Shown: positions 1 through 64,000 of the stretch, piece after piece
Layout of the letters: each line of letters opens with the position of its first letter
Numbering within the stretch: position 1 is the first letter of the stretch
Assembly: GCF_017104565.1 (NCBI RefSeq)
Contig: NZ_JAAGPD010000040.1
Location: forward strand, 1-64,000
Direction of reading: 5' to 3'
Origin: Paraburkholderia sp. Tr-20389
Lineage (GTDB): Bacteria; Pseudomonadota; Gammaproteobacteria; Burkholderiales; Burkholderiaceae
DNA length: 64,000 bases
The notes under the pieces: generated by a model
Told to the model about the DNA's origin: nothing
Database searches by the model: none
What the model saw: the letters and a program-made list of their open reading frames with translations, nothing else
Position numbers and translations under genes: made by a program

Positions 1-126
1 TTTGCCTTCGGCTTCCTCCAGATTCGCGGTCGCCCGCGACACCCTTGCCGTTCAGCTAACCCTTCCCCTTGCCGGGTGGGTAGAGGACTTTCACCTCCAG
101 GTAAGTGCGCCCTGCCGGGCGCACCC
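1..126. other. Unassigned sequence with a perfect hairpin
   Basis: No gene is supported here. The stretch holds a perfect 8-bp hairpin, GTGCGCCC-TGCC-GGGCGCAC, at 105-124. No T-run follows it on either strand, so it is not a standard intrinsic terminator. The preceding sequence looks like the edge of a repeated intergenic element, but only one copy is visible in this window. Confidence 0.3.
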
Positions 127-153
127 ATAAAAAAGGCGGGCTCGCCGCCCGCC
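127..153 (-). terminator. Intrinsic terminator of the leftward polysaccharide operon
   Basis: Read on the minus strand, a 7-bp GC stem (GGCGGGC / GCCCGCC, 135-153) is followed by six or more T residues. It lies about 55 bases after the FkbM methyltransferase stop and marks the end of the glycosyltransferase operon. Confidence 0.85.
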
Positions 154-208
154 TCTTTGTTCGCCCTCTCCGCGTCATTGCAAGTCATTGCAAGCGCATT
201 GACACACC

Positions 209-943
209 TCACGCCGGCAACATCGCCGCCTTGCGCTTGCCGCGCTTCAACCGCCCGACGATCCGCACGGCGCCCAGCAGATACTTCGTCACATAGCGCG
301 TCGTCGCATACTCGACGAAGCCGACGGGACAGCGTGCCTGGTTCACGAACAGATGATCCTCGTGACCGTGCGATTCCTTCGAAAAATTGATCGAGCGGAA
401 GCCGAGCGCTTCGAGCCGCTGTTCGAGCCGCACCACTTCCTTGCGCTCGACGAGCCCGCAGAAGTCGTGGAATTCGATCGCGATCTGGCCGATGCCGCGC
501 AGGAACGCATCCGGCAGCGAGTCGAGCAACGGCACTTCGGCGCCTTCGATGTCGATCTTCAGCAGATCGATCGCGCCGATGCCCTGCCGCTCGGCGAACA
601 CATCGAGCCGCGAGGTCGGCACCTGGATCTCGCGATCGTCGTCGCCCGTGCGCACGAACGACGACGCTTCGGAATTCGCCGCGACGTAGAAGCTCATCGT
701 GCCGTCGCGATCGGCGATGGCGAGATTGAACGGCTTCACGCGCGCCATGTTGCCGAGCCGCGCGAAGCAGTCGGGATTCGGCTCGACCGCGTAGCACACG
801 CAGCCGTACTTCTCCGACATCAGCCGCGAGAACGTGCCGACGTTCGCGCCCAGATCGACCACCGTGCTGTCACGCCTGATAAAGCGCGGAAAAAAGGTAT
901 GTCCGCTTACACGATCCATCGCGTTCTCCAGAAACCCATTCAT
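209..943 (-). CDS. FkbM family SAM-dependent methyltransferase
   Basis: A 244-residue cytosolic methyltransferase and the last gene of the leftward polysaccharide operon. The SAM-binding motif I ([11 protein letters not shown]) lies near residues 28-38, and the family's KIDIEGAE motif is at 129-136. FkbM enzymes O-methylate sugars or other small molecules, so methylation of a sugar in the polymer or its lipid-linked precursor is the natural inference. The open frame extends upstream, but the ATG at 943 follows the preceding glycosyltransferase stop by 32 bases and starts the conserved part. The C-terminus is rich in Arg/Lys. The acceptor sugar cannot be predicted. Confidence 0.85.
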
Positions 944-975
944 TCGCCGGGCAGCACTGCACCCATCGACACGCG

Positions 976-2133
976 TCACGCGGCAACAGGCGTGAAGCCG
1001 CGGTGCAGGCGCGACACATACAACCGTTCGAAGTGGTCCGCGATCCGCGCCCACGAATATTCGAGCGCCGTCTCGCGCGCCCGGCGACGCAGTGCCGTCC
1101 AGCGCACGGGATCGTCGAGCAGTGCCTGCAATGCGGCATCGAGCGCGGCCGCATCGCCCGGCGGCACGATCACGCCGTTGTCGCCGTCGCGTACGAACGC
1201 ACGCAAGCCGCCGATGTCCGTCACCACGGGCACGAGTCCGCACGCCATCGCTTCGAGCGGCGAGAGCGGAAAGCCTTCGTAAATCGACGGAAACGCGAGA
1301 ATGTGGCAGCCCGCGAGCATCTCGGGCAACCGCTCGTTCTGATAGGTCGGCACGGCCTTGATGCGCGCGTGCAGGCGCTCCGGAAAACGCGCGAGCGTGC
1401 GTTCGGCCGGCTCGCCCGTGCCGAACAGCGACAGCGTCACGTGCGGATGCCGCGCGAACAGCATCGGAATGGTTTGCGTCAGCGTCTCGATGCCCTTCCA
1501 GTAGTTCGCACGGCCGATGAACGCGAGGTGCAACGGCGTGTCCGTTTCAGCGGCGTCATCCTTCAGCGCTTCCTGAGCGATCGACGTGAACGTCTCGTCG
1601 ATGCCGTTGCCGATCTGCACGACCTGCTGCTCGCGAAATCCCAGCCGCGTGACGGCGAATTCGCATTCGGTATCGTTCAGCAACATCGCGACGTCGGCCC
1701 ATTTGAACGACTTCGTGCATTCCCACAGCCGCAGCCCGCCGTGATAGATGTGGTACTTCCACGTCTTCTCGACGTTGCCCGTGCGCCAGCCTTCGAGAAA
1801 CACCTCGTGCACCACCGGCTCCATCCCGTGGCTGCGCGTCACGGACAACTGCCGGCGCCGCCAGCCGAACGCGCGCCGCAACAGGTTGACCAGCCAGCCG
1901 TCGCCCGCCGACATGTCGAGCACATCGTATTGCGGATGCGCGATCACATGGAACAGCACGAACCACGGAAACAGCATCGTGCGCGCCCGCCCGCCGATGC
2001 CCTTCACGTTGTCGTGCGAATAGATGACCACTTCGTGGCCGCGCTCGCGCAGCGCCTGCGCGAGCTTCAGCGTGACCCCCGGTGCGCCCGCGTTGCGGCT
2101 CAGGGTGTGATGGATGGTGAACAGGATGTTCAT
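976..2133 (-). CDS. GT4-family glycosyltransferase
   Basis: A 385-residue GT-B fold glycosyltransferase. The N-terminal half starts with a Rossmann strand (MNILFTIHH) and carries the family's GAPG loop. The C-terminal half has the donor-binding EX7E motif, EGFPLSPLE (E286 and E294), followed by AMACGLVPVV. It adds one sugar from a nucleotide donor to the growing lipid-linked repeat unit at the inner membrane. The ATG at 2133 was chosen over the longer frame because the conserved beta strand begins there and it lies 49 bases after the upstream GT2 stop. Sugar specificity is unknown. Confidence 0.88.
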   Translation of the reverse strand: MNILFTIHHTLSRNAGAPGVTLKLAQALRERGHEVVIYSHDNVKGIGGRARTMLFPWFVLFHVIAHPQYDVLDMSAGDGWLVNLLRRAFGWRRRQLSVTRSHGMEPVVHEVFLEGWRTGNVEKTWKYHIYHGGLRLWECTKSFKWADVAMLLNDTECEFAVTRLGFREQQVVQIGNGIDETFTSIAQEALKDDAAETDTPLHLAFIGRANYWKGIETLTQTIPMLFARHPHVTLSLFGTGEPAERTLARFPERLHARIKAVPTYQNERLPEMLAGCHILAFPSIYEGFPLSPLEAMACGLVPVVTDIGGLRAFVRDGDNGVIVPPGDAAALDAALQALLDDPVRWTALRRRARETALEYSWARIADHFERLYVSRLHRGFTPVAA

Positions 2134-2182
2134 CGCGTGGCCGGCTCTCGAAATAGCGTGAAGAAAAAGTCCGTGATCGCGG

Positions 2183-3136
2183 TTATCGCGGCAGCGTCGC
2201 CGCGCGCCGCACGTTCGACATCCGCACGATCGGCACGAGTGACGACAGCGCACGGCGCTTCGCGAGATACAGCGTCAGATGCGCGAAGTAGGTGGTGATG
2301 AACGCCACGTACTTCACGAGGCTCGGATCGATGACCCGATAACGCTTCACGCCGACATACAGACGCGCCGCTTCGCAATGCTGCCGGTACACCGAGATGC
2401 CGCGCGCGCCGCGCGATGCGTTGTCGATCACGCCCGTGCCCGGCATCGTGTCGACGGCACGCAGCGCGGGCACCAGTTCGATCGAATAGCCCTTCTTCAG
2501 CGCGCGCAGCGACAGTTCCGCATCTTCGACGCCGAAGAAAATGTTCTCGTCCCAGCTGTCCGTGCTGAACAGCGCCAGCGGAAAAACGGCCGCGTGGATG
2601 TTCACGCATTGCGGCTCGTCGGCTGCCATGAAATAGCCGGCGAACGACAGCCGCACGGGATGGCATTCGGGCTGCGCCGCGCCGCTCGACGACCCACCCG
2701 TCAGCATCACGCGTTGCCGCCGTTCGAGCGGTAGCGCATCGAGCCTCGCGCGGGCCACCGAGAAAAAGTCGTGGGCGATCTGCACGTCGTCGTCGACGAA
2801 CGATACGTAGCGGCACTGCGGCGCATGCGCGAGGCAATAGCGCACCGCGTTGTTGCGATTCGCGCAGACGCCGCGCCGCGGACCTTCGAGCCACACCACG
2901 CCCGGATGCTGCGCGACCACGGCCGCATTCGCCGCGCGCACGGTGGGATCGGGCGAGTCGTCGCTGACCACGATACAGGCGGCGCGCGGCGTGCCGGACG
3001 CGAGATTGTCGAGACACGCGGCGAGCGTCGCCGTGCGGTTCATCGTCGTGATGCAGACGGCGAACGCGGGCGTCGCGGATGGGTCGACACGCGCATCCAG
3101 GCGTGCGGATTCGACGGGTTTCGGCACGGCATTCAT
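2183..3136 (-). CDS. GT2-family glycosyltransferase
   Basis: A 317-residue GT-A glycosyltransferase. The nucleotide-binding start (FAVCITTMNR) is near residue 25 and the metal-binding acidic motif VDDDV is at 114-118. An ED pair in the GVEDAELSLR segment resembles the catalytic ED of the family. The C-terminus has a hydrophobic stretch (YVAFITTYFAHLTLYLA) that may dock on the membrane. Its start overlaps the stop of the upstream GT4 gene by ATGA, so the two are translationally coupled. It probably adds one sugar of the repeat unit. Confidence 0.87.
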   Translation of the reverse strand: MNAVPKPVESARLDARVDPSATPAFAVCITTMNRTATLAACLDNLASGTPRAACIVVSDDSPDPTVRAANAAVVAQHPGVVWLEGPRRGVCANRNNAVRYCLAHAPQCRYVSFVDDDVQIAHDFFSVARARLDALPLERRQRVMLTGGSSSGAAQPECHPVRLSFAGYFMAADEPQCVNIHAAVFPLALFSTDSWDENIFFGVEDAELSLRALKKGYSIELVPALRAVDTMPGTGVIDNASRGARGISVYRQHCEAARLYVGVKRYRVIDPSLVKYVAFITTYFAHLTLYLAKRRALSSLVPIVRMSNVRRAATLPR

Positions 3137-4260
3137 CGCATCACTCCATCGGGCGACGGCACGCGCGCGTCCGTCGAGCGCGCGCGGCCGCGCGGCTGGA
3201 CCTCGTCGAGCGTGCGTTCGTAGATCGACAGGTAGGCATCGCAGACGTGCTGCACGCCGAACGTGTCGAGATTGCGGCGGGCCCGCGCGCGCCAGGCCGC
3301 GCGCCCTGCCTCGTCGGTGAGCAGCCGCTCGAGTGCGGCGGCGAGCGCGGCGGGACTGGCGGGCGGCACCAGCAGGCCCGCTTCGCCGTCGTCGAGCATT
3401 TCCGGGTTGCCGTCCACTTGCGTCGCGACGATCGCGCAGCCCGCTTCACGCGCTTCGCACAGCACGAGGCCGCCCGGCTCGCGATGCGACGCGAGCACGA
3501 ACACGTCGGCTTCGGCCAGATGCGCGCGCGGATTCGCGACGAAGCCCGTGAAGTGCGCATGCTCCGCTATGCCGAGTTCGTGCGCGAGCGCTTCCATCGC
3601 CGCGCGGTCCGGACCGTCGCCGACGAGATACAGCGCCGCGCCCGGCAGCCGCTCGCGCACCTGCGCGAACGCGCGCAGCAGGTCCTGGATGCCCTTGCGT
3701 TCGTACATGCCCGCCACCGTGACGATGCTCGGCCGTGACAGCGCGGGCGACACCGGCATTGCCTCGGGCGCGAGACGCGGCGTGCCGATCGTGCCGTTGC
3801 GCACCACGCAGAGCCGTTCGCCGCGCACGCCGCGCTTCGCCATCGACGCGGCCACGGCCTTGCTGACGGCCACCACGCGATCGCCGACGCGCATCAGCGA
3901 CGCGCTCTTCTGGAATTCGTTGTGCACGGTCGTGATGAGCGCGTAGCGCCGCCTGATCGTGGCGAAGCGGCCGAGCAGCGCGCCCGTCATCATGTGCGCG
4001 TGCACGATGTCGGGATCGCAGCGCGCGATGAGACGGTTGAAGCCGAGCATCATCGACGGCGCGCGCCACGGCTTGCGCGACTGCGCCAGCGTCACATGCT
4101 TCACGCCATGCTGCGCGAGCAGCGGCTCGAAGGCGCCGCCCGACGACGCCACCGTCACGTCATGACCGGCTGCCGCCTGCGTGCATGCGAGGTCCACCAT
4201 CATGTTGACGATGCCGTTGCCGGTCTTGCGCACGTGGTTGGCGAGATGGACGATTTTCAT
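3133..4260 (-). CDS. GT4-family glycosyltransferase
   Basis: A 375-residue GT-B enzyme. The N-terminus (MKIVHLANHV) begins the acceptor domain, the ERKG loop near residue 187 begins the donor domain, and the EX7E motif EPGGLVLCE (E261, E269) is present. Its start overlaps the stop of the beta-propeller gene (ATGA, 4257-4260), and its stop overlaps the next GT2 start. It is part of one translationally coupled operon for repeat-unit assembly. The donor sugar is not predictable. Confidence 0.88.
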   Translation of the reverse strand: MKIVHLANHVRKTGNGIVNMMVDLACTQAAAGHDVTVASSGGAFEPLLAQHGVKHVTLAQSRKPWRAPSMMLGFNRLIARCDPDIVHAHMMTGALLGRFATIRRRYALITTVHNEFQKSASLMRVGDRVVAVSKAVAASMAKRGVRGERLCVVRNGTIGTPRLAPEAMPVSPALSRPSIVTVAGMYERKGIQDLLRAFAQVRERLPGAALYLVGDGPDRAAMEALAHELGIAEHAHFTGFVANPRAHLAEADVFVLASHREPGGLVLCEAREAGCAIVATQVDGNPEMLDDGEAGLLVPPASPAALAAALERLLTDEAGRAAWRARARRNLDTFGVQHVCDAYLSIYERTLDEVQPRGRARSTDARVPSPDGVMR

Positions 4261-6686
4261 GGGGTGTCGTGGTGATCAGCGCGTACTCGTTCCGATGGCA
4301 GCGCGGCCGCCTCGACGGCGCGCGCCGGCGGCGTGAAGCGGTACATCATCGCCTTGCCGTGCCAGTCCTCTTCGACCAACACGAGGTATTCGCCCGTCGC
4401 GAGCCGGTGCGCCGTGACGGGCATCGTCACGTCGATCAGGCCGCTCGCCTCGCCCGTTTCCGGACCGGGCGCGAGACGCCCGGCGTCCTTGCCCGTGTCG
4501 CGGTCGTAGACGCGCACGACGCCCGTGCGGGTCTCGACCCCGAAGATGTAATCGCCCGCGACGGCAAAGCCGCTGAGCGACTGCGGATCGGCGGGACCCT
4601 GATCGGGCAGGTCGATCGTGTAGCGCAGCACGGGATGGCCGCTGTTCCAGTGGTCGTAGCGCGCGAGCATCGAGCCCGCACCGCGCCAGTTGAAGTCGAG
4701 GTATGGCCGCTGCGGCGTCGAGCCGCTGACGTACATCGTGTCGCTGTCGGGGAAATAGCTGATGCGCGCGATCCGGTTGAACTGCGCGGGCGGCGCGTAG
4801 CGCTGCATGGCCGCGTAGCGGTACACCGGGTTGCCCGTCGCGTCGAAACCCTGCAGCGGGAAACGGCGCAAGCCCTGCTGCGCGGCGGCCTGCCAGATGT
4901 CGCCGCGGCTGTCGACCCACCAGCCGACGACGGGCGGCCCGTCCGTCTGCGTCGTGCTCTGGCTGAAGTCGGACGGCGCGAAGCGGCCCTTGCCCGCCGT
5001 GTCGCGCCAGATCCATTCGCCGCGCGCCGGCTGGTTGCGCGGCCATGCGCCGTCGATGTGCGAATTGGCGAACAGCCCCGACGGAATCGCCGTCTCGCGG
5101 TCCGCCTCGAAGCGATAGATACGCAGGTACGTCGCGTTCATGTCGATCGTGTACAACAGCCGGTGGCCGTCGATATCGCGCACGAGGGGCGTGCCGCGCT
5201 GCCCTTGTTTCAGGTTCAGATAGGGGTCGTACGGATAGCGGAAGCGGTCGGCCGTATAACCCGCATAGCTCCACTCCTCGCCCGTGGGACGCGACAGATC
5301 CAGCGCGAAGCGCTTCGTGCCGCTATACACGGAGGGCGGCTGGCCGTCGACGAACTGCGCGCCATCGACGAACAGCAGTCCTTGCAGGCTGAAACGGCGC
5401 TTGCCATCGGGCGTATAGCTCTCGATCACGGCGCCATCGGTATTGCCCGGACCGCCGTCGAATCCGCGCGGCCCCGCGCCGTTCATCGACACGTAGACGT
5501 TCCCCGCGCGATCGACGCCCACGCCCGTCAGCCCGTTGAAGCGCAGCGGGCCGGGCGCACCGGCCCGGCCGGCATAGATGCCGTGTGCTTCGCCAAGCGT
5601 TGCCGACAGCTGCATGGGCACGTCCTCGTGACTGAAAGGGCTCGACTTCGGCGCGCTGCCGGTGCCTTGCTCCGTGTAGGCGGGCGCGCGCTGCGAAGCC
5701 GTGAAAATCAGGATTTGCTGGCGCGGACCGTTATCGGCGATCAGCAGACGACCGCGCGCATCGAGCGTGAGGTCTGCCGGCACCGTGTCCGCGGGTAGCT
5801 CGAGCGTACCGAGCACCGGGCCATTGCGCGCATGGTGGACGACGCGCGCCACGGCGTCTGTGCGGCTGCGCTCCATGATCCACAACGAGCCGTCGGGCGC
5901 GAGCGCGAGGCGGCCCGGCCCGCGCACGGAGAAGCTGCCGGCAGGCTGCATCGAATGCGTATCGAAGATGTCGATGCGGTTGTCGCGCACGTTCGACACG
6001 AACAGCCGGTTCGCATCGGCCGCAAGTCCGCGGATCGCGTCGTCGTCGTTGTCCGAGCCCGTCGTCACGGTGCGGAACGTCACGGGGCTGCCCGGCCAGT
6101 CCGCCTGGCCGTCGAACGGCACGCCCTTGCGGATGTCGGCGCGGCTGCGGCGCGACACGCCGTACCACACCACGCCCTTCTTCGGCAGATGCTTCTGCGC
6201 GGCCATCTCGTCGCCGAGGCTCACGACGATCTGCGCGGCGAACACATAGTCGTCGTTGACGGCGATGGCATCGCCGCCCAGCATCCCCCAGCCGTGCGAG
6301 CCGCCGCCGTAGCGGATCAGCTGGCCGTCGCGAAAGTGGCCGATCTCGCCGCCGCCTTCGTCCCACGGCGCGTTGGTGAACACATCGCCTTCGGGCGTCA
6401 CCGCGAGCGCCTGCACGTCGCCCTGCACCCAGCGCTCGTTCGCATAGCCCCAGGTGTTGCCGACCCACGAATTGCGATACGACAGCGAGGGATGCGCGAC
6501 GGCGGGCAGCGTGTCCGACGCCGGCGCAGGTACCGCGGCTGTCTCATGCGAAGACGCTTCGGACGTCACGGCCGCGTGGATCGGCGGGCTGCCGGAACCG
6601 AGCGCGAGCAGCAGCGCGATCACGGGCAGCGACAGCACGCCGCCGCAGACGAGCCATTCGAAAGTCCGGCGGCCCGCGGGTGTCAT
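4257..6686 (-). CDS. Membrane-anchored NHL/SMP30-like beta-propeller protein
   Basis: An 809-residue protein with one N-terminal hydrophobic segment (about residues 9-31), which fits a signal anchor or uncleaved signal, and a large periplasmic part. The exported part shows repeated strands typical of six-bladed propellers, for example GLAADANRLFVSN, LALAPDGSLWIM, LTLDARGRLLIADN, VGVDRAGNVYVSM and WWVDSRGDIWQAA. No enzyme motif is recognised. Its place between glycosyltransferase genes (15-base gap upstream, ATGA overlap downstream) argues for a role in assembly, modification or export of the polymer, perhaps as a carbohydrate-binding or scaffold protein. It could also be a lactonase- or lyase-like enzyme. 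Function unknown. Confidence 0.75.
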   Translation of the reverse strand: MTPAGRRTFEWLVCGGVLSLPVIALLLALGSGSPPIHAAVTSEASSHETAAVPAPASDTLPAVAHPSLSYRNSWVGNTWGYANERWVQGDVQALAVTPEGDVFTNAPWDEGGGEIGHFRDGQLIRYGGGSHGWGMLGGDAIAVNDDYVFAAQIVVSLGDEMAAQKHLPKKGVVWYGVSRRSRADIRKGVPFDGQADWPGSPVTFRTVTTGSDNDDDAIRGLAADANRLFVSNVRDNRIDIFDTHSMQPAGSFSVRGPGRLALAPDGSLWIMERSRTDAVARVVHHARNGPVLGTLELPADTVPADLTLDARGRLLIADNGPRQQILIFTASQRAPAYTEQGTGSAPKSSPFSHEDVPMQLSATLGEAHGIYAGRAGAPGPLRFNGLTGVGVDRAGNVYVSMNGAGPRGFDGGPGNTDGAVIESYTPDGKRRFSLQGLLFVDGAQFVDGQPPSVYSGTKRFALDLSRPTGEEWSYAGYTADRFRYPYDPYLNLKQGQRGTPLVRDIDGHRLLYTIDMNATYLRIYRFEADRETAIPSGLFANSHIDGAWPRNQPARGEWIWRDTAGKGRFAPSDFSQSTTQTDGPPVVGWWVDSRGDIWQAAAQQGLRRFPLQGFDATGNPVYRYAAMQRYAPPAQFNRIARISYFPDSDTMYVSGSTPQRPYLDFNWRGAGSMLARYDHWNSGHPVLRYTIDLPDQGPADPQSLSGFAVAGDYIFGVETRTGVVRVYDRDTGKDAGRLAPGPETGEASGLIDVTMPVTAHRLATGEYLVLVEEDWHGKAMMYRFTPPARAVEAAALPSERVRADHHDTP

Positions 6687-6701
6687 GGCCGGTCTGCGCG
6701 C

Positions 6702-7868
6702 TCAGAACACATCGATCGCCTCGCGATAGACGCGCGCAACCTGCGCCGCCACCACGGGATGATCGAAGTTCATGCGTGCATACGTGCGGCACGCATCGGC
6801 GTCGGGCAGCACGCGCTCGCCGCGCAGCGCGTCGGCGATGCCGCTGCCGATCGCATGAAAGCCGCCCGAGGGGAGCACCAGATCGGGCGACAGCGGCGCC
6901 ACGGCTTCCGGCAAGCCACCCACGGGCGTCACCAGCACGGGCGTGCCCGCCGCAAGCGATTCGATCGTCGTGAGGCCGAAGCCTTCGAGTGCGACGGTCG
7001 GCACCACGGTCACATCGGCGGAGCCAAACCAGAGCGGCAGTTCGTCGTCGGGCACGAAGCCCGCGAGCTGCACATGGTTGTCGAGTCCGCGTGCGGAGAT
7101 ACGCGCGCGCAACTGCTGTTCGAGCGGCCCCTTGCCCGCGATCGTCATCAGCACATCGGGCACGGCAGCCTTCACGACGAACATCGCGTCGATCAGATCT
7201 TCGAGCCCCATGCGCGATACGAGACGCCGCACGCAAAACAGGGTCGGCCGGTCCTGCGGCAGTCCAAGCCGCTCGCGCGCTTCGCGCTTCGAGAGGCCCG
7301 TATCGAAACGCGCTACGTCGACGCAGCCCGGCACCACGCGGATGCGGTCTTCGCGCACGCCGTAGTCCTGATGCAGGATCTGGCCGAACGCGTGCGACAG
7401 CACGATATGACGCGTGCCGCCGCGATACACGAAGCGTTCGAGCGAATGGCGCAGCGCGCGCGAAATGCGCCCGCGCCCTTCCGAACCCGACTCGGCGGCC
7501 CACGGCCCGTGAAAGTGCACGACGCGCGGCACGCTGTGGAACACGCCTGCGGTCGGCGCGGTATAGAGCGCGAAATGCGTCGCGACGACATCGGGCATGC
7601 GCGCACGCCGCAGCCGGTTCGAATGCATGCGCGCACCGAGCAGCCGCGTGCCGAGCCGCGACTGCGCGGTCGCGAACGCCTGCACCGCGCCGTCCGACGC
7701 CTCGATCACGTTCGCACTGCCCGCGACCAGTCCGCGCACGTTGACGCCCTGCGCCGGCAGCGACTTGACGAGCGCCATGAACATGCGGTCCAGGCCGCCC
7801 GGCCGCTCGCCGAACCAGTGCATGCCGATTTGCAACGAATCGATCGAATCGCTCATGCCCGCACTCAT
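6702..7868 (-). CDS. GT4-family glycosyltransferase
   Basis: A 388-residue GT-B glycosyltransferase. The G-rich acceptor loop is GERPGGLDRM near residues 20-29, and the EX7E motif is EGFGLTTIE, followed by SLAAGTPVLVTPVGG. The long open frame upstream is a high-GC artefact. The ATG at 7868 overlaps the TGA of the preceding GT4 gene (ATGA), so the start is well supported; a second ATG four codons on is possible. One of four GT4 enzymes in this operon, which implies a repeat unit of at least four or five sugars. Confidence 0.87.
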   Translation of the reverse strand: MSAGMSDSIDSLQIGMHWFGERPGGLDRMFMALVKSLPAQGVNVRGLVAGSANVIEASDGAVQAFATAQSRLGTRLLGARMHSNRLRRARMPDVVATHFALYTAPTAGVFHSVPRVVHFHGPWAAESGSEGRGRISRALRHSLERFVYRGGTRHIVLSHAFGQILHQDYGVREDRIRVVPGCVDVARFDTGLSKREARERLGLPQDRPTLFCVRRLVSRMGLEDLIDAMFVVKAAVPDVLMTIAGKGPLEQQLRARISARGLDNHVQLAGFVPDDELPLWFGSADVTVVPTVALEGFGLTTIESLAAGTPVLVTPVGGLPEAVAPLSPDLVLPSGGFHAIGSGIADALRGERVLPDADACRTYARMNFDHPVVAAQVARVYREAIDVF

Positions 7869-9058
7869 GATTCGACCGACATCGGCGCATGCGCGGCCGG
7901 GTTCGCGGCGATGGCGCGGCGCACACGGACCTGCTCGTACAGCGACAGGTAGCGTTGCGCCATCGTCTGCCAGCCCAGCGTCGCCGCGAGTTCGCGCGCC
8001 GCCTGCCCCATCTTGCGCGCGCGCTCGCCGTCGCTCGCCAGTCGTCCGATCGCGTCCGCGAGACCGTGCGCGTCGTCGGGATGATCGAGCACGATGCCGC
8101 ACTCGGGTGGAATCACCTCGGCGCCGCCCGCCGTCTGCACCGTCACGACAGGCAGCGCGGCCGCGAGCGCTTCGAGCAGCACGAGGCTCATCGCTTCGTA
8201 GCGCGAAGGAAACACGAACGCATCGACGGAACGCATCAGCGCGGGCATGTCCTTCACCAGATCCGTGAAATGCACGCGCTCCGCGAGCCCGAGCGACGCG
8301 GCCAGCGCGGGATACGGACTGTTGCGCAGGATCCCCGCCACCACCAGATGCACATGCGGCGGCGTCAGCGCGAGCGCACGCAGCGCCGTGTCGAGATTCT
8401 TGCGCGCGACCCGCAGATCGCCCGCGAACAGCAGCAGAAACGGCGCCTGCGGCAAACCGAAACGCTCGCGCTGCGCTACGCCCGGCGCGAACTCGTCGAT
8501 ATCGACGCCGTTGTGAATGACCTGCAGACGTGCCGCATCGATGCCGAGCGCGCGCACTTCGCCGCGCACTTTCTCCGACACGGGCACGACCACGTCGGTG
8601 TGCTGGAACGCCCACTTCTCCAGATGCGCATTCAGACGCGTATAGCTCACCTGATACGCGTGGTACAGGTTGCGAAAGAAGCGGAACGGATAGAAACCGC
8701 AGCGATACCAGCCGTCGTGCACGAAATGCACGGTGTTGACGTCGGCGCGCGCCCACGCGATGAAGCCGTTCACATGCACGATGTCGAACTCGTCGCGGTG
8801 CGCGCGGATCCACATGCCGCTCTTCCATGCGAACTGCTGGTATTGCAGCAGACGCGTGGGCAGTCGGCCCGCTTCGATGCGAACGAAGCGCACGCCCGGA
8901 TGCTCCAGCAGTTCCTGCGCCGCGCGCGAAGCCAGCAGCGTGACCGTATGGCCCGCCGCCAACGCGGCGCGCACGATTTCGTAGTTGACGCGCCCCTGGC
9001 CGTCGTTCTTCGCGACGACATGCGTGACGATCAGGATCCGCATGCGTTTGCCGTTCAT
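7865..9058 (-). CDS. GT4-family glycosyltransferase
   Basis: A 397-residue GT-B glycosyltransferase beginning MNGKRMRILIV. Its start overlaps the stop of the Wzy-like gene and its stop overlaps the next GT4 start, both by ATGA. The donor-site motif reads EAMSLVLLE, followed by ALAAALPVVTVQTAGG. VSEKVRGE and a VIHNGVDIDEF segment before it match GT4 enzymes that use NDP-sugars. It acts in the cytoplasm at the inner membrane. Confidence 0.88.
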   Translation of the reverse strand: MNGKRMRILIVTHVVAKNDGQGRVNYEIVRAALAAGHTVTLLASRAAQELLEHPGVRFVRIEAGRLPTRLLQYQQFAWKSGMWIRAHRDEFDIVHVNGFIAWARADVNTVHFVHDGWYRCGFYPFRFFRNLYHAYQVSYTRLNAHLEKWAFQHTDVVVPVSEKVRGEVRALGIDAARLQVIHNGVDIDEFAPGVAQRERFGLPQAPFLLLFAGDLRVARKNLDTALRALALTPPHVHLVVAGILRNSPYPALAASLGLAERVHFTDLVKDMPALMRSVDAFVFPSRYEAMSLVLLEALAAALPVVTVQTAGGAEVIPPECGIVLDHPDDAHGLADAIGRLASDGERARKMGQAARELAATLGWQTMAQRYLSLYEQVRVRRAIAANPAAHAPMSVES

Positions 9059-10641
9059 GCCGGTCCCCTCGTGGCGTTGGCGGACGCCATCGCTGCGTCC
9101 TTCGCGCGCGCGATGGCCATGCCCGCCGGCTCGGGCTCGCGTGCCTTCGCCGCCGCGCGCTCCGCCGCAAGACGCGGCGCTTCGCGGGCGTAGCGCAGCC
9201 CGATCACGGGCATCAGCACGCCGATGAAGAAGAACATCCCGGACGTCGCCGTGAGCGTGTTGACGAACACCATCATCGCGAAGATCGCGATCGCCACGCC
9301 GACGCCGCAGATCGCGAAGCGGTCGTGCGGCCGCAATCGGCTCGCAAGAAACGCCCGCCACATCAGGATCGCGATACCGCTCGCGTACAGCAGCGTGCCC
9401 GGCCAGCCCATCACGAACGGCACCTCCATCAATCCGCTGTCGAACACGACGCTCAGCTGCGTGGTGTCGTCGTCGGAGAGCTTGGTGCCGAGACCCGTCG
9501 TGCCGAGGCCCTGCCCCGCGATATCGGTGAGCGCCACGGACAGGAACTCCTTGTAGAACTGCGCGCGCACCTGATAGCTGTTGTCGTTGCCGATGTCCTG
9601 CACGGTGTTGAAGCGCTTGAGCACGTTCTCCGACACCTGATCGATCATCATCACGGGCGCGCACAGCGCGGCGATCGCGACCACCGCGCCGACCAGCCGC
9701 AGACGGCTCTTGCCGTCGAGCATCGCGAGGGGATACACGAGACCGAGCGCGAGACCGCCCCAGCCGCTGCGCACCGACGTGAACATCAGCGCCGGAATCG
9801 CGAACACGCACATCAGGATACGCAGACGTCCGCCCGCCGCCAGCGACATCAGCAGCACGTACATGATGGTCACGGCGAACGGTCCCGACGAATTCATCGT
9901 ACTCATCACGCGCAGCCCGAACGGCACGGGGTGACCTTCCGATTCCATCTGCGACTGCAGCAGCCAGAACACATCCCATGGTTGCGGCTGCACGTACTGG
10001 ATCACGCCATAGACGCCCATCACGAGACCGCCGTACACGCAGGTCTTCAACAGGACGCGGTGATAGGCGGGATAGTCCTGCCACGTGACCACGAGGCGGA
10101 AGCCGATCAGCACGGGAAAGAGCCAGTTGACGAGCGTGTACAGCGCGGCGGCCGGCCCGACCTGCGCCATGCCGACGACGAACGAATAGAACAGCGCGAG
10201 GATGATCATCACGAGCGGCGCGGAGCGGCGCTGGCCGAGCGCGCTGACGTGCGTGATCAGCGAGAAGCCGGACAGCGCGACCGCGAGCATCGGCGCGATC
10301 ATCACCGTGCTCTTCGGATTGAACGAGCCGCTCATGAAGTCCGCGAGGCGGCGCACTTCGGGCGAAAGAAAGAACAGCCAGCATACGAAGCCGATGTAAT
10401 GCGCGGGTGAACGCCGGTAGAAATAGAACGCGACATAGAGCGCGCCGATCGGATAGAACACTTCGACGAGCCGCCCCTGATGCGCGATGATCAGCAGCAG
10501 CGTGATGCCGAACAGTGCGAGCGGCATGCGCAGCGGCCGGCGCAAGCCCGGCGGCGTGCCGGCTGCGTCGGCGCGAGCGTCGTCCGGCCGCGCGGCAGGC
10601 GCGTCCCGTGACGGCAATAGCGACGATGGTGTACTCAACAT
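9055..10641 (-). CDS. O-antigen ligase / Wzy-type polysaccharide polymerase
   Basis: A 528-residue inner-membrane protein with about ten to twelve hydrophobic segments and a large loop in the C-terminal half (around QDIGNDNSYQVRAQFYKE...GQGLGTTGLG) typical of the Wzy_C/O-antigen-ligase superfamily. In a Wzx/Wzy pathway this enzyme polymerises lipid-linked repeat units in the periplasm. It heads the leftward operon. The ATG at 10641 is preferred over a GTG at 10668 because a GGGGGC box lies about seven bases before it. The charged, Ala-rich tail (about the last 50 residues) is probably cytoplasmic. WaaL-type ligase activity cannot be excluded from sequence alone. Confidence 0.82.
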   Translation of the reverse strand: MLSTPSSLLPSRDAPAARPDDARADAAGTPPGLRRPLRMPLALFGITLLLIIAHQGRLVEVFYPIGALYVAFYFYRRSPAHYIGFVCWLFFLSPEVRRLADFMSGSFNPKSTVMIAPMLAVALSGFSLITHVSALGQRRSAPLVMIILALFYSFVVGMAQVGPAAALYTLVNWLFPVLIGFRLVVTWQDYPAYHRVLLKTCVYGGLVMGVYGVIQYVQPQPWDVFWLLQSQMESEGHPVPFGLRVMSTMNSSGPFAVTIMYVLLMSLAAGGRLRILMCVFAIPALMFTSVRSGWGGLALGLVYPLAMLDGKSRLRLVGAVVAIAALCAPVMMIDQVSENVLKRFNTVQDIGNDNSYQVRAQFYKEFLSVALTDIAGQGLGTTGLGTKLSDDDTTQLSVVFDSGLMEVPFVMGWPGTLLYASGIAILMWRAFLASRLRPHDRFAICGVGVAIAIFAMMVFVNTLTATSGMFFFIGVLMPVIGLRYAREAPRLAAERAAAKAREPEPAGMAIARAKDAAMASANATRGPA

Positions 10642-10683
10642 GCACTTGCCCCCGGCAAGAACAGCCACGCTAAATAACTGGCT

Positions 10684-10720
10684 GCCCGTTGCCGCGCACG
10701 GTGAGTGGCGGACAACGGGC
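10684..10720. other. Long hairpin between the GNAT gene and the Wzy-like gene
   Basis: GCCCGTTGCCGC pairs with GCGG-A-CAACGGGC across an 11-12 base loop. There is no T-run, so it could be a rho-assisted terminator of the GNAT gene or a structured leader upstream of the Wzy-like gene. Both genes run leftward. Confidence 0.4.
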
Positions 10721-10765
10721 CGTCAGCGGTCGATCGCGGCGCTGAGGTCGCGCCGCGATGCGCCG

Positions 10766-11299
10766 TCAAAGTAATTCGTATGTATTCACCGCTGCGAGTC
10801 CGTCGCGCTCGCGGCGAGCGCCGCCCGCGAGCGCCTGGGCGCCGCGCTGGTGACGCGTGAGACCGATGAACGGCACGCCGTATTCGAGGTACGGCCCTTC
10901 CGTCTTGCGAAATCCGAACTGCTCGTAAAAGCTCTTCAGTCCGACGGGCGCCGTCACACGCACGACGCGCCCCGGCCAGCGCTCCGCGACCGCCTTCAGC
11001 ACCCGCTCGATCAGCATCTCCGCCGTGCCGTCGCCGCGCCGTGCGGGGCTCGTCAGCACCTTGTCGATCACTACTTCGGGATCTTCGAGATCGCCGGGCT
11101 GCACGCGTGCGTAGGCCATCACCGGCATCGGCCGCGACATGTCCTCGACGGCGAAGACATGCAGCGCCCGTTCATCGTGTCCGTCCGCATCGAGATAGAC
11201 GCGCGACTGTTCGACGACGAACACAGCGCTCCGCGCCCGCAGGATCAGATAGATCTCTCGCGCGGTCAGCTGCTCGAATTCCAGTGTTTTCCAGTTCAT
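10766..11299 (-). CDS. ElaA-like GNAT N-acetyltransferase
   Basis: A 177-residue GNAT protein resembling E. coli ElaA: an N-terminal RARSAVFVVEQ segment, an acetyl-CoA loop region around TSPARRGDGTAEMLIERVL, and the C-terminal YEQFGFRKTEGPYLEYGVPFI pattern. The ATG at 11299 is preceded by GGGGAGTG; a GTG five codons earlier is weaker. The substrate is unknown. It is divergent from the carrier-protein operon and upstream of the Wzy-like gene on the same strand, so it may be co-transcribed with the polysaccharide genes or be an unrelated neighbour. Confidence 0.8.
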   Translation of the reverse strand: MNWKTLEFEQLTAREIYLILRARSAVFVVEQSRVYLDADGHDERALHVFAVEDMSRPMPVMAYARVQPGDLEDPEVVIDKVLTSPARRGDGTAEMLIERVLKAVAERWPGRVVRVTAPVGLKSFYEQFGFRKTEGPYLEYGVPFIGLTRHQRGAQALAGGARRERDGLAAVNTYELL

Positions 11300-11559
11300 C
11301 ACCACTCCCCGCACAGTTCGTGAGCCGCGACTGCTTCATTGACATGGCGACACGTTACGTCCGCGACCGGTCTGTTTCCGTGCGGAATCGCACTGACGCT
11401 CTAGCATCGCAATCCGTTAAATGCGAACAACCGGAACGCGATGCGCGCTCCGGACCCGACCGGCTCCGCCTGCGGCTGAAGTGCCCAGAGCGGCGGCCGT
11501 GCATGGGGATCCAATGACGTGACCGCTTATGTGACAGCTCAACGAGGGGGCCGCTTTCC
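11300..11559. promoter_or_regulatory. Divergent regulatory region of the GNAT and carrier-protein genes
   Basis: A 260-base gap between divergent genes. A TTGACA sits at 11339-11344, but no good -10 box lies 16-18 bases downstream on the plus strand, so no exact promoter is called. GAGGGGG about ten bases before 11560 serves as the ribosome binding site of the carrier protein gene. No ORF in it is convincing. Confidence 0.4.
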
Positions 11560-11811
11560 ATGAAAACAGCACTGCGACGCATTCTTTCCGAATCGGCACG
11601 GCTCGATGTGCCGCCCGACACGCTTGCCGACGACGCAGACCTTTACGCGGCGGGACTGTCGTCGCTCGCGACCGTGCACCTGATGCTCGCGATCGAAGAC
11701 GAGTTCGGCATCGAGATTCCGGACCGGATGCTCACGCGCCGCCTGTTCTCGAGCATCGATTCGCTCGCGGCCGCCGTCACCGAACTGCAGCAGGCAAAGG
11801 CGGCAGCATGA
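11560..11811 (+). CDS. Aminoacyl-type acyl carrier protein
   Basis: An 83-residue carrier protein. The phosphopantetheine site is in AAGLSSLATV, with Ser35 as the expected attachment residue and Ser34 where AcpP-type proteins have Asp. The EDEFGIEIPDRML helix region is typical. Its close association with an amino acid:[carrier protein] ligase (13069) identifies it as the likely acceptor of an activated amino acid, as described for Bradyrhizobium and Agrobacterium homologues (Mocibob and colleagues). First gene of a coupled five-gene operon; its stop overlaps the next start by ATGA. A cognate phosphopantetheinyl transferase is not in the window. Confidence 0.9.
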   Translation: MKTALRRILSESARLDVPPDTLADDADLYAAGLSSLATVHLMLAIEDEFGIEIPDRMLTRRLFSSIDSLAAAVTELQQAKAAA

Positions 11812-13067
11812 ACGCGCCGCTCATGCAGGCGGCCGGCGCGGCGCCCGGCGCCGTGGAAACGGCGCCCCTGACCGCGATCGAACCCGAACCCGGCTGGCGC
11901 GCCGCCGCGCTGCGGGTCGCGCAGATCGCCGCACAACATGCGGACAGCGTCGACCAGCAAGCGCGTTTTCCCGTCGAAGCATTCGACGCGATCCGGCGCG
12001 AACGCCTGCTCTCGACGATGGTGCCCGCGCGCTTCGGCGGCGCGGGCCTGTCGCTCGCGGATGTCGCCGCTATCTGCGAGATCCTGGCGCAAGGCTGCGC
12101 GTCGACGGCGATGATCTACGCGATGCACCAGATCCAGGTCGCGTGTATCGAAGAGCACGGCAGCGAGGTCGCGTGGCATCGCGATCTGCTGGGCCAGCTC
12201 GTCGAAAACCAATGGCTGCTGGCGTCGGCTACATCTGAAGAAACGATCGGCGGCAACATGCGCACGAGCGCCTGCGCCGTCGAAATCGACGGTGACCTGT
12301 TCCGTATCGAGAAGCTCGCGCCGACCATTTCGTATGGCGCGCATGCCGACGGCATTCTCGTGACGGCGCGCCGCACGGCGGAATCGGCCGCTTCGGACCA
12401 GGTGATGATCGTCGCGCTGCGCGACCAGACGCAGCTGGAAAAGCGCGGCGGCTGGGACTCGATGGGCATGCGCGGAACCTGCAGCGAGGGCTTCCGTCTC
12501 GTCGCGACGGGTCTCGCCGTGCAGATTCTGCCGACGCCGTTCGCGCAGATCGCCGACCAGACCATGCTGCCCGTCTCGCATACGCTGTGGGCCGCCGTGT
12601 GGACGGGCATTGCCGCCGACGCGGTGAATCGCGCGAAGGCCTTCTTCCGCGCCCAGGCGCGCGGCAAGCCGGGCTTCGTGCCGCCCTCGGGCGTGCGTCT
12701 CGCCGAAGCCGTCGGCCTGCTGCAGATGATGCAGGCACGTCTTGCAATTGCGCTCGACGCCGCGCGCGCCGCGCATCAGGCGAAACTCGGCACCTGCCAG
12801 GCGGATGCGCCGCTCTCCGCCATGCTCAGCTTCGCGTCCGACATGAATACGCTGAAGACCAGCATTTCGATGACGGCGCTGCAGGTCGTGCAGGAAGTGC
12901 TGCTGATCTGCGGCATGGCGGGCTACAAGAACGGCACCGAGTACAGCGTCGGCCGGCATTTGCGCGACCTGCATTCCGCGCCGCTGATGATCAACAACGA
13001 CCGGATCGCGATGAACACGGCGAGCCTGCTGCTCGCGCAGCGTCCCGCCGCACCGGGGAGAGCCTGA
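11808..13067 (+). CDS. Acyl-CoA dehydrogenase family flavoprotein
   Basis: A 419-residue acyl-CoA dehydrogenase homologue. The N-terminal helical domain (about 25-150) includes RFGGAGLSLADVA, then come the middle beta domain and the C-terminal helical domain with GYKNGTEYSVGRHLRDLHSA. The usual C-terminal Y-E-G-T-N-E segment is replaced by MINNDRI, so the position of a catalytic base is unclear. Coupled by ATGA to the carrier protein gene, it probably acts on a carrier-bound acyl or aminoacyl group rather than in beta-oxidation; similar flavoenzymes oxidise aminoacyl groups on carrier proteins in natural-product pathways. That role is inferred from context only. Confidence 0.85.
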   Translation: MNAPLMQAAGAAPGAVETAPLTAIEPEPGWRAAALRVAQIAAQHADSVDQQARFPVEAFDAIRRERLLSTMVPARFGGAGLSLADVAAICEILAQGCASTAMIYAMHQIQVACIEEHGSEVAWHRDLLGQLVENQWLLASATSEETIGGNMRTSACAVEIDGDLFRIEKLAPTISYGAHADGILVTARRTAESAASDQVMIVALRDQTQLEKRGGWDSMGMRGTCSEGFRLVATGLAVQILPTPFAQIADQTMLPVSHTLWAAVWTGIAADAVNRAKAFFRAQARGKPGFVPPSGVRLAEAVGLLQMMQARLAIALDAARAAHQAKLGTCQADAPLSAMLSFASDMNTLKTSISMTALQVVQEVLLICGMAGYKNGTEYSVGRHLRDLHSAPLMINNDRIAMNTASLLLAQRPAAPGRA

Positions 13068-13068
13068 C

Positions 13069-14109
13069 ATGAACACGATGACCGAAACGGCTGCCCTCGC
13101 CGCAGCCGATGCCGCCGATGCCGGCACCGTGGGCGCGGACCCGACGCTGCGCGACCGCCTGCTGGAAAAAGGCATTCTGATCGACACGGGCGAAAACGGC
13201 CTGTATGGCCGCAGCCAGGTATTCGAGGATGTCGTCGATCGTCTGAATGCGGCGATCACGTACCTCGGCGCCGACCAGGATCCCGAAGTGCTGCGCTTTC
13301 CGCCCGCGATGCGCCGCACCGACTTCGAAGACAGCGAATATCTGAAGAACTTCCCGGACCTTGCAGGCACGATTCACTCGTTCTGCGGCAACGAGGCCGG
13401 GCAGCATCGCCTGTTGCGCTGTCTCGACGACGCGATGCAACGCAGCGACGACGACCGCGACACCGAATGGATGTCGCAGCAGGCGCCGACGCGCGTCGTG
13501 CTCACGCCGGCCGCGTGCTATCCGATCTATCCCGTGATGGCGCGGCGCGGACCGCTGCCCGCGAACGGCCGCACGATCGACGTGCTGTCGTATTGCTTCA
13601 GGCATGAGCCGTCGCTCGATCCCGCGCGCATGCAGATGTTCCGCCAGCGCGAATACGTGCGCCTCGGCGACCCCGAACAGGTGATGGCGTTCCGGCAGAT
13701 GTGGATCGAACGCGGCTCGCTGCTGGTATCACTGCTGCAACTGCCCGTCGACGTCGATCTCGCGAACGATCCGTTCTTCGGACGCGGCGGCAAGATCGTC
13801 GCGGACAGCCAGCGCGCGCAGGCGTTGAAATTCGAGCTGCTGATTCCCGTCGCGAATCCCGACAGCAAGACGGCCTGCCTGTCGTTCAACTATCACATGG
13901 ATCATTTCGGCGGCATCTGGAAGATCGAATGTGCAGACGGTTCCGTCGCGCATACGGGCTGCGTCGGTTTCGGCATGGAGCGCATCACGCTCGCCCTGTT
14001 CCGTCATCACGGTCTCGACGTGAACACATGGCCCGACGACGTCCGCGCGCTGCTGTGGGGCGACACGAAGGCACGCATCGCGCACGGTCTTGCAGGAGCC
14101 GGCGCATGA
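13069..14109 (+). CDS. Amino acid:[carrier protein] ligase, class II aaRS-like
   Basis: A 346-residue homologue of the catalytic core of atypical (archaeal-type) seryl-tRNA synthetase without a tRNA-binding domain. Class II motif 2 is CFRHEPSLDPARMQMFRQREY (176-196) and motif 3 is GFGMERITLAL (300-310). C150, E195 and C298 match the Cys-Glu-Cys zinc site that I recall for the B. japonicum enzyme, with constant spacing. Such enzymes adenylate a small amino acid, usually glycine or alanine, and load it on the phosphopantetheine of a dedicated carrier protein. The gene starts one base after the dehydrogenase stop and ends in an ATGA overlap with the DUF1839 gene. The amino acid used here cannot be read from sequence alone. 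Confidence 0.92.
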   Translation: MNTMTETAALAAADAADAGTVGADPTLRDRLLEKGILIDTGENGLYGRSQVFEDVVDRLNAAITYLGADQDPEVLRFPPAMRRTDFEDSEYLKNFPDLAGTIHSFCGNEAGQHRLLRCLDDAMQRSDDDRDTEWMSQQAPTRVVLTPAACYPIYPVMARRGPLPANGRTIDVLSYCFRHEPSLDPARMQMFRQREYVRLGDPEQVMAFRQMWIERGSLLVSLLQLPVDVDLANDPFFGRGGKIVADSQRAQALKFELLIPVANPDSKTACLSFNYHMDHFGGIWKIECADGSVAHTGCVGFGMERITLALFRHHGLDVNTWPDDVRALLWGDTKARIAHGLAGAGA

Positions 14110-15134
14110 ATCCACCCGTCACGTCCGTGCTGTCGACCGTCGAGGCGAGCGGCGAGGCGAACGCGTCCGAACCGCCGCCCATGCGCCAGCACGCTCCGCA
14201 TGCGCTGCATCAGGGCGACCGCGTGTGGCAGGAAACCAACTGCTACATCGACCTGTGGATCGAGCTGCTGCACGGCTTCGGCCTCGATCCGCGCGCCGCG
14301 TTCGCGTTCACGGTGACCCAGGACTTCGAAGGCGACCAGTTCACCTTCTTCAAGTTTCCGCTCGAAGACATCGAACGCCTGTACGGCACGCAGGTGCAGG
14401 AACTGGCCATCTACGATTCGCTCGAAGACCGCGTGTTCGCGCAGACGCAGCGCGGCCATACGGTGCTCGTCGAAGTGGACGGCTTTTATCTGCCGAATAC
14501 GCGCGCCACGTCGTATCGCCGCGAGCATCCGAAGACGACGGTCGGCATCGATCACATCGACCCGGCGGCGAGGCAGCTCGGCTACTTCCACAACACGGGC
14601 TATCACACGCTGGGCGGCGAAGACTACGACGGCGTGTTCCGCAAGCTGCCGCAGTTCGCCGGACAGCCCGAGTATCTGTTTCCGTATGTCGAATTCGCGA
14701 AACAGGTGCGGCCCGCGCTGGAAGGCACCGCGCTCGCGGAGGCATCGGCGGATCTGTTGCGCGCGCATCTGATGCGCCGGCCGTTGCGCAATCCCATCGG
14801 CGAATGGCGCAAGGCGTTTCCCGCGCATCTGGACACGCTGCTCGAACGCGGCGAGCCGTTCTTCCATCCGTACTCGTTCAACCTGATGCGGCAGCTCGGC
14901 GCGAATTTCGAGTTCCTGTCGAAGTATCTGGTCTGGCTGTCGGCGCAGGGTTTCGAGTTGCCCGGGACGCTTGCCGCTTCCGCGCAGAAGATCGCCTCGG
15001 AAGCGATGGTCATGCAGTTCCGGCTCGTGCGGGCCATGGCGCGACAGCGCCGCGATACCTGCGACGACTGCTTCGACGTGCTCGAAGACGCCTATGAGCA
15101 GACCATCCCGCCCCTCGCTTCGCTGATCCTCTAA
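14106..15134 (+). CDS. DUF1839 family protein, possible acyltransferase or cysteine hydrolase
   Basis: A 342-residue protein recognised as DUF1839, a regular neighbour of amino acid:[carrier protein] ligases. An NCY motif (Cys46), a GHTVLVEVDGFYLPNT segment (117-132) and an EHPKTTVGIDHID segment (140-152) resemble the Cys, Asp and His elements of the papain-like BtrH family, which moves an acyl group from a carrier protein to an amino sugar in butirosin synthesis. This is my inference from pattern, not an established assignment. It starts by ATGA overlap with the ligase. If right, it would pass the carrier-bound amino acid to a sugar or to another acceptor. Confidence 0.8.
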   Translation: MNPPVTSVLSTVEASGEANASEPPPMRQHAPHALHQGDRVWQETNCYIDLWIELLHGFGLDPRAAFAFTVTQDFEGDQFTFFKFPLEDIERLYGTQVQELAIYDSLEDRVFAQTQRGHTVLVEVDGFYLPNTRATSYRREHPKTTVGIDHIDPAARQLGYFHNTGYHTLGGEDYDGVFRKLPQFAGQPEYLFPYVEFAKQVRPALEGTALAEASADLLRAHLMRRPLRNPIGEWRKAFPAHLDTLLERGEPFFHPYSFNLMRQLGANFEFLSKYLVWLSAQGFELPGTLAASAQKIASEAMVMQFRLVRAMARQRRDTCDDCFDVLEDAYEQTIPPLASLIL

Positions 15135-15155
15135 CGGCCAGAAAACGGCCTGCGC

Positions 15156-15186
15156 GGCGACGTGCCCATCGACGGGCACGTCCGCC
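15156..15186 (+). other. Hairpin between DUF1839 and GH2 genes
   Basis: GGCGACGTGCCC pairs with GGGCACGTCCGCC around a six-base loop in the only sizeable gap (70 bases) of the five-gene operon. It has no T-run and may act as an RNA-stability element or a partial terminator that lowers GH2 expression. Confidence 0.4.
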
Positions 15187-15204
15187 GCTTCAACGGAACA
15201 CGCC

Positions 15205-17799
15205 GTGCGCACCCTGCCCAACGATCTCCCAGGACTCGCGTCCGAGTGCGCGAGCGCTTCATCTGCATCCGCGCCATTGGACGGTCCCGCAACCGCTGCC
15301 GACGTACCCCACGCATCCTGCTGGCCCGAGCCGATCACGGCGGGCTGGCAGTGCGTGACGACGAAGCCGGGCGCCTGCGCGACACCCGCCGGACTGCCCG
15401 CAAGCGGCTGGCTGCCCGCCGAGGTGCCGGGCACGATCGCGTCGGCCTGGCGCGTGGCAGGCAGGCTCGACATCGAGCATGCACCTGCTTTCGCGTTCGA
15501 CGACCACTGGTATCGCCTGCCCGTCACGGGCGACGGCGTGCAGCGTCTGCGCCTGCACGGGCTCGCGACGCTCGCCGAAGTCTGGCTCGACGACGCGCGT
15601 CTGCTGAACTCGGATTCGATGTTCGTCGCGCACGATCTCACGTTCGAACTGCACGGCGACGCGCTGCTCACGCTGTGCTTCCGCTCGCTTACGCCCGCAC
15701 TCGAAGCGCGACGCTCGCGGGCGCGCTGGCGGCCGCGCCTCGTCACGCCGCCGACCCTGCGCAACGTGCGCACCACCGTGCTCGGCTATATGCCGGGCTG
15801 GTGTCCGCAGGTGCAGCCCGTCGGCCCGTGGCGCCCGATCGAACGGCTCGGCGATGCGCCGCTCGCAATCGATCGCGTCGATATCCGTACACGGCTCGAC
15901 GGCGACGACGGCACCGTCACGCTGGCGCTCACGTTCGTGCATCCGCAGCCGGCCCATGCGCGCGCGGCGCTGCTGTGCGCCGGCGTGGAAGCGCCGCTGC
16001 AGCAGGCAGACGACGCGGCGCCGGCAAACACGTCGCCAGACGCGTCAAAACGCACGCTGACGGGCTCGCTGCGCATTCCGAAGGTATCGAGGTGGTGGCC
16101 GCATACGCACGGCACACCGGCGCTGCACGCGCTCGCCGTCGAAATCGACGGGACGCGCATCGAACTGGGCAAGGTCGGCTTCCGCACGCTCGACGTCACG
16201 CATGGCGACGACGGCGAAGGCTTCGCGCTGAACGTCAACGGCGTGCCCGTGTTCTGCCGCGGCGCATGCTGGACGAGTGCCGATCTCGTGAGCCTCGGCG
16301 GCACGCGCGAGCAGCTCGCCCACGCGTTCGCGCTCGCGCGTGATGCAGGAATGAACATGTTGCGCGTGGGCGGCACGATGGTGCTCGAATCCGACGCCTT
16401 CTATCAGCTCGCCGACGAATACGGCATCCTGATCTGGCAGGACTTCCCGTTCGCCAACTTCGACTACCCGAACGACGACGCCTTCGCCGCGACGGTGACG
16501 CGCGAAGCCGAACAGTTTCTCGCGCGAACGCGCCATGCCGCGTCGCTTGCCGTGCTGTGCGGCGGCAGCGAAATCGACCAGCAGGCGGCCATGTTCGGCT
16601 TGCCGCCCGCGCTGCGCGCGCAGCCGCTCTTCACCGAAAAGCTGCCCGCCGTCGTCGCGCGCGAACGGCCTGACGTGCCGTACGTCGCGCATTCGCCGAC
16701 GGGCAGCGCATGGCCCTTCTCGACGCGCACGGGCGTCACGCACTACTACGGCGTGGGCGCGTATCAGCGACCGCTCGACGACGTGCGCCGCTCGCAGGTG
16801 CGCTTCGCCGCGGAGTGCCTTGCGTTCGCCAACGTCCCCGACGACGCGACGCTGCACGACGCGCTGGGCACGATCCACGCGCACGATCCGCGCTGGAAAC
16901 GCGCCGTGCCGCGCGATCCCGGCGCGGGCTGGGACTTCGACGACGTGCGCGACCACTACCTGCGCACGCTCTACGGCATCGAGCCGGCGCGGCTGCGCTA
17001 CGAGGATCCGCCGCGCTATCTGGCGTTGTCGCGCGCCGTCGTCGCCGAACTGTTCACCGACGTGTTCGCCGAATGGCGGCGCGCCGGCTCGCCGTGCGGC
17101 GGCGGCATCGTCTGGCAGATGCAGGATCTGCGCGCTGGCGCGGGCTGGGGCGTGATCGACGCGACGGGACGGCCAAAGAGCGCGTGGCACGCGCTCGCGG
17201 GCGTGCTGCAGCCCGTGCAGGCCGTGATCACCGACGAAGGACTGAACGGCCTCGACGTGCATCTCATCAATGAGACAGACGGGACGCTGAACGCGCAGCT
17301 CGAGATTCTTTGCCTGCGCGACGGCGCCGTGAGTGTCGCGCAGGCGGCCCAGCCCGTCGAGCTGGCGGCGCGCAGCGTCCGGCGCCTTGCCGCCGCCGAC
17401 GTGCTCGGCCAGTTCTTCGACTTCACGTACGCGTACCGCTTCGGTCCGCGCGCGCATGACGTGACCATCGCGACGCTGCGCGACGCCGCGAGCGGCGCCG
17501 TGCTGTCCGAGGCTTTTCACCTGCCGGAGCGCAGCGCAGTGGAGCGCCACGATCTCGGCCTCAGCGCGCGGCCCGAAGCGACGCCGGACGGCTGGCAGCT
17601 CGTGATCGAGACACGGCGGTTCGCGCGCTACGTCCATATCGCCGATGCGCACTTCCGCGCGCAGCGCGACTGGTTCCATCTCGCGCCCGGCCGTCCCGTG
17701 ACCGTGCCGCTGATCCCGTTGCGCGCGGTTGATACAAACCGGACACCCGACGGCGAAGTTCGCGCGATCAATTCGACCGCAACGGTCTATTACCGCTAA
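15205..17799 (+). CDS. Glycoside hydrolase family 2 (beta-mannosidase-like)
   Basis: An 864-residue GH2 enzyme with an N-terminal sugar-binding jelly-roll (about 40-200), an Ig-like domain, a TIM barrel (about 340-680) and C-terminal beta domains. The acid/base Glu is E456 in CGGSE, where the family usually has NGNNE or similar, and the nucleophile is E537 in FAAECLAF. No signal peptide is visible, so it probably acts in the cytoplasm. Starts at GTG (ACGGA upstream); no ATG lies near. It follows DUF1839 and ends the operon at the 17844 terminator. It could trim or edit a sugar intermediate, or act as a glycosyl-transferring enzyme. Confidence 0.85.
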   Translation: MRTLPNDLPGLASECASASSASAPLDGPATAADVPHASCWPEPITAGWQCVTTKPGACATPAGLPASGWLPAEVPGTIASAWRVAGRLDIEHAPAFAFDDHWYRLPVTGDGVQRLRLHGLATLAEVWLDDARLLNSDSMFVAHDLTFELHGDALLTLCFRSLTPALEARRSRARWRPRLVTPPTLRNVRTTVLGYMPGWCPQVQPVGPWRPIERLGDAPLAIDRVDIRTRLDGDDGTVTLALTFVHPQPAHARAALLCAGVEAPLQQADDAAPANTSPDASKRTLTGSLRIPKVSRWWPHTHGTPALHALAVEIDGTRIELGKVGFRTLDVTHGDDGEGFALNVNGVPVFCRGACWTSADLVSLGGTREQLAHAFALARDAGMNMLRVGGTMVLESDAFYQLADEYGILIWQDFPFANFDYPNDDAFAATVTREAEQFLARTRHAASLAVLCGGSEIDQQAAMFGLPPALRAQPLFTEKLPAVVARERPDVPYVAHSPTGSAWPFSTRTGVTHYYGVGAYQRPLDDVRRSQVRFAAECLAFANVPDDATLHDALGTIHAHDPRWKRAVPRDPGAGWDFDDVRDHYLRTLYGIEPARLRYEDPPRYLALSRAVVAELFTDVFAEWRRAGSPCGGGIVWQMQDLRAGAGWGVIDATGRPKSAWHALAGVLQPVQAVITDEGLNGLDVHLINETDGTLNAQLEILCLRDGAVSVAQAAQPVELAARSVRRLAAADVLGQFFDFTYAYRFGPRAHDVTIATLRDAASGAVLSEAFHLPERSAVERHDLGLSARPEATPDGWQLVIETRRFARYVHIADAHFRAQRDWFHLAPGRPVTVPLIPLRAVDTNRTPDGEVRAINSTATVYYR

Positions 17800-17843
17800 A
17801 CGTTTTCGTCTCGCGCGATTCCGACTCCGGTTTATTCATAAGA

Positions 17844-17890
17844 CCAACGCCTGCCCCGCGCAAACACTTATGGGGCGGGCGTTGGCTTTC
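17844..17890 (+). terminator. Terminator of the carrier-protein/GH2 operon
   Basis: A near-perfect 14-bp stem (CCAACGCCTGCCCC 17844-17857 with GGGGCGGGCGTTGG 17872-17885) is followed by CTTTC. The U-tract is short but the stem is strong, and the position 45 bases after the GH2 stop fits. Confidence 0.75.
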
Positions 17891-18426
17891 GTCCGACACA
17901 TTCTCGCGGCGATTAACTCGGCTTCGACAAAAACCGATACTCCGTGCGGCAGCACACCAAAGCGATGGAACACATCTGAATCAAAACGTGCACATCGCAA
18001 AATCAATCGTTGAAAGGGGTTTTCGGCGTGTTTCAGGGTTTCGGGCACATGGGCAGAAAATCGTGATCCGCACAAAATCAACCACTTGGATAATGGTTCT
18101 TCATATTGTTTCTCGAATAGTCTGAAAAATCGCGTTGTGCATATTTGAAACAAAATCAGTCGTTTTGCCGTGTTGTGTAAATGGGCGCGCGACGCTGCGC
18201 CGCACCAGCACTCATTTTGCGGCCGATTGGCACAGTCCTCGCTAAATAACCGCCGCAGCGATAGCCACCGTGGATGAGAGAACTTGAACAAGCGCATCCA
18301 CGCTGGTTTGACGGGGCCGGTCTGTACGCTTTTTGCCGCGAGCCACGCGGCAAGACATAGAAGGCGCAGCGCCGGGTTAAAAAATAAGGGGGTCGTGCAG
18401 TGCACGACTTCATGCGAGGACCGATC
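17891..18426 (+). promoter_or_regulatory. Long regulatory region with CAAAATCA repeats
   Basis: A 536-base AT-richer gap before the Crp/Fnr gene. Three direct repeats of CAAAATCA followed by a C-rich or CGTT end start at 17998, 18073 and 18151, spaced 75 and 78 bases. They could be binding sites for an activator acting on the sigma54-like element at 18227. No ORF in it is convincing. Confidence 0.5.
18227..18243 (+). promoter_or_regulatory. Sigma54-type -24/-12 promoter
   Basis: TTGGCAC-AGTCC-TCGCT places GG and GC exactly ten bases apart, as in the consensus TGGCAC-N5-TTGC. Only one base of the -12 element differs. It lies 184 bases upstream of the Crp/Fnr-type gene and would make the Crp/WcaJ/Wza/Wzc block RpoN-dependent. 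The Bep polysaccharide locus of B. cenocepacia is known to be RpoN-linked, which makes this plausible. Confidence 0.6.
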
Positions 18427-19158
18427 ATGCTTACGCTTCAATCCGACCTGCACGGCAATCATTTGCTCGGCGCACTGCCCTCCCATGAGTGGCAGGCTCT
18501 TGCTCCTCACCTCGAACTCGTTCATCTGCGCACGGAACAGCTGCTGTGCGATTCGGGCCAACGGATCCATCACGTCTACTTTCCGACCACGGCGATCATC
18601 TCGATGCTGTCGACGATGGAAGACGGCGGCTCGGTCGAGATCGCCGCAGTCGGCCGCGAAGGCATGACGGGCGTGCCCGTCCTCACGGGCGGCGAAACCA
18701 TGCCGAACCGCGTGCAGGTGCAATGCTCCGGCTTCGCGTACCGCATGTCGGCCCAGGCGCTGCGCCAGCAATTCGCGCGTTCGGACTTCCTGCGCCGCCT
18801 GATGCTGCTCTACATGCACGCGCTGCTCACGCAGGTCGCGCAGACGGCCGCCTGCAACCGTCATCATTCGTTGAACAAGCAACTGTGCCGCTGGCTGCTG
18901 ATCGAAGTCGACCGCGTCGCGTCGGATGATCTGTCCGTCACGCAACAGCTGATCGCCGACATGCTCGGCGTGCGCCGCGAAGGCATCACGGAAGCGGCAG
19001 GCAAGCTGCACAACGACGGCCTCATTCATCACAGCCGCGGCCATATCCGCGTGCTGGACCGCAAAGGTCTCGAAGCCCGCGCCTGCGAATGCTACGGCCT
19101 CGTGAAACGCGAGTTCGACCGTCTTCTGCCGCGTCTGCAACAAACGGAAACCGCGTGA
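18427..19158 (+). CDS. Crp/Fnr-family transcriptional regulator
   Basis: A 243-residue regulator with an N-terminal cyclic-nucleotide-binding-like beta roll (about 25-125) and a C-terminal winged HTH (about 150-220; VTQQLIADMLGVRREGITEAAGKL is the recognition region). It lacks the Cys cluster of Fnr and an obvious cAMP-binding Arg pattern, so the ligand, if any, is unknown; c-di-GMP-responsive relatives control polysaccharide in Burkholderia. The ATG at 18427 follows a GCGAGGA box by six bases; an in-frame GTG at 18400 has no such box. It is 14 bases upstream of the sugar transferase gene and probably regulates this locus. Confidence 0.85.
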   Translation: MLTLQSDLHGNHLLGALPSHEWQALAPHLELVHLRTEQLLCDSGQRIHHVYFPTTAIISMLSTMEDGGSVEIAAVGREGMTGVPVLTGGETMPNRVQVQCSGFAYRMSAQALRQQFARSDFLRRLMLLYMHALLTQVAQTAACNRHHSLNKQLCRWLLIEVDRVASDDLSVTQQLIADMLGVRREGITEAAGKLHNDGLIHHSRGHIRVLDRKGLEARACECYGLVKREFDRLLPRLQQTETA

Positions 19159-19172
19159 GCTAAGGCTCCATC

Positions 19173-20570
19173 ATGTTCAAGAACGTTGCGCGTTGCCTCG
19201 ACGCGATCTTCGTGATTGCGGGCGCTCTGATCGCTCACTGGATGCGCTTTCCGAACGGCCAGGAACTCGCGGACAACGAACGGTTGCTGATCGCCTTCAA
19301 CTGCGTGCTCGTGCTGCTGCTGTTCCCCGGCTTCGGGGTCTATCAGACGTGGCGCGGCAAATCGTTGTCCGACATGCTCGGGCGCGTGACGACGGCGTGG
19401 CTCGTCGTCGTCGCGACGGGACTCGTGATGTCGTTCACGCTGCACCGGATGGACGCCGTGTCGCGCCTGTGGTTCGGCTACTCGACGCTGATCTCGGGTG
19501 TCCTGATCGTCTCGACCAAGCTCGCCGCGCATCTCGCGCTGCGCAGCGCGCGCCGTCGCGGGCTCAACTTCCGTACGGTGGCGATCGTCGGCGCGCCGGG
19601 CTTCTCGCGCATGCTGCTCGCCCATCTCGAACGCGAGCCGCAGGCGGGCTTCAAGCCGGTGTGCCTGTTCGACACGCATGCGGAGTTGTCCGAGACCTTC
19701 GACGAGCCGCAAGAGGCGCGCGTGGGCCGCTTTCCCGTGCTCACGGACATCGAGGCGTTTGCCGCGAAGGTGCGCGAAGAACACATCAACGAAGTGTGGC
19801 TGGCGCTGCCGCTGTCGGAAGAGCACACCATTTACCGCTTCAAGCGCGCGTTCCAGCACGACTTCGTGAACCTGCGTTTCATTCCCGACGTGCGCAGCCT
19901 CTCGCTGTTCAACCACGCGATCGTCGACGTGATCGGTCTTTCGACGATCAGTCTGAACGCCACGCCGATTTCGCCCGTGCAGATGTGGCCGAAGCTGATC
20001 TTCGACCGGCTGTTCGCGCTTGTCGCACTGGTTGCGCTGTCGCCCGTGTTCGCCGCGCTGGCCGTGGCGATCAAGCTCAGCTCGCCGGGGCCCGTGTTCT
20101 TCACGCAGGAGCGCAAGGGCATCGACGGGCAGCCGTTTCGCATCTACAAGTTCCGCTCGATGACCGTGCACCGCGAAGAACACGGCAAGGTGACGCCCGC
20201 CGCGCGCGTCGATGCGCGTGTGACGAAAGTCGGCGCGTTCATCCGACGCACGAGTCTCGACGAGCTGCCGCAGTTCTTCAACGTGCTGCTCGGACAGATG
20301 TCGGTGGTCGGTCCGCGGCCGCATGCCGTCGAACACGACGACCTCTACAAGGATCTCGTGTACGGCTACATGTATCGCTATCGCATCAAGCCGGGCATCA
20401 CGGGCTGGGCACAGGTGAACGGATACCGCGGCACCACGACGAAAGTCGAAAAGATGGAAACGCGGGTGAAGTTCGATCTGTTCTATATCCACAACTGGTC
20501 GTTCTGCTTCGACATGAGGATCGTGCTGATCACGATCTTCAAGGGCTTTGTCGGCCGCAACGCATATTGA
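19173..20570 (+). CDS. Undecaprenyl-phosphate glucose/galactose phosphotransferase (WcaJ-like)
   Basis: A 465-residue polyisoprenyl-phosphate hexose-1-phosphate transferase. The N-terminal half is membrane-embedded with a Rossmann-like segment ([13 protein letters not shown]). The C-terminal bacterial sugar transferase domain has a hydrophobic segment ([21 protein letters not shown]), then [24 protein letters not shown] and SVVGPRP. It loads the first sugar phosphate onto undecaprenyl phosphate at the inner membrane, so it starts repeat-unit synthesis. Similar enzymes include WcaJ and the Burkholderia BceB. It is probably co-transcribed with the Crp-type gene and the downstream GT2. Confidence 0.93.
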
Positions 20571-20585
20571 GCTGGTTTTCGGGGA

Positions 20586-21524
20586 ATGTTCGTGAAAGTT
20601 TCCGTGATCGTGCCGACCTACCGGCGAACCGTCGATCTCGCGCGTTGCATCGAGGCACTCGATGCACAGCAGCGGCGCGCCGACGAGGTGATCGTGATCG
20701 CGCGCAACGACGACCGTCCGACGATCGACTGGCTCACGCAACGTTCGGCGCTGCGGCCCGATGCACAACTGCGCATCGCGCTGGTTGGCCGGCCCGGCGT
20801 GGTCGCTGCTTATAACCGAGGCATCGAGACGGCCACGGGCGACGTCATCTGTTTCACCGACGACGACGCCGCGCCGCATCCCGACTGGATCGCCCGCATC
20901 GCGCGCGCGTTCGAACAAGATGCGGCGCTCGGCGGCCTGGGCGGGCGCGACATCGTGCATCAGGGCGGCGGCATCCTGCAGGGGCAAAAGCCCATCGTGG
21001 GACTCGTGCGCTGGTATGGACGCCTGATCGGCAATCACCACATCGGCCACGGGGGACCGCGTGAAGTCGATGTGCTGAAGGGCGTGAATATGGCGTTTCG
21101 CAGCGATGCCGTCGGCACGCTGCGTTTCGACGAAAGACTGCGCGGCAGCGGCGCGCAGGTGCATTGCGAACTGGCATTCAGTCTCGACGTGGGGCGTCGG
21201 GGCTGGACGCTGGTCTACGACCCGACGCTGCTCGTCGATCATTATCCGGCGCAGCGCAGCGACGAAGACCAGCGTCATGTGTTCAACGACGCGGCGTTCT
21301 ACAACGCGTCATTCAACCTTCGTCTCATCATGTGCGAGCACCTGTCGACTCCTGGCAGGTGGGCGTTCGTCACCTATTCGACGCTGTTCGGCAGTCGCGC
21401 AGATCCGGGGCTTGTGCGCGCGCTGCTGCTGGCGATCAACGGTGACGGTATAACGCTCGCGCTTCGCAAATGGCGGGTCGGCTTGCGCGCGATGCGCGGA
21501 GCCTGGCAGGAGGCCATGCGCTGA
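20586..21524 (+). CDS. GT2-family glycosyltransferase
   Basis: A 312-residue GT-A enzyme. The N-terminus VSVIVPTYRR opens the nucleotide-binding domain, FTDDDAAPH holds the metal-binding DDD, and a GSGAQVHCE segment sits where the catalytic acidic residue is expected. It starts 15 bases after the sugar transferase stop. It probably adds the second or a later sugar of the repeat unit. Confidence 0.87.
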   Translation: MFVKVSVIVPTYRRTVDLARCIEALDAQQRRADEVIVIARNDDRPTIDWLTQRSALRPDAQLRIALVGRPGVVAAYNRGIETATGDVICFTDDDAAPHPDWIARIARAFEQDAALGGLGGRDIVHQGGGILQGQKPIVGLVRWYGRLIGNHHIGHGGPREVDVLKGVNMAFRSDAVGTLRFDERLRGSGAQVHCELAFSLDVGRRGWTLVYDPTLLVDHYPAQRSDEDQRHVFNDAAFYNASFNLRLIMCEHLSTPGRWAFVTYSTLFGSRADPGLVRALLLAINGDGITLALRKWRVGLRAMRGAWQEAMR

Positions 21525-21565
21525 GAACATCCGGCGCATTTTTGTCACACAAAGGACCAGAGACC

Positions 21566-22804
21566 ATGAATATCAAAAGACTGCTCGCCTTGCTGGCGAC
21601 GACAGCGCTATGTGCGTGTTCGATAGCGCCGGGGCCGTATCTCGACACCAAGCGTCTCGACCAGACGCAGCAGGCCACCATGTCCGCGCCGACCTACGCG
21701 GTGCGGCCCATCGATGTGTCATGGTTTCAGGAGCAGCGCGCGGCGGCCGTGCCGTCGGTGTGCCAGCTGACGTGTCTCACGCCGACACTGCGCAGCCACC
21801 CTCCCGAATACCGCGTCGGCATCGGCGACCAGCTCGCGATCATCGTCTGGGACCATCCGGAACTGACGGGCAGTCCGCTCGCCGCGGGCGGCACCGCCCC
21901 CTTGCCGACCCTGCAAGGCAACACGGGCACCGGCCCGAACGGCGTGCCCATGACGGGCAGCACCGCACCCAGCGCCGCGCCGGCGACAGGCGGCGCGTCG
22001 GCGGGCGGCGCCGATAGCGGCCTGGTCGTGCGGGTCGCGAACGACGGCACCATCTTTTTCCCGCGCGTCGGACGCGTCAAGGTTGCGAGCATGCCCGGCA
22101 CGCCGAACATGACTGCACAGGAAATCCAGCGTCTCATCGCAAAGGGGCTGGCCAAGACGATCCGCGATCCGCAGGTCGACGTGCGCGTGGCCGGCTTCAA
22201 CAGCCAGTCGATCCAGGTCACGGGCAACGTGCGCGCGCCGACCCCGGAAGCGCTGACCGACCAGCCCCTCAGCGTGCTCGACGCAATCAACCGCGCGGGC
22301 GGCGCGCTGGCCGACGCCGATCTGCAGAACGTCGGCGTGACGCGCGACGGCAAGCGCTACACCATCGACGTCGCCGCACTGCTCGAAACGGGCGACCCGA
22401 ACCAGAACGTGATTCTCAAGGACGGCGACTTCATCGACGTGCCGGACCGCTCGAACAGCCGCGTCTTCGTGCTCGGCGAAGTCGGCAAGCCCACCTCGCT
22501 GCCGATGAACCGCGGCCGCCTCACGCTCGCCGATGCGATCACCGGCGCGAACAGCCTCGACATCGCAACGGGCGACCCGCGCTCCATCTACGTGATCCGC
22601 GGCGCGGACAAGTCGCTCGATCCGAGCATCTTCCGGCTCGACATGACGCAGGTCGACGCGATCATGCTGATGACGAAATTCGACCTGCAGCCGAAGGACG
22701 TCGTGTACGTGCAGGTGGCGAATTCCGCCCGCTTCAACCGCACGCTCGCGCAGGTTCTGCCTGCCCTGCAAACGCTGTTTTTCACCAGAGAACTGGCTCG
22801 CTGA
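21566..22804 (+). CDS. Outer-membrane polysaccharide export lipoprotein (Wza family)
   Basis: A 412-residue secreted lipoprotein. The signal peptide ends in the lipobox LCAC, with Cys18 as the lipidated residue. The Poly_export domain begins at YRVGIGDQLAIIVWDHPE, and two SLBB-type repeats follow (IQVTGNVRAPTPEALTDQ and VFVLGEVGKPTSLPMNRG). A Gly/Ala/Pro/Thr-rich insert of about 45 residues interrupts the export domain. It forms the outer-membrane channel and works with the Wzc kinase. The ATG at 21566 with AAAGGA upstream was chosen over the longer frame because only it gives a signal peptide. Confidence 0.92.
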   Translation: MNIKRLLALLATTALCACSIAPGPYLDTKRLDQTQQATMSAPTYAVRPIDVSWFQEQRAAAVPSVCQLTCLTPTLRSHPPEYRVGIGDQLAIIVWDHPELTGSPLAAGGTAPLPTLQGNTGTGPNGVPMTGSTAPSAAPATGGASAGGADSGLVVRVANDGTIFFPRVGRVKVASMPGTPNMTAQEIQRLIAKGLAKTIRDPQVDVRVAGFNSQSIQVTGNVRAPTPEALTDQPLSVLDAINRAGGALADADLQNVGVTRDGKRYTIDVAALLETGDPNQNVILKDGDFIDVPDRSNSRVFVLGEVGKPTSLPMNRGRLTLADAITGANSLDIATGDPRSIYVIRGADKSLDPSIFRLDMTQVDAIMLMTKFDLQPKDVVYVQVANSARFNRTLAQVLPALQTLFFTRELAR

Positions 22805-22829
22805 CGCACGCCTCGCGACGGAGTTGACA

Positions 22830-25214
22830 ATGAGTGCCTATGACATGAAAGAAACTGCTCCTTCGTACGGCGGCGGCGACGAGGATGCGGTGATGCGGGA
22901 CCTGGTGAGGCTGATCTTCGAGCAGATCTGGTGGGTGATCGGGATCGCAGCGTGCGTGATACTCGCCGCGACGGTCTATACGAAGATCGCCACGCCCGTC
23001 TACTCCGCCGACGCGCTGATCCAGGTCGAAGCGGGTAACCAGAACAACAGCTCGACTTCGCAGGCGCTGGCGTCGCTCGTGCCGTCGGGCGCGATGCATA
23101 CCGACGCGGAAATCGAAATCATCAAGAGCCGCGCCGTCGTCGAACCCGTGGTCGAGCAGTTCAAGCTGAACTTCGGCGCATCGCCGAAGACGATGCCGTA
23201 TATCGGCCGCATCACGTCGCTGTTCGCGCGTTCGGGTCATCCTCTCGGCGCGCTGTTCGGCATGCGTTCGTATGCCTGGGGTGGCGAACAGTTTTCGGTC
23301 GACTCGATCACCGTGCCGAAGGATCTCGAAGGCGCGCAACTCACGCTGCGCGCGAAGGGCAACGGCCGCTACGAACTGTTCGACCCGTTCGGCCGGCTGC
23401 TTCTGACGGGCGTCGCCGGCGAACGCGCGACGGGCAGCGGCGTCTCGCTCCTCGTCAATACGCTGGTCGCACGCGCCGGCACCGATTTCTTCGTGACGCG
23501 CTTCAACCAGCTCGACGCCGTCGCGGGTCTCGCGGGCGGCCTGCAGGTCGCCGAAAAAGGCCGCGAAACAGGCGTCGTGCAACTGTCGTACATGGGCACC
23601 GATCCGCACGCGATCACCGCGATCATCAACGCGGTGGCGGCTTCGTATCTGAAGCATCGCCAGGAACGCGCGCAGGAAGAAGCGAGCCGCATGCTGTCGT
23701 TCCTGAACAGCGAAATGCCGCGCCTGCGCGACGAAGTGCGTCGCGCGGAAACGGCGCTGTCCGAGTATCAGTCGCGCAGCGGATCGTTCCAGCCGACCCA
23801 GGAAGCCGGCGTGTATCTGTCGGGCGGTCTCGAATACGAAAAGCAGATCGCCGCATTGCGGATCGCACGCGCGCAGTTGCTGACGCGCTTCACGGCGGAT
23901 GCGCCCGAGGTGAAGACCGTCGATGCGCAACTTGCGTCGATGGCGAACGAAAAGGCGCGCTTCGAAGATCACTTCAAGACGCTGCCGGGCTCCGAACGCG
24001 AAGCGATGTCGCTGCAACGCGATGCCAAGGTCGCGGAAGAAATCTACGTCGCGCTGCTCAACAAGATCCAGGAGCTGTCGATCACGCGAGCCGGAACGAT
24101 CGGCAACGTGCACATCATCGACGAAGCGCTGCTGCCCTCCTCGCCCGTGCGGCCGAAGTCGGCGCTGATCATTTCGGCGGGCACGGTGCTCGGCATCATC
24201 GGCGGCGTGCTGTTCGCGTTCTGCCGCCGGACATTCTTCACGGGTGTCGCCGATCCCGAGTTCGTCGAACGCCGCTTCAACATGCCCATCTTCGGTTCGA
24301 TTTCGTTCAGCCCCGAACAGGCGCGCAGCGACCGTCTCGCGATGAACAACAGCCGCGCGCTGCACGCCAAGGGCGCGCACACGAGCACCGCCGTGGCGCC
24401 CGCCACGGGCATCGCGCGTCTGATGCGGCCGCGCACGGCCACGCCGGCTGCCGTTCCGCGCGGCACGCAGACCATCGTGCCGCCCGCCCAGGCGCCCGTG
24501 CGACCGCTGCTGGTGAAGACCCATCCGTTCGATACCTCCGTCGAAGGGTTGCGCGGCCTGCGCGCGACGCTGCAGTTCGGACTGGTCGATGCGCCCAATC
24601 GGGTGGTCGCGTTCACGAGCCCGGCGCCGTCGGACGGCAAGAGCTTCCTGTGTGCGAACCTGGCCGCGCTGCTCGCGGAAACGGGCAAGCGCGTGCTGCT
24701 GATCGACGCGGACCTGCGGCGCGGGCGCCTCGCGCAATACCTCGGACGTTCGCCGAACGGTGGTCTGACGGAACTGCTGACGGATCAGGTCGATCTCGAA
24801 GTGGCCGCGCGTGCAACGGGCGTCAAGGGCCTGCACTTCATCGCGGCGGGCGCCTATCCGCCGAACCCGTCGGAAATCCTGACGTCGCACCGTTTCGCGG
24901 AAATTCTCGCGCGCTTCGAACAGGAGTTCGATCTGGTGATCGTGGATACGCCGCCGCTGCTGGCCGTAGCCGATGCCGCGATCATCGCGAACATCGCCGG
25001 CTCGACGGTGCTCGTGATGCGGGCCGGCGCGCATACGGAACGCAACATCAACGAATCGCTGAAGAAACTGCGCCGCGCCCGCGCACGACTGATCGGCGGC
25101 GTGATGAACGCGGTGCCGCTGAAGAGCGGCGGACGCTACGGCACGTACGACTACGCGTATGCGTACACGTACACGGCGGGCGATCCGACGGGCGGCGAGA
25201 CGACGAAGCGCTAG
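22830..25214 (+). CDS. Polysaccharide co-polymerase / tyrosine kinase (Wzc family)
   Basis: A 794-residue inner-membrane protein with a Wzz chain-length domain flanked by two membrane helices (about 33-52 and 440-465), coiled-coil segments in between and a cytoplasmic BY-kinase domain. Walker A (PSDGKSF) is near 600-606, Walker A' is LLIDADLRRG and Walker B is VIVDTPP near 703. The Tyr-rich tail (RYGTYDYAYAYTYT) is the autophosphorylation cluster. Together with Wza it controls polymer length and export. ATG at 22830 with GGAG upstream is preferred to a TTG two codons before. It is followed by a strong terminator. Confidence 0.94.
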   Translation: MSAYDMKETAPSYGGGDEDAVMRDLVRLIFEQIWWVIGIAACVILAATVYTKIATPVYSADALIQVEAGNQNNSSTSQALASLVPSGAMHTDAEIEIIKSRAVVEPVVEQFKLNFGASPKTMPYIGRITSLFARSGHPLGALFGMRSYAWGGEQFSVDSITVPKDLEGAQLTLRAKGNGRYELFDPFGRLLLTGVAGERATGSGVSLLVNTLVARAGTDFFVTRFNQLDAVAGLAGGLQVAEKGRETGVVQLSYMGTDPHAITAIINAVAASYLKHRQERAQEEASRMLSFLNSEMPRLRDEVRRAETALSEYQSRSGSFQPTQEAGVYLSGGLEYEKQIAALRIARAQLLTRFTADAPEVKTVDAQLASMANEKARFEDHFKTLPGSEREAMSLQRDAKVAEEIYVALLNKIQELSITRAGTIGNVHIIDEALLPSSPVRPKSALIISAGTVLGIIGGVLFAFCRRTFFTGVADPEFVERRFNMPIFGSISFSPEQARSDRLAMNNSRALHAKGAHTSTAVAPATGIARLMRPRTATPAAVPRGTQTIVPPAQAPVRPLLVKTHPFDTSVEGLRGLRATLQFGLVDAPNRVVAFTSPAPSDGKSFLCANLAALLAETGKRVLLIDADLRRGRLAQYLGRSPNGGLTELLTDQVDLEVAARATGVKGLHFIAAGAYPPNPSEILTSHRFAEILARFEQEFDLVIVDTPPLLAVADAAIIANIAGSTVLVMRAGAHTERNINESLKKLRRARARLIGGVMNAVPLKSGGRYGTYDYAYAYTYTAGDPTGGETTKR

Positions 25215-25248
25215 CAGCGCTTCGCACAGCTAGCGGCGAATCAGATCG

Positions 25249-25279
25249 GGCCGCGCCGGTTTTCCGGCGCGGCCTTTTT
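25249..25279 (+). terminator. Terminator after the Wzc gene
   Basis: A perfect 11-bp stem, GGCCGCGCCGG / CCGGCGCGGCC, with a TTTT loop and a run of five T residues. It closes the Crp-WcaJ-GT2-Wza-Wzc block. Confidence 0.95.
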
Positions 25280-25534
25280 CCTTTGATACACGGATGCAAC
25301 GATTGTCGCTGCCGGTTCAACGCAACCTGTCGGCGCGGGAATCGAAACGCGTGACGAGCGGCTTCGCGATGTTCACCGCCGGGCACGCGACGGCGCGAGG
25401 ATTCGTGAGGCGAACCCTCTTGCGTTTGTCGTCAGTGGGAACCGGCGTGGAAACCGGCTTGAGAAGAAGCGAAAGTGTGCGGCACGAACCGCGCACTCAC
25501 ATGCAAGAACGCCTGCAAAAACAGGGGTAAAAAC
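25280..25534. other. Gap without a recognisable gene
   Basis: A 255-base gap between the Wzc terminator and the stop of the leftward GT4 gene. No convincing ORF, promoter or repeat was seen; it contains the 3' untranslated region of the GT4 gene. Confidence 0.3.
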
Positions 25535-26731
25535 TCACCGCCCCCACATGCCGCCCGCCGCCGTGTCGCCGGGCCACGACGTCACGTGGTTGACGGACGG
25601 ATCTTCGCGCTGGCGGTCGCCTGCCGCGGCGATCGTGCGCGTCACTTCGTTCATGAAGGCACGCCGGAAATGCGTGGCGGAGAACTGTTCGGCGTTGATC
25701 CGGCAGGCGACGGGCGAAATCATCGCCTGCTGGCGTTCGAAGCGCTCCACGGCATCCCGCAAGGCCGTGACGCTCTGCTGCCGGAAGAACAGACCCGTCG
25801 GTTGCGGCTCGCCGAGCGGCACCACTGTTTCCAGCGCGCCGCCCTTGCCATAGGCGATCACGGGTGTGCCGCACGCCTGCGCCTCGACCACGGCAATGCC
25901 GAAGTCTTCCTCGGCGGCGAACACGAATGCCTTCGCGCGCTGCATGTGATCTTTCAGGACGGCGAACGGCTGATAGCCGAGGATCGACACGTTGGGGCCC
26001 GCTTTGGCGCGGATCATATCCATCTGCGGACCCTCGCCGATCACCACCAGCTTGCGGTCCGGCATCGACGAAAACGTCTCGACGATCAGGTCGATGCGCT
26101 TGTACGGGACCATGCGCGACGCCGTCAGATAGAAGCCGTCTTTCTGCGTGCACAGCTCGAAGCGGTCGACGTCGACGGGCGGCGGGATCACGGCGGCATC
26201 GCGCCGATAGGTCTTCATCATGCGGCGCGCGACGAACTGCGAATTCGCGATCAGCCGGTCGACGCCGTTCGCCGAGCGCGAATCCCAGCTGCGCAGGTAG
26301 TGCAGCAACGCGCGCGTCGCCCACGAACGCAGCCCGCGCGTGAGCTTCGCCTCGCGCAGATACTGATGCTGCAGATCCCACGCGTAGCGCATCGGCGAAT
26401 GCACGTAGCTGACGTGCGTCTGATCGGGGCCGACCAGCACGCCCTTGGCGACCGCATACGAACTCGTAATGATCAGATCGTAGCTGGACAGATCGAACTG
26501 CTCGACGGCGAGCGGCATCAGCGGCAAGTATCCGCGATGACGCCGCCGCGCGAACGGCAGATGCTGGATGAAGGACGTGGTGACGGTTTTGCCGCAGACG
26601 GGTGCGCGGTCCACCATGAAATCGACGAGGCTGAACAGGTCGGCATCGGGGAAGCACTGAATGATCTGCTCCAGCACTTTCTCCGCACCGCCGGGCGCGA
26701 CAAGCCAGTCGTGCACGATCGCCACTTTCAT
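25535..26731 (-). CDS. GT4-family glycosyltransferase (mannosyltransferase-like)
   Basis: A 398-residue GT-B enzyme starting MKVAIVHDWLVAPGGAEKV, which carries the GGAE acceptor loop common in WbaZ/WbdB-type mannosyltransferases. The donor-site motif is EDFGIAVVEAQACGTPVIAYGKGG (the two Glu of EX7E are in EDFGIAVVE). It is divergent from the next GT4 gene, 196 bases apart. It probably adds a sugar to the same polymer and is a separate transcription unit. Confidence 0.88.
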   Translation of the reverse strand: MKVAIVHDWLVAPGGAEKVLEQIIQCFPDADLFSLVDFMVDRAPVCGKTVTTSFIQHLPFARRRHRGYLPLMPLAVEQFDLSSYDLIITSSYAVAKGVLVGPDQTHVSYVHSPMRYAWDLQHQYLREAKLTRGLRSWATRALLHYLRSWDSRSANGVDRLIANSQFVARRMMKTYRRDAAVIPPPVDVDRFELCTQKDGFYLTASRMVPYKRIDLIVETFSSMPDRKLVVIGEGPQMDMIRAKAGPNVSILGYQPFAVLKDHMQRAKAFVFAAEEDFGIAVVEAQACGTPVIAYGKGGALETVVPLGEPQPTGLFFRQQSVTALRDAVERFERQQAMISPVACRINAEQFSATHFRRAFMNEVTRTIAAAGDRQREDPSVNHVTSWPGDTAAGGMWGR

Positions 26732-26927
26732 GATTTCCCCACTTTGAATTGTTCAAAGGCCGTCATGCCAAGTGTACGGTGCGCATCGCTTGCAGAGCGT
26801 GCGCACGCCCACACTGGACGGCCAACGGAGCGCGAATAATGAGTGCTCGCCCGTTGCATCCGCGATCGCGTTTCGACTGACGGATTCACGCACTGCGCGT
26901 CTTTGCTCGCCCTCCGGTGACGAACCA
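26732..26927. promoter_or_regulatory. Divergent promoter region of two GT4 genes
   Basis: A 196-base gap between divergently transcribed glycosyltransferase genes. It must contain promoters for both, but no unambiguous -35/-10 pair was picked out. The ribosome binding site of the rightward gene is weak. Confidence 0.35.
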
Positions 26928-28196
26928 ATGAATGCACCCGAACTCCCGCATCGTTTTCCACCCGTCGAGCTTGCCGCAGCCGGGACCGTTGCGCTCGAAA
27001 CGGTTTTGACAACCGATGCACCCGTTCCCGACTCCACTGCGTCACCGACGGTGCTGTTCGTCGATCAGAGCGGCCAGCTCGGCGGCGCCGAGCTGTCGCT
27101 GCTGCCGCTCGCTGCGCGCTGCGCCGCGCGCAGCGAAGTGCTGCTGCTGTCCGACGGCCCGTTTCGCGCGCGCCTCGAAGCGCTCGGCGTACGCGTGCGC
27201 GTGACCAGCAACGCGAAAGTCGCCGCCATCAAGCGCGAGGCGCTGCGGCTCAACTGGCTGCGCGCCGTGCCTGGCATCCTCGCGCAGGTGCGGACCATCG
27301 CCACGCAGGCGAAGCAGTTCGACGTGCTGTTCCTGAATACACAGAAGGCGCTGGTGCTCGGCGCGCTCGGCAAGCCGCTGCATCGGCGGCCCGTGATCTG
27401 GCATGTGCGGGACATCATGTCGCGCGATCACTTCGGACAGGTGCAGCTGCGCATCGTGCGCTGGCTCGTGCGGCATGCCGTCGATCTCGTCGTCGCGAAC
27501 TCGCGCGCAAGCGCCGATGCGCTGACCGCGCTCACGGGCCTCGCCGCCGACGCCGTGCCCGTGGTTCACAACGGCATCGACGCATCCGCGTTTGCGCAGA
27601 CGGATGCCAGCGATATCCACGCGCTGCGCCGCCGCCTCGGACTGCCCGAAGACGCGTGGCTCGCGGGACTGTTCGGACGGCTTGCGCCGTGGAAAGGCCA
27701 GCACATCGCCATCGAGGCGCTCGCGAAACTGCCCGGCGCGCATCTCGTGCTGGTCGGCGCGGCATTGTTCGGCGAGGACGCGTACGCGCAGCAATTGCAT
27801 CGGCAGGCCGAGGAACTCGGTGTCGCCGACCGCGTGCACTTCGCCGGGTTTCGCGACGACATGCCCGCGTGGATGAAGGCAATGGACGTGATCCTGCATA
27901 CGTCGACGGAACCCGAGCCGTTCGGCCGCGTGATCATCGAAGGCATGGCGGCGGGACGCCCCGTGGTGGCGGCAGCGGCAGGCGGCGTGCTGGAGATCGT
28001 GCGGCATCGCGAGAACGGCTGGCTCGTGCAACCGGGCGACGTCGCAGGCCTCGTGAATGCCATCGAGACGCTGCGCGATACGCCTGCGCTCGCCCAGCAA
28101 CTCGCCGAGCAGGCTTATGCCGATGTGCAGCTCCACTTCTCGCTCGACAGCTACTTGCAGCAGATGAGCCGGACTATCGCGCGCATGGCGCCTTGA
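26928..28196 (+). CDS. GT4-family glycosyltransferase
   Basis: A 422-residue GT-B enzyme with an unusual N-terminal extension of about 35 residues before the first beta strand (TVLFVDQSGQLGGAELSLLP). The EX7E motif is EPFGRVIIE followed by GMAAGRPVVAAAAGG. The ATG at 26928 was chosen from an open frame that starts earlier, because the upstream part is low-complexity and lies in the divergent promoter region. It ends before a strong bidirectional hairpin. Confidence 0.87.
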   Translation: MNAPELPHRFPPVELAAAGTVALETVLTTDAPVPDSTASPTVLFVDQSGQLGGAELSLLPLAARCAARSEVLLLSDGPFRARLEALGVRVRVTSNAKVAAIKREALRLNWLRAVPGILAQVRTIATQAKQFDVLFLNTQKALVLGALGKPLHRRPVIWHVRDIMSRDHFGQVQLRIVRWLVRHAVDLVVANSRASADALTALTGLAADAVPVVHNGIDASAFAQTDASDIHALRRRLGLPEDAWLAGLFGRLAPWKGQHIAIEALAKLPGAHLVLVGAALFGEDAYAQQLHRQAEELGVADRVHFAGFRDDMPAWMKAMDVILHTSTEPEPFGRVIIEGMAAGRPVVAAAAGGVLEIVRHRENGWLVQPGDVAGLVNAIETLRDTPALAQQLAEQAYADVQLHFSLDSYLQQMSRTIARMAP

Positions 28197-28236
28197 GGCG
28201 CCCTGGCTGATGCCGGGTGTCTGGAGATGGCTCGAT

Positions 28237-28270
28237 GCCCGTATGCGCCGCGTTCACGGCGCATACGGGC
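28237..28270. terminator. Perfect hairpin between convergent genes
   Basis: A perfect 14-bp stem (GCCCGTATGCGCCG / CGGCGCATACGGGC) with a six-base loop lies between the rightward GT4 gene and the leftward methyltransferase gene. It lacks a T-run on either side but probably serves as a bidirectional terminator or transcript end. Confidence 0.65.
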
Positions 28271-28294
28271 GTAACTTCATGTCACCGCGTCACA

Positions 28295-29026
28295 TCACTT
28301 CAGACAGACGAACTGCCGGTAGCTGTACTTGCGGATGGGCGGATAGCGATACAGGAATTTGTCGACCTTCACGGCGTGTCCGTCGAGACGGCCGCGCAAC
28401 AGATAGCGCGACGCCATCAGCGCGAAGACCATCTCCGGATATTCCGTCGTCACGCTGAAGTGTTTGCGCAGATGATCGACCTCGTACGGCGCGAGCGGCG
28501 ATTCGTCGGGATCGCCATGCTTCGGGATCCATAGTTTGCCGATCACGTGATTGCGGAACCACATCATCGTGTTGCTGGTCGCGTTGTTCTCCCAGAAGAA
28601 CGCGCGGCCGCCTGGCTTGATCGCCTTGCGCAGCGACGCGGCGAACTGCGAAAACGGCTCGATGTGATGCAGGATCATCGCACCGAACACGAAATCGGCC
28701 GGCTCGATCAGGCCGATGTCCTGCGCCGACAGCACGCGCGCCGAGATGTTGTCGATGCCTTGCTGCGCGCAGTAGCGCTTCAGGTTGTCGATGGCCATCG
28801 AACTCAGGTCGATGCTCACCACGTTCGCGCCCATCGACGCAAAAAACAGCGACGACGCACCCGCCCCGCAGCCGAGATCGACCAGGGTTTTGCCGCGCAC
28901 GTCGCCGAAGTGCTGGAGCGCGCGCATGTACACGGGATTCTTCGGATCTGGAACGTCGACGAGCCGGTTGGCGTCATTGCCGCGGGTCTGGAAAACACCG
29001 TCCCAAAACTCCTGAGCCTGTTGCAT
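28295..29026 (-). CDS. Class I SAM-dependent methyltransferase
   Basis: A 243-residue methyltransferase with SAM motif I VDLGCGAGASSLF (about residues 49-61), an acidic motif II region (VVSIDLS) and a motif near AMILHHIEPF typical of UbiE/Coq5-like methyltransferase_11 or _12 domains. The ATG at 29026 has AGGAGA six bases upstream. The substrate is unknown; it sits at the edge of the polysaccharide locus and may methylate a sugar or act elsewhere. Confidence 0.85.
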   Translation of the reverse strand: MQQAQEFWDGVFQTRGNDANRLVDVPDPKNPVYMRALQHFGDVRGKTLVDLGCGAGASSLFFASMGANVVSIDLSSMAIDNLKRYCAQQGIDNISARVLSAQDIGLIEPADFVFGAMILHHIEPFSQFAASLRKAIKPGGRAFFWENNATSNTMMWFRNHVIGKLWIPKHGDPDESPLAPYEVDHLRKHFSVTTEYPEMVFALMASRYLLRGRLDGHAVKVDKFLYRYPPIRKYSYRQFVCLK

Positions 29027-29259
29027 CTGGTTCTCCTGAAGCGGACTGCATGGAATACATGCTTGATCGGGCGTCCTCGCGATGAACGCGGGCAGCCCGC
29101 ACGACGGATGTTCGGTCGAAGCATTATTCGCAGCCCCTCGCGGGAACTCTGTACGCGCGCCCACGCAGCGGCGTCATTCGCGGCAGCAATGCGCGCAGGT
29201 GCCTGGGCGTGGGCGTGGGCCTGGGCGCCAGGGTGTTTCGTGCGCGCAGCGCGCGGGCG
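29027..29259. other. Gap with short GGGCGT-type tandem repeats
   Basis: About 230 bases between the methyltransferase start and the rpiA terminator. A short run of imperfect GGGCGT/GGGCCT repeats lies around 29204-29230. The promoter of the methyltransferase gene must be here, but none is clear. No ORF is convincing. Confidence 0.3.
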
Positions 29260-29296
29260 AAAAAAAAGCGCCGCCTGCGAAACGCAGTGCGGCGCC
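29260..29296 (-). terminator. Terminator of rpiA
   Basis: On the minus strand a 12-bp stem (cgcagtgcggcgc region 29283-29295 with gcgccgcctgcg 29268-29279; one mismatch) is followed by eight T residues. It lies about 30 bases after the rpiA stop. Confidence 0.92.
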
Positions 29297-29323
29297 GTGT
29301 TACGCGCGTGCAACCTTCGATGT

Positions 29324-30019
29324 TCAGCGCTTGCTGTAGCGGATCTCTTCGACGCCCGTCTCGCTGCCGAGCAGGCACAGATCGGCGCCGCGGCTCGCGA
29401 ACAGGCCCACCGTCACCACGCCGGGCCATGCGTTGATGCTGGCTTCGAGCGCGCGGGGATCGGCGATGCGCAGCCCCTTCACGTCGATGATCTCGTTGCC
29501 GTTGTCGGTGATGAACGGCGTGCCGTCCTTTGCCACACGCAGGACGGGGACGCCGCCCAGCGCCGTGACGCGGCGGCCGATCGCGGTGCGCGCCATCGGC
29601 ACGATTTCGATGGGGAGCGGGAACTGGCCGAGCAGGTCGACGCGCTTCGTCGCGTCCGCGATGCACACGAACGTTTCCGACACCGACGCGACGATTTTCT
29701 CGCGCGTGAGCGCGCCACCGCCGCCCTTGATCATCGCGCCGCTGGCGTCGATTTCGTCGGCGCCGTCGACGTACACTTGCAGCGATTCGACTTCGTTCAG
29801 GTCGAACACCTGGATGCCATGCGATTGCAGGCGTGCCGTGGTGGCAACCGAACTGGACACGGCGCCGCGATAGCGCGACTTGTGAGCGGCGAGCGCGTCG
29901 ATGAAGCAGTTCGCAGTCGAGCCCGTGCCGACGCCGATCACGGCGCCCTCGGGTACGTTCGCGATCACGTAGTCGGCGGCGGCGCGGCCGACCAGTTGCT
30001 TGAGTTCGTCTTGAGTCAT
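29324..30019 (-). CDS. rpiA: Ribose-5-phosphate isomerase A
   Basis: A 231-residue isomerase that interconverts ribose 5-phosphate and ribulose 5-phosphate in the pentose phosphate pathway. Conserved segments are [16 protein letters not shown] near the N-terminus, YVDGADEID with catalytic Asp/Glu residues, [13 protein letters not shown] (catalytic Lys and Glu) and the C-terminal [17 protein letters not shown]. Length is normal for the family. The ATG at 30019 starts [12 protein letters not shown] separate unit from the polysaccharide locus. Confidence 0.97.
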
Positions 30020-30113
30020 GATGGGAAATGCTTGAGGCAGGCGGAAAACGGTAAGTTTACCGGAGTCCGCGAGCCAGGCTGGATTTATTGCGCAGTGGTC
30101 CGTTGGCACGCGT

Positions 30114-31001
30114 TCATGGCGCGCTCTTCGACGGTTCCTGCGTTGCAACGGGCATGTACTTGTCGAGCAGCGCCTGAGCGATCGCGTCCGTCTGCGCATC
30201 GGGCGTACCCGAGTAATCGGCGGGACGGAAATGCATCTGGAACGCGGCGAACACGCGGCGGGTTTTGTCGTCGAGCACGCCGTCCGTCGCGACTTCGTAG
30301 CCATAGCGTGCGAGCTTTTGCTGAAGCGTGCGCACGTCGACGCTCGCGTGCGGATCCCGGCCTGCGAGTTCTTGCGTGACGGTTTGATCGTCGGGCCATG
30401 CGCCGATGCCGGCATCGTAGAGCTGTTTCCACGGAAAGAGCGGACCGGGGTCGATCTTGCGTTGCGGCGCGATATCGCTGTGGCCGACGACGCGTGTCGG
30501 CGGAATGCCGTAGCGCGTGACGATGTCTTTCGCGAGCCGGATCATCGCGTCGACCTGCGCGGGCGGATAGGGTTGCCAGGTGCGGCCTTGCGGCGTGTCG
30601 ATCGGTCCGAGGTTGACGTTCTCGATACCGATCGATGCCGCGTTCAGTTCCGTCGTGCCCTGCCAGTAGCTCAAGCCTGCATGCCAGGCGCGCTGCGATT
30701 CGGGGACGAGTTGCCAGACGATGGGTTCGCCGTTTTTCTCACGGGGGTGGTCGGGGACGACGTAGTGGGCGCTGACCTGTTGCTGGGTCAGCACGTTCAA
30801 CGATTCCTCTTCTTCGATTTCCGTGTAGTGCATTACCAGGAAACGGATTCGGGTGTCTTTGTATTGCGCTTCGCGGGATGTGTCTGTGTAGTAGGTGCCT
30901 TTGTTTGTCAGCGTTGTCGTTGTTGTTGTCGTTGTGCAGGCTGTCGCTGTGATTAGCGCTGCGAGCGCTAGCGATTTTCTAAGGTGCCTGGGGATTTTCA
31001 T
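30114..31001 (-). CDS. N-acetylmuramoyl-L-alanine amidase, lipoprotein (AmiD-like)
   Basis: A 295-residue lipoprotein with a signal peptide ending at Cys22 (ITATAC) and a poly-Thr linker. The amidase_2 domain has zinc-site residues in VMHYTE and in [16 protein letters not shown] peptidoglycan-binding domain near the C-terminus reads [30 protein letters not shown]. It cleaves the bond between N-acetylmuramic acid and L-Ala and resembles the E. coli outer-membrane amidase AmiD. The start at 31001 was chosen because it gives the signal peptide. Confidence 0.9.
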
Positions 31002-31035
31002 TGCAGTTGGACCTGTACTCTGTATCGCATCGCTG

Positions 31036-31677
31036 GCATCCGCGTTTTGCCGTCGTAGTTCATGCGTTGCCCCTGTGCGGGGCGGCACTTACTTTCTTTG
31101 CCGCCGCAAAGAAAGTAAGCAAAGAAAGCGGGCTCACCCCGCCAGCCCTTGTTCTTGCCTGCGGGCCCCCAACGGGTCCCGCACTCCACACGGCAACACA
31201 CTTCTTTCCGCCCGTTGCCAGCGCCTTGAACCGGCGCATCACCCACTCCAATCACCCGCAGGCAGCCAGCGGCAGCGAATCGTCCACGCCGCCCAGGTGG
31301 CAAACTGTGTGTAGGTTGTCGCACCGTATGGTTAGCGATCCTACGACACCGATCCCGCTTTTCATTCCGGAGTGGTGCACTTCCGTCGCGATGGCCTACA
31401 CACAGTTTGCCACCTGGGCGGCGGTGGACTCCTTGTAACGCAGGCCGTGACGCGGGATTGTGAAGTGGGTGATGCGAGTCTGAGAACGTTGGCAACTAGC
31501 ATGGATTAGCTCGATGCCGCGTGGAGTGCGGGACCCGTTGGGGGCCCGCAGGCAAAAACAAGGGCTGGCGGGGTGAGCGGCTTTCTTTTGCCTACTTTTC
31601 TTTGCCGCTGCAAAGAAAAGTAGGTGCCGCCCCGCACAGGGGCAACGCACGAAGTACGACGACATCACGCGGATGCC
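31036..31677. repeat. About 640-bp nested inverted repeat of Burkholderia type
   Basis: The outer arms (31036-31190 and 31521-31677) are imperfect reverse complements. Each holds a hairpin built from two TTTCTTTGCCGCYGCAAAGAAA-like halves and the shared GTGGAGTGCGGGACCCGTTG block. Inner arms pair CCGCCCAGGTGGCAAACTG (near 31289-31307) with CAGTTTGCCACCTGGGCGG (near 31402-31420), leaving a centre of about 80-90 bases. Elements of this kind recur in Burkholderia and Paraburkholderia intergenic regions. It carries no transposase. It fills the gap between the amidase and rlmB genes. Confidence 0.8.
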
Positions 31678-31738
31678 AGAGAAACCCCAATGGCAACGCC
31701 CGCGCCTCGCAGGCCCCACTGCGTCGCAGACAAAAAAC

Positions 31739-32482
31739 CTACTTCTTGACAGCCCGCTGCCGCACGGCTTCAAACAAACAAACCCCAGACGCCACGGAAA
31801 CGTTAAGACTCTCCACCGACCCCGCCATCGGAATCTGCATCACCTCGTCACACGTATCCCGCGTGAGCCTTCTCATCCCCTCGCCCTCGGCACCCATCAC
31901 AAGGGCAACTGGACCATCCAGTTTCGTCTCATACAACGATGCCGTCGCCTCGCCCGCCGTCCCGACAACCCACACGCCCGCATCCTTCAACTCGCGCAAC
32001 GCGCGCGCCAGGTTGGTGACGGTAATGTACGGCACCGTATCGGCCGCCCCGCTCGCGACTTTCGCCGCGGTCGCATTCAGACCGACCGCCCGGTCGCGCG
32101 GCGCAATCACGGCGTGCGCCCCCGCCGCGTCGGCGACGCGCAGACACGCGCCGAGATTGTGCGGATCGGTAATGCCATCGAGCACCAGCAGCAACGCCGG
32201 CCCCTGAATCCCGTCGAGCAGTTCGGCCAGATTCTGCGCCAGCGGCACGTCACCCGCACGCGCAACGACGCCCTGATGCCGCTCCGTGTGCGCAAGCCCC
32301 CACAGACGCGTTTCGTCAGCAGCAATGAGGCGTACACCCGCCTCTTTCGCCACGGCCAGAAACTCGTTCATCCGGCGGTCGCGGCGCGTCTGGTCGTAAT
32401 AGATTTCTTCAACCGACGAAGGATCGTGACGCAAACGGGCCGTCACCGCGTGAAAACCGTAGAGAACCTTGAGACGTGACAT
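31739..32482 (-). CDS. rlmB: 23S rRNA (guanosine-2251-2'-O)-methyltransferase
   Basis: A 247-residue SpoU-type SPOUT methyltransferase. An N-terminal substrate-binding domain (about 1-75) is followed by the knotted domain with motif 1 [10 protein letters not shown], motif 2 [10 protein letters not shown] and motif 3 [18 protein letters not shown]. It 2'-O-methylates G2251 in the P loop of 23S rRNA. Position directly after rnr is conserved in beta- and gammaproteobacteria and supports the symbol. Confidence 0.96.
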
Positions 32483-32601
32483 GACTGAAACAACCTTTGA
32501 ATGAGCGCGCTGCGACCGACTCGACTGGTCCGGTCGCGGCGCGCCCGATGAGAATGAGCGCCGCGCACAGGCGCGGCGTTACTACCGGATCAACTGCGGA
32601 A

Positions 32602-35109
32602 TCAACGTTTCTTGTGCGCCGGCTTCGCGGACGACTTCGACGCCGCCCGCTTCTTCGAAGCCGCCGCCTTGCGCGCCGCGCGCGCTTCCTTCACCGCCGC
32701 CGTCTGCGCAGGCGGTGCCTTCTTGCGCCGGCCGCCTTCGACCTGCGGCGCACGCTCGACCGAACGCACACGCGGGCCGCCGAGATCGCTCGCTTTCTCC
32801 GAGGTGGTCGCGCGATGCGCCTGCGACTTCACAGGCATGTCACGCACCAGACGGAAATCGATCTTGCGCGCATCGAGATCGACACGGCTTACCTGCACGC
32901 GCACGCGATCCGACAAGCGGTAACGGATGCCCGTGCGCTCGCCGCGCAGTTCGTTCTTGATCTCGTCGTACTGGAAATAGTCGGAGCCGAGTTCCGTCAC
33001 GTGCACGAGCCCTTCGATAAAGAGCGCATCGAGCTGCACGAAGATGCCGAACGACGTCACGCCGCTCACCATGCCGCCATACTCTTCGCCGAGCTTGTCG
33101 CGCATGAAGTAGCACTTCAGCCAGGCCTCGACGTCGCGCGATGCTTCATCCGCGCGGCGCTCGTTCGCCGAGCAGTGCAAACCGAGCTCTTCCCAGATCG
33201 CCGTGTTCGGACGACCGCGGTTGCCACGCTTTTCGTCTTCGGCCTGCAGCGCACGCGCACGCGGCGACAGCGCCGTGTTCAGCTCGACGCCATGCGGCGC
33301 CTTCGGCTCGTACTTGCGGCCTTGCAGGATCGCGTAGATCGCGCGGTGCGTGAGCAGGTCCGGATAGCGGCGGATCGGGCTCGTGAAGTGCGCATACGCC
33401 TCGTACGCGAGACCGAAGTGGCCGATGTTGTCCGGGCTGTAGACGGCCTGCTGCATCGAGCGCAGCAACATGGTCTGCAGCATCTGCGCGTCGGGACGGT
33501 CGCGGATGTGCGCCATCAGCGCGGCGTAATCGCTCGCGTGCGGCGTGTCGCCGCCGCCGAGCGTGAGGCCCATTCCACGCAGGAACGTGCGCAGATTTTC
33601 GAGGCGCTCAGTCGTCGGCCCTGCGTGCACGCGATACAGGCCCGGATGCTTGTTGCGCTTCATGAAGTCGGCCGCGCACACATTCGCGGCCAGCATGCAT
33701 TCCTCGATCAGCTTGTGCGCGTCGTTGCGGTGACGCGGCACGATCTGCTCGATCTTGCCCTGCGCGTTGCAGACAATGTAGGTCTCAGTCGTATCGAAGT
33801 CGATCGCGCCGCGCTTCTGGCGCGCGGCGAACAGGGACTTGTAGACGCCATACAGATTCTGCAGTTGCGGCAGCAGCGCCGCGCGGCGCGTCGCTTCCGG
33901 ACCCTTCGTGTTGGTCAGCACGGCCGCGACTTCCGTGTACGTGAGACGCGCGGCCGAGTGCATGACGCCGGGATAGAACTGATACGCCTTGATCTCGCCG
34001 CGTGCGGTGATGACCATGTCGCACACCAGCACGCAGCGGTCCACTTGCGGATTGAGCGAGCAGAGACCGTTCGACAGCTTCTCCGGCAGCATCGGAATCA
34101 CGCGGCGCGGGAAATACACCGACGTGCTGCGTTCGATCGCATCGACATCGAGACCGCCGTCGGGCAGCACGTAATGCGACACGTCGGCGATCGCGACGAT
34201 CAGGCGGAAGCCCTCGCCGCGCCCGACCTTGATCGGCTCGCAGTACACCGCGTCGTCGAAATCGCGCGCGTCCTCGCCGTCGATCGTGACGAGCGGCACG
34301 TCGCGCAGATCGACGCGATGCTTGATGTCGACGGGGCGTACTTCGTCGGGCAGCTTCGCGGCGGCATCGAGCGCGGCCTGGCTGAACTCGTGCGGCACGC
34401 CGTACTTGCGCACCGCGATTTCGATCTCCATGCCCGGATCGTCGATATCGCCGAGCACTTCGACGACCCGTCCCAGCGGCTGCGAATGACGGCTCGGAAA
34501 ATCCGTCAGCTCGACGACGACCACCTGCCCGACCTTCGCCTTCTTCGTGTTCTGCGTGATCAGGATGTCGTGACCAATGCGCTTCTCTTCGGGCACGACG
34601 ATCAGCGCACCGTTCTCGTTCAACAGACGCCCGATCACGCGCTTGTTCGCGCGGTCCGTGACCTCGACGATGTGGCCTTCGGGCCGGCCGCGCCGGTCAT
34701 AGCCGACGATGCGCGCAAGCACGCGGTCGTTGTGCATGACCTTCTGCATTTCGCCCGTCGGCAGGAACAGATCGTCCTGACCGTCGTCGCGGATCAGAAA
34801 ACCGTAGCCGTCGCGATGGCCCTGCACGCGGCCCGCGACGAAGTTCGACGGATGAGTCAGTTGATAATGCCCGCGCTGATCGAGTCTGATCTGGCCATCG
34901 CGCTCCATGGCGGCGAGGCGCTTGAAAAACCCTTCGCGCTCCTGGCGCTTGATCGACAGTGCTTCGGCGATGTCGTTCGCTGCAAGCGGCGTTTCACTCG
35001 TGCGCAGCACGCCGAGGATTTCTTCGCGGCTTGGAATCGGATACGGATATTTGCTCAAGGGCTTGTCGATGATGGGTTTCGAGTTGTCGGTTAAGAGCCT
35101 TGATTTCAT
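32602..35109 (-). CDS. rnr: Ribonuclease R
   Basis: An 835-residue 3'-5' exoribonuclease: N-terminal helix-turn-helix (about 25-85), cold-shock domains (about 80-260), RNB catalytic domain with the DGEDARDFDDAVY motif holding the acidic metal-binding residues, S1 domain and a Lys/Ala-rich tail (about 735-835). It degrades structured RNA and takes part in rRNA and tmRNA quality control. The conserved family start is near SKYPYPIPSREE; the first 18 residues (MKSRLLTDNSKPIIDKPL) look foreign and lie at the prophage junction. The prophage therefore probably supplies the current start and promoter. Confidence 0.95.
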   Translation of the reverse strand: MKSRLLTDNSKPIIDKPLSKYPYPIPSREEILGVLRTSETPLAANDIAEALSIKRQEREGFFKRLAAMERDGQIRLDQRGHYQLTHPSNFVAGRVQGHRDGYGFLIRDDGQDDLFLPTGEMQKVMHNDRVLARIVGYDRRGRPEGHIVEVTDRANKRVIGRLLNENGALIVVPEEKRIGHDILITQNTKKAKVGQVVVVELTDFPSRHSQPLGRVVEVLGDIDDPGMEIEIAVRKYGVPHEFSQAALDAAAKLPDEVRPVDIKHRVDLRDVPLVTIDGEDARDFDDAVYCEPIKVGRGEGFRLIVAIADVSHYVLPDGGLDVDAIERSTSVYFPRRVIPMLPEKLSNGLCSLNPQVDRCVLVCDMVITARGEIKAYQFYPGVMHSAARLTYTEVAAVLTNTKGPEATRRAALLPQLQNLYGVYKSLFAARQKRGAIDFDTTETYIVCNAQGKIEQIVPRHRNDAHKLIEECMLAANVCAADFMKRNKHPGLYRVHAGPTTERLENLRTFLRGMGLTLGGGDTPHASDYAALMAHIRDRPDAQMLQTMLLRSMQQAVYSPDNIGHFGLAYEAYAHFTSPIRRYPDLLTHRAIYAILQGRKYEPKAPHGVELNTALSPRARALQAEDEKRGNRGRPNTAIWEELGLHCSANERRADEASRDVEAWLKCYFMRDKLGEEYGGMVSGVTSFGIFVQLDALFIEGLVHVTELGSDYFQYDEIKNELRGERTGIRYRLSDRVRVQVSRVDLDARKIDFRLVRDMPVKSQAHRATTSEKASDLGGPRVRSVERAPQVEGGRRKKAPPAQTAAVKEARAARKAAASKKRAASKSSAKPAHKKR

Positions 35110-35252
35110 TGGGTTTCGTTGTCGATCAAGGGTTTACGGCTCGTTTGTATCTGTACCATTGTACCTCGTTTACCCTTATCGTTGCTTGTTTTTGTGGTGC
35201 CATGGTGCCAAAATCGGTGCCGCGAAACTCATGGCACCACAGGACACGACAA
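35110..35252. promoter_or_regulatory. Prophage left-end junction and int control region
   Basis: The stretch between divergent rnr and integrase genes probably contains attL. A perfect 11-bp inverted repeat, GTGGTGCCATG (35194-35204) and CATGGCACCAC (35230-35240), with extra GGTGCC half-sites between, lies just before the integrase start and may bind an excisionase, the integrase or a repressor. A GGGTTTCG-TTGTCG motif is repeated at about 35077 and 35111. No tRNA gene is visible, and the exact att core needs the right end of the prophage. Confidence 0.5.
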
Positions 35253-36329
35253 ATGGGCGCAATCACACCGAGAACGAACAAGGACGGTAGCACATCCTAC
35301 AAAGCCCAGGTACGGATTCGCAAGGGCGGCAAGGTTCTGCACCAGGAAACCCAGACCTTCGCGCGAGAGGCTGCGGCCAAGGCGTGGGTCAAGAAACGCG
35401 AGGCCGAGCTGGCCGATCCGACCGGCCTAAAAAAGGCGCTTGCCGAAGATCCGCCGATCAAAGATGTGATTGACCGGGCTCGGCGCGAGACAAAACGGAA
35501 AATGAGCCGGTCAAAGCTCAACGTTCTGAAAATGATTGAGGCACACGATTTCGCCGAAACCCGCTGTTCTCATATTGACAGCGCCGCTTTGGTGAAATTT
35601 GTTGGTGCCCTTAACGTATCGCCTTCGACCGCCGACAATTATTTCTCCCACCTTTCATCCGTCCTGAAAATCGCCCGTCCTGCGTGGGGATATCCCGTCG
35701 ATAATCAGGCGATTGAGGATGCGCGAGTCGTGATGAAACGAATGGGCACAATTGCCCGCTCGAATAAACGTGACAGGCGCCCAACTCGCGATGAAATGAA
35801 CCGGCTGATGGATCATTTCAGCAAGTCGAAAAGCACGCGAGGCGATACGGTGCCAATGACGTCGATTTGCCTGATGACGATGTATTCACTTCGTCGGGCA
35901 ATCGAAATATGCAATATCACCTGGAACGATTTGGACGTCGATGGATGCCGGGTAATGGTCCGCGACCTGAAACACCCAGAAGAGAAACAGGGAAACGACA
36001 CCTGGTGCTATCTGACGCCTGAGGCGTTGCGCGTGATTCAGGCGCAGCCCAAAGTGCAAGGCGAGCCGCGAATATTCCCATATGCTGAGAAGTCTGCCAG
36101 CATGGCGTTCACCAATGCCGTTCAGGCGCTCGGAATTGATGACCTCGTGCTGAATGATTTGCGCCACGAAGGCGCGAGCCGTCTGTCAGAAATGGGCTGG
36201 ACCGTCCAGCGTGTGGCGTCCGTTTCAGGGCATCGTAGCTGGCAAACCCTCAAGCGATACACTCACGTGCGTCAAGTTGGTGACAAGTGGGCAGATTGGG
36301 ACTGGCTGGACCGAGTATGCAAAAAATGA
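35253..36329 (+). CDS. int: Phage tyrosine recombinase (integrase)
   Basis: A 358-residue site-specific recombinase: an N-terminal Arm-type DNA-binding segment (about 1-55), a SAM-like core-binding domain (about 65-165) and the catalytic domain. Catalytic residues visible are Arg214/215 (SLRRAIE), Lys240, Arg304 in NDLRHEG (the usual His of HxxR is Asn301), His327 in SGHRSW and Tyr336 in KRYTHV. The ATG at 35253 begins the typical MGAITPRTNKDGS. It is convergent with the leftward phage operon and overlaps its last gene by 58 bases. It integrates and helps excise the prophage next to rnr. Confidence 0.93.
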   Translation: MGAITPRTNKDGSTSYKAQVRIRKGGKVLHQETQTFAREAAAKAWVKKREAELADPTGLKKALAEDPPIKDVIDRARRETKRKMSRSKLNVLKMIEAHDFAETRCSHIDSAALVKFVGALNVSPSTADNYFSHLSSVLKIARPAWGYPVDNQAIEDARVVMKRMGTIARSNKRDRRPTRDEMNRLMDHFSKSKSTRGDTVPMTSICLMTMYSLRRAIEICNITWNDLDVDGCRVMVRDLKHPEEKQGNDTWCYLTPEALRVIQAQPKVQGEPRIFPYAEKSASMAFTNAVQALGIDDLVLNDLRHEGASRLSEMGWTVQRVASVSGHRSWQTLKRYTHVRQVGDKWADWDWLDRVCKK

Positions 36330-36826
36330 TACGCAAACTCGCCGTGCAGCATCTCCGTAGCCAGGTCTCGCACTTCGGCGGCCTCGTTCGGGTCGTCGAA
36401 ATATCCGAGATGGAACCACCTCCCATCGTGTTTGATCGTGGCTCGCCACAATCCCTTTTCCTTGTGCCATGAAACGCCGCGGCGCCCGGACTTGTTCGTC
36501 TTGGTCGCCCGGATGTTATGACTGTTCTCCAGCCGTGTTGCCGGGCGAAGATTTTCGAACCAATTTTCGTCCCGACGACCATTCTTATGGTCGACTTCAA
36601 ACGGCGGGATTTCTCCGGTGACGTATTGCCAAGCCAGCCGCTGCGCGTAATAGAGAACTCGGTCAATGCGGATCCGCCGATAGCCGGTCGAAGGATCAAT
36701 GCAGCCGGCGACCTTTCCTTGCCTAGGGAATCCCTTCCCCGCGCGTTTGTTGGTGAACACGCCAGTCTCCGGGTCGTAGTTGAGAACTTCCCTCAGACGC
36801 TCGGTCGTGATGTGTGATTTCGTCAC
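36272..36826 (-). CDS. HNH endonuclease with AP2 DNA-binding domain (copy 1)
   Basis: A 184-residue HNH protein. The HNH core runs from EVDHKNGRRDENWFENLR with a preceding AQRLAW helix; an AP2-like domain follows (GRRGVSWHKEKGLWRATI, HLGYFDDPNEAAEVRD). It is last in the leftward operon, overlaps the PrtN gene stop by ATGA and overlaps the convergent integrase gene. Such enzymes are usually self-mobile nicking or homing endonucleases of phages. Related copies are at 41713 and 44457. Confidence 0.88.
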   Translation of the reverse strand: MTKSHITTERLREVLNYDPETGVFTNKRAGKGFPRQGKVAGCIDPSTGYRRIRIDRVLYYAQRLAWQYVTGEIPPFEVDHKNGRRDENWFENLRPATRLENSHNIRATKTNKSGRRGVSWHKEKGLWRATIKHDGRWFHLGYFDDPNEAAEVRDLATEMLHGEFAYHFLHTRSSQSQSAHLSPT

Positions 36827-37089
36827 GCGGCCTCCCGCATCTGATTCCGTTCCTTCACCGCCGCCGCGCGCTGGGCGTCGATGTAGTCGGCCAAGTCCTG
36901 CACATAGACGCCCTTGGCTGACTTCGCGCTTTTCTCGATGCGGACAAGCGGCAGACCTATCTCGCCCAGCGCGATCTTGCGCAGCAGTTTGTCAAGTTCC
37001 AGATGCGAGAAGTACGCCTTCCGCACCTCGTCGATCGGGATCACTGCGCGCGCCCCGAACTCTGCCATCAGAATAAAGACCGTATTCAT
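36823..37089 (-). CDS. Pyocin activator PrtN family protein
   Basis: An 88-residue DNA-binding protein that matches the PrtN pattern (MNTVFILMAEFGARAVIPIDEV, YFSHLELDKLLRKIALGEI, LPLVRIEKSAKSAKGVYVQDLADYID). In Pseudomonas PrtN activates pyocin genes. In phages, relatives sit near the integrase and may act as excisionase-like or activating factors. ATGA overlaps on both sides show tight coupling with its neighbours. Confidence 0.85.
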   Translation of the reverse strand: MNTVFILMAEFGARAVIPIDEVRKAYFSHLELDKLLRKIALGEIGLPLVRIEKSAKSAKGVYVQDLADYIDAQRAAAVKERNQMREAA

Positions 37090-37436
37090 TCACCCTTCTC
37101 CCGTTCCCACAATCTACAAGCCGGCGACCTGAACAGAATGTCGCTACCCGGTCCACCCGTCCAGTTGTGCTCGTTCAACTTGCACTTGCGATACGTTCCA
37201 GCTGTGTTGGCGCTCACCCTCACCGCGTGTTCGCATGACCGACAAGTCTCCCCCGCTGGCCCAGTCCCCGGCGGCGCCGCATACCCGTTCGGCCTAGTCG
37301 GCTTGCGAACTGCCTTCGACTCGCTGATCTCGATCACGACCGTCTCGCCGAACAGGTCGACTACTTCTCGTCGCTCCATTGTTGACTCCCAGTGTTGGCG
37401 GGTCGCCTCGATGACCCGCTGTGCTGCTTCAATCAT
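37086..37436 (-). CDS. Phage protein with a Cys cluster
   Basis: A 116-residue protein of unknown function. CRSCEH near residue 80, KCKL and SPACRLWE toward the C-terminus form a possible four-Cys zinc site. The start at 37436 overlaps the upstream gene stop (ATGA). Gene order in the leftward early operon is the only context. Confidence 0.65.
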   Translation of the reverse strand: MIEAAQRVIEATRQHWESTMERREVVDLFGETVVIEISESKAVRKPTRPNGYAAPPGTGPAGETCRSCEHAVRVSANTAGTYRKCKLNEHNWTGGPGSDILFRSPACRLWEREKGE

Positions 37437-38074
37437 GCCGCGCGCTTCTCCGCTTTCGCCGCGTCGTACTTGCGGATAGCCCATGCAATGGCATACGCGT
37501 TCCAAAGAAAGCTGAAGTCGTACTCTTCGCAGCGCCACTCCCAACAGTCTTCGAAAAGACGCGGGAATTCCTCATCATGGAACTCGTTGAGCGCATCGAA
37601 GGCCCGAACCTCGCCGTCATGCGAGTTGCCCAGCACTTCATCCTGAATGCGCTCCATGAGTTCGGCGCGGCGCTCGTCGGTGATTGCATACCCTTCCAGA
37701 TAGCCTTCGACGCGCTCCATCACGTGCTGCTCAAAGTCTTCCTGCGAGAACTTGACGACCGATCCTTTGCCGTAGCCGCAGTTATTGACGGCCTGAAGCT
37801 TTTCTCGCCAGTAACCCTCGTTGATGTAGAGGGTCTGAGGGTCGCCGCGGTCATCGCTGCGGAAGAACTCAAACATATCCGTCAGCCGCGAGAACACGTA
37901 TGTTCCGCAGTCGCCACGGATGCAGAGCGCACCCGGCCACGTCAGGATCTCAAACCAGTAGCAACTTGTGCCGGGCGTCTTGAACGTGATATGCCGGTCC
38001 ACGCCGTCGTCACGGTGAATCGTCATCACATGGTCGGCGACGTCGCGCTCGAATCGTTGTTGGTCACAGGTCAC
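37433..38074 (-). CDS. Phage protein of unknown function
   Basis: A 213-residue protein with many acidic and aromatic residues (TWPGALCIRGDCGTYVFSR, DEEFPRLFEDCWEWRCEEYDFSFLW). It belongs to a type often seen in Burkholderia and enterobacterial phage early regions, but no domain with a known role is recognised. It is coupled to its neighbours by ATGA overlaps. Confidence 0.7.
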   Translation of the reverse strand: MTCDQQRFERDVADHVMTIHRDDGVDRHITFKTPGTSCYWFEILTWPGALCIRGDCGTYVFSRLTDMFEFFRSDDRGDPQTLYINEGYWREKLQAVNNCGYGKGSVVKFSQEDFEQHVMERVEGYLEGYAITDERRAELMERIQDEVLGNSHDGEVRAFDALNEFHDEEFPRLFEDCWEWRCEEYDFSFLWNAYAIAWAIRKYDAAKAEKRAA

Positions 38075-38199
38075 GCCTTCACCTCCAGTTCCTCAATCAG
38101 TTCCAACGCTTGCAAAATCGCCGCCTCAGTCCGTGGACGGTCGCCATTGTTCTCCAGCGCCCATTGCAACTCAGCTTTTAATGCTTCGAAGTCGGTCAT
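38071..38199 (-). CDS. Small phage protein (42 residues)
   Basis: A helical 42-residue protein, MTDFEALKAELQWALEN to ELIEELEVKA. ATGA overlaps at both ends support translation. Function unknown. Confidence 0.6.
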   Translation of the reverse strand: MTDFEALKAELQWALENNGDRPRTEAAILQALELIEELEVKA

Positions 38200-38345
38200 T
38201 CCCTCACCTCCGAGAGCCACGCCCGCATCTGCGCGACTGCCTTGTCCAGTTCGCCGGGCCACAATTTGTGCTGCTCGACGTCGCGCGCCATCTTCTCGGC
38301 CATCGCGGCGACGAGTTTGAGATTGAGTGCTGCCGTGGTGCTCAT
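38196..38345 (-). CDS. Small phage protein (49 residues)
   Basis: A 49-residue, mainly helical protein beginning MSTTAALNLKLVAAMAEK and ending AWLSEVRE. The start overlaps the stop of the upstream gene (ATGA, 38342-38345) and its stop overlaps the next start. Unknown function. Confidence 0.55.
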   Translation of the reverse strand: MSTTAALNLKLVAAMAEKMARDVEQHKLWPGELDKAVAQMRAWLSEVRE

Positions 38346-38629
38346 TTCCCCTCCGTATATCGCCCCGGACACCCACCGCCCGCATAATCAAACCCGCTGC
38401 ATCCGTTGTCCTCGTGCTGGCAAGGATTGCCGCACTCCGACGAGCATGGGATAACGACGCGGCCCTTCGCCTTTTCCAGTGCGAGATAGGTTCGCGCCTC
38501 GGCTGGAGTCAGCGTCTTGCCATCCTCGCTGAACATGTTTCGGTAGCCGCGCGGATAACGGTTATTGCGCGTGAAGCCGTCGATGTTCATGGACAGGCTG
38601 TATGTTTTGCTGCGCGTGTGTTCAGTCAT
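38342..38629 (-). CDS. Cys-rich phage protein
   Basis: A 95-residue protein with five Cys in CSSECGNPCQHEDNGCSGF and a sixth in GGCPGRY, probably a metal-binding fold. An EDGKTLTPAEAR segment precedes it. Coupled by ATGA on both sides. Unknown function. Confidence 0.65.
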   Translation of the reverse strand: MTEHTRSKTYSLSMNIDGFTRNNRYPRGYRNMFSEDGKTLTPAEARTYLALEKAKGRVVIPCSSECGNPCQHEDNGCSGFDYAGGGCPGRYTEGK

Positions 38630-38874
38630 CGTCCACCCTTAGCGACGTTTTGCATCTTGCTGTTGAAGGGCCAACTTGGCGCGTCCGGATTCCCTGACAG
38701 GCCACGCCACGGCCACACCCGCACAAGCGGAACCGCTGGCCCCTTGCGATCATGAAACCATCGCGAGCCGCTGTAGAAGACAGGGAAAATCACGCCCGTC
38801 GAGGTGTTGAGCATCTCGTAGTTGCCAACTCGGAGCGGGTCGACGTTCGGCGGATACCAATCGGTCTTTCTCAT
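38626..38874 (-). CDS. Phage protein of unknown function
   Basis: An 82-residue protein starting MRKTDWYPPNVDPLRVGNYE, rich in Trp, Pro and Tyr. Similar short proteins with a DWYPP...GVYE pattern occur in many phage early operons. Coupled by ATGA on both sides. Confidence 0.65.
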   Translation of the reverse strand: MRKTDWYPPNVDPLRVGNYEMLNTSTGVIFPVFYSGSRWFHDRKGPAVPLVRVWPWRGLSGNPDAPSWPFNSKMQNVAKGGR

Positions 38875-39170
38875 GACGCCTGCTCGCTGAACATGTCGAT
38901 CGTCCGCGTATCCCGCTCATCGACTGGCTCAATCGGCCCAATGAACTTCGCGTGATCGGCCCAATCTTTCGCAAGTTCTTCTGCGTGCGCTGTCGGCGCA
39001 TACGGCCATTTGATGACGACCGCTTCGATCATCGGTGTCGCTGGCGTGCTCTGCTTAAGCGTCTCCATGAAGAACGCGTTTAGCTTCTTCGCAAGGGTTT
39101 GCGCCTCGCGCTCGCCCGGCGCCGCGATAATGTCGTCGGGGCCTTGTATGTGGACTGCGTATAGGGTCAT
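38871..39170 (-). CDS. Phage protein of unknown function
   Basis: A 99-residue protein beginning MTLYAVHIQGPDDIIAAPG with a helical middle (EREAQTLAKKLNAFFMETL) and ending DMFSEQAS. Common type in phage early regions. Coupled by ATGA on both sides. No role assigned. Confidence 0.65.
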   Translation of the reverse strand: MTLYAVHIQGPDDIIAAPGEREAQTLAKKLNAFFMETLKQSTPATPMIEAVVIKWPYAPTAHAEELAKDWADHAKFIGPIEPVDERDTRTIDMFSEQAS

Positions 39171-39397
39171 AGCCGGTCATCTCCCTTGTTAAGGTCGGCC
39201 TCTGTGCGCCGGATTGCTGCCTCCAGCGCATCGCGCGCAGCGTCCTCCTGTCCGTCGATTGTCATAACTCGACCGATCTCGTCTAGCGCCCAAAGCAACG
39301 CACCAATGCCATCTTGATTCGTGCTGCCGCCGTCCGACTCATAGCCGCGATCGGTTTTGAAATAGACCTTCGTGGTCGATTTGATGATTTGGCTCAC
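39167..39397 (-). CDS. Phage protein, GTG start inside the DUF551 stop
   Basis: A 76-residue protein, VSQIIKSTTKVYFKTDRGY to DLNKGDDRL. The open frame extends to 39436, but a GTG at 39397 overlaps the TGA of the DUF551 frame (GTGA), matching the coupling style of the operon, so it is the likely start. Unknown function. Confidence 0.6.
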   Translation of the reverse strand: MSQIIKSTTKVYFKTDRGYESDGGSTNQDGIGALLWALDEIGRVMTIDGQEDAARDALEAAIRRTEADLNKGDDRL

Positions 39398-39615
39398 GTC
39401 GATTGCTCCATAGGTGGTGGCGGCAGTGGCATCCAATGCGTCGGCGGATAGAAGTCATCGCCTGTCTCATCGTTGTAGAACGTGCCGTCGATGTGGTAGG
39501 CAAGCACTGTGAATCAAACATTGGTTACTTCGCCTCGGCACCGCGACCAGCCAGTGATGACGACCGTCTGGTTTCGGTCGGGCATGCGCTCGGCTGTGCT
39601 GATCCATTCACTCAT
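39394..39615 (-). pseudogene. DUF551-type gene with an in-frame TGA
   Basis: Two halves of one frame, MSEWISTAERMPDRNQTVVITGW and the typical DUF551 end PPTHWMPLPPPP, are split by TGA at 39514-39516 (after residue 33). The start overlaps the upstream stop by ATGA and the end overlaps the next start by GTGA, so the gene boundaries are intact. A TGG-to-TGA change is the simplest cause. It may be a pseudogene, or the stop may be read through. Confidence 0.7.
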
Positions 39616-40205
39616 TTCGGTTGCTCCAGATCCAGCAGGATGTCGCGAATGTGTTCGATTCGATCGGCGCTGAAGATTCGTCCCGCCGCACGCGTTACAC
39701 GTATTGCTAGATCCAACGCTTCGAAATGCTGTTCGGTTAGATCTGACTTGGCCGCCGCGCCCGATTGCTCGTCAATCCAGCGAACGAAACTGTGATGTTT
39801 CTCGTGCTCGGCGATCTGTGCTGCGCCGTCCGCAAGAACGCGAACCTGCTTTCCAGGGTTCGACGATGACTTGAACAAGCCGACTCGCCAATCCCTTGTC
39901 ACCGGCTCCGAGCCATTGACAGCAATGCGAAGCCGGCTCACTTCCGCGGCGCTCGCTTCGGCTGCCCTCTGCCAACTGGCGGCGTCCGCTTCGAGTTCGA
40001 CGAGGCGAGCCTTATCCGCGTCAATAGACAACGCGTGATCGAAGTTGATTTGCTCCAGTTCGGCGATGCGCGCGGCTTGCTGCTCGATCAGGTCGGCGAA
40101 TGCTTCAGCCTCTTTGACCGTCAGGCGAACAAACATCTGGTCCATGCCGCATACGTCGGCGATCCACTTCCTCAACTGCTCGGCCGAAATTTTGATGTCA
40201 CTCAC
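39612..40205 (-). CDS. Coiled-coil phage protein
   Basis: A 197-residue protein with a long helical stretch (AEAFADLIEQQAARIAELEQ to AAEVSRLRIAVN) and a C-terminal helical part (EHFEALDLAIRVTRAAGRI-like). GTG at 40205 with AAGGGGG six bases upstream is the best start; it overlaps the upstream stop by eight bases. Function unknown. Confidence 0.6.
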   Translation of the reverse strand: MSDIKISAEQLRKWIADVCGMDQMFVRLTVKEAEAFADLIEQQAARIAELEQINFDHALSIDADKARLVELEADAASWQRAAEASAAEVSRLRIAVNGSEPVTRDWRVGLFKSSSNPGKQVRVLADGAAQIAEHEKHHSFVRWIDEQSGAAAKSDLTEQHFEALDLAIRVTRAAGRIFSADRIEHIRDILLDLEQPK

Positions 40206-40515
40206 CTTTACCCCCTTCACTTGCTGCGAGAGCGCGGATAGCCTCGTAGCGGTCTTCACCATATGCTTCGTGCGCGTAGGTGGCGGGGAAGGCGCCGCGC
40301 GTGCCCTTGTCGACGAAGTTGAACCAGCAGGTATGGTCTCCGTCATTGGCTGGTGTTCGCTTCACCCAATGGTGTGTCGGCATGCCGAGAGGCCAGTCGA
40401 ATCCTTCCTCGCGAACCTTGCGCATGAACTCATCAGGATCGTGGTGGCCGCGCGACATGACGATATAGGTGTCTTCGCCGACGTTCTCAATTTCGAGTGG
40501 GTATTCGCGTTTCAC
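40198..40515 (-). CDS. Phage protein of unknown function
   Basis: A 105-residue protein starting MKREYPLEIENVGEDTYIVMSRGHHDP, with the HHWVKRTP and CWFNFVDKGTRGAFPATY segments. Starts by ATGA overlap with the 387-residue gene. No domain of known role. Confidence 0.65.
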   Translation of the reverse strand: MKREYPLEIENVGEDTYIVMSRGHHDPDEFMRKVREEGFDWPLGMPTHHWVKRTPANDGDHTCWFNFVDKGTRGAFPATYAHEAYGEDRYEAIRALAASEGGKGE

Positions 40516-41675
40516 GATTTCTCCTCGCTTGACGGGGCGTTAGCGCGGTTGGCGAGAAGGGCGCGGAGATGGTCTGCCACTTCGTTGATGTCTTCTTCGA
40601 GCGCTTGTCCGAGCAATTTGTTAGCGATCAGCGAGGCGTGGTACATGACCCCCTCATCTGTCAGCGCTTTCGGCTCGCTGGCGTCATTGCACCCGCACAG
40701 GTGATCGTGGAAATCGTCGTTGCACTTCGCCCCCGCTTCCGATTGAGGCTCGCTGGCGGGGTGGGCGGCATCTGTAAGATTCCAGAACTCTTCATCGACT
40801 ATGCGTGCAATATCCGCATCAATCGACTTCAGGACCGGCTCTGCCACCGCTTCGGTAGCCGCCGCGAACGTTCGCCATTGATCGTCGGCAGCGTGTAACT
40901 CTTCCATCGAGCGGAAGGTGAAGCGCATATGAAAACGCTGCTTATCCGGGTCCGGATTGCCTTCTGTTTCAGTGACGCGAAACGCTTTACGCATGATCGA
41001 CAACGTCTCTGCCGCCGCTTCGGTAGGGTGGAGAGCCGCGCGGGCGGTGCTGCCGTCGAGCACGAATGCGCCTTCTTCGGGATACTCGGCGCACCACACG
41101 TAATGCGCCTTGCCGCTGTGACCGTCGCCGTACTGGATCGTGACTTCGCTTTCCAGTTGCTCGGGGTCGGTCGCCCGATCGGGCGCGATGAAGTCGAGCG
41201 CCTCCAGAAGCTGAGCGGCGCTCAAAGTGACACCCGGATTGACGGGCGCATCCGGCGTCGCCGTGAGCTTGTCGACCGTCTCTTGGCTGAGGTCGAACGT
41301 GCCACGTGCCTCTCCGTCAGTCTTCTCTGGCGCGGCAGGATGCATCACGTTCCACATTTCATCATTCGTCAACCATCGAACAGCGCTCAGTTCCACAATG
41401 CAGCGCGCGCCGTCTTTCTCCAGCACGACGCCGGTCCACTTGTAGCCATCGCGCTTGACGATGTCGTTCGCCTTCATGTCGGTCAGGCGGTCGCCGGTAT
41501 TGATCGGCTCTGGCGCGGCAGGACGGAGTGCGGCACCCAGCGCAATCTCCGCCAACTCGCGGAAACTGTCGCCGTAGATGTTCCAGTTATCCTCGCGATT
41601 CACGCCGCAAACATCGGCGTTGTGATCGGCGAGTGCTCGCGCTGCTGAGGTGATTTGTTCGGGTGTGGGGTTCAT
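40512..41675 (-). CDS. Large phage protein of unknown function
   Basis: A 387-residue acidic protein. The N-terminal helix reads MNPTPEQITSAARALADHNA. The middle contains several short modules with no recognised fold, and DFHDHLCGCNDASEPKALTDEG near the C-terminus has a Cys/His cluster. It may be a mosaic of small phage modules. Followed by an HNH gene after 38 bases in the upstream direction. Confidence 0.65.
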   Translation of the reverse strand: MNPTPEQITSAARALADHNADVCGVNREDNWNIYGDSFRELAEIALGAALRPAAPEPINTGDRLTDMKANDIVKRDGYKWTGVVLEKDGARCIVELSAVRWLTNDEMWNVMHPAAPEKTDGEARGTFDLSQETVDKLTATPDAPVNPGVTLSAAQLLEALDFIAPDRATDPEQLESEVTIQYGDGHSGKAHYVWCAEYPEEGAFVLDGSTARAALHPTEAAAETLSIMRKAFRVTETEGNPDPDKQRFHMRFTFRSMEELHAADDQWRTFAAATEAVAEPVLKSIDADIARIVDEEFWNLTDAAHPASEPQSEAGAKCNDDFHDHLCGCNDASEPKALTDEGVMYHASLIANKLLGQALEEDINEVADHLRALLANRANAPSSEEKS

Positions 41676-41712
41676 GTTCTCTCCAATCAGCCCGCCGAAG
41701 CGGGCCGCAGGC

Positions 41713-42282
41713 TTACTTGCTGAGTTGGATCATCGGCATTGCGCCGCCCATCATGTGTGCGCCGTGATGCGCGAACTCGCCGTGCAATTCGGCACGCTTT
41801 TCGCGGACCCACGATTCGGCTGCTGCCCTGTTTTCTGGCGTGTCGCGGCCAAAGTACTTCTGTAGGTGCTGGCCGTTTGCGTCCAGATATGCAAGCACAT
41901 GCGGTGCGCCACGCTTCATGTTTATGCACACGCCTTTGATGCCGGTCTTGCTTGGACGGGGTTTTTGATTCTGCTGGTTTTCCGCATTAGTCGCCTCGCG
42001 GAGGTTATGCCAGCCGTTCGCCGATGGCGCACCGTTTTCGTGGTCAACGAATCCATTCGGCCATTCACCGAGCAGCCAAACCCAAGCAAGACGATGTGCG
42101 AAATACCCTCGACCTTTGATGCGGATGACTTGATATCCCTTTTTATCGGGACCACCAGCCCGCGATCCGGCCTTAATTTGTGTTGACGGGGACACTTTCC
42201 AATAGAAGCGCCCCGACACGATCGAGTAATCAAGCACGCTCCGCAGATGTGCGACGAATCCGCCGTCGTCCATTGCAGTCAT
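41713..42282 (-). CDS. HNH endonuclease with AP2-like domain (copy 2)
   Basis: A 189-residue HNH protein: YFAHRLAWVWLLGEWP, then FVDHENGAPSANGWHNLR as the HNH core, then a GIKGVCINMKRGAPHVLAYL AP2-like part. Its start overlaps the stop of the SPFH gene by ATGA. Its last residues (MGGAMPMIQLSK) closely resemble the last residues of the SPFH protein (MGGTVPLIQLPGAK), suggesting that insertion duplicated or captured the SPFH gene end. Confidence 0.85.
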   Translation of the reverse strand: MTAMDDGGFVAHLRSVLDYSIVSGRFYWKVSPSTQIKAGSRAGGPDKKGYQVIRIKGRGYFAHRLAWVWLLGEWPNGFVDHENGAPSANGWHNLREATNAENQQNQKPRPSKTGIKGVCINMKRGAPHVLAYLDANGQHLQKYFGRDTPENRAAAESWVREKRAELHGEFAHHGAHMMGGAMPMIQLSK

Positions 42283-43118
42283 TTCGCACCCGGAAGTTGA
42301 ATCAATGGGACCGTTCCGCCCATTACATATTGAGGAAAATGGCCGTCCCAGCGCTCCACCTTGAGCTTTTCGATCAGCGCCGGGTTTGCCTCCAGCGACT
42401 TGCCCGTCAACTCGTTAGCCTTGGCGTTGTTCTCCGCAACCTTGAGCGCCGCCTCCGATTCGACGACACGCTTCTGCGCCTCCCACTTCGTCTGGGCAAT
42501 TTCGTTCTCTACGCGCAGTGCGTTCTGCTGGGCCGTGATCTTCGATTCGATGGCGTCGTTGAATTGCTTGCTGAAAGCGAAGTCGACGATGTTTACCGCT
42601 GACACGTTCACGCCGATGTTCTTGAATCGGGTGAGTAGCGCCTCTCGGATTTCCTGACTCACCTGGTCGCGCTTCTGGATCAGGTCTGTCGCTTCGTATC
42701 GTGCCGCGACAGCCTTCACCACGTCATGCACTGCCGGGTCCATCACCTGCGTCCACGGATCGCCGCCGAGATTCGCATAGACGTTGACGGCGGCGGCAGG
42801 TGCGATGTTGAAATTGACCGATACCTTGGCGTCGACCTGTTGCAGGTCTTTCGACGCGCCAGCAACATCAGACTGAGCCTTGTACACGCCGACGTAGACG
42901 TTGTGCATCGACTGCGAGATCGGCATGCGGAAGTGGATTCCAGGCTCATACACCGTGGCCGATGGCGCACCGAAAGTGGTCATCACGCCCACGTAACCGG
43001 CTGGCACGGATGCGAACGGCCAGAGGATGAAAAGCGCGATCAGCACCACAACTGCGATGACTGCGCCGACGATCAGCTTGATACCGCCCTGCGGAACTTC
43101 TCTTGTCGTAGCGACCAT
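42279..43118 (-). CDS. SPFH/band-7 (prohibitin-like) membrane protein
   Basis: A 279-residue protein with one N-terminal membrane helix (about 13-36, IKLIVGAVIAVVVLIALFILWPF) and an SPFH domain (VPAGYVGVMTTFGAPSATVYEPGIHFRMP to the coiled coil IESKITAQQNALRVENEIAQTK). Bacterial relatives HflK and HflC bind FtsH and limit its proteolysis of phage lambda CII. A phage-borne version could act on host FtsH or on the membrane, but this is inference. A terminator lies directly upstream, so it may have its own promoter or depend on readthrough. Confidence 0.88.
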   Translation of the reverse strand: MVATTREVPQGGIKLIVGAVIAVVVLIALFILWPFASVPAGYVGVMTTFGAPSATVYEPGIHFRMPISQSMHNVYVGVYKAQSDVAGASKDLQQVDAKVSVNFNIAPAAAVNVYANLGGDPWTQVMDPAVHDVVKAVAARYEATDLIQKRDQVSQEIREALLTRFKNIGVNVSAVNIVDFAFSKQFNDAIESKITAQQNALRVENEIAQTKWEAQKRVVESEAALKVAENNAKANELTGKSLEANPALIEKLKVERWDGHFPQYVMGGTVPLIQLPGAK

Positions 43119-43136
43119 TTGTTTTCCTTCTGAGGT

Positions 43137-43167
43137 TGAAAAAGAGAGGGCAGCCGAAGCCGCCCTC
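43137..43167 (-). terminator. Intrinsic terminator between the exonuclease and SPFH genes
   Basis: On the minus strand GAGGGCGGC-TTCG-GCTGCCCTC is followed by TCTTTTT. It interrupts the leftward early operon, about 110 bases after the exonuclease stop, and fits control by antitermination or a drop in expression of the distal genes. Confidence 0.8.
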
Positions 43168-43275
43168 GAAGCGCCGCACCGGGATCAGCGGTACGGAGTG
43201 GAGATGGGTTGCCGCTGCACCGACTTACCGGGAAACGCTCGAAGGCCAATCCGTGCGGTGCTGCGGCGGTAATCG

Positions 43276-43908
43276 TTACGCTGCATGCTCCAGCGCGATC
43301 ATTTCGGTGATCTGCGTGAAGTATTCGCGTGCCGCTTCGACCTTTTCCTTGATCTTGTCCTCAAGGCTTCGATCCCGCTCATACGGAACGCGCGTGATGC
43401 GAAGCGACGGGTCGATGTGATCGACGTAATGGATGGACGGGTCTTCGAAACGGATCAGTTCGTCGGGCGTGTTGACCATCGCATAGTTGATTTCGCCGAG
43501 TGGAACGTCCCAGAGCATGCAATACCCGCGAAGTTGCCATTCGTAGTCGCGATCCTGACCTGCGAACACGGTGGCGGGAAACGTCGCCAGAGACCACGGC
43601 GATTTGACGTCGATGATCTTGACGCCAGGCACGTAAATGTCACACTCGCCGGTCAACCACTCATTTTCCCGGCGCTCCGTGTTCTTCGTGTAGTTCGTGA
43701 AGAACACATCGTTGATGAGCTGGATCGAATGATTCTCTACCAGCGTGCCCTTTTCCATTTCCTTCGACGTGATGACGCGCTGAAAGCCGTAGACGAACTC
43801 CTTCGCCAGTTCTTCAATGTACGTCTTGGCACCGACCGACAGTTTTTCGCTCTTCGACTTCGGTTCAGTCATGATCTTGCCCAGTGACGAGCAACGAATC
43901 TTAAGCAT
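43276..43908 (-). CDS. YqaJ-type phage exonuclease (PD-(D/E)XK)
   Basis: A 210-residue nuclease starting MLKIRCSSLGKIMTEPKSK, a hallmark of phage YqaJ-like exonucleases. The active site is seen in WLTGECDIYVPGVKIIDVKSPW (Glu, Asp, then D-x-K), with the downstream QLRGYCMLW helix (the Q-x-x-x-Y motif). It resects DNA for phage recombination. The upstream gene (43901) overlaps by eight bases and is its usual partner. Confidence 0.88.
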   Translation of the reverse strand: MLKIRCSSLGKIMTEPKSKSEKLSVGAKTYIEELAKEFVYGFQRVITSKEMEKGTLVENHSIQLINDVFFTNYTKNTERRENEWLTGECDIYVPGVKIIDVKSPWSLATFPATVFAGQDRDYEWQLRGYCMLWDVPLGEINYAMVNTPDELIRFEDPSIHYVDHIDPSLRITRVPYERDRSLEDKIKEKVEAAREYFTQITEMIALEHAA

Positions 43909-44413
43909 CTTGAGTGCCCTCCATGGCGGATTTGATGGCGTCTGCTACTTCCTTGGTCTGCTCGTTCGTCAACTCGAACTGAGCATGAAGTTTTTCGGTC
44001 GTGTACTGCTGCGCGATGATCGAGGCAATCGCACGCTTCAGACGATCAGCCGTGATCGGCGGCTTGCGTTTTTTTGCCACATTCGGCCGAATCCGAAGAC
44101 ATTCAACCACATCGCCGAATGCTTTCGTCATGCTCGCGTACAGAGTGATTTCCTTACCGGACCATTCTTCGATGTATGGGCCGTACAGCTTGGCGATTGA
44201 CTTGGAATTGGTGACGTTGAGGATCAGCGGTTTATGCCCCTTCAGGTGGGCAACCGTCGCTTCCTCCTTCTTCCCGTCCGCGCCGACGATCTGCTCGCGT
44301 CGCACGTAGTCAATCGTGACGGTCATGTCTTCGTCAGGGTTGAGAGCGTATGCGCCGATGTAATCGGGATTGATCAAACGCTTCCAGTGAGTCTTGCTTT
44401 GTTGGGTGTCCAT
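43901..44413 (-). CDS. Phage recombination-associated protein of unknown role
   Basis: A 170-residue protein beginning MDTQQSKTHWKRLINPDYIGAY; the core has EATVAHLKGHKPLILNVTNSKSIAKLYG and the WSGKEITLYASMTKAFGDVVECLRIRP segment. This family sits next to exonuclease genes in many phages. It may bind ssDNA or assist the nuclease, but no activity is known to me. Confidence 0.75.
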   Translation of the reverse strand: MDTQQSKTHWKRLINPDYIGAYALNPDEDMTVTIDYVRREQIVGADGKKEEATVAHLKGHKPLILNVTNSKSIAKLYGPYIEEWSGKEITLYASMTKAFGDVVECLRIRPNVAKKRKPPITADRLKRAIASIIAQQYTTEKLHAQFELTNEQTKEVADAIKSAMEGTQDA

Positions 44414-44456
44414 TTCGGCTCCTTAGCCGCAGTTCCGACATTAGGTTGATTTGGCC

Positions 44457-44975
44457 TTACAGCGTGTTTCCGGGGTGCAAGTTGCGCTTTGCAGTTATGT
44501 AAGCCTTGTGCGCCACCTGCTCGTCATCGAAATATCCAAGGTGCTTTTGCGTGCCGTTCACGGTGATAACCGCTACCCATTTGGCCTTATCCCTCTTCCA
44601 CGACACGCCCAGAAGACGGCTGCTAGGATTCTTCCGATTTGCGCCCTTCTCTCGCTGGTTTTGCAGGTTCGTCGCATGCGGGACGCACCTCAGGTTTAGC
44701 CAACGGTTATTGCGCCCATTTAGATCGATGTGATCCACGTCCACGGATCGAGGCGGCAGTTCGCCGGTCATGTAAAGAACCGCGAGTCGGTGTGCGTAGT
44801 AGCCGCGACCATCGACCCGAACCCTGATGTATTGCTTCCCGGCTCGACTCCCCGCGACCATTCCAGCCGTCGCGGAGAAGTGATCGTGCCGCCATGTGAA
44901 GATGCCGGTCTCCGGGTCATATGAAAGCAGATCCTTCAATCTCTCTTGAGTGATAACTTGTAGGGCATTGCTCAT
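44457..44975 (-). CDS. HNH endonuclease with AP2 DNA-binding domain (copy 3)
   Basis: A 172-residue HNH-AP2 protein: YDPETGIFTWRHDH, YYAHRLAVLYMTGELPP, the HNH core VDVDHIDLNGRNNRWLNLR, then LLGVSWKRDKAKWVAVITVNGTQKHLGYFDDEQVAHKA (AP2). Starts by ATGA overlap with the upstream gene. It is closely related in plan to the copy at 36272. Confidence 0.9.
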   Translation of the reverse strand: MSNALQVITQERLKDLLSYDPETGIFTWRHDHFSATAGMVAGSRAGKQYIRVRVDGRGYYAHRLAVLYMTGELPPRSVDVDHIDLNGRNNRWLNLRCVPHATNLQNQREKGANRKNPSSRLLGVSWKRDKAKWVAVITVNGTQKHLGYFDDEQVAHKAYITAKRNLHPGNTL

Positions 44976-45292
44976 ACGACCTCGCTCGGATTGTTCTCAA
45001 TCGCCAGCAACGATTGAATCTGCGCGTTCAGTTCCGTGACGCGCTTCTGATACTCCGCAGCGGCTTTCGTCTTCTCGCGCTCCAGATTGGCGACCAGGCC
45101 ATCGCGCGGGTCGAAGTTGTCAGGCACTTCTACCTCGAACGAAAAATCGCGAACCGGCACCGCGTCACTGCTGTATTGCGACGTGTCGTAGTGGGAAAAC
45201 GTGAAATACATATCGTCCACATACGCATCCTTCTCGACGCTGTATCGCTGATGCTTGTGGGCCATCACGAAACCTTTCATCTGCACTTTCAT
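44972..45292 (-). CDS. Phage protein with a C-terminal coiled coil
   Basis: A 106-residue protein, MKVQMKGFVMAHKHQRY to IENNPSEVV. The C-terminal half (LVANLEREKTKAAAEYQKRVTELNAQIQSLLAIE) is a coiled coil. ATG at 45292 is seven bases after AAGGGG; an ATG two codons earlier is too close to that box. Unknown function. Confidence 0.65.
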   Translation of the reverse strand: MKVQMKGFVMAHKHQRYSVEKDAYVDDMYFTFSHYDTSQYSSDAVPVRDFSFEVEVPDNFDPRDGLVANLEREKTKAAAEYQKRVTELNAQIQSLLAIENNPSEVV

Positions 45293-45303
45293 ATTCATTC
45301 CCC

Positions 45304-45579
45304 TTATAGACCCGCAGCGCTCAGCGCCGCCTCTGTTCGTTCTGCGACGATGTACGCCCATACGATCGGCTCCCACGTCTTGAGCGGTGCCGTGTGATCG
45401 CCAAGCGGTTGCCCGCAACACCAGACGCTTGCTGCATGTACGTCGATCTCTTCCGGGCTACCTGGACAATCGCGAGTCGGCGCTTCGTATGGCGTGTAAT
45501 CGAAACTGATGCGAAGCTCGGCGTCGGTTACGAAGCCGTGTTCGTCAGCTAACTCGATAGGATGGAAAATTGTTGGCAT
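45304..45579 (-). CDS. Phage protein of unknown function
   Basis: A 91-residue protein starting MPTIFHPIELADEHGFVTDAEL. A DYTPYEAPTRDCPGSPEEIDV segment recurs in phage proteins of unknown role. Its start overlaps the upstream stop (TAATG). Confidence 0.65.
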   Translation of the reverse strand: MPTIFHPIELADEHGFVTDAELRISFDYTPYEAPTRDCPGSPEEIDVHAASVWCCGQPLGDHTAPLKTWEPIVWAYIVAERTEAALSAAGL

Positions 45580-45923
45580 TACGCCGCCTCCTTAACCGCC
45601 ATCAATTCCGGCCGGTAGTATTTCGTCGGGCCGATTTCGGCGAGCGTCCGCGCATTCACGACAGGACGTTCGGCCTTCTTGATCCCGAACAACTTTGCCG
45701 ATCCTTCCATGTAACCGGCGTGGACCGGATTGAGGTGGCCAAAGAACGACTGGCGGAATTGCTCGCGGTCCAGTTCAACAGCCTCACGCAAAGCGCGGTC
45801 GGCCATGCGCCGAGCTTCGTCTACGGAGCGGCGTGCGTTGAACAAGTCGTCGCAGCACTGTTGCAATGTGTCGCGGGCGCGGCGGCGGTCGTTGCGGGCG
45901 AAAAGGCGGTGAAAGAGGCTCAT
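45579..45923 (-). CDS. Phage protein of unknown function
   Basis: A 114-residue protein with a basic N-terminus (MSLFHRLFARNDRRRARD), a helical middle, and a C-terminal part VVNARTLAEIGPTKYYRPELMAVKEAA. Coupled by ATGA upstream and TAATG downstream. Confidence 0.6.
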   Translation of the reverse strand: MSLFHRLFARNDRRRARDTLQQCCDDLFNARRSVDEARRMADRALREAVELDREQFRQSFFGHLNPVHAGYMEGSAKLFGIKKAERPVVNARTLAEIGPTKYYRPELMAVKEAA

Positions 45924-46114
45924 GTCAGACTCCCAGCTTGCGTAATCAGTTCGTAGAGGGCAAAGATCGTCGCTGCCGCAGCCACAACCGCAGTCGTGAT
46001 CTCATTGCGTCGCGCAGTCTGTGCGTTGGTTGCGGATTCGGCGGCGAGGCGTCGCATTCCTTCGTCGCTAATGGTCACGACGATCCCGCCGTGGTCTTCG
46101 TATGTCAGGCTCAT
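45920..46114 (-). CDS. Small phage membrane protein
   Basis: A 64-residue protein with a C-terminal hydrophobic segment (EITTAVVAAAATIFALYELITQAG) and a soluble N-terminus. ATG at 46114 is six bases after GGAGG, better than an earlier in-frame start. It shares its first base with the TGA of the gene before it. Confidence 0.6.
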   Translation of the reverse strand: MSLTYEDHGGIVVTISDEGMRRLAAESATNAQTARRNEITTAVVAAAATIFALYELITQAGSLT

Positions 46115-46284
46115 CAAAACCTCCACTCTGCTTCATCCCGCATACGGTCGCGATGCCACTCTTCTTGCTGACGGCGCTCCGCATCGGTGAGGTACACACG
46201 ATCCTCCGGCGCTTCCCAGTGCTCAGGTGCTGTGCGCAGAGGCTTGAATTGCCGATAGACCTCGGCGGTGAAATGTTTGCCCAC
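46114..46284 (-). CDS. Small phage protein (56 residues, GTG start)
   Basis: A 56-residue charged protein, VGKHFTAEVYRQFKPLRTAP to RMRDEAEWRF, rich in Arg, Glu and Trp. GTG at 46284 has GGGAGAG upstream, and its TGA overlaps the next ATG (TGATG). No role known. Confidence 0.55.
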   Translation of the reverse strand: MGKHFTAEVYRQFKPLRTAPEHWEAPEDRVYLTDAERRQQEEWHRDRMRDEAEWRF

Positions 46285-46329
46285 GGTTCTCTCCCGATAG
46301 GACTACGAAACTGGTTGAATGGTGTTTAA

Positions 46330-46397
46330 CCCTCACGGACGGGTGCTGGTCCCGGTTATCCAGCGTTCTTACAGTGGGAGTAACCCGTCCGTCAGGG
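46330..46397. other. Inverted repeat in an untranslated gap
   Basis: CCCTCACGGACGGGT (46330-46344) pairs with ACCCGTCCGTCAGGG (46383-46397), 14 of 15 bases, with a 38-base loop. It lies in the 190-base gap downstream of the phage ACP gene. It lacks a T-run and could be a transcript-stability element or an operator. Confidence 0.45.
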
Positions 46398-46476
46398 CAG
46401 CCCTTACGCGGGCTAGCGTCCGTCTCTCACGGCACCGGCTTCTAGAAAAAACGACAGCGGCCGTCGCTTCGAATGC

Positions 46477-46713
46477 TCAAACCCGCGCCGTCACAAGATC
46501 AATCAATTGCTGGCCGGTCACGATCGAAAACATCTCGTCGTCCGGAATCTCGCACCCAAACTCGTCCTCGGCGCACATTACGATTTCCACCTGATCCAGC
46601 GAGTCGCCTTCGTAGGCGTCTTTCAGGTTCGCCGTCAGGTCGATCTCCTCGTCATCTACGCAGAACTGCGCTGCCAGAATCGTTCTGACGCGTTCTTCGA
46701 TGTTCGTTTGCAT
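46477..46713 (-). CDS. Phage-encoded AcpP-like acyl carrier protein
   Basis: A 78-residue type II acyl carrier protein. NIEERVRTILAAQF, the phosphopantetheine motif GDSLDQVE (Ser38) and EDEFGCEIPDDE align with E. coli AcpP along the full length. ATG at 46713 has a strong GGAGGAG box. No fatty-acid or other ACP-dependent gene is nearby, so it must work with host enzymes or bind a host AcpP partner. It could alter lipid metabolism, lipid A or signalling during infection; this is inference. Unrelated in context to the chromosomal carrier protein at 11560. Confidence 0.9.
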   Translation of the reverse strand: MQTNIEERVRTILAAQFCVDDEEIDLTANLKDAYEGDSLDQVEIVMCAEDEFGCEIPDDEMFSIVTGQQLIDLVTARV

Positions 46714-46714
46714 G

Positions 46715-46897
46715 TCACTCCTCCTGGAACCAGTATTCGTATCGTTCAAGCGCCCACTCTTTGACGACCTCGTTTTTCCCATCGTCGTCCAAAGCTCGCC
46801 ATTCGTCTTCGGTGAGTCCAACCTCGCTGAGATTGATCTCGGCCTTGTACTCGCTGTGAATGTTAGCGCCGTTGTCGCAGTGAAACGTGATCTTCAT
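46715..46897 (-). CDS. Small phage protein (60 residues)
   Basis: A 60-residue protein, MKITFHCDNGANIHSEYKAE to ERYEYWFQEE, with the GLTEDEWRALDDDGKNEVVKEW pattern common to small phage proteins. It ends one base before the ACP start. Unknown function. Confidence 0.65.
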   Translation of the reverse strand: MKITFHCDNGANIHSEYKAEINLSEVGLTEDEWRALDDDGKNEVVKEWALERYEYWFQEE

Positions 46898-46982
46898 TCC
46901 CATCCCCACTTGTTAGGTCGAGGGCGGCTGATCTCCCCTCATCTGGCGTCGCGTCTAGTTCGCTAGGCTCCAGCCGTAGTGC

Positions 46983-47216
46983 TCAGTCCATGTATTCGAT
47001 TCGATACACGGGCTCCGCAATCGAATAAAACTGCGGGCAGCGTTCGATGTTCTCCCAATGCAGCCCTGCTGGCTCATGCGTTGGGCCATCCACGCATCGC
47101 CACCACACCAACGTATCTCGTGTCACTCGCCCGTCTTTAACCGGCAGCGAGTCTTGACGCTTCAGGCCGAACGCGACTTCCAGCTCGCGCAACTGTTCTT
47201 CGGTAAAGTTGCTCAT
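46983..47216 (-). CDS. Small phage protein (77 residues)
   Basis: A 77-residue protein, MSNFTEEQLRELEVAFGLK to EPVYRIEYMD, with a CVDGPTHEPAGLHW segment. ATG at 47216 follows GGAGGGAGT and overlaps the upstream stop. Unknown function. Confidence 0.6.
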   Translation of the reverse strand: MSNFTEEQLRELEVAFGLKRQDSLPVKDGRVTRDTLVWWRCVDGPTHEPAGLHWENIERCPQFYSIAEPVYRIEYMD

Positions 47217-47362
47217 ACTCCCTCCGCTTCTGCTACTTCCTGCATCTTGCGAGAATCGCGCTTCTCGACTCGCGCCCCGCCGTGACAGAGTGCCCATGCA
47301 ATGCAGCCGACTAGCGGAGCGGCAAGGGCGTAGATTTCTAGCGCTTTCAGGATGGTGTGCAT
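47213..47362 (-). CDS. Small phage membrane protein (49 residues)
   Basis: MHTILKALEIYALAAPLVGCIAWALCHGG forms one hydrophobic helix, followed by a charged tail. GAAGGAG precedes the ATG. Unknown function. Confidence 0.55.
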   Translation of the reverse strand: MHTILKALEIYALAAPLVGCIAWALCHGGARVEKRDSRKMQEVAEAEGV

Positions 47363-47559
47363 GGTTGCTCCTTCAGGGCGAAATATTTGCCGCTCGTTAG
47401 CTGGCACGTCTCATTCGAAAGGCGGATCAGATTGGGCCAGCGAACCTCGCGCTCATTTCGCGGGAACTCGCCGACCTCATCCCATCGCGCTCGCCATTTG
47501 CAGTCGTCGCAGTACCTCATGCAGCCGACACCTATGCAGTAGTAGTCGGGCGCGGTCAT
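47347..47559 (-). CDS. Cys-rich phage protein
   Basis: A 70-residue protein with Cys in YYCIGVGCMRYCDDCKW and two more near the end, a likely metal site. It starts by ATGA overlap with the 301-residue gene and overlaps the next gene start by 16 bases. Confidence 0.6.
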   Translation of the reverse strand: MTAPDYYCIGVGCMRYCDDCKWRARWDEVGEFPRNEREVRWPNLIRLSNETCQLTSGKYFALKEQPCTPS

Positions 47560-48461
47560 TTCGGCACCTTCATAAGAGCGCGAACTATGGCTCGAATAGA
47601 GCAGCGCGTGAAATCACCTTCGCCACTACGGGCGACCTTGGCGTAGCTGATATATGGACCTTCGCCGATGTGCTCTTCGTATTCCTGCGCCAACAACTCG
47701 CGAGCGATCTTCTCGGCTTGCTCCTCCGTCAACTTAGGCGGCGGGACAGACAGTTCGGCGATCCTAGAAAGTGCGGTTTCCGTGATTTCCCCTTGCCGCT
47801 TGCGCCACCTTAGAAGGGCCTTTATCGATTCGTTGTCGCCGTAGACGGTCATCGTGCGACCTGCTTCATCAAATTCGAAAGTGGCGCCGACAGCCAAGGC
47901 ATTGCGCACCTTCTTCGCGTAATCCAGCCGCAGCGTCATGATCCGCAGATCGCCACCCGCCGTATCTGGCTCCCACTCTTCGGCAATACCGATCGCCATA
48001 TCCATCAACATGTGGGCTTCGGCGCGATCACCATCTTCGGTCCCCATCGGCGAACCGTATTGCAGGTAGGCCAGAATGTTCGACGCCTGTTCGTCAGTGA
48101 TCGCCAGTCCGTCGCATTCGCCCTCAATTGCTGCGATCAGGCGTTCGTTCAGGTCGGTGACGTAATTGACCAGTGATTTGCGAGGCACCTCGGATGCATC
48201 GCATGTGCATTTCGTGCCTCGACCATTGACCAGCGAACACGCAACCCGATCGTGTACCGGTTCAGCGCGATAGGCCGATGATGCATTTAGGTCTTGCCCG
48301 CACCTGGCCGTGGGAGCCACAGCACACGGCGCACCAGTGACGATTCCGCAAAACCTGCAGCGGCCAGTACGGGAATAAACCTCATCGCAAAGTGGATGAT
48401 GCGAGCCGTCGAAATCGCCGATGAGCTTGCATTTGCAAAGGTTGTTCGTCGCGTCACTCAT
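47556..48461 (-). CDS. Phage protein with an N-terminal Cys-rich region
   Basis: A 301-residue protein. The N-terminal 80 residues hold ten or so Cys (NLCKCKLIGD, GRCRFCG, KCTCD). The middle is helical (LVNYVTDLNERLIAAIEGE) and the C-terminal part reads LTEEQAEKIARELLAQEYEE. ATG at 48461 is preceded by GGAGG. It looks like a fusion of short phage modules; no role known. Confidence 0.65.
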   Translation of the reverse strand: MSDATNNLCKCKLIGDFDGSHHPLCDEVYSRTGRCRFCGIVTGAPCAVAPTARCGQDLNASSAYRAEPVHDRVACSLVNGRGTKCTCDASEVPRKSLVNYVTDLNERLIAAIEGECDGLAITDEQASNILAYLQYGSPMGTEDGDRAEAHMLMDMAIGIAEEWEPDTAGGDLRIMTLRLDYAKKVRNALAVGATFEFDEAGRTMTVYGDNESIKALLRWRKRQGEITETALSRIAELSVPPPKLTEEQAEKIARELLAQEYEEHIGEGPYISYAKVARSGEGDFTRCSIRAIVRALMKVPK

Positions 48462-48592
48462 CAGCAACCTCCGATATTTGGTGCGCCGACTATCGTTCCA
48501 GGCATCACAGAAAGAATCGCTTCCGCATCAAGCGGACGGCCTACGTAGAGGATGAAGAGGGCGTGCCAGGCCATCGAGTAGAGTTGGTTCAT
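48461..48592 (-). CDS. Small phage membrane peptide (43 residues)
   Basis: MNQLYSMAWHALFILYVGRP opens a short hydrophobic protein. Its TGA overlaps the next ATG (TGATG). Supported only by coupling. Confidence 0.45.
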   Translation of the reverse strand: MNQLYSMAWHALFILYVGRPLDAEAILSVMPGTIVGAPNIGGC

Positions 48593-48594
48593 GA

Positions 48595-48735
48595 TCACTG
48601 CCAGCAAAAGTTAGCCTGCCAATCCATCTCCACCTTCCGGCACACAATGCGGTGGCCGTCGCGGCAGATGTATTCGACGAGTATGGAAAGACCGTATTGA
48701 AGAGGGGCGAAGGTGAAGCGGTAGCCAGATTTCAT
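48595..48735 (-). CDS. Small phage protein (46 residues)
   Basis: MKSGYRFTFAPLQYGLSILVEYICRDG to DWQANFCWQ. A GGAGAAAG box precedes the ATG, and the start overlaps the stop of a further tiny ORF. Unknown function. Confidence 0.45.
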   Translation of the reverse strand: MKSGYRFTFAPLQYGLSILVEYICRDGHRIVCRKVEMDWQANFCWQ

Positions 48736-48824
48736 GACTTTCTCCATCCATCCACCACCTCAATAGCAACTATCGCTATCAGAGGGATGATGTGGGCTAG
48801 TTCGAAGTATCTGAGGATGAGCAT
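48732..48824 (-). CDS. Possible 30-residue membrane peptide
   Basis: MLILRYFELAHIIPLIAIVAIEVV forms one hydrophobic helix with a short charged tail. It ends by ATGA overlap with the next small gene. There is no good ribosome binding site, so the call is weak. Confidence 0.3.
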   Translation of the reverse strand: MLILRYFELAHIIPLIAIVAIEVVDGWRKS

Positions 48825-48833
48825 GGTGGGCGC

Positions 48834-49397
48834 TCAGTGGAAATCGACCGCGCCGTTCTGCGCAGCCATCTCGAAGGCTTGTCGCCATTCCTGATAGAGC
48901 GGATAGAACCAGTCGCCTCGATCAACTGTGTTGCTGTGCGCTTTGGCTCGCTCATCCCATTCAGCGAATTCCTTGGCGAGTTTGGCGGCGACTACAGGGC
49001 CAATCACGCCCTCGCAATCGCTGAAGTGGATCAATTCCCAGAACGGGCCTTCAGTCGCGGCCCATGCGCCGTAGTCGTGACGAAGTTGGATGCTGCCAGT
49101 GTTGTATCGGTCCACTTGCACAGCCGGGTATCCGGCCAGCCTCGCGAGTTCTTCTCGCCACGCGTTGTATCCGCCGTAGGAGCCTGCGCGGAACCCAATG
49201 CTGTCTTCTGCTTTGTAGACCGCCTTGTCCTCAAGGCCTTCTGCCCGCGAGGCGTAGTCCGGATTGAAGTAGCACCGCAGGTCATATGAGTCGTAGTCCA
49301 GCGATTCGCGCGTCTGCGGGTCGACCGGCTCGCCATCGGCGTCGAACACAACATCAAGCTTCGTCAGATTTCTGTATGCAGTGATATCAAGGCCCAT
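48834..49397 (-). CDS. Phage protein of unknown function
   Basis: A 187-residue protein beginning MGLDITAYRNL, a widely distributed phage and prophage family. It contains FRAGSYGGYNAWREELARLAGY and ELIHFSDCEGVIGPVVAAKLAKEF. AGGAGA precedes the ATG. Function unknown. Confidence 0.75.
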   Translation of the reverse strand: MGLDITAYRNLTKLDVVFDADGEPVDPQTRESLDYDSYDLRCYFNPDYASRAEGLEDKAVYKAEDSIGFRAGSYGGYNAWREELARLAGYPAVQVDRYNTGSIQLRHDYGAWAATEGPFWELIHFSDCEGVIGPVVAAKLAKEFAEWDERAKAHSNTVDRGDWFYPLYQEWRQAFEMAAQNGAVDFH

Positions 49398-49460
49398 CGT
49401 CTTCTCCTGTTCGCAGTACTTAATTGGTGCGCCGCGATAAGGGGCGCGGGTGTGGTTGAA

Positions 49461-49646
49461 TTAGCCGATGCTGGCCTTGATGACCTTGCCGCCTTCGATA
49501 ACCAAATTCATCCGGTCCCATCGCATGTCGGCTGTGACCATGAAGGACTTTCCTTCTTCGCGACTAATTCGAACGCTTAGACCTTGGCGCTTCAGCTTCG
49601 CGATTGCTTTCTCTTTGGTCATGCCGACAACAGATTCGTTAGCCAT
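49461..49646 (-). CDS. I78-type peptidase inhibitor-like protein
   Basis: A 61-residue protein. GMTKEKAIAKLKRQGLSVRISREEG and VTADMRWDRMNLVIEGGKVIKASIG follow the I78 inhibitor pattern (reactive loop, then D-x-R-x-D-R-x-N-L-x-V). It has no signal peptide, so it would act in the cytoplasm, perhaps against a host protease. GGAGG lies upstream of the ATG. Assignment rests on pattern only. Confidence 0.7.
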   Translation of the reverse strand: MANESVVGMTKEKAIAKLKRQGLSVRISREEGKSFMVTADMRWDRMNLVIEGGKVIKASIG

Positions 49647-50143
49647 GTGATCCTCCAGTGTTCACGGAGGCGTTCTGCGCTATGCAGGGAGCCTATGGGC
49701 TAGACCATACTGGCCAACCGTCCCTTGTGAGGGTAACGGCCTTACGGCGATCGGTTTCGCGATACTCAGCTATGCAGGGAATGCAGAACGCTTTCGTGAA
49801 AGCTGCTGCTACGTGCGGCGCTGGCTACACCCGACATAGTCGGCTCCAGCTACCGCACGCCTTCCGCCGCGATCACCCGAATCCTGTTCCGATGACCGCT
49901 GCGGGCGCTCCGCTTTCTACACCAGCGGCTGCTTTGTTCGGTGCCCTTTCGGGAATGGTTGCGATACTCTGCTTTCACGAGTCCACCATGAGGACTACGG
50001 CGCGTCAGATATCTCCGGTGAACTGGCCTTACGTGACGCACGGCTCAATTGTTAAAGATCCATTCGCGGCCCTGACTCTGTCAGGCGCGGGTACTTCGTG
50101 CTATCCGCACTAGCTTGGCAATGGGCCAAGCTGCTGAGGACAG
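49647..50143. other. Gap with inverted repeat, possible structured leader
   Basis: About 500 bases inside the leftward operon without a convincing gene on the minus strand. TTCACGGAGGCGTTCTGC (49661-49678) pairs with GCAGAACGCTTTCGTGAA (49783-49800) at 15 of 18 positions, and CTATGCAGGGA occurs twice (about 49680 and 49770). It may be a structured leader or an RNA gene of the phage. A plus-strand ORF crosses it but has no coding support. Confidence 0.4.
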
Positions 50144-50401
50144 TTATGCTGCCTTTGCTTCTTCCGTCGAGACGCCGCAAAACGGACAGAAGTTGAAGAA
50201 CATGCTGACTTCCTTGCCCTTCGCGCTTTTGAACCCAGGCTTGTCGGCCTTGATCGTGTACGGAAGGTATGCGCGCTCGCTGACGCCGCTTCCGAATACG
50301 ATTGCCACGTTCTTTGCTTCTGCCTTGGCGGGCGCGCCAAGTTGCTTGGAATAGTGCTCAGCAAGTCGGGCTTCGTTGTCACGTACGCAGTTGCAGGTCA
50401 T
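50144..50401 (-). CDS. Zinc-ribbon-like phage protein, first gene of the leftward operon
   Basis: An 85-residue protein with CNC near the N-terminus and FCPFCG near the C-terminus, a split Cys4 site. The ATG at 50401 has GGGAGA upstream and lies about 88 bases after the predicted PL start site. Function unknown; position matches an early phage protein. Confidence 0.7.
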   Translation of the reverse strand: MTCNCVRDNEARLAEHYSKQLGAPAKAEAKNVAIVFGSGVSERAYLPYTIKADKPGFKSAKGKEVSMFFNFCPFCGVSTEEAKAA

Positions 50402-50484
50402 TTCCCTATCTCCCCTAGTGCAGCTCGGCTGCTGAGTGGTGGTGCGAATACCCGGGCAACGTTGGGTGTTGCTGGTGTTGCGTG

Positions 50485-50548
50485 GTATGTGAGTCATTAT
50501 CGTCACGCGTTGTGAGTTTGTCAAAGCTTTTCTGTGCGTTTTTGTGAG
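50485..50548 (-). promoter_or_regulatory. Phage PL promoter with repressor operator
   Basis: On the minus strand TTGACA (50519-50524), a 17-base spacer and GATAAT (50496-50501) make a near-consensus promoter. The spacer holds TCACAACGCGTGA (50503-50515), which matches the operator at the Cro gene (TCACAGCGTGTGA), and further CTCACA half-sites flank it. It drives the leftward operon and is expected to be repressed by the 50639 protein. Confidence 0.9.
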
Positions 50549-50587
50549 TTTTTTCTTCGGGAAAATATGTAGGACGCGATGTATGGA

Positions 50588-50616
50588 CGAAAAAAAGCCC
50601 GCGCTAGGCGGGCTTT
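50588..50616 (-). terminator. Terminator of the phage repressor gene
   Basis: On the minus strand AAAGCCCGC-CTAGC-GCGGGCTTT is followed by further T residues. It lies just after the repressor stop and separates it from PL. Confidence 0.93.
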
Positions 50617-50638
50617 GTTGTGCGAATGCGACTAAGTG

Positions 50639-51403
50639 TTAATTGTCAATCTCGATCGCTGATCCACGAGGCATGATCGCCGCGACCCTATGTATATAGG
50701 CTATTTCAGATAGTGGGCGCGTGATGGGCTGAATGTGGTTGTTGATGGACCCCAAACAAACGTCGCCATCCCGAACCCAAAGAAGCTCCTTCACAACAGC
50801 GCTACCGTCCGTGAACTTCACAACCACATCGTCGCCTGGCTGGGCTTCGGAATTGGGTTCACAAACGATGTATTCGCCCGCCTTTATACGAGGACGCATA
50901 CTATCGCCACGGACCCTCAATCCGTAGGCGCTGATGTCCCTCGACCGTACTTCTGGCAACTCGGCATATCCGTGCCCGACCGGATAGTCATCAATGCTGA
51001 TAAAGCCATCTGGCCCGCCTTGCACTTCCCCGACCACGGCAACAGCCCTCCCAGACCTTAATTTCAGTTTTTCGCCGACATTCGATTCAATCGTCGGAGC
51101 AATACTAGGCTCCGGGGCGTTGATCGAAGGCGCAATCATGCCTGAAATTTGTCCTTTTTTCGACTTACCAGTGGCCACTGAAATATGCTTGTCACCTGAC
51201 ATGCTCACAAGTAGATGATCTGTTGAGCATTTCAGGGCAGCAGCTATCTCTGGGGCCCGATCCAACGGCGCCCCGCCCCTCTTCTTCCAGTTTGAAACCG
51301 TGTTGGTTCCGGTATTCAGTTGCTGGGCCAGCCATGCCGGCTTTTTCCCCTGTAGCGCCAACAACTGCTCTATCAGATCCCACGGGATATTAGCTTTTTC
51401 CAT
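50639..51403 (-). CDS. Phage CI-like repressor (XRE HTH plus S24 peptidase)
   Basis: A 254-residue repressor. The N-terminal HTH (about 10-65) includes QLNTGTNTVSNWKKRGG. The C-terminal LexA/CI domain holds the catalytic Ser in VRGDSMRPRIKAGEY and the catalytic Lys in AVVKELLW; cleavage after RecA activation would give SOS induction. A Gly/Pro/Ser linker (about 85-115) connects them. It keeps PL and PR off in the lysogen and faces the Cro-like gene. Confidence 0.93.
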   Translation of the reverse strand: MEKANIPWDLIEQLLALQGKKPAWLAQQLNTGTNTVSNWKKRGGAPLDRAPEIAAALKCSTDHLLVSMSGDKHISVATGKSKKGQISGMIAPSINAPEPSIAPTIESNVGEKLKLRSGRAVAVVGEVQGGPDGFISIDDYPVGHGYAELPEVRSRDISAYGLRVRGDSMRPRIKAGEYIVCEPNSEAQPGDDVVVKFTDGSAVVKELLWVRDGDVCLGSINNHIQPITRPLSEIAYIHRVAAIMPRGSAIEIDN

Positions 51404-51422
51404 GCGCGGAATTTACCCCATC

Positions 51423-51498
51423 ACTCACAGTCCGTGGCTCACAGAAATAACTCACGAAAAATCTTGTCTAGACTCACAGCGTGTGAAATACTGTGAGC
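51423..51498 (+). promoter_or_regulatory. Phage PR promoter and operator region
   Basis: TTGTCT (51464-51469), 17 bases and AATACT (51487-51492) form the rightward promoter. The perfect palindrome TCACAGCGTGTGA (51474-51486) lies in its spacer. Further CTCACAG half-sites are at 51424 and 51438, plus CTCACG at 51451, and CTGTGAG at 51491 faces them. They resemble a lambda-type tripartite operator. The predicted start site falls on or next to the Cro start codon. Confidence 0.85.
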
Positions 51499-51828
51499 AT
51501 GAAGACATCGAAACCACACACCGGAGCCGAAGCGCTGCGTACCGCCATCAAGCAGTACGGCGGAGCGCTCCGACTCGCCGAAGCGCTTGGGGTTAAGCCC
51601 CAGGCGATTGCGAACTGGGTTTCTCGCGGAACCCCGAAAGAAAAATGCCTGGTTATCGAGAATCTTACAGGAGTGCGCTGTGAGGAACTTCGACCCGATC
51701 TGAACTGGGTTGATCTTCAGAGTGTATCCGCTGCTCGAGCTCGCAGGTCGCTGGATTCGGCGGACGATGTCCAGCCGGTCGGCGGGAGGTCGCAAAGAAG
51801 CATCAATAAAAGGATGCACAAAAAGTAA
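51499..51828 (+). CDS. Cro/YdaS-like phage regulator
   Basis: A 109-residue protein with an N-terminal HTH (ALRLAEALGVKPQAIANWVSRG, about 22-43) of the YdaS/Cro type and a basic tail. First gene of the rightward operon, divergent from the repressor. ATG at 51499 has no ribosome binding site and coincides with the predicted transcript start, which suggests a leaderless mRNA. It probably represses the CI-like gene. Confidence 0.85.
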   Translation: MKTSKPHTGAEALRTAIKQYGGALRLAEALGVKPQAIANWVSRGTPKEKCLVIENLTGVRCEELRPDLNWVDLQSVSAARARRSLDSADDVQPVGGRSQRSINKRMHKK

Positions 51829-52009
51829 ATGGCCGTCGCCCCTCCGCGTGAGGGGTGCAGAAAACAATCGTGACACCAGGAGCTGGGGGTGATTTTTCAT
51901 CTGAGAGTCTTCGAATTCTTTGCATCGATGTCTGGTGCAAAAAATTTTGGCTCTTACTCAAGCGGTTACGCAACCGTGTACCGATGAATTTTCGCTTTGG
52001 AGTCAGGAA
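51829..52009 (+). other. Leader gap with a hairpin
   Basis: A 180-base gap after the Cro-like gene. GCCCCTC-CGCGT-GAGGGG (about 51838-51856) forms a hairpin without a T-run. By position it may hold nut-like or terminator signals, but none is certain. No gene seen. Confidence 0.35.
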
Positions 52010-52357
52010 ATGGACGATCTGCATCTGTTTGGCGGTGTTATCAGGGCGCCGGAGTTCCTTCCGGCTGATGTTATCGCGGAATGCCGTACGTACCGCGAGG
52101 CAGTAAGGGCGGCATGGGCCCATCGCAGAATCAAAGCGATGACCCAGCGGAGCCTGGCAGAGCGCACTGAGTGCTATCCGTCGCATGTGTCGGATTACCT
52201 GCACCCAGACGACAAGCCAGCGCGCCGCAGCCTGCCAGCGGACAAGGTAAGCGCGTTCTGCGGGGCAGTAGGTAACTGGGGCGTCCAGCAGTGGCTTAAC
52301 CGCCAGTCTCGCTTGACGATTCTTGAGGAAGTGATAGCGGAGAGGTCGGCAGCGTGA
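52010..52357 (+). CDS. HTH-containing phage regulator (CII-position)
   Basis: A 115-residue protein with an HTH-like stretch AMTQRSLAERTECYPSHVSDYLH (about 47-69) and a helical C-terminus. It lies second in the rightward operon, where lambda has cII, so a lysogeny regulator is possible. GGAG is seven bases before the ATG. Confidence 0.65.
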   Translation: MDDLHLFGGVIRAPEFLPADVIAECRTYREAVRAAWAHRRIKAMTQRSLAERTECYPSHVSDYLHPDDKPARRSLPADKVSAFCGAVGNWGVQQWLNRQSRLTILEEVIAERSAA

Positions 52358-52446
52358 AGATTGCTTCTAGTTGCGTCAGGTTGACGGACGTTGACTTGTG
52401 TTGTACGTCCGTCGCGCCCTACTCTGAATCCCGATTTGGAGGGAAT

Positions 52447-52551
52447 GTGAAAGTTTTCATTTTCGTGTCGATGGTCGCACTGATGTGCGTGCTGGTCGCG
52501 GTGACGGCCATCGATCTTATTCAGTGGAGTTCGGCTATGAGGGTTTGGTAA
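52447..52551 (+). CDS. Small phage membrane peptide (34 residues)
   Basis: VKVFIFVSMVALMCVLVAVTAIDLIQWSS forms one membrane helix. GTG at 52447 has GGAGGG just upstream. Its stop overlaps the next start (TAATG). Unknown role. Confidence 0.5.
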   Translation: MKVFIFVSMVALMCVLVAVTAIDLIQWSSAMRVW

Positions 52552-52754
52552 TGAAAATCAGGGCGACGTACGAGACGGAAACATATCTGTCTCAAGGGGG
52601 TCATTTCTCCATCAAACAACTTGACGGGATTGGCGACGAGTCAATCATATGCCTCTCTCCCGACCAGATGCGACTGCTGGTTACGGAGATGCAAAAGTGG
52701 CTCGAAGACACCAGTTGGTGGGTGGACGCGATTGCAGAAGACGATCAGGTTTGA
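52551..52754 (+). CDS. Small phage protein (67 residues)
   Basis: MKIRATYETETYLSQGGHFSIKQLD to DAIAEDDQV. An acidic protein with a helical segment (SPDQMRLLVTEMQKWLED). Coupled to the upstream peptide by TAATG. Unknown function. Confidence 0.6.
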   Translation: MKIRATYETETYLSQGGHFSIKQLDGIGDESIICLSPDQMRLLVTEMQKWLEDTSWWVDAIAEDDQV

Positions 52755-52767
52755 TCTGGAGTAATCC

Positions 52768-53640
52768 GTGGCAAGAGCCAGAAACATTAAGCCGGGAACG
52801 ATGGAAAACGAGGATCTAGCCTCGCTTCCACCGTTGCACCGTCTTTTATTCATCTACACATGGATGCTGGCAGACCGCGAGGGACGCTTCGAAGATCGCC
52901 CGATGAGAATCAAGGCGAAGGCACTCCCTTACGACCTGTCGGCTGACGTGGATTCGATGCTGCAAGACCTGCACAACACCGGGTTCATCACGCGATACGC
53001 AGTAGACGGCAACAAGTATATCCAGATCAACACGTTCGACAAGCACCAGAAGCCGCACAAGAACGAGGTTCCGAGCGTGATTCCGAAAATGGCTGAAGAA
53101 CTTCGACCAATGGCTGAAGTTGTTACGACCAACGACGAATCTAGTTTTGACCAAGGCAATGAGGACAACGAACCGGAGCCGCAAGCACTTGGCCCTGATT
53201 GTCTGATAGACAGATTCTCTGATTGCGGATTCTCTGAAGAAGAGAAGCCGGTAGTAATTCAAACGCCGGAGCCCGAGGAAAAGCCTAACGTCGCCTCTCC
53301 TGCGAGCAGATCGGTCGAAATCGCCGTGTACCTGAGACAACGGGGCATCGTCGGTTCGAACTCTGCGAACCCGAACATTTCGGCATGGGGCGATGACGTG
53401 AGAGTGACAAACGAGATTCTGGATGCGGCGCTTTCGGTTGTTGCCTCGCGAGTGTCATCGGGCAACCTCGCGAGAATGCCCGGCCCGAACTACCTGATGC
53501 CGATCATTGCCGATCTGCTGAAACCGAAGGCCGCTTCGCCACCACGAAGACGTCCAGACAAGTTTGACCCAGTGGAATTCGTGAATCGTAACCGAGTGAG
53601 TGAGAACCATGAACGCCCCGGCGACTACATCGACGTTTAA
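52768..53640 (+). CDS. Phage replication initiator-like protein (O-position)
   Basis: A 290-residue protein starting at GTG. The N-terminal domain (NEDLASLPPLHRLLFIYTWMLADREGRFEDRP, then KALPYD and DGNKYIQINTFDKHQKPHKNE) is the winged-helix part shared by many phage replication proteins. An acidic linker (about 120-185) and a C-terminal domain (about 190-290) follow. By position and domain it plays the role of lambda O at the phage origin. The P-like gene overlaps its end by 32 bases. Confidence 0.8.
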   Translation: MARARNIKPGTMENEDLASLPPLHRLLFIYTWMLADREGRFEDRPMRIKAKALPYDLSADVDSMLQDLHNTGFITRYAVDGNKYIQINTFDKHQKPHKNEVPSVIPKMAEELRPMAEVVTTNDESSFDQGNEDNEPEPQALGPDCLIDRFSDCGFSEEEKPVVIQTPEPEEKPNVASPASRSVEIAVYLRQRGIVGSNSANPNISAWGDDVRVTNEILDAALSVVASRVSSGNLARMPGPNYLMPIIADLLKPKAASPPRRRPDKFDPVEFVNRNRVSENHERPGDYIDV

Positions 53641-54349
53641 GCAAAGCGCGTGGCTTGAGCAGCATCCCAAGCTGGGGATCTCGCTCATGGACCACCTGTT
53701 CAACCGTTTCGACGGTGCCTATCCGAACCGTTGGCGCGCAGCATTTGCCAGCGAACAGGCGATTTCGAACTGGCGCGAATCGTGGGCTGAAGCCTTCGAC
53801 GAGGAAGGTCTGACGCCGCAGATGATTTCGGACGGTCTGAAGACGTGCCGCAAGACTTACGACTGGCCGCCGTCGATCACGGAGTTCATCAAGGCATGCA
53901 AGCCGCAGATCAACGTCGACGCCGCGATCTACGAAGCGATCGACCAGATGCGCGCTCGGCAACGTGGCAAGGACAAGTGGAGCCACCCGGCGATCTACTG
54001 GGCCGCTGCGAAGGTCGGCGAGTTCGACATCATCAGCCAGTCGATTTCGAGCCTCAAGCCGCGTTTCGAAGCTGCGCTGAAGGCCGTACTTGCTGGCGAG
54101 GTTTTGCCTGTTCCCGAAAGAGTGCCGGCCCTTCCCGCTCCGACTGCTGCTGAGTCGACACGCGAGTACGGCGCACAGCGCTTGGAAGAACTCGGCGCGA
54201 CGGAAGTTCTCAAGCGCGAGCCGCGCGGCCCCGGATTGGGCTGGGCTCATCGGATCATCGCAGAGAGTAAAGCCGGCGTCCCCACGCCGCACAACAAGCT
54301 AACCATCGCACGCGATGCCATCTTCAACGCAACGGGAAAGCAGGTATGA
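53609..54349 (+). CDS. Phage replication protein P-like (helicase loader)
   Basis: A 246-residue protein resembling the lambda P family: LMDHLFNRFDGAYPNRWRAAFASE, GLTPQMISDGLKTCRKTYDWPPSITEFIKACKP and a helical C-terminus. It would bring host DnaB helicase to the initiator. It overlaps the O-like gene by 32 bases and the next gene by ATGA. Confidence 0.85.
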   Translation: MNAPATTSTFKQSAWLEQHPKLGISLMDHLFNRFDGAYPNRWRAAFASEQAISNWRESWAEAFDEEGLTPQMISDGLKTCRKTYDWPPSITEFIKACKPQINVDAAIYEAIDQMRARQRGKDKWSHPAIYWAAAKVGEFDIISQSISSLKPRFEAALKAVLAGEVLPVPERVPALPAPTAAESTREYGAQRLEELGATEVLKREPRGPGLGWAHRIIAESKAGVPTPHNKLTIARDAIFNATGKQV

Positions 54350-54618
54350 GCTTTTCCAACTTCAACGCGATCATCGAATTCCTGAAAGCCCGCCCTCTCG
54401 GCGCAACGACACGCGAGATTGCCGGCTTTCTGGAGACGACTGACGAGAGCGCAAACCAGACGATGGAAAGACTGTTCGCACGCGGATCGATTCTGAGGGG
54501 TGAAGGAGCGCGCCTGTCGGCTCCGTGGACCTTGGCGAATACCGAGATAACCCCGCCGGTCTTCAAAGCCGCTGAGACGCTTTTAGCGATGCAGAAATGT
54601 GCGCGGAGGATTGCATGA
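54346..54618 (+). CDS. Small winged-HTH-like phage protein
   Basis: A 90-residue protein; GATTREIAGFLETTDESANQTMERLFARGSI resembles a winged HTH of MarR or Rrf2 size. It may assist replication or regulate. ATGA overlap upstream and coupling downstream. Confidence 0.65.
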   Translation: MSFSNFNAIIEFLKARPLGATTREIAGFLETTDESANQTMERLFARGSILRGEGARLSAPWTLANTEITPPVFKAAETLLAMQKCARRIA

Positions 54619-54770
54619 CCCCCACCGAAGCAAAAGACGTAGCCGAAGAACTGGCGGCGATGGATCTGGAAACGAGGCGCGCTTACCTCACCGATCTCCA
54701 GAAGTCGGATGAAGAGGCGGCGGTACGGGTGAAGGAACAGTTGACTGCCATTTGGCGGCAGAAGGGATAG
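54615..54770 (+). CDS. Small phage protein (51 residues)
   Basis: MTPTEAKDVAEELAAMDLETRRAYLTDLQK to IWRQKG, fully helical and charged. ATGA overlap with the winged-HTH gene. Unknown function; similar small proteins occur near P-like genes. Confidence 0.6.
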   Translation: MTPTEAKDVAEELAAMDLETRRAYLTDLQKSDEEAAVRVKEQLTAIWRQKG

Positions 54771-54783
54771 GAGGATTGGGAAA

Positions 54784-55506
54784 ATGAATGAAAGAACGAT
54801 TCAGGCGAGTAGTAGTCCTCATTGGATTGACAGGTGCCAGATTGGCGATGCGACGCTGTATCTGGGTGATTGCCGGGAGATCCTGCCGACGCTGCCGCGC
54901 GTGGATGCGGTGATTACTGATCCGCCGTATGGCATGGGCGACAAGCTGTCCGGCTCTGGTTCGGGACGATGGAAAAAGTTGTACGTCGAAAAAGGCGGCT
55001 TCAGTTGGGATCAGGAAGCGCCGCAGGAAGTTGTGGAGCTTCTTCTAAAGGCAGACAAGGCAATCATTTGGGGCGGAAACTTTTTCGAGTTGCCGCCGAG
55101 TCGCGCATGGCTTGTCTGGAACAAGATCATCCGCAACTTTTCGACGAGCGTTTGCGAACTGGCGTGGACGAATCTTGACCGCCCCGTCGACGCATTCGAC
55201 TACTCGCACGGTCAACTTGCGACCGAGGGAAAACATCACCCGACCCAGAAGCCACTTCCCTTGATGAAGTGGTGCGTTGATCGCGTTGGCGATGCGGCGG
55301 TAATTCTTGATCCCTTTATGGGCTCTGGCAGTACTGGTGTAGCCGCTATCCAGATGGGCCGTAAGTTCATCGGCATCGAGCGCGAGCCCAAGTACTTCGA
55401 CATCGCCTGCCGCCGAATCGAAGACGCCCAGCGTCAAGAATCGCTATTCGAGCCAGAAGCGCCGAAGGCGGAACAGACGGCACTTTTCGGATCGGAGGTT
55501 GCTTAA
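54784..55506 (+). CDS. Phage DNA (adenine-N6 or cytosine-N4) methyltransferase
   Basis: A 240-residue beta-class DNA methyltransferase. Motif IV is VITDPPYGMG (near residues 43-52), and the SAM motif I DPFMGSGSTGVA comes after it (near 178-189). No nuclease partner is present, so it is an orphan enzyme that probably protects phage DNA from host restriction or regulates genes. A GGAGGATTGGG box precedes the ATG. Confidence 0.9.
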   Translation: MNERTIQASSSPHWIDRCQIGDATLYLGDCREILPTLPRVDAVITDPPYGMGDKLSGSGSGRWKKLYVEKGGFSWDQEAPQEVVELLLKADKAIIWGGNFFELPPSRAWLVWNKIIRNFSTSVCELAWTNLDRPVDAFDYSHGQLATEGKHHPTQKPLPLMKWCVDRVGDAAVILDPFMGSGSTGVAAIQMGRKFIGIEREPKYFDIACRRIEDAQRQESLFEPEAPKAEQTALFGSEVA

Positions 55507-55508
55507 TC

Positions 55509-55997
55509 ATGGCAGTCAGCAAAAAGCGCAAAGGATCGCGCAAATACGATCCGAACCGTTGGCTCAACCGCGCCATCGCCGAAAACGAGCGCCGGATGGA
55601 CGCGAAGCCACTCACCGAAACGCGCCAGAACGAGATCGCGCTGGGGCATCACCTGTCGTTTGAGGCGCTGTTGCGCTGCCCCGACGACGCCCAATGGTAC
55701 GACCTCTGCGGCAACCTGAACATGTGCCTCGTGTTGGCGGAGATGGGCCACGGCTCCGAGTACATCGACGAGATCAAGGCCGCGATGGTCGGCATGATGC
55801 GCGCCCGCTATCGCGCCGACCGAACGGGATCACTCGCACTTGATGCGGACGCAATCAAGGCGATTCGGACGGTTCTGGAGCTGCACGACGAACAGTTGCG
55901 AGTCGTCGATCGGAGTGAACTCAGGAAGGCAGCAAGGTCGATCGTTGCTCGCGTTGAGAACGGCGACATGTACGCAGAACACCTGGAGGCAGCATGA
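55509..55997 (+). CDS. Phage protein of unknown function
   Basis: A 162-residue mainly helical protein: basic N-terminus (MAVSKKRKGSRKYDPNRWL), HHLSFEALLRCPDDAQWYDLCGNLNMCLVLAEMG, then VRT-like helices. A common phage early-region family without known role. Starts two bases after the methyltransferase. Confidence 0.7.
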   Translation: MAVSKKRKGSRKYDPNRWLNRAIAENERRMDAKPLTETRQNEIALGHHLSFEALLRCPDDAQWYDLCGNLNMCLVLAEMGHGSEYIDEIKAAMVGMMRARYRADRTGSLALDADAIKAIRTVLELHDEQLRVVDRSELRKAARSIVARVENGDMYAEHLEAA

Positions 55998-56725
55998 GAC
56001 CAGTATGGACCGCCGAAGAGGACGCAATCGTCCGCGAGATCTATTCAACCGGCAAGCCGATCAAGTGCGGCCTCGATCGACTGCCTGGCCGGTCATGGGA
56101 TGCGGTGAAGACTCGCGCCTACCGACTCGGCGTGCGCCGTTACGAGGCAAAGTCGTGGACGGACGCGGAGATCAAGATTCTCAAAAAAATCTGGAAACAG
56201 AGCGGCAGCATCAAATCGCTGTCCCGCAAGCTGCCAAATCGAACTTATTACGCGATCAGCGAACAGGCGAAAAGAATCGGCCTACCTTCTGGCGCGCACG
56301 GAAACGACCAATACCTGTCGTGGGTCGACAACCTGGTTACGCAATTCCTTGAGAAGGGCGGCGCATTCACTGCGAACGAGATAGCTGATCACACTGGCGC
56401 GTCTCCTCGTCAAGTCCGCGTGATGCTCAAGCGAGGCAAAGGAAAGAAGTTTCACATCGACTCGTGGCGGATGGTCGATCACGCCCGCGTGATGGTTTGG
56501 GCTCACGGCAAATGTGCCGATGAAGCGCGCCCGGAACCACAAACCAAATCTGACGAGTGCAAAGCATGGCGCGCGAAGCAAACACGTAAGAACTCACGCA
56601 ATCCGTTTGCAGTGCTTATGTCTCAGATTGGCGTGAGCAACGTGGTCGAAATCGACAACAGCGTTCGCGGTCGAGTCTATCAACAATCTATGTCCATCAA
56701 GGATGATGAGGAGTTGGCCGCATGA
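55994..56725 (+). CDS. Phage DNA-binding protein with Myb/SANT-like repeats
   Basis: A 243-residue protein with two N-terminal repeats of a W-T-x-E-(E/D) type (VWTAEEDAIVREIYSTG and SWTDAEIKILKKIWKQSG), each followed by a recognition-like helix, and a third HTH (TANEIADHTGASPRQVRVMLKRG). It probably binds DNA and may regulate. Coupled by ATGA on both sides. Confidence 0.7.
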   Translation: MRPVWTAEEDAIVREIYSTGKPIKCGLDRLPGRSWDAVKTRAYRLGVRRYEAKSWTDAEIKILKKIWKQSGSIKSLSRKLPNRTYYAISEQAKRIGLPSGAHGNDQYLSWVDNLVTQFLEKGGAFTANEIADHTGASPRQVRVMLKRGKGKKFHIDSWRMVDHARVMVWAHGKCADEARPEPQTKSDECKAWRAKQTRKNSRNPFAVLMSQIGVSNVVEIDNSVRGRVYQQSMSIKDDEELAA

Positions 56726-56931
56726 GCACGCAACCGAAAGAACCGAGCAGCTTGCTCGAAAACATCACGCACCGGGAAATGATCAACGTGATGAGCGACG
56801 CCGGGATCTTCTGCAGTGTCGACAAGTTCCGGCGCGTGCTTCAGTGGGCCCAGCAACGAGCATTCGAATCGATCGCGTTGGCCGATCAGGCGATGACGAA
56901 GATTGAAAACCACACGGAGAAAGCAGCATGA
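56722..56931 (+). CDS. Small phage protein (69 residues)
   Basis: MSTQPKEPSSLLENITHREM to IENHTEKAA, helical. ATGA overlaps on both sides. Unknown function. Confidence 0.6.
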   Translation: MSTQPKEPSSLLENITHREMINVMSDAGIFCSVDKFRRVLQWAQQRAFESIALADQAMTKIENHTEKAA

Positions 56932-57260
56932 CGATGCTCAAAGAAGTGAAGAAGCTGTACCTCTCGGGGAAGATGTCCGGCCTGCCCGATCTCGGCTTCG
57001 GCCTGTTCAATCGCGTTGCGGCGCAGCTCCGCGCGATCGGTTATGAGGTCGTCAACCCTGTCGAAATCAACGATGACCCGGAAGCCGAGTGGCTTTCATG
57101 CATCAAGGTCGATCTCGACTATCTGGCAACGTGCGACGGCATCGCCCTGCTTCCGAACTGGCACGACTCGTTCGGCGCCAAGATCGAACATCTTGCTGCG
57201 CAGCGCCTTGGGCTGGCTGTCCTGAATGTCGAAGACCTCGTGACGCTGGAGGCGGCATGA
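56928..57260 (+). CDS. DUF4406 protein (nucleoside deoxyribosyltransferase-like)
   Basis: A 110-residue protein with YLSGKMSGLPDLGFGLFNRVAAQLRAIG at the start, VVNPVEI in the middle and CDGIALLPNWHDSFGAKIEHLAAQRLG near the end, the DUF4406 pattern, related to nucleoside 2-deoxyribosyltransferases. It may act in nucleotide metabolism. Confidence 0.82.
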   Translation: MTMLKEVKKLYLSGKMSGLPDLGFGLFNRVAAQLRAIGYEVVNPVEINDDPEAEWLSCIKVDLDYLATCDGIALLPNWHDSFGAKIEHLAAQRLGLAVLNVEDLVTLEAA

Positions 57261-57751
57261 CGAGCAAGCCCAGCAATCCCAAAGACATCGTCGGCACGCG
57301 CAAGGCTCCCATGTCGACCGTATCGGCTGCCGTGATGGCTGAAGTCGGCGTCGCGATGCTCGAAGGCGCAGCGAAGTACGGCCGGCACAACTATCGCGCC
57401 GTAGGCGTGCGTGCATCGGTCTATTACGACGCGACGCTTCGCCACCTTTTTTCCTGGTGGGAGGGCGAGAACATCGACCCGGACTCTGGCATGTCGCACA
57501 TCACGAAGGCCATTGCATCGCTGTTCGTACTTCGTGACGCGATGATCCAAGGCAAGTTGACGGACGATCGCGCGCCCTGCTCGCGTGACTTCTACGCGGC
57601 ACTCAACACGGCTGCTGGAGCGATTCTGGATCGTCATACCGACAAGAATCCTCGCCACTACACCATCGCCGACAGTCTCGCCATGACCGAACACGCCGCA
57701 CGCGAGGATGACGCGAGACGGATTGCGGACTCGAATCAGGAGGCAGCGTGA
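57257..57751 (+). CDS. dATP/dGTP diphosphohydrolase-like (DUF5664) phage protein
   Basis: A 164-residue protein: SNPKDIVGTRKAPMSTV, then AMLEGAAKYGRHNYRAVGVRASVYYDATLRHLFSWWEGE, with the E/D-rich helical metal site of MazG-like phage hydrolases. Such proteins act on dNTP pools, including in phages with modified bases. Starts by ATGA overlap with the DUF4406 gene, which suggests a joint nucleotide-handling role. Confidence 0.8.
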   Translation: MTSKPSNPKDIVGTRKAPMSTVSAAVMAEVGVAMLEGAAKYGRHNYRAVGVRASVYYDATLRHLFSWWEGENIDPDSGMSHITKAIASLFVLRDAMIQGKLTDDRAPCSRDFYAALNTAAGAILDRHTDKNPRHYTIADSLAMTEHAAREDDARRIADSNQEAA

Positions 57752-58161
57752 CAACGGCGTTGTACAGAGAATTCACGCTTCGCAACGGCGGCGTCTGGAA
57801 TGCCGTTGTCGCCTTCATCAAGGCCAACGCCCCGACGTTCGCCGACAAGGGCGAGCCGCTGCGCCTGATTGTGACTGCCGAGGAACGCCAGCGTAACGCC
57901 CAGCAAAATAAATTCTACTGGGGCGCCGTGCTCAAGCAGATAGCAGAACAGGCGTGGATCGATGGCAAGCAGTTCGACAAAGACACCTGGCATGAGTACT
58001 TCGCCCGCAAGTACGGCGTGCTGGACGAACTGATTCTGCCCGATGGCGAAATCATCACGCGCCGGAAGTCGACAACGCAGATGAGTGTTGGGGAGTTCAG
58101 CGAGTATCTAAACCGAATCCAAGCCCACGCTACGGGCGAACTCGGGATCGAATTCGAATGA
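57748..58161 (+). CDS. NinB-like recombination protein
   Basis: A 137-residue NinB (Orf) homologue: LRLIVTAEERQRNAQQNKFYWGAVLKQIAEQAW, DTWHEYFARKYGVLDEL and SVGEFSEYLNRIQAHATGELGIEF. Lambda NinB is a mediator of recombination that binds ssDNA and SSB. GTG start with AGGAGGCA upstream. Coupled to the next gene by ATGA. Confidence 0.9.
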   Translation: MTTALYREFTLRNGGVWNAVVAFIKANAPTFADKGEPLRLIVTAEERQRNAQQNKFYWGAVLKQIAEQAWIDGKQFDKDTWHEYFARKYGVLDELILPDGEIITRRKSTTQMSVGEFSEYLNRIQAHATGELGIEFE

Positions 58162-58289
58162 AAACCAGCCAACTGATGTACCTGAGCGCAGTCGTGATTA
58201 GCGCCCCTTTCATCACCCTCGAGTTCGCATCTTTCGCCGGGCCGATCGCCATCCTTCTTGGCTTCATTGCGGCATGGAGGGAGGGTTGA
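58158..58289 (+). CDS. Small phage membrane protein (43 residues)
   Basis: MKTSQLMYLSAVVISAPFITLEFASF and a second hydrophobic stretch (PIAILLGFIAAW). It overlaps NinB by ATGA and the NinG gene by 16 bases. Unknown function. Confidence 0.55.
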   Translation: MKTSQLMYLSAVVISAPFITLEFASFAGPIAILLGFIAAWREG

Positions 58290-58888
58290 ACCGTCTCCCC
58301 AGAAAAAAGAAGTGCGCGGCTTGCAAGGCGGTGTTCGAACCGGCCCGCTCGCTTCAGAAGGTGTGCAGCCCGAAATGCGCCGCCGACTGGGCCGCAAAAG
58401 TTGCCGCCCAGAAAGCAGCCCGAGCCAATCGAGCCGAACGGAAGTCACTGGCAGAGCGCAAAGCCAAGCTCAAGACGCGCTCCGACTGGAAACGTGAGGC
58501 GCAAGCAGTCGTGAATAAGGTGGCACGCCTACGGGACATCCTTGCTGGTCACGGATGCATCTCATGTGGCGCGAAGCCACATGAGAGGTTCGGCGGCGCA
58601 GTCGATGCCGGCCATTTCAGGAGTGTAGGGAGCGCAGAACACATGCGCTTCTACCTGCCGAACATTCACCTGCAGTGCAAGCGGTGCAACCGTGACAGGG
58701 GCGGCATGCATTCGGACTACCGTGTCGGCCTCATCGAGCGAATCACCATCGAACGCGTAGAGGAAATCGAGTCAATGCAGTGGACAGCAAAATGGTCGGT
58801 CGAGTACTTGCAGCGACTGAAGAAGGTTATGCAAAAGAAAGCCCGCAGGCTGGAGAAGCGGATTGAACAACGAAAGGAGGCGGCATGA
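58274..58888 (+). CDS. NinG-like recombination protein
   Basis: A 204-residue NinG (Rap-type) protein. An N-terminal zinc site (CAACKAVF and VCSPKCAADW), a Lys/Arg-rich helix, and an HNH-like part with CISCGAKPHERFGGAVDAGHF, NIHLQCKRCNRDRGG. Lambda Rap cuts branched DNA. The ninB-ninG pair marks a lambdoid nin region. Confidence 0.9.
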   Translation: MEGGLNRLPRKKKCAACKAVFEPARSLQKVCSPKCAADWAAKVAAQKAARANRAERKSLAERKAKLKTRSDWKREAQAVVNKVARLRDILAGHGCISCGAKPHERFGGAVDAGHFRSVGSAEHMRFYLPNIHLQCKRCNRDRGGMHSDYRVGLIERITIERVEEIESMQWTAKWSVEYLQRLKKVMQKKARRLEKRIEQRKEAA

Positions 58889-60156
58889 GGTTCGGTTCTG
58901 TATGCAGTGGCATCGAAGCTGCAAGCTGTGCTTGGCATCCGCTCGGGTGGCGTGCTGACTTCCTCAGTGAGATTGAGCCGTTTCCGTCTGCCGTGCTGGC
59001 TCACCACTATCCAAACGTCCCCAATCGGGGCGACATGACAAAGTTTAAGGAATGGCCTGATGCAGCTATCGATCTTCTCGTCGGAGGAACCCCTTGCCAA
59101 AGTTTCAGCGTCGCCGGACTACGAAAGGGACTGGCTGATCCGCGTGGCAACCTCATGCTCACCTATCTTGCAATTGCTGAGCGATTCGCTCCCCGCTGGC
59201 TGTGTTGGGAAAATGTCCCCGGTGTGTTGTCGTCAAACGGAGGAAGGGACTTTGGAACCTTCCTTGCCGGGCTGGCAGAACTCGGGTATGGGTTCGCCTA
59301 CCGAGTTTTGGACGCTCAGTTCTTCGGAGTTCCCCAGCGCCGCCGACGTGTGTTCGTTGTCGGATATCTTGGAGACTGGAGACCTGCCGCCGCAGTACTT
59401 TTTGAGCGCCAAAGCTTGCTCGGGCATTCTGCGCCGCGCCGAGAAGCGCGGAAAGACGCTGCCTCGGGCGTTATCGGCGGCATTGACTATGAGGGCAACG
59501 GACACGACTGCGGAGAGCCAACTGGCCCACTGCTGAAGGGTTCGCCTACGGGCGGCGGGCATCAATTGCCGGCTGTCGCGCGAGCTTTGACGACCAGCAA
59601 TCAGCGTATCGACGCCGAAACCGAAACTTTGCTTGTTACCCATTCGCTTCGCGGAGAGGGATTCGATGCGAGCGAAGACGGGACCGGGCGTGGAACTCCT
59701 CTGATCCCGGTCTCTTATGCAATCCAGGCCGGCGCAACGCGCGAGAACCCAGAAAGCGGCCCGGATGGTGTGGGCGTCCAAACAGATATTGCGTACACAT
59801 TGGAGGCGCGTGCGGAGGTTCAGTCTGTGGCATTCGCTCAAAATCAACGCGACGAGGTGCGGCTAATGAACGTGGCTGGAGCTCTTGCTGCCGAGCCGGG
59901 CGCAAAGCAACAGACATACGCCATGCAAGGCGCTGCCGTCCGACGCTTGACGCCGCGTGAGTGCGAGCGCCTTCAGGGATTTGAGGACGACTACACGCGA
60001 ATCATGGTGCGAGGCAAACCGGCCGCTGATGGTCCGCGATACAAGGCATTGGGTAACAGCATGGCGGTGCCGGTGATGCGTTGGATCGGCGAGCGAATTC
60101 AGATGGTCGAGCAGCATTCACCCTACTCTCAAACGAATGAATCGGAGGCAGCATGA
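58885..60156 (+). CDS. Phage DNA (cytosine-5) methyltransferase
   Basis: A 423-residue C5 methyltransferase. Motif I is FGSVCSGIEAAS, the catalytic Cys71 is in GTPCQSFS (motif IV), ENV is at 109-111 (motif VI), QRRRRVF is motif VIII, and KALGNSMAVPV near the C-terminus is motif X. The target recognition part lies at about 185-340. It has no restriction partner here and probably protects phage DNA. A second ORF overlaps its catalytic half in another frame (59060-59536). Confidence 0.93.
   Translation: MRFGSVCSGIEAASCAWHPLGWRADFLSEIEPFPSAVLAHHYPNVPNRGDMTKFKEWPDAAIDLLVGGTPCQSFSVAGLRKGLADPRGNLMLTYLAIAERFAPRWLCWENVPGVLSSNGGRDFGTFLAGLAELGYGFAYRVLDAQFFGVPQRRRRVFVVGYLGDWRPAAAVLFERQSLLGHSAPRREARKDAASGVIGGIDYEGNGHDCGEPTGPLLKGSPTGGGHQLPAVARALTTSNQRIDAETETLLVTHSLRGEGFDASEDGTGRGTPLIPVSYAIQAGATRENPESGPDGVGVQTDIAYTLEARAEVQSVAFAQNQRDEVRLMNVAGALAAEPGAKQQTYAMQGAAVRRLTPRECERLQGFEDDYTRIMVRGKPAADGPRYKALGNSMAVPVMRWIGERIQMVEQHSPYSQTNESEAA
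59060..59536 (+). CDS. Overlapping phage gene inside the C5 methyltransferase gene
   Basis: A 158-codon ORF in the frame +1 to the methyltransferase, MQLSIFSSEEPLAKVSASPDY to ATDTTAESQLAHC. ATG at 59060 has AAGGA eight bases upstream. The segments GWQNSGMGSPTEFWTL, CSLSDILETGDLPPQY and FLSAKACSGILRRAEKRGKTLP match my memory of phage hypothetical proteins of this type. It may be a true gene within a gene, or a frame shadow that looks conserved because the enzyme is conserved. Confidence 0.5.
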   Translation: MQLSIFSSEEPLAKVSASPDYERDWLIRVATSCSPILQLLSDSLPAGCVGKMSPVCCRQTEEGTLEPSLPGWQNSGMGSPTEFWTLSSSEFPSAADVCSLSDILETGDLPPQYFLSAKACSGILRRAEKRGKTLPRALSAALTMRATDTTAESQLAHC

Positions 60157-60350
60157 GCAACGTTCGACCTTGCTGGAGCCAACGCGCTGTTCTCCAGAGC
60201 ATCATTGAAGCGGGTAAGAGTGCGAAGCCAAAGCACCTTGGCGGCAGCGGCGAAAACATGGTGTATATCACGCCTGAAATGTACGCCGCCCTATCTTCTG
60301 TGGTATCGAAAGACTTGGTGAGCAGCGAAGCCGCGCGAGGTGCCAAATGA
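60153..60350 (+). CDS. Small phage protein (65 residues)
   Basis: MSNVRPCWSQRAVLQSIIEAGKSAKPKHLGG to SEAARGAK. ATGA overlaps with both neighbours. Unknown function. Confidence 0.6.
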   Translation: MSNVRPCWSQRAVLQSIIEAGKSAKPKHLGGSGENMVYITPEMYAALSSVVSKDLVSSEAARGAK

Positions 60351-60523
60351 CCGCAATCGGATTCGCATTGATGCTCACATTCGGCTACCTGTTCGGGGTG
60401 TGCGACGGCCTGCCGTTTGGCTGGCAAGGCCGCGGCAGGGATGTTTGCGCTCTCGTGACGCTCATTGGCTTCGTGCTGGCGATTGCGGGCGTCGCAATGT
60501 GGCTCTGGAGGGTTATGCCGTGA
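60347..60523 (+). CDS. Small phage membrane protein (58 residues)
   Basis: Two hydrophobic segments (FALMLTFGYLFGVC and LVTLIGFVLAIAGVAMWLW). Overlaps the genes before (ATGA) and after (GTGA). Could be a membrane or lysis-related protein, but position is early. Confidence 0.55.
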   Translation: MTAIGFALMLTFGYLFGVCDGLPFGWQGRGRDVCALVTLIGFVLAIAGVAMWLWRVMP

Positions 60524-60723
60524 CCAACTTCCTCCTATTCGCAGCCGGTTTCCTGCTTGGTGCTAGTGCGTTTGGGATGCTGGCGATTCTGATGCTGGCA
60601 CACAAGCCGCCGCCCTCACCTACTCTCCACGCACGCAGGAAATATCGCGACGCCGTAGTAGAGGTGGATCGGGAGTGTGGGATTCGGTATGAGCATCTGG
60701 GCATGACTGGGCTCGAAGAGTAG
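60520..60723 (+). CDS. Small phage membrane protein (67 residues)
   Basis: One N-terminal membrane helix (NFLLFAAGFLLGASAFGMLAILML), then a basic-acidic tail. GTG start overlapping the previous stop. Unknown function. Confidence 0.55.
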   Translation: MTNFLLFAAGFLLGASAFGMLAILMLAHKPPPSPTLHARRKYRDAVVEVDRECGIRYEHLGMTGLEE

Positions 60724-60755
60724 AAAAGCAACATCATCTCGCGCGTATAGCACAT

Positions 60756-60790
60756 TTGCGTAAGAGAGGATACCTAATTTATGCTATGAT
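60756..60790 (+). promoter_or_regulatory. Possible promoter for the late regulator gene
   Basis: TTGCGT (60756-60761), 18 bases and TATGCT (60780-60785), with another TATGAT at 60785-60790. Located in the first real gap of the rightward operon, directly before the 60822 gene. Confidence 0.45.
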
Positions 60791-60821
60791 TATTCGAATC
60801 AAAAACGCACGGGGTTTCGCT

Positions 60822-61220
60822 ATGACGCAAGACCAATCCGATGAAGTCGAACACCTGTTGAGAGACTGGTTCGAATGGCAGTGTCGCCAGTCGATCGCCA
60901 TGCACGCGAAGATGTACTACCGTCCCGCTGATTCGATGGGGCGTCAGTCCATCACCAACAGAACGTGCGAAGAGGACGACGAGGCGGCTTATGAATGGGC
61001 GGATAGCCTTCAGTCCGAGCAGGTGCAGCTTTGCGTGGACGATCTAACAATCGAGCAACGCGCAGCGATTTCGACAACCATGAGGAACAAAGCGAGCGAT
61101 GCCATGGTGTGGAGATCGGTGCGCGCTGGTTCCGCGCATGAAACGTATCAACAAGCAAAAGAAGACCTGTTGCCCATGCTAAAACGGCGCGGTCTGATTG
61201 GTGAGGAGATTCCGGCATGA
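60822..61220 (+). CDS. Probable late regulator / antiterminator-position protein
   Basis: A 132-residue protein, MTQDQSDEVEHLLRDWFEWQCRQS to KRRGLIGEEIPA. It lies last among early genes before two terminators, where lambdoid phages encode Q. The pattern (a Trp-rich helix then an E-rich helical body) resembles phage antitermination or DUF proteins, but no motif proves it. An upstream start is possible; the ATG after GGGG was chosen. Confidence 0.55.
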   Translation: MTQDQSDEVEHLLRDWFEWQCRQSIAMHAKMYYRPADSMGRQSITNRTCEEDDEAAYEWADSLQSEQVQLCVDDLTIEQRAAISTTMRNKASDAMVWRSVRAGSAHETYQQAKEDLLPMLKRRGLIGEEIPA

Positions 61221-61693
61221 ACGAAAAAGACGCGCAACGATTCTGGGCGAAAGTCGATAAGTCTGGGGATTGCTGGGAGTGGACTGCAAGCCGACGCAAT
61301 GGCTACGGTCAAATGGGCCTCGACGGAAGGGTTGAATACGCGCACCGCATTAGCTATCAAATGGTCAATGGGGCAATACCTCCCGGGCTGGTGGTGCGCC
61401 ACTCTTGCGATAACCGGGGGTGCGTCAATCCCGCGCACCTGGAAATCGGCACGCTTGAAGAAAACAACCAAGATGCCATCGACCGGAATCGTCATGCTCC
61501 GGCCAGCAAGACTGCGCATTATGGGTCGGATAACGGAAGGGCAAAGCTGACTGACAGCCAAGTAGCCGAAATCCGATCTTTGTATATCAAAGGTCAGCGT
61601 GGGTATGGATCGAAAGTGCTGGCAGAGAAATTCGGAGTGGGCAGCGCACACATTCTACGTATCGTGCGTGGGCAGAATCGGGTGCAATCATGA
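61217..61693 (+). CDS. HNH endonuclease
   Basis: A 158-residue HNH_3-type protein: FWAKVDKSGDCWEWTASRRNGYGQ, YAHRISYQMVNG, then HSCDNRGCVNPAHLEIGTLEENNQD as the HNH core, and a C-terminal HTH (KLTDSQVAEIRSLYIKG ... VLAEKFGVGSAHILRIVRG) that binds DNA. Typical mobile phage endonuclease, inserted with ATGA coupling. Different subtype from the three AP2 copies. Confidence 0.92.
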   Translation: MNEKDAQRFWAKVDKSGDCWEWTASRRNGYGQMGLDGRVEYAHRISYQMVNGAIPPGLVVRHSCDNRGCVNPAHLEIGTLEENNQDAIDRNRHAPASKTAHYGSDNGRAKLTDSQVAEIRSLYIKGQRGYGSKVLAEKFGVGSAHILRIVRGQNRVQS

Positions 61694-61737
61694 TGCTAAT
61701 GGCTCGGCATCTCATTCGGATGGAGGCGGCAGCGTGA
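61690..61737 (+). CDS. Possible 15-residue coupling minicistron
   Basis: A 15-codon frame (MMLMARHLIRMEAAA) starts in the stop of the HNH gene (ATGA) and ends in the start of the next gene (GTGA). It may serve only to couple translation across the inserted HNH gene. Confidence 0.25.
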   Translation: MMLMARHLIRMEAAA

Positions 61738-61997
61738 AAGCGAAAGACTGCTATCTGTGGACGTTCAAGCGAGAGCCGGTGCGCGACGACGATCAAGTTA
61801 AATGTCCGGAGTGCAAAACCTGGTCTCCGCTGGCTAACTGGACGGCAGGATCTGTCGGATGCGATACCTGCGGCGACCATAGCGCGATGGAATGCCCTGA
61901 GTGTGGTGAAGGCGTCGATCACATCCACCAGTCGTGGAGCCCGCTGGTGAATGTACCGCTCGATCCATACGCAGACGACGACCGGGAAACGAAATGA
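61734..61997 (+). CDS. Zinc-ribbon phage protein
   Basis: An 87-residue protein with three CxxC knuckles (CPECK, CDTCG, CPECG), probably one or two zinc ribbons. GTG at 61734 has GGAGG upstream. Overlaps the next gene by ATGA. Function unknown. Confidence 0.7.
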   Translation: MKAKDCYLWTFKREPVRDDDQVKCPECKTWSPLANWTAGSVGCDTCGDHSAMECPECGEGVDHIHQSWSPLVNVPLDPYADDDRETK

Positions 61998-62176
61998 ATA
62001 GCCGCCAGCGCAGAAAAGAGCGTCGCGAAGAAGAGCGATTTGCGGCGACGCCAGAAGGAGCGGCACTGATAAAGGCGATCGGCGACTTGGAGCGCTTCAC
62101 TGCCGAGACGCGAGAGCTTTTGTCGAGCGCTGAAAATATTTTATTCAAAGGGGTTGTATACCCGAGAACTTTGTGA
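61994..62176 (+). CDS. Small basic phage protein (60 residues)
   Basis: MNSRQRRKERREEERFAATPEG to VVYPRTL, Arg/Glu-rich and helical. Coupled to the zinc-ribbon gene by ATGA. Followed by a terminator. Unknown function. Confidence 0.6.
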   Translation: MNSRQRRKERREEERFAATPEGAALIKAIGDLERFTAETRELLSSAENILFKGVVYPRTL

Positions 62177-62210
62177 TTGAATGCGGGGTAGGGGCACTGC
62201 GCCCAAAATC

Positions 62211-62243
62211 AGCCCGACTCGGTGAAAACCAGTCGGGCTTTTT
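62211..62243 (+). terminator. Strong terminator at the end of the early operon
   Basis: AGCCCGACT pairs perfectly with AGTCGGGCT across an 11-base loop and is followed by TTTTT-like sequence. Lies directly after the early genes, the place of a lambda tR'-type terminator. Confidence 0.92.
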
Positions 62244-62257
62244 CATTTCTGCTTGCC

Positions 62258-62455
62258 ATGCGATCGACTGCCTTGCCCTCCTACCAGTACGGCGATCCAA
62301 TGCGCGTACTTGAGCAGAAGCAAGCCGCAGAAGCCAGAGAGAAACGCAAAGCCGAATCGCAGCCGCGCCGCACGCTCACGGTGAAAGCCGGATGGAGCGA
62401 AGCGCGGAAAGCCGCCGAGGCTCTTTTCGATTTCCCCGCGGCTGCTTCCCAGTAG
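62258..62455 (+). CDS. Small phage protein (65 residues)
   Basis: MRSTALPSYQYGDPMRVLEQKQAAEAREKRK to LFDFPAAASQ, charged and helical. It lies between two terminators, so expression would need readthrough. No strong ribosome binding site. Confidence 0.45.
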   Translation: MRSTALPSYQYGDPMRVLEQKQAAEAREKRKAESQPRRTLTVKAGWSEARKAAEALFDFPAAASQ

Positions 62456-62520
62456 CCCGTTTGTCCCGCCGTGGCGCAACGCCGCTCTGCCGGGAGAGCA
62501 ACCCCGGACGAACACGCAAT

Positions 62521-62643
62521 ATGACTGAATCTCAAGCACTGATAGACAGCATCGAGCAAGACCTCCAGCGTCTTCGGAACCTGGACCCGGCTCTGCTGGC
62601 TTCCTTGGTCGCACGGTTAGACGCTTTGAGGCGGATGCTCTGA
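62521..62643 (+). CDS. Small phage protein (40 residues)
   Basis: MTESQALIDSIEQDLQRLRN to LDALRRML, a single amphipathic helix. Its TGA overlaps the next ATG (TGATG). Weakly supported. Confidence 0.4.
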   Translation: MTESQALIDSIEQDLQRLRNLDPALLASLVARLDALRRML

Positions 62644-62750
62644 TGGGCTGGAATCCTTTTGCAGCATGGCTGATGCTCCTCGCCACGATCAGCATGGGAA
62701 CGACGCAAACCCTGCTCGACCTGGCCGAGACGCTGGAGCCGGAAGAATAA
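62643..62750 (+). CDS. Small phage peptide (35 residues)
   Basis: MGWNPFAAWLMLLATISMGTTQTLLD to LEPEE, with one hydrophobic segment. Coupled to the preceding gene by TGATG. Confidence 0.4.
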   Translation: MGWNPFAAWLMLLATISMGTTQTLLDLAETLEPEE

Positions 62751-63054
62751 TTCCGCAAAACCCAGAACATTTGCCGTTTAGCGGGTAGTCGCGGCGATAG
62801 TTCCTGAGAAAGGCGGAACAATAGCGCTTTCATGTATGACCATGCTGGTCGATCTGGGAGAACCCGGAGGGCGACTTGCAAGCAGCGTGGTCATTCACGA
62901 GGGCGAACATAGAACGTCGCGCGCTGCGATAGCAGGGTAAGTGCCCATGCGGACGTGACACCAGTAGTTCTCACCCAATCCTCCTCTCAGGCCGCTTCCC
63001 CCTTGAGCGTCTGATTGCCCGCTTCGGCGGGCGTTTTTACATCTGGATCTCTGA
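62751..63054 (+). other. Gap before the packaging genes
   Basis: About 300 bases with no convincing gene. It ends with the terminator at 63017. The cos or pac site of many phages lies just ahead of terminase genes, so it may be here, but no site was identified. Confidence 0.35.
63017..63038 (+). terminator. Second terminator before the next phage block
   Basis: GCCCGC-TTC-GGCGGGC followed by GTTTTT. Together with the one at 62211 it blocks early transcripts unless an antiterminator acts. Confidence 0.88.
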
Positions 63055-63270
63055 ATGGCAGCTCGCAAGACAGTCAAGGTCGTCGCTGAGCGCGCGGAGA
63101 TATGCAAGAACTGTCGCCACGCATCGGTAAAGCGCGGCGAAGAAATCCAGTGCCGAAGATTCCCGCCTCAGTTCGTGTACGACCCATCAAGTGGTTGCAC
63201 GGCTGTAACGCATCCCCTGGTCGATGCCGACCATTGGTGCGGAGAATTCGGCGCCTATCTAAATTCGTAA
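63055..63270 (+). CDS. Small Cys-containing phage protein (71 residues)
   Basis: MAARKTVKVVAERAEICKNCRHASV, then QCRRFPPQFV and HWCGEFGAYLN: a four-Cys pattern shared by small phage zinc proteins. First gene after the terminators. Unknown role. Confidence 0.7.
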   Translation: MAARKTVKVVAERAEICKNCRHASVKRGEEIQCRRFPPQFVYDPSSGCTAVTHPLVDADHWCGEFGAYLNS

Positions 63271-63280
63271 AGGGGAAACC

Positions 63281-64000
63281 GTGGATCATCCAAAGCTTCG
63301 AGAATTCGCTACAGAGCGCCAACTCCAGTTTTTGGATGCCATTGAAGAACACGGTTCGCACCGGGCAGCCGCTGAAGCGCTGAATGTGTCTCGCGGCACG
63401 ATTGGCAATGCGATTTCGTCGCTGAGCGCGAAAGCGGCAAAGATGGGCTGGTCTCCGGTCCATGACATGACGCGCACGGTTCCGGAAGGGTTTCGAGTCC
63501 GCGGCGTGTCGACGCTGTACACAGAAGACGGTATCTCCGCTCAGTGGGTAAAGAGCGAAATCGACCCGTCGAAGCAGGAAGAGATTTTCCGGGCTGCATG
63601 CGAGGCAATGGCCGAAAGCCTGCCGCGCGTGAAGCCTGCTGCCCGCCCCGCAAAGACGGACGCCGCACTCTGCAATCTCGCCGTTTTCAGCGACTACCAT
63701 ATTGGTATGCTCGCCTGGGAGCGCGAAGGCGGCGCAAACTGGGATCTGAAGATCGCCGAGAATCTGTTGCTGGCGAGCTTCATCCACATGATTGAATCGG
63801 CTCCGAAAGCTAAGACGTGTGTGCTGTGCCTTCAAGGGGACCAGTTACACGTCGACTCACTTTTGCCCGTTACCCCGGCTCATCACCATGTTTTAGACGC
63901 CGATGGGCGATTCTCGAAGATCGTCGGCGCTGCTGTCCGGGTGATTCGCCGGCTGATCGATCACGCGCTGGCTCGGCATGAGCGGGTGCATCTGATCGTC
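63281..64000 (+). CDS. HTH-metallophosphoesterase phage protein (partial)
   Basis: Incomplete at the window end; 240 codons are visible. GTG at 63281 has AAAGGGGAAACC upstream. The N-terminal part (FLDAIEEHGSHRAAAEALNVSRGTIGNAISSL) is an HTH. The second part looks like a calcineurin-like phosphoesterase with FSDYHIGM (metal-binding Asp and His) and LQGDQLHVDS. In phages this type stands before the terminase genes and may process DNA. The missing C-terminus should contain the remaining metal-binding His residues. Confidence 0.75.
   Translation, partial: MDHPKLREFATERQLQFLDAIEEHGSHRAAAEALNVSRGTIGNAISSLSAKAAKMGWSPVHDMTRTVPEGFRVRGVSTLYTEDGISAQWVKSEIDPSKQEEIFRAACEAMAESLPRVKPAARPAKTDAALCNLAVFSDYHIGMLAWEREGGANWDLKIAENLLLASFIHMIESAPKAKTCVLCLQGDQLHVDSLLPVTPAHHHVLDADGRFSKIVGAAVRVIRRLIDHALARHERVHLIV

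Follow-up and report, generated by a model that had tools for sequence, protein, structure and literature searches.

A conserved five-gene cassette of a carrier protein, a ligase, DUF1839 and a GH2 enzyme in a Paraburkholderia polysaccharide locus and its predicted role in sugar aminoacylation

The analysed window, a stretch of 64,000 nucleotides from Paraburkholderia sp. Tr-20389, harbours an operon of five genes encoding a carrier protein (CP), an acyl-CoA-dehydrogenase-like flavoprotein, an amino acid:[carrier protein] ligase, a DUF1839 protein and a glycosidase of family GH2 (Table 1). All five frames are open, lie on one strand and are tightly packed: three of the four junctions overlap or nearly overlap, and a 70-base gap separates the DUF1839 gene from the GH2 gene. 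This gene content, proposed by a first-pass annotation made from the sequence alone, was confirmed by family matches for each of the five. The ligase is the single match in the genome of the window, and the nearest relatives found belong to Paraburkholderia.

Table 1. Coordinates of the cassette, of key residue codons and of flanking genes in the window.
Feature	Position	Strand	Assignment or remark
Left polysaccharide block: four GT4, one GT2, NHL protein, Wzy-like protein	976..10668	-	
GNAT acetyltransferase	10766..11314	-	PRK10314-like; left border of conserved slot
Carrier protein (aminoacyl-CP)	11560..11811	+	PF00550, NF005480
CP S35	11662-11664		phosphopantetheine serine
Acyl-CoA-dehydrogenase-like flavoprotein	11808..13067	+	PF02771; ATGA overlap with CP gene
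Flavoprotein I395	12990-12992		position of the classical catalytic Glu
Amino acid:[carrier protein] ligase	13069..14109	+	SerRS-like, class II; NF005479, 4h2w/3mey
DUF1839 protein	14106..15134	+	predicted papain-like CP-dependent aminoacyl transferase; PF08893, E 5e-135; ATGA overlap with ligase gene
DUF1839 C46	14241-14243		
DUF1839 T145	14538-14540		
DUF1839 H162	14589-14591		
GH2 glycosidase	15205..17799	+	GH2 domains; GTG start, exact start uncertain
GH2 E456	16570-16572		
GH2 E537	16813-16815		
Crp-family regulator	18400..19158	+	right border of conserved slot
WcaJ undecaprenyl-phosphate glucose phosphotransferase	19173..20570	+	TIGR03023 over cut-off
Wza and Wzc export genes	21566..25214	+	polysaccharide context

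The operon indeed lies between two polysaccharide gene blocks, as the same annotation had read it, with glycosyltransferases to the left and WcaJ, Wza and Wzc to the right. The left flank also encodes an FkbM-type methyltransferase, and its Wzy-like protein reaches 31.0 bits, just under the cut-off of 31.7. The right flank comprises the Crp regulator, WcaJ, a GT2, Wza, Wzc, two GT4 and a methyltransferase. Beyond about 29 kb, the rightward part of the window carries genes for a ribose-5-phosphate isomerase, an amidase, a SpoU-type methylase and an RNase-R-type protein, followed by an integrase. Among the window proteins scanned (chosen frames of both flanks), none was recognised as an enzyme of amino-sugar biosynthesis, so that an amine on the acceptor is not accounted for here, a point against the explanation favoured below.

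The CP keeps its phosphopantetheine serine in 108/108 sequences; its nearest solved structures are 4h2w_C and 2jq4, and the DltC model matched it far below the cut-off. The ligase gave no Pfam match at E ≤ 0.001 and was placed through NCBIfam (NF005479, 518.3 bits at a cut-off of 357, E 6e-156) and through 4h2w/3mey (E 4.7e-86). Three of its residues, C150, E195 and C298, which we take to be zinc ligands from the solved relatives, are present in all 109 sequences. Loading of an amino acid onto a CP has been published for homologues of this ligase, glycine being the usual substrate. This type of ligase has been known since 2010 and, to our knowledge, has no agreed use. A table in the accessible part of PMC9437257 names Gly, Ala and Ser for such enzymes.

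For the flavoprotein, no NCBIfam equivalog reaches its cut-off; the predicted structure shows the acyl-CoA dehydrogenase fold (pLDDT 87.9). The classical catalytic Glu is absent, with I or V at column 395 in 108/108 sequences. The second Glu position, in an alignment read by eye, holds S, A, T or C at 257, with H258 in 108/108; the positions compared are presumably those of MCAD Glu376 and IVD Glu254. Since the best match, 7p98, is a dehydrogenase and also has a Thr at the first Glu position, the flavoprotein may be a dehydrogenase, or else a flavin monooxygenase of group D (the DszC and nitrososynthase type).

The predicted structure of the DUF1839 protein matches CcbD, CtaG and AziU2/U3 across nearly its full length (Foldseek against the PDB), and no other PDB entry was found at E ≤ 0.001. 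CcbD is an amide-forming enzyme that couples carrier-bound proline to an amino sugar, and CtaG likewise forms an amide. Because of the match to CcbD, DUF1839 is read as an aminoacyl transferase that most likely moves the carrier-bound amino acid onto a sugar via Cys46, a prediction drawn from fold, conservation and gene linkage. C46 opens the helix 46-57 and thereby fits the Cys nucleophile at the start of the central helix of CcbD/LmbD-type amide synthases. It is kept in 103/112 sequences; the family alignment holds only matches of at least 250 bits and 280 aa, the remainder having been dropped uncounted. The Cys-His-Glu order of CcbD does not recur in DUF1839, which has T or S at 145 and H at 162, and this permuted C-T/S-H triad counts against the favoured explanation. 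The same permuted triad is stated for DUF1839 in the accessible part of PMC10318531, which places the family among the papain-like ones and guesses at an acyl-CoA-dependent role in glycan processing at the cell wall. Searching the PDB with a profile built from 43 DUF1839 sequences retrieved no CcbD, CtaG or AziU at E ≤ 10; the link is therefore one of fold only, again a point against the favoured explanation. A relation to BtrH_N, reached by only 1/33 members at E 0.14, was not counted.

Ten DUF1839 copies without C46 require three changes in a tree of 114 sequences (a single FastTree tree, midpoint-rooted, support values not considered). The first group is the cassette copy of Cupriavidus-type genomes (loci L080, L101, L109 and L173), each of which has a second, C46-bearing copy, located in the same stretch for L080, L101 and L173 and at L100 for L109. 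The second comprises five copies from Caballeronia that lie outside a cassette; L072, L077, L078 and L210 occupy the polysaccharide slot between GNAT and Crp, and at the fifth, L073, these neighbours are not seen. The third is L059, an incomplete cassette. Genome searches for the ligase and for second copies, which covered genomes other than that of L059, found a cassette with a C46-bearing DUF1839 elsewhere in the genomes G406, G407, G408 and G410. A rule that C46 occurs only where the ligase is present fails: four genomes (G399, G400, G403, G404) keep C46 with no ligase match, G399 having lost T145. Together with G405, where the ligase is present and the sole DUF1839 is C46-less, they count against the favoured explanation.

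In the GH2 enzyme, E456 and E537 align with Glu residues of 2vjx, which we take to be its catalytic pair, and both occur in 96/96 sequences. The usual NE motif is replaced by SE (S455 in 95/96, E456 in 96/96), and G389 aligns with a Trp of 2vjx, the position being occupied by G in 78, S in 13 and P in 5 of the 96 sequences. A beta-mannosidase function, suggested by the best solved relatives, was dropped because the SE motif and G389 point to subfamily GH2_14. Membership in GH2_14 is likely on these two marks, rather than on a CAZy model. No signal peptide was seen by eye. A glycosidase inside a biosynthetic operon is unusual, which again counts against the favoured explanation. According to the accessible part of PMC12243196, SE for NE and Gly at the mannosidase Trp position are features of GH2_14; two members acted slowly on pNP-beta-D-galactoside, activity on mannobiose and mannotriose was not detectable, and the natural substrate was not found. 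The authors suggest that the SE motif of GH2_14 gives room for substituted substrates, and describe Ser for Asn as compatible with C2 amination in GH2_16. In that part, the GH2_14 account mentions neither carrier proteins nor DUF1839.

Across 398 genomes drawn from the phylum, DUF1839 was detected in 16 and the ligase in 28 over its cut-off (44 at E ≤ 0.001). All 16 genomes with DUF1839 also carry the ligase, and 12 genomes have the ligase over the cut-off without DUF1839. We scored 128 loci, 20 of them fetched for the ligase alone, using phmmer with the window proteins, which misses diverged glycosyltransferases, on stretches of up to 10 kb on each side (the contig of G191 begins 3.5 kb before DUF1839). 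This was supplemented by Pfam on chosen genes, genome searches and deposited annotation. DUF1839 is present at 108 of the loci and all five genes at 94, in identical order and strand in 92 of the latter, so that the operon is no chance arrangement; as L107 and L061 are apparently the same contig, sequence counts are not fully independent. The cassette also occurs in 59 plasmid records, megaplasmids included; 12 were opened, and the nine annotated ones all have the five genes in order. At the 12 loci with a ligase and no DUF1839, ligase and flavoprotein genes are adjacent in 12/12; a weak CP match was obtained in 9/12, and no GH2 match in the fetched stretch. CP, ligase and flavoprotein therefore look like the core, and DUF1839 and GH2 like a second module. 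Diverged ligase loci below the cut-off (L158-L165, eight of 17 such matches) showed no match to CP, flavoprotein, DUF1839 or GH2.

The polysaccharide setting differs between lineages. At least one polysaccharide-gene match lies within the fetched sequence, up to 10 kb on either side, at 71/80 Burkholderiaceae loci, and both border genes, GNAT and Crp, at 66/80. Eleven of these 66 slots hold an incomplete cassette; L080 is merely cut by the locus end, leaving 10/80. Eight further Burkholderiaceae loci belong to the 128 and lie outside the groups of 80 and 20 (L100, L101, L107, L109, L111, L166, L173, L175); seven have polysaccharide matches, L166 being the exception. The 20 loci of other lineages comprise one from Mycetohabitans and 19 taken as alphaproteobacterial (8 plasmids and 11 genomes, the latter given only as the same phylum and assigned to the class by us); all 19, which carry DUF1839, have the complete cassette. 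Polysaccharide genes were recognised near at least six of these 20 (L102, L103, L104, L110, L112, L171), a lower bound, as the Pfam scan covered part of the flanks. Near the other 14 none was recognised among the matches listed, which counts against the favoured explanation. Within the 11 alphaproteobacterial-type genomes, a GT4 or Wzx gene lies within 10 kb of DUF1839 in at least five (G043, G253, G262, G307, G382), compared with about 8% expected from the GT4/Wzx density of those genomes (P about 0.001, or 0.007 if two congeners count once; GT4 matches listed down to E about 5.6e-18). The first-pass annotation had named homologous operons lying mostly far from polysaccharide loci as the outcome that would speak against its idea; as far as polysaccharide genes were recognised, this holds outside the main Burkholderiaceae set but not inside it, where the polysaccharide placement stood. 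The link between cassette and polysaccharide genes is enriched and recurs in several settings, yet the cassette does not need such genes.

Outside Burkholderiaceae, the cassette is otherwise found on its own, frequently accompanied by a sixth partner, a protein some 600 residues long that contains two alpha/beta hydrolase units. This tandem hydrolase is related, below the cut-off, to the exosortase-A-associated hydrolases TIGR03101 and TIGR03100, and it is found in the stretch of 14/20 other-lineage loci and 18/80 Burkholderiaceae loci. In L102 and L104 the tandem hydrolase and a Wzx-like domain are encoded in a single reading frame, and in L103 they are neighbours; in the genome of the window the hydrolase is encoded on another contig (C55).

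Taken together, we consider it fairly probable that the cassette makes an aminoacylated sugar. Judging from its homologues, the ligase would activate a small amino acid, probably glycine, and load it onto the pantetheine arm of the CP. The flavoprotein would then oxidise the carrier-bound amino acid, by monooxygenation or dehydrogenation, and DUF1839 would accept the group on Cys46 and hand it over to a sugar, where, by analogy with CcbD, an amino group is the most likely acceptor. The GH2_14-like enzyme may finally cleave or transfer a beta-galactoside-like bond of a substituted sugar. The earlier suggestion of an amino acid being transferred from the carrier to a sugar was strengthened by the fold match of DUF1839 to CcbD and by GH2 marks that fit a substituted-sugar pocket. 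In the Paraburkholderia genome, the product most likely becomes part of the surface polysaccharide whose genes surround the cassette; elsewhere the same product may serve another glycoconjugate. A wider picture, which we put forward tentatively and hold to be somewhat less probable than not, is that of an "aminoacyl-sugar cassette" that is mobile and self-contained and occurs in Burkholderiaceae and in Alphaproteobacteria associated with plants. Here, glycine loaded onto the CP by the aaRS-like ligase would be turned by the flavoprotein into an oxidised acyl unit and coupled by a permuted-triad papain-like enzyme to an amino sugar of a lipid-linked glycan, with GH2_14 and the flippase-linked tandem hydrolase handling the glycan.

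Alternatively, the cassette could make a small diffusible aminoacyl-glycoside, similar to a signal or an antibiotic, and no polymer, with polysaccharide loci as a frequent landing site. The fold relatives of DUF1839 make antibiotics, several cassettes lie on plasmids, one of them directly after nif genes in Rhizobium gallicum, and both the 14/20 other-lineage loci with no polysaccharide gene among the matches listed and the slots that persist with an incomplete cassette in 10/80 Burkholderiaceae loci (L080 excluded) would fit such a product. However, the proximity of GT4 or Wzx genes in at least 5/11 genomes against the expected 8%, the Wzx-like domain fused to the partner hydrolase and the below-cut-off relation of that hydrolase to exosortase-A-system hydrolases speak against this reading, and a diffusible product appears unlikely, if still worth considering. 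We regard as slightly less probable again an ester on a sugar hydroxyl, comparable to the D-alanyl groups of teichoic acid or the glycyl groups of LPS, with the GH2 enzyme only recycling. Esterified glycine is known in LPS, and the scanned window proteins include no recognised amino-sugar gene, but CcbD and CtaG form amides. The remarks in PMC12243196 on Ser and C2 amination (GH2_16) and on the SE motif and substituted substrates (GH2_14) likewise disfavour the ester. Finally, DUF1839 might act as a peptidase or amidase and take off an aminoacyl or acyl group, for instance as an editing thioesterase of the CP, in keeping with its papain-like fold and with the listing and glycan-processing guess in PMC10318531, a role that appears very improbable to us.

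An aminoacylated sugar as the product of the cassette is not an undescribed hypothesis, contrary to the first-pass annotation, since its core was printed in 2010. In its note added in proof, PMC2922099 links the ligase to an ACP, a redox enzyme, a glycosidase, liposaccharide genes and a conserved ORF of unknown function, Atu2574; it predicts that Atu2574 forms an amide with the amine of a sugar at the cell surface. That note, as accessible, neither gives a fold for Atu2574 nor names a glycosidase subfamily nor counts placements. The literature matches listed for the ligase include no experiment on the pathway, and DUF1839 is named in a single paper of the collection searched. What goes beyond print is the identification of the transfer step at the level of fold, together with the natural nucleophile losses, the likely glycosidase subfamily and the placement survey. 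The DUF1839 fold points to a specific chemical step and a specific nucleophile, and the link to GH2_14 offers a possible reason why the natural substrate of this subfamily stayed unfound. If the wider picture sketched above is true, a lincosamide-like condensation would work on cell-surface polymers, and the ligases would have a physiological role.

Comparing the cassette to known systems, the Bll0957-type system has the ligase family (4h2w/3mey), the kind of CP and the acyl-CoA dehydrogenase gene in common with it. It differs in that DUF1839 is missing from the 12 sampled genomes, whose fetched stretches gave no GH2 match either. In a table of PMC10888616, as far as accessible, Bradyrhizobium bll0957 and bll0958 (acyl-CoA dehydrogenase) are raised together in a phaR mutant. 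The enzymes BmGH2_14 and SdGH2_14 share the SE motif and the Gly at the mannosidase Trp position with the cassette GH2, whereas BmGH2_14 is also weakly active on lacto-N-tetraose and beta-1,6-galactobiose (PMC12243196, accessible part). Dlt D-alanylation resembles the proposed pathway in that an aminoacyl carrier protein feeds a surface polymer; in contrast, the cassette has an aaRS-like ligase and another transferase fold, and no DltB or DltD family was found among the scanned window proteins on both sides of it. The lincosamide synthetase module (LmbC, LmbN-CP and LmbD; CcbC, CcbZ-CP and CcbD) is likewise comparable, but the cassette has an aaRS-like ligase in place of the NRPS adenylation domain, an added flavoprotein and GH2 enzyme, a permuted triad, no sequence-level similarity and Gram-negative hosts. 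If the proposed pathway is true, joining amino acids held on a carrier protein to amino sugars would be a general tool of glycoconjugate synthesis rather than a peculiarity of lincosamides.

The DUF1839 copies of the related loci L072, L073, L077, L078, L210 and L059 lack the nucleophile cysteine and retain both invariant histidine residues, and no complete cassette surrounds them; perhaps these copies have a non-catalytic role. Hydrolase, carrier protein, flavoprotein and ligase genes lie together in L212 (G405:C89), with no DUF1839 or GH2 match downstream of them, and the sole DUF1839 match in this genome is without C46, the predicted nucleophile.

Further features of the window and of related loci.
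Feature	Locus	Position	Strand	Domain
Phage-type integrase	window	35100-36329		PF00589
809-residue protein	window	4257-6686	-	NHL repeat (one match)
Wzx-like flippase/tandem alpha/beta hydrolase fusion	L102	14173-17499		
Same fusion	L104	2357-5668		
Flavin reductase	L223	6638-7621		PF01613
LysRS-like class II synthetase and radical SAM protein, 5' of cassette	L104	13052-15162		

Besides L223, 14 Burkholderiaceae loci encode the flavin reductase close to the cassette or its partner hydrolase, and this enzyme could possibly be the reductase serving the cassette flavoprotein. The flippase fusions, whose hydrolase part is a relative of exosortase-A-associated hydrolases, occur in two genomes, both Rhizobium-type.

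Within the window, the NHL protein is flanked on either side by glycosyltransferase genes and is conserved across many Paraburkholderia loci. From the integrase gene rightwards, G+C drops from ~65% to ~57%; an element has probably integrated to the right of the housekeeping genes.

Genes related to the synthetase/radical SAM pair of L104 are found in L102 and L108, the domain scan having covered, among these three loci, the L104 pair only. We take its synthetase to be EpmA-like and its radical SAM protein to be EpmB-like.
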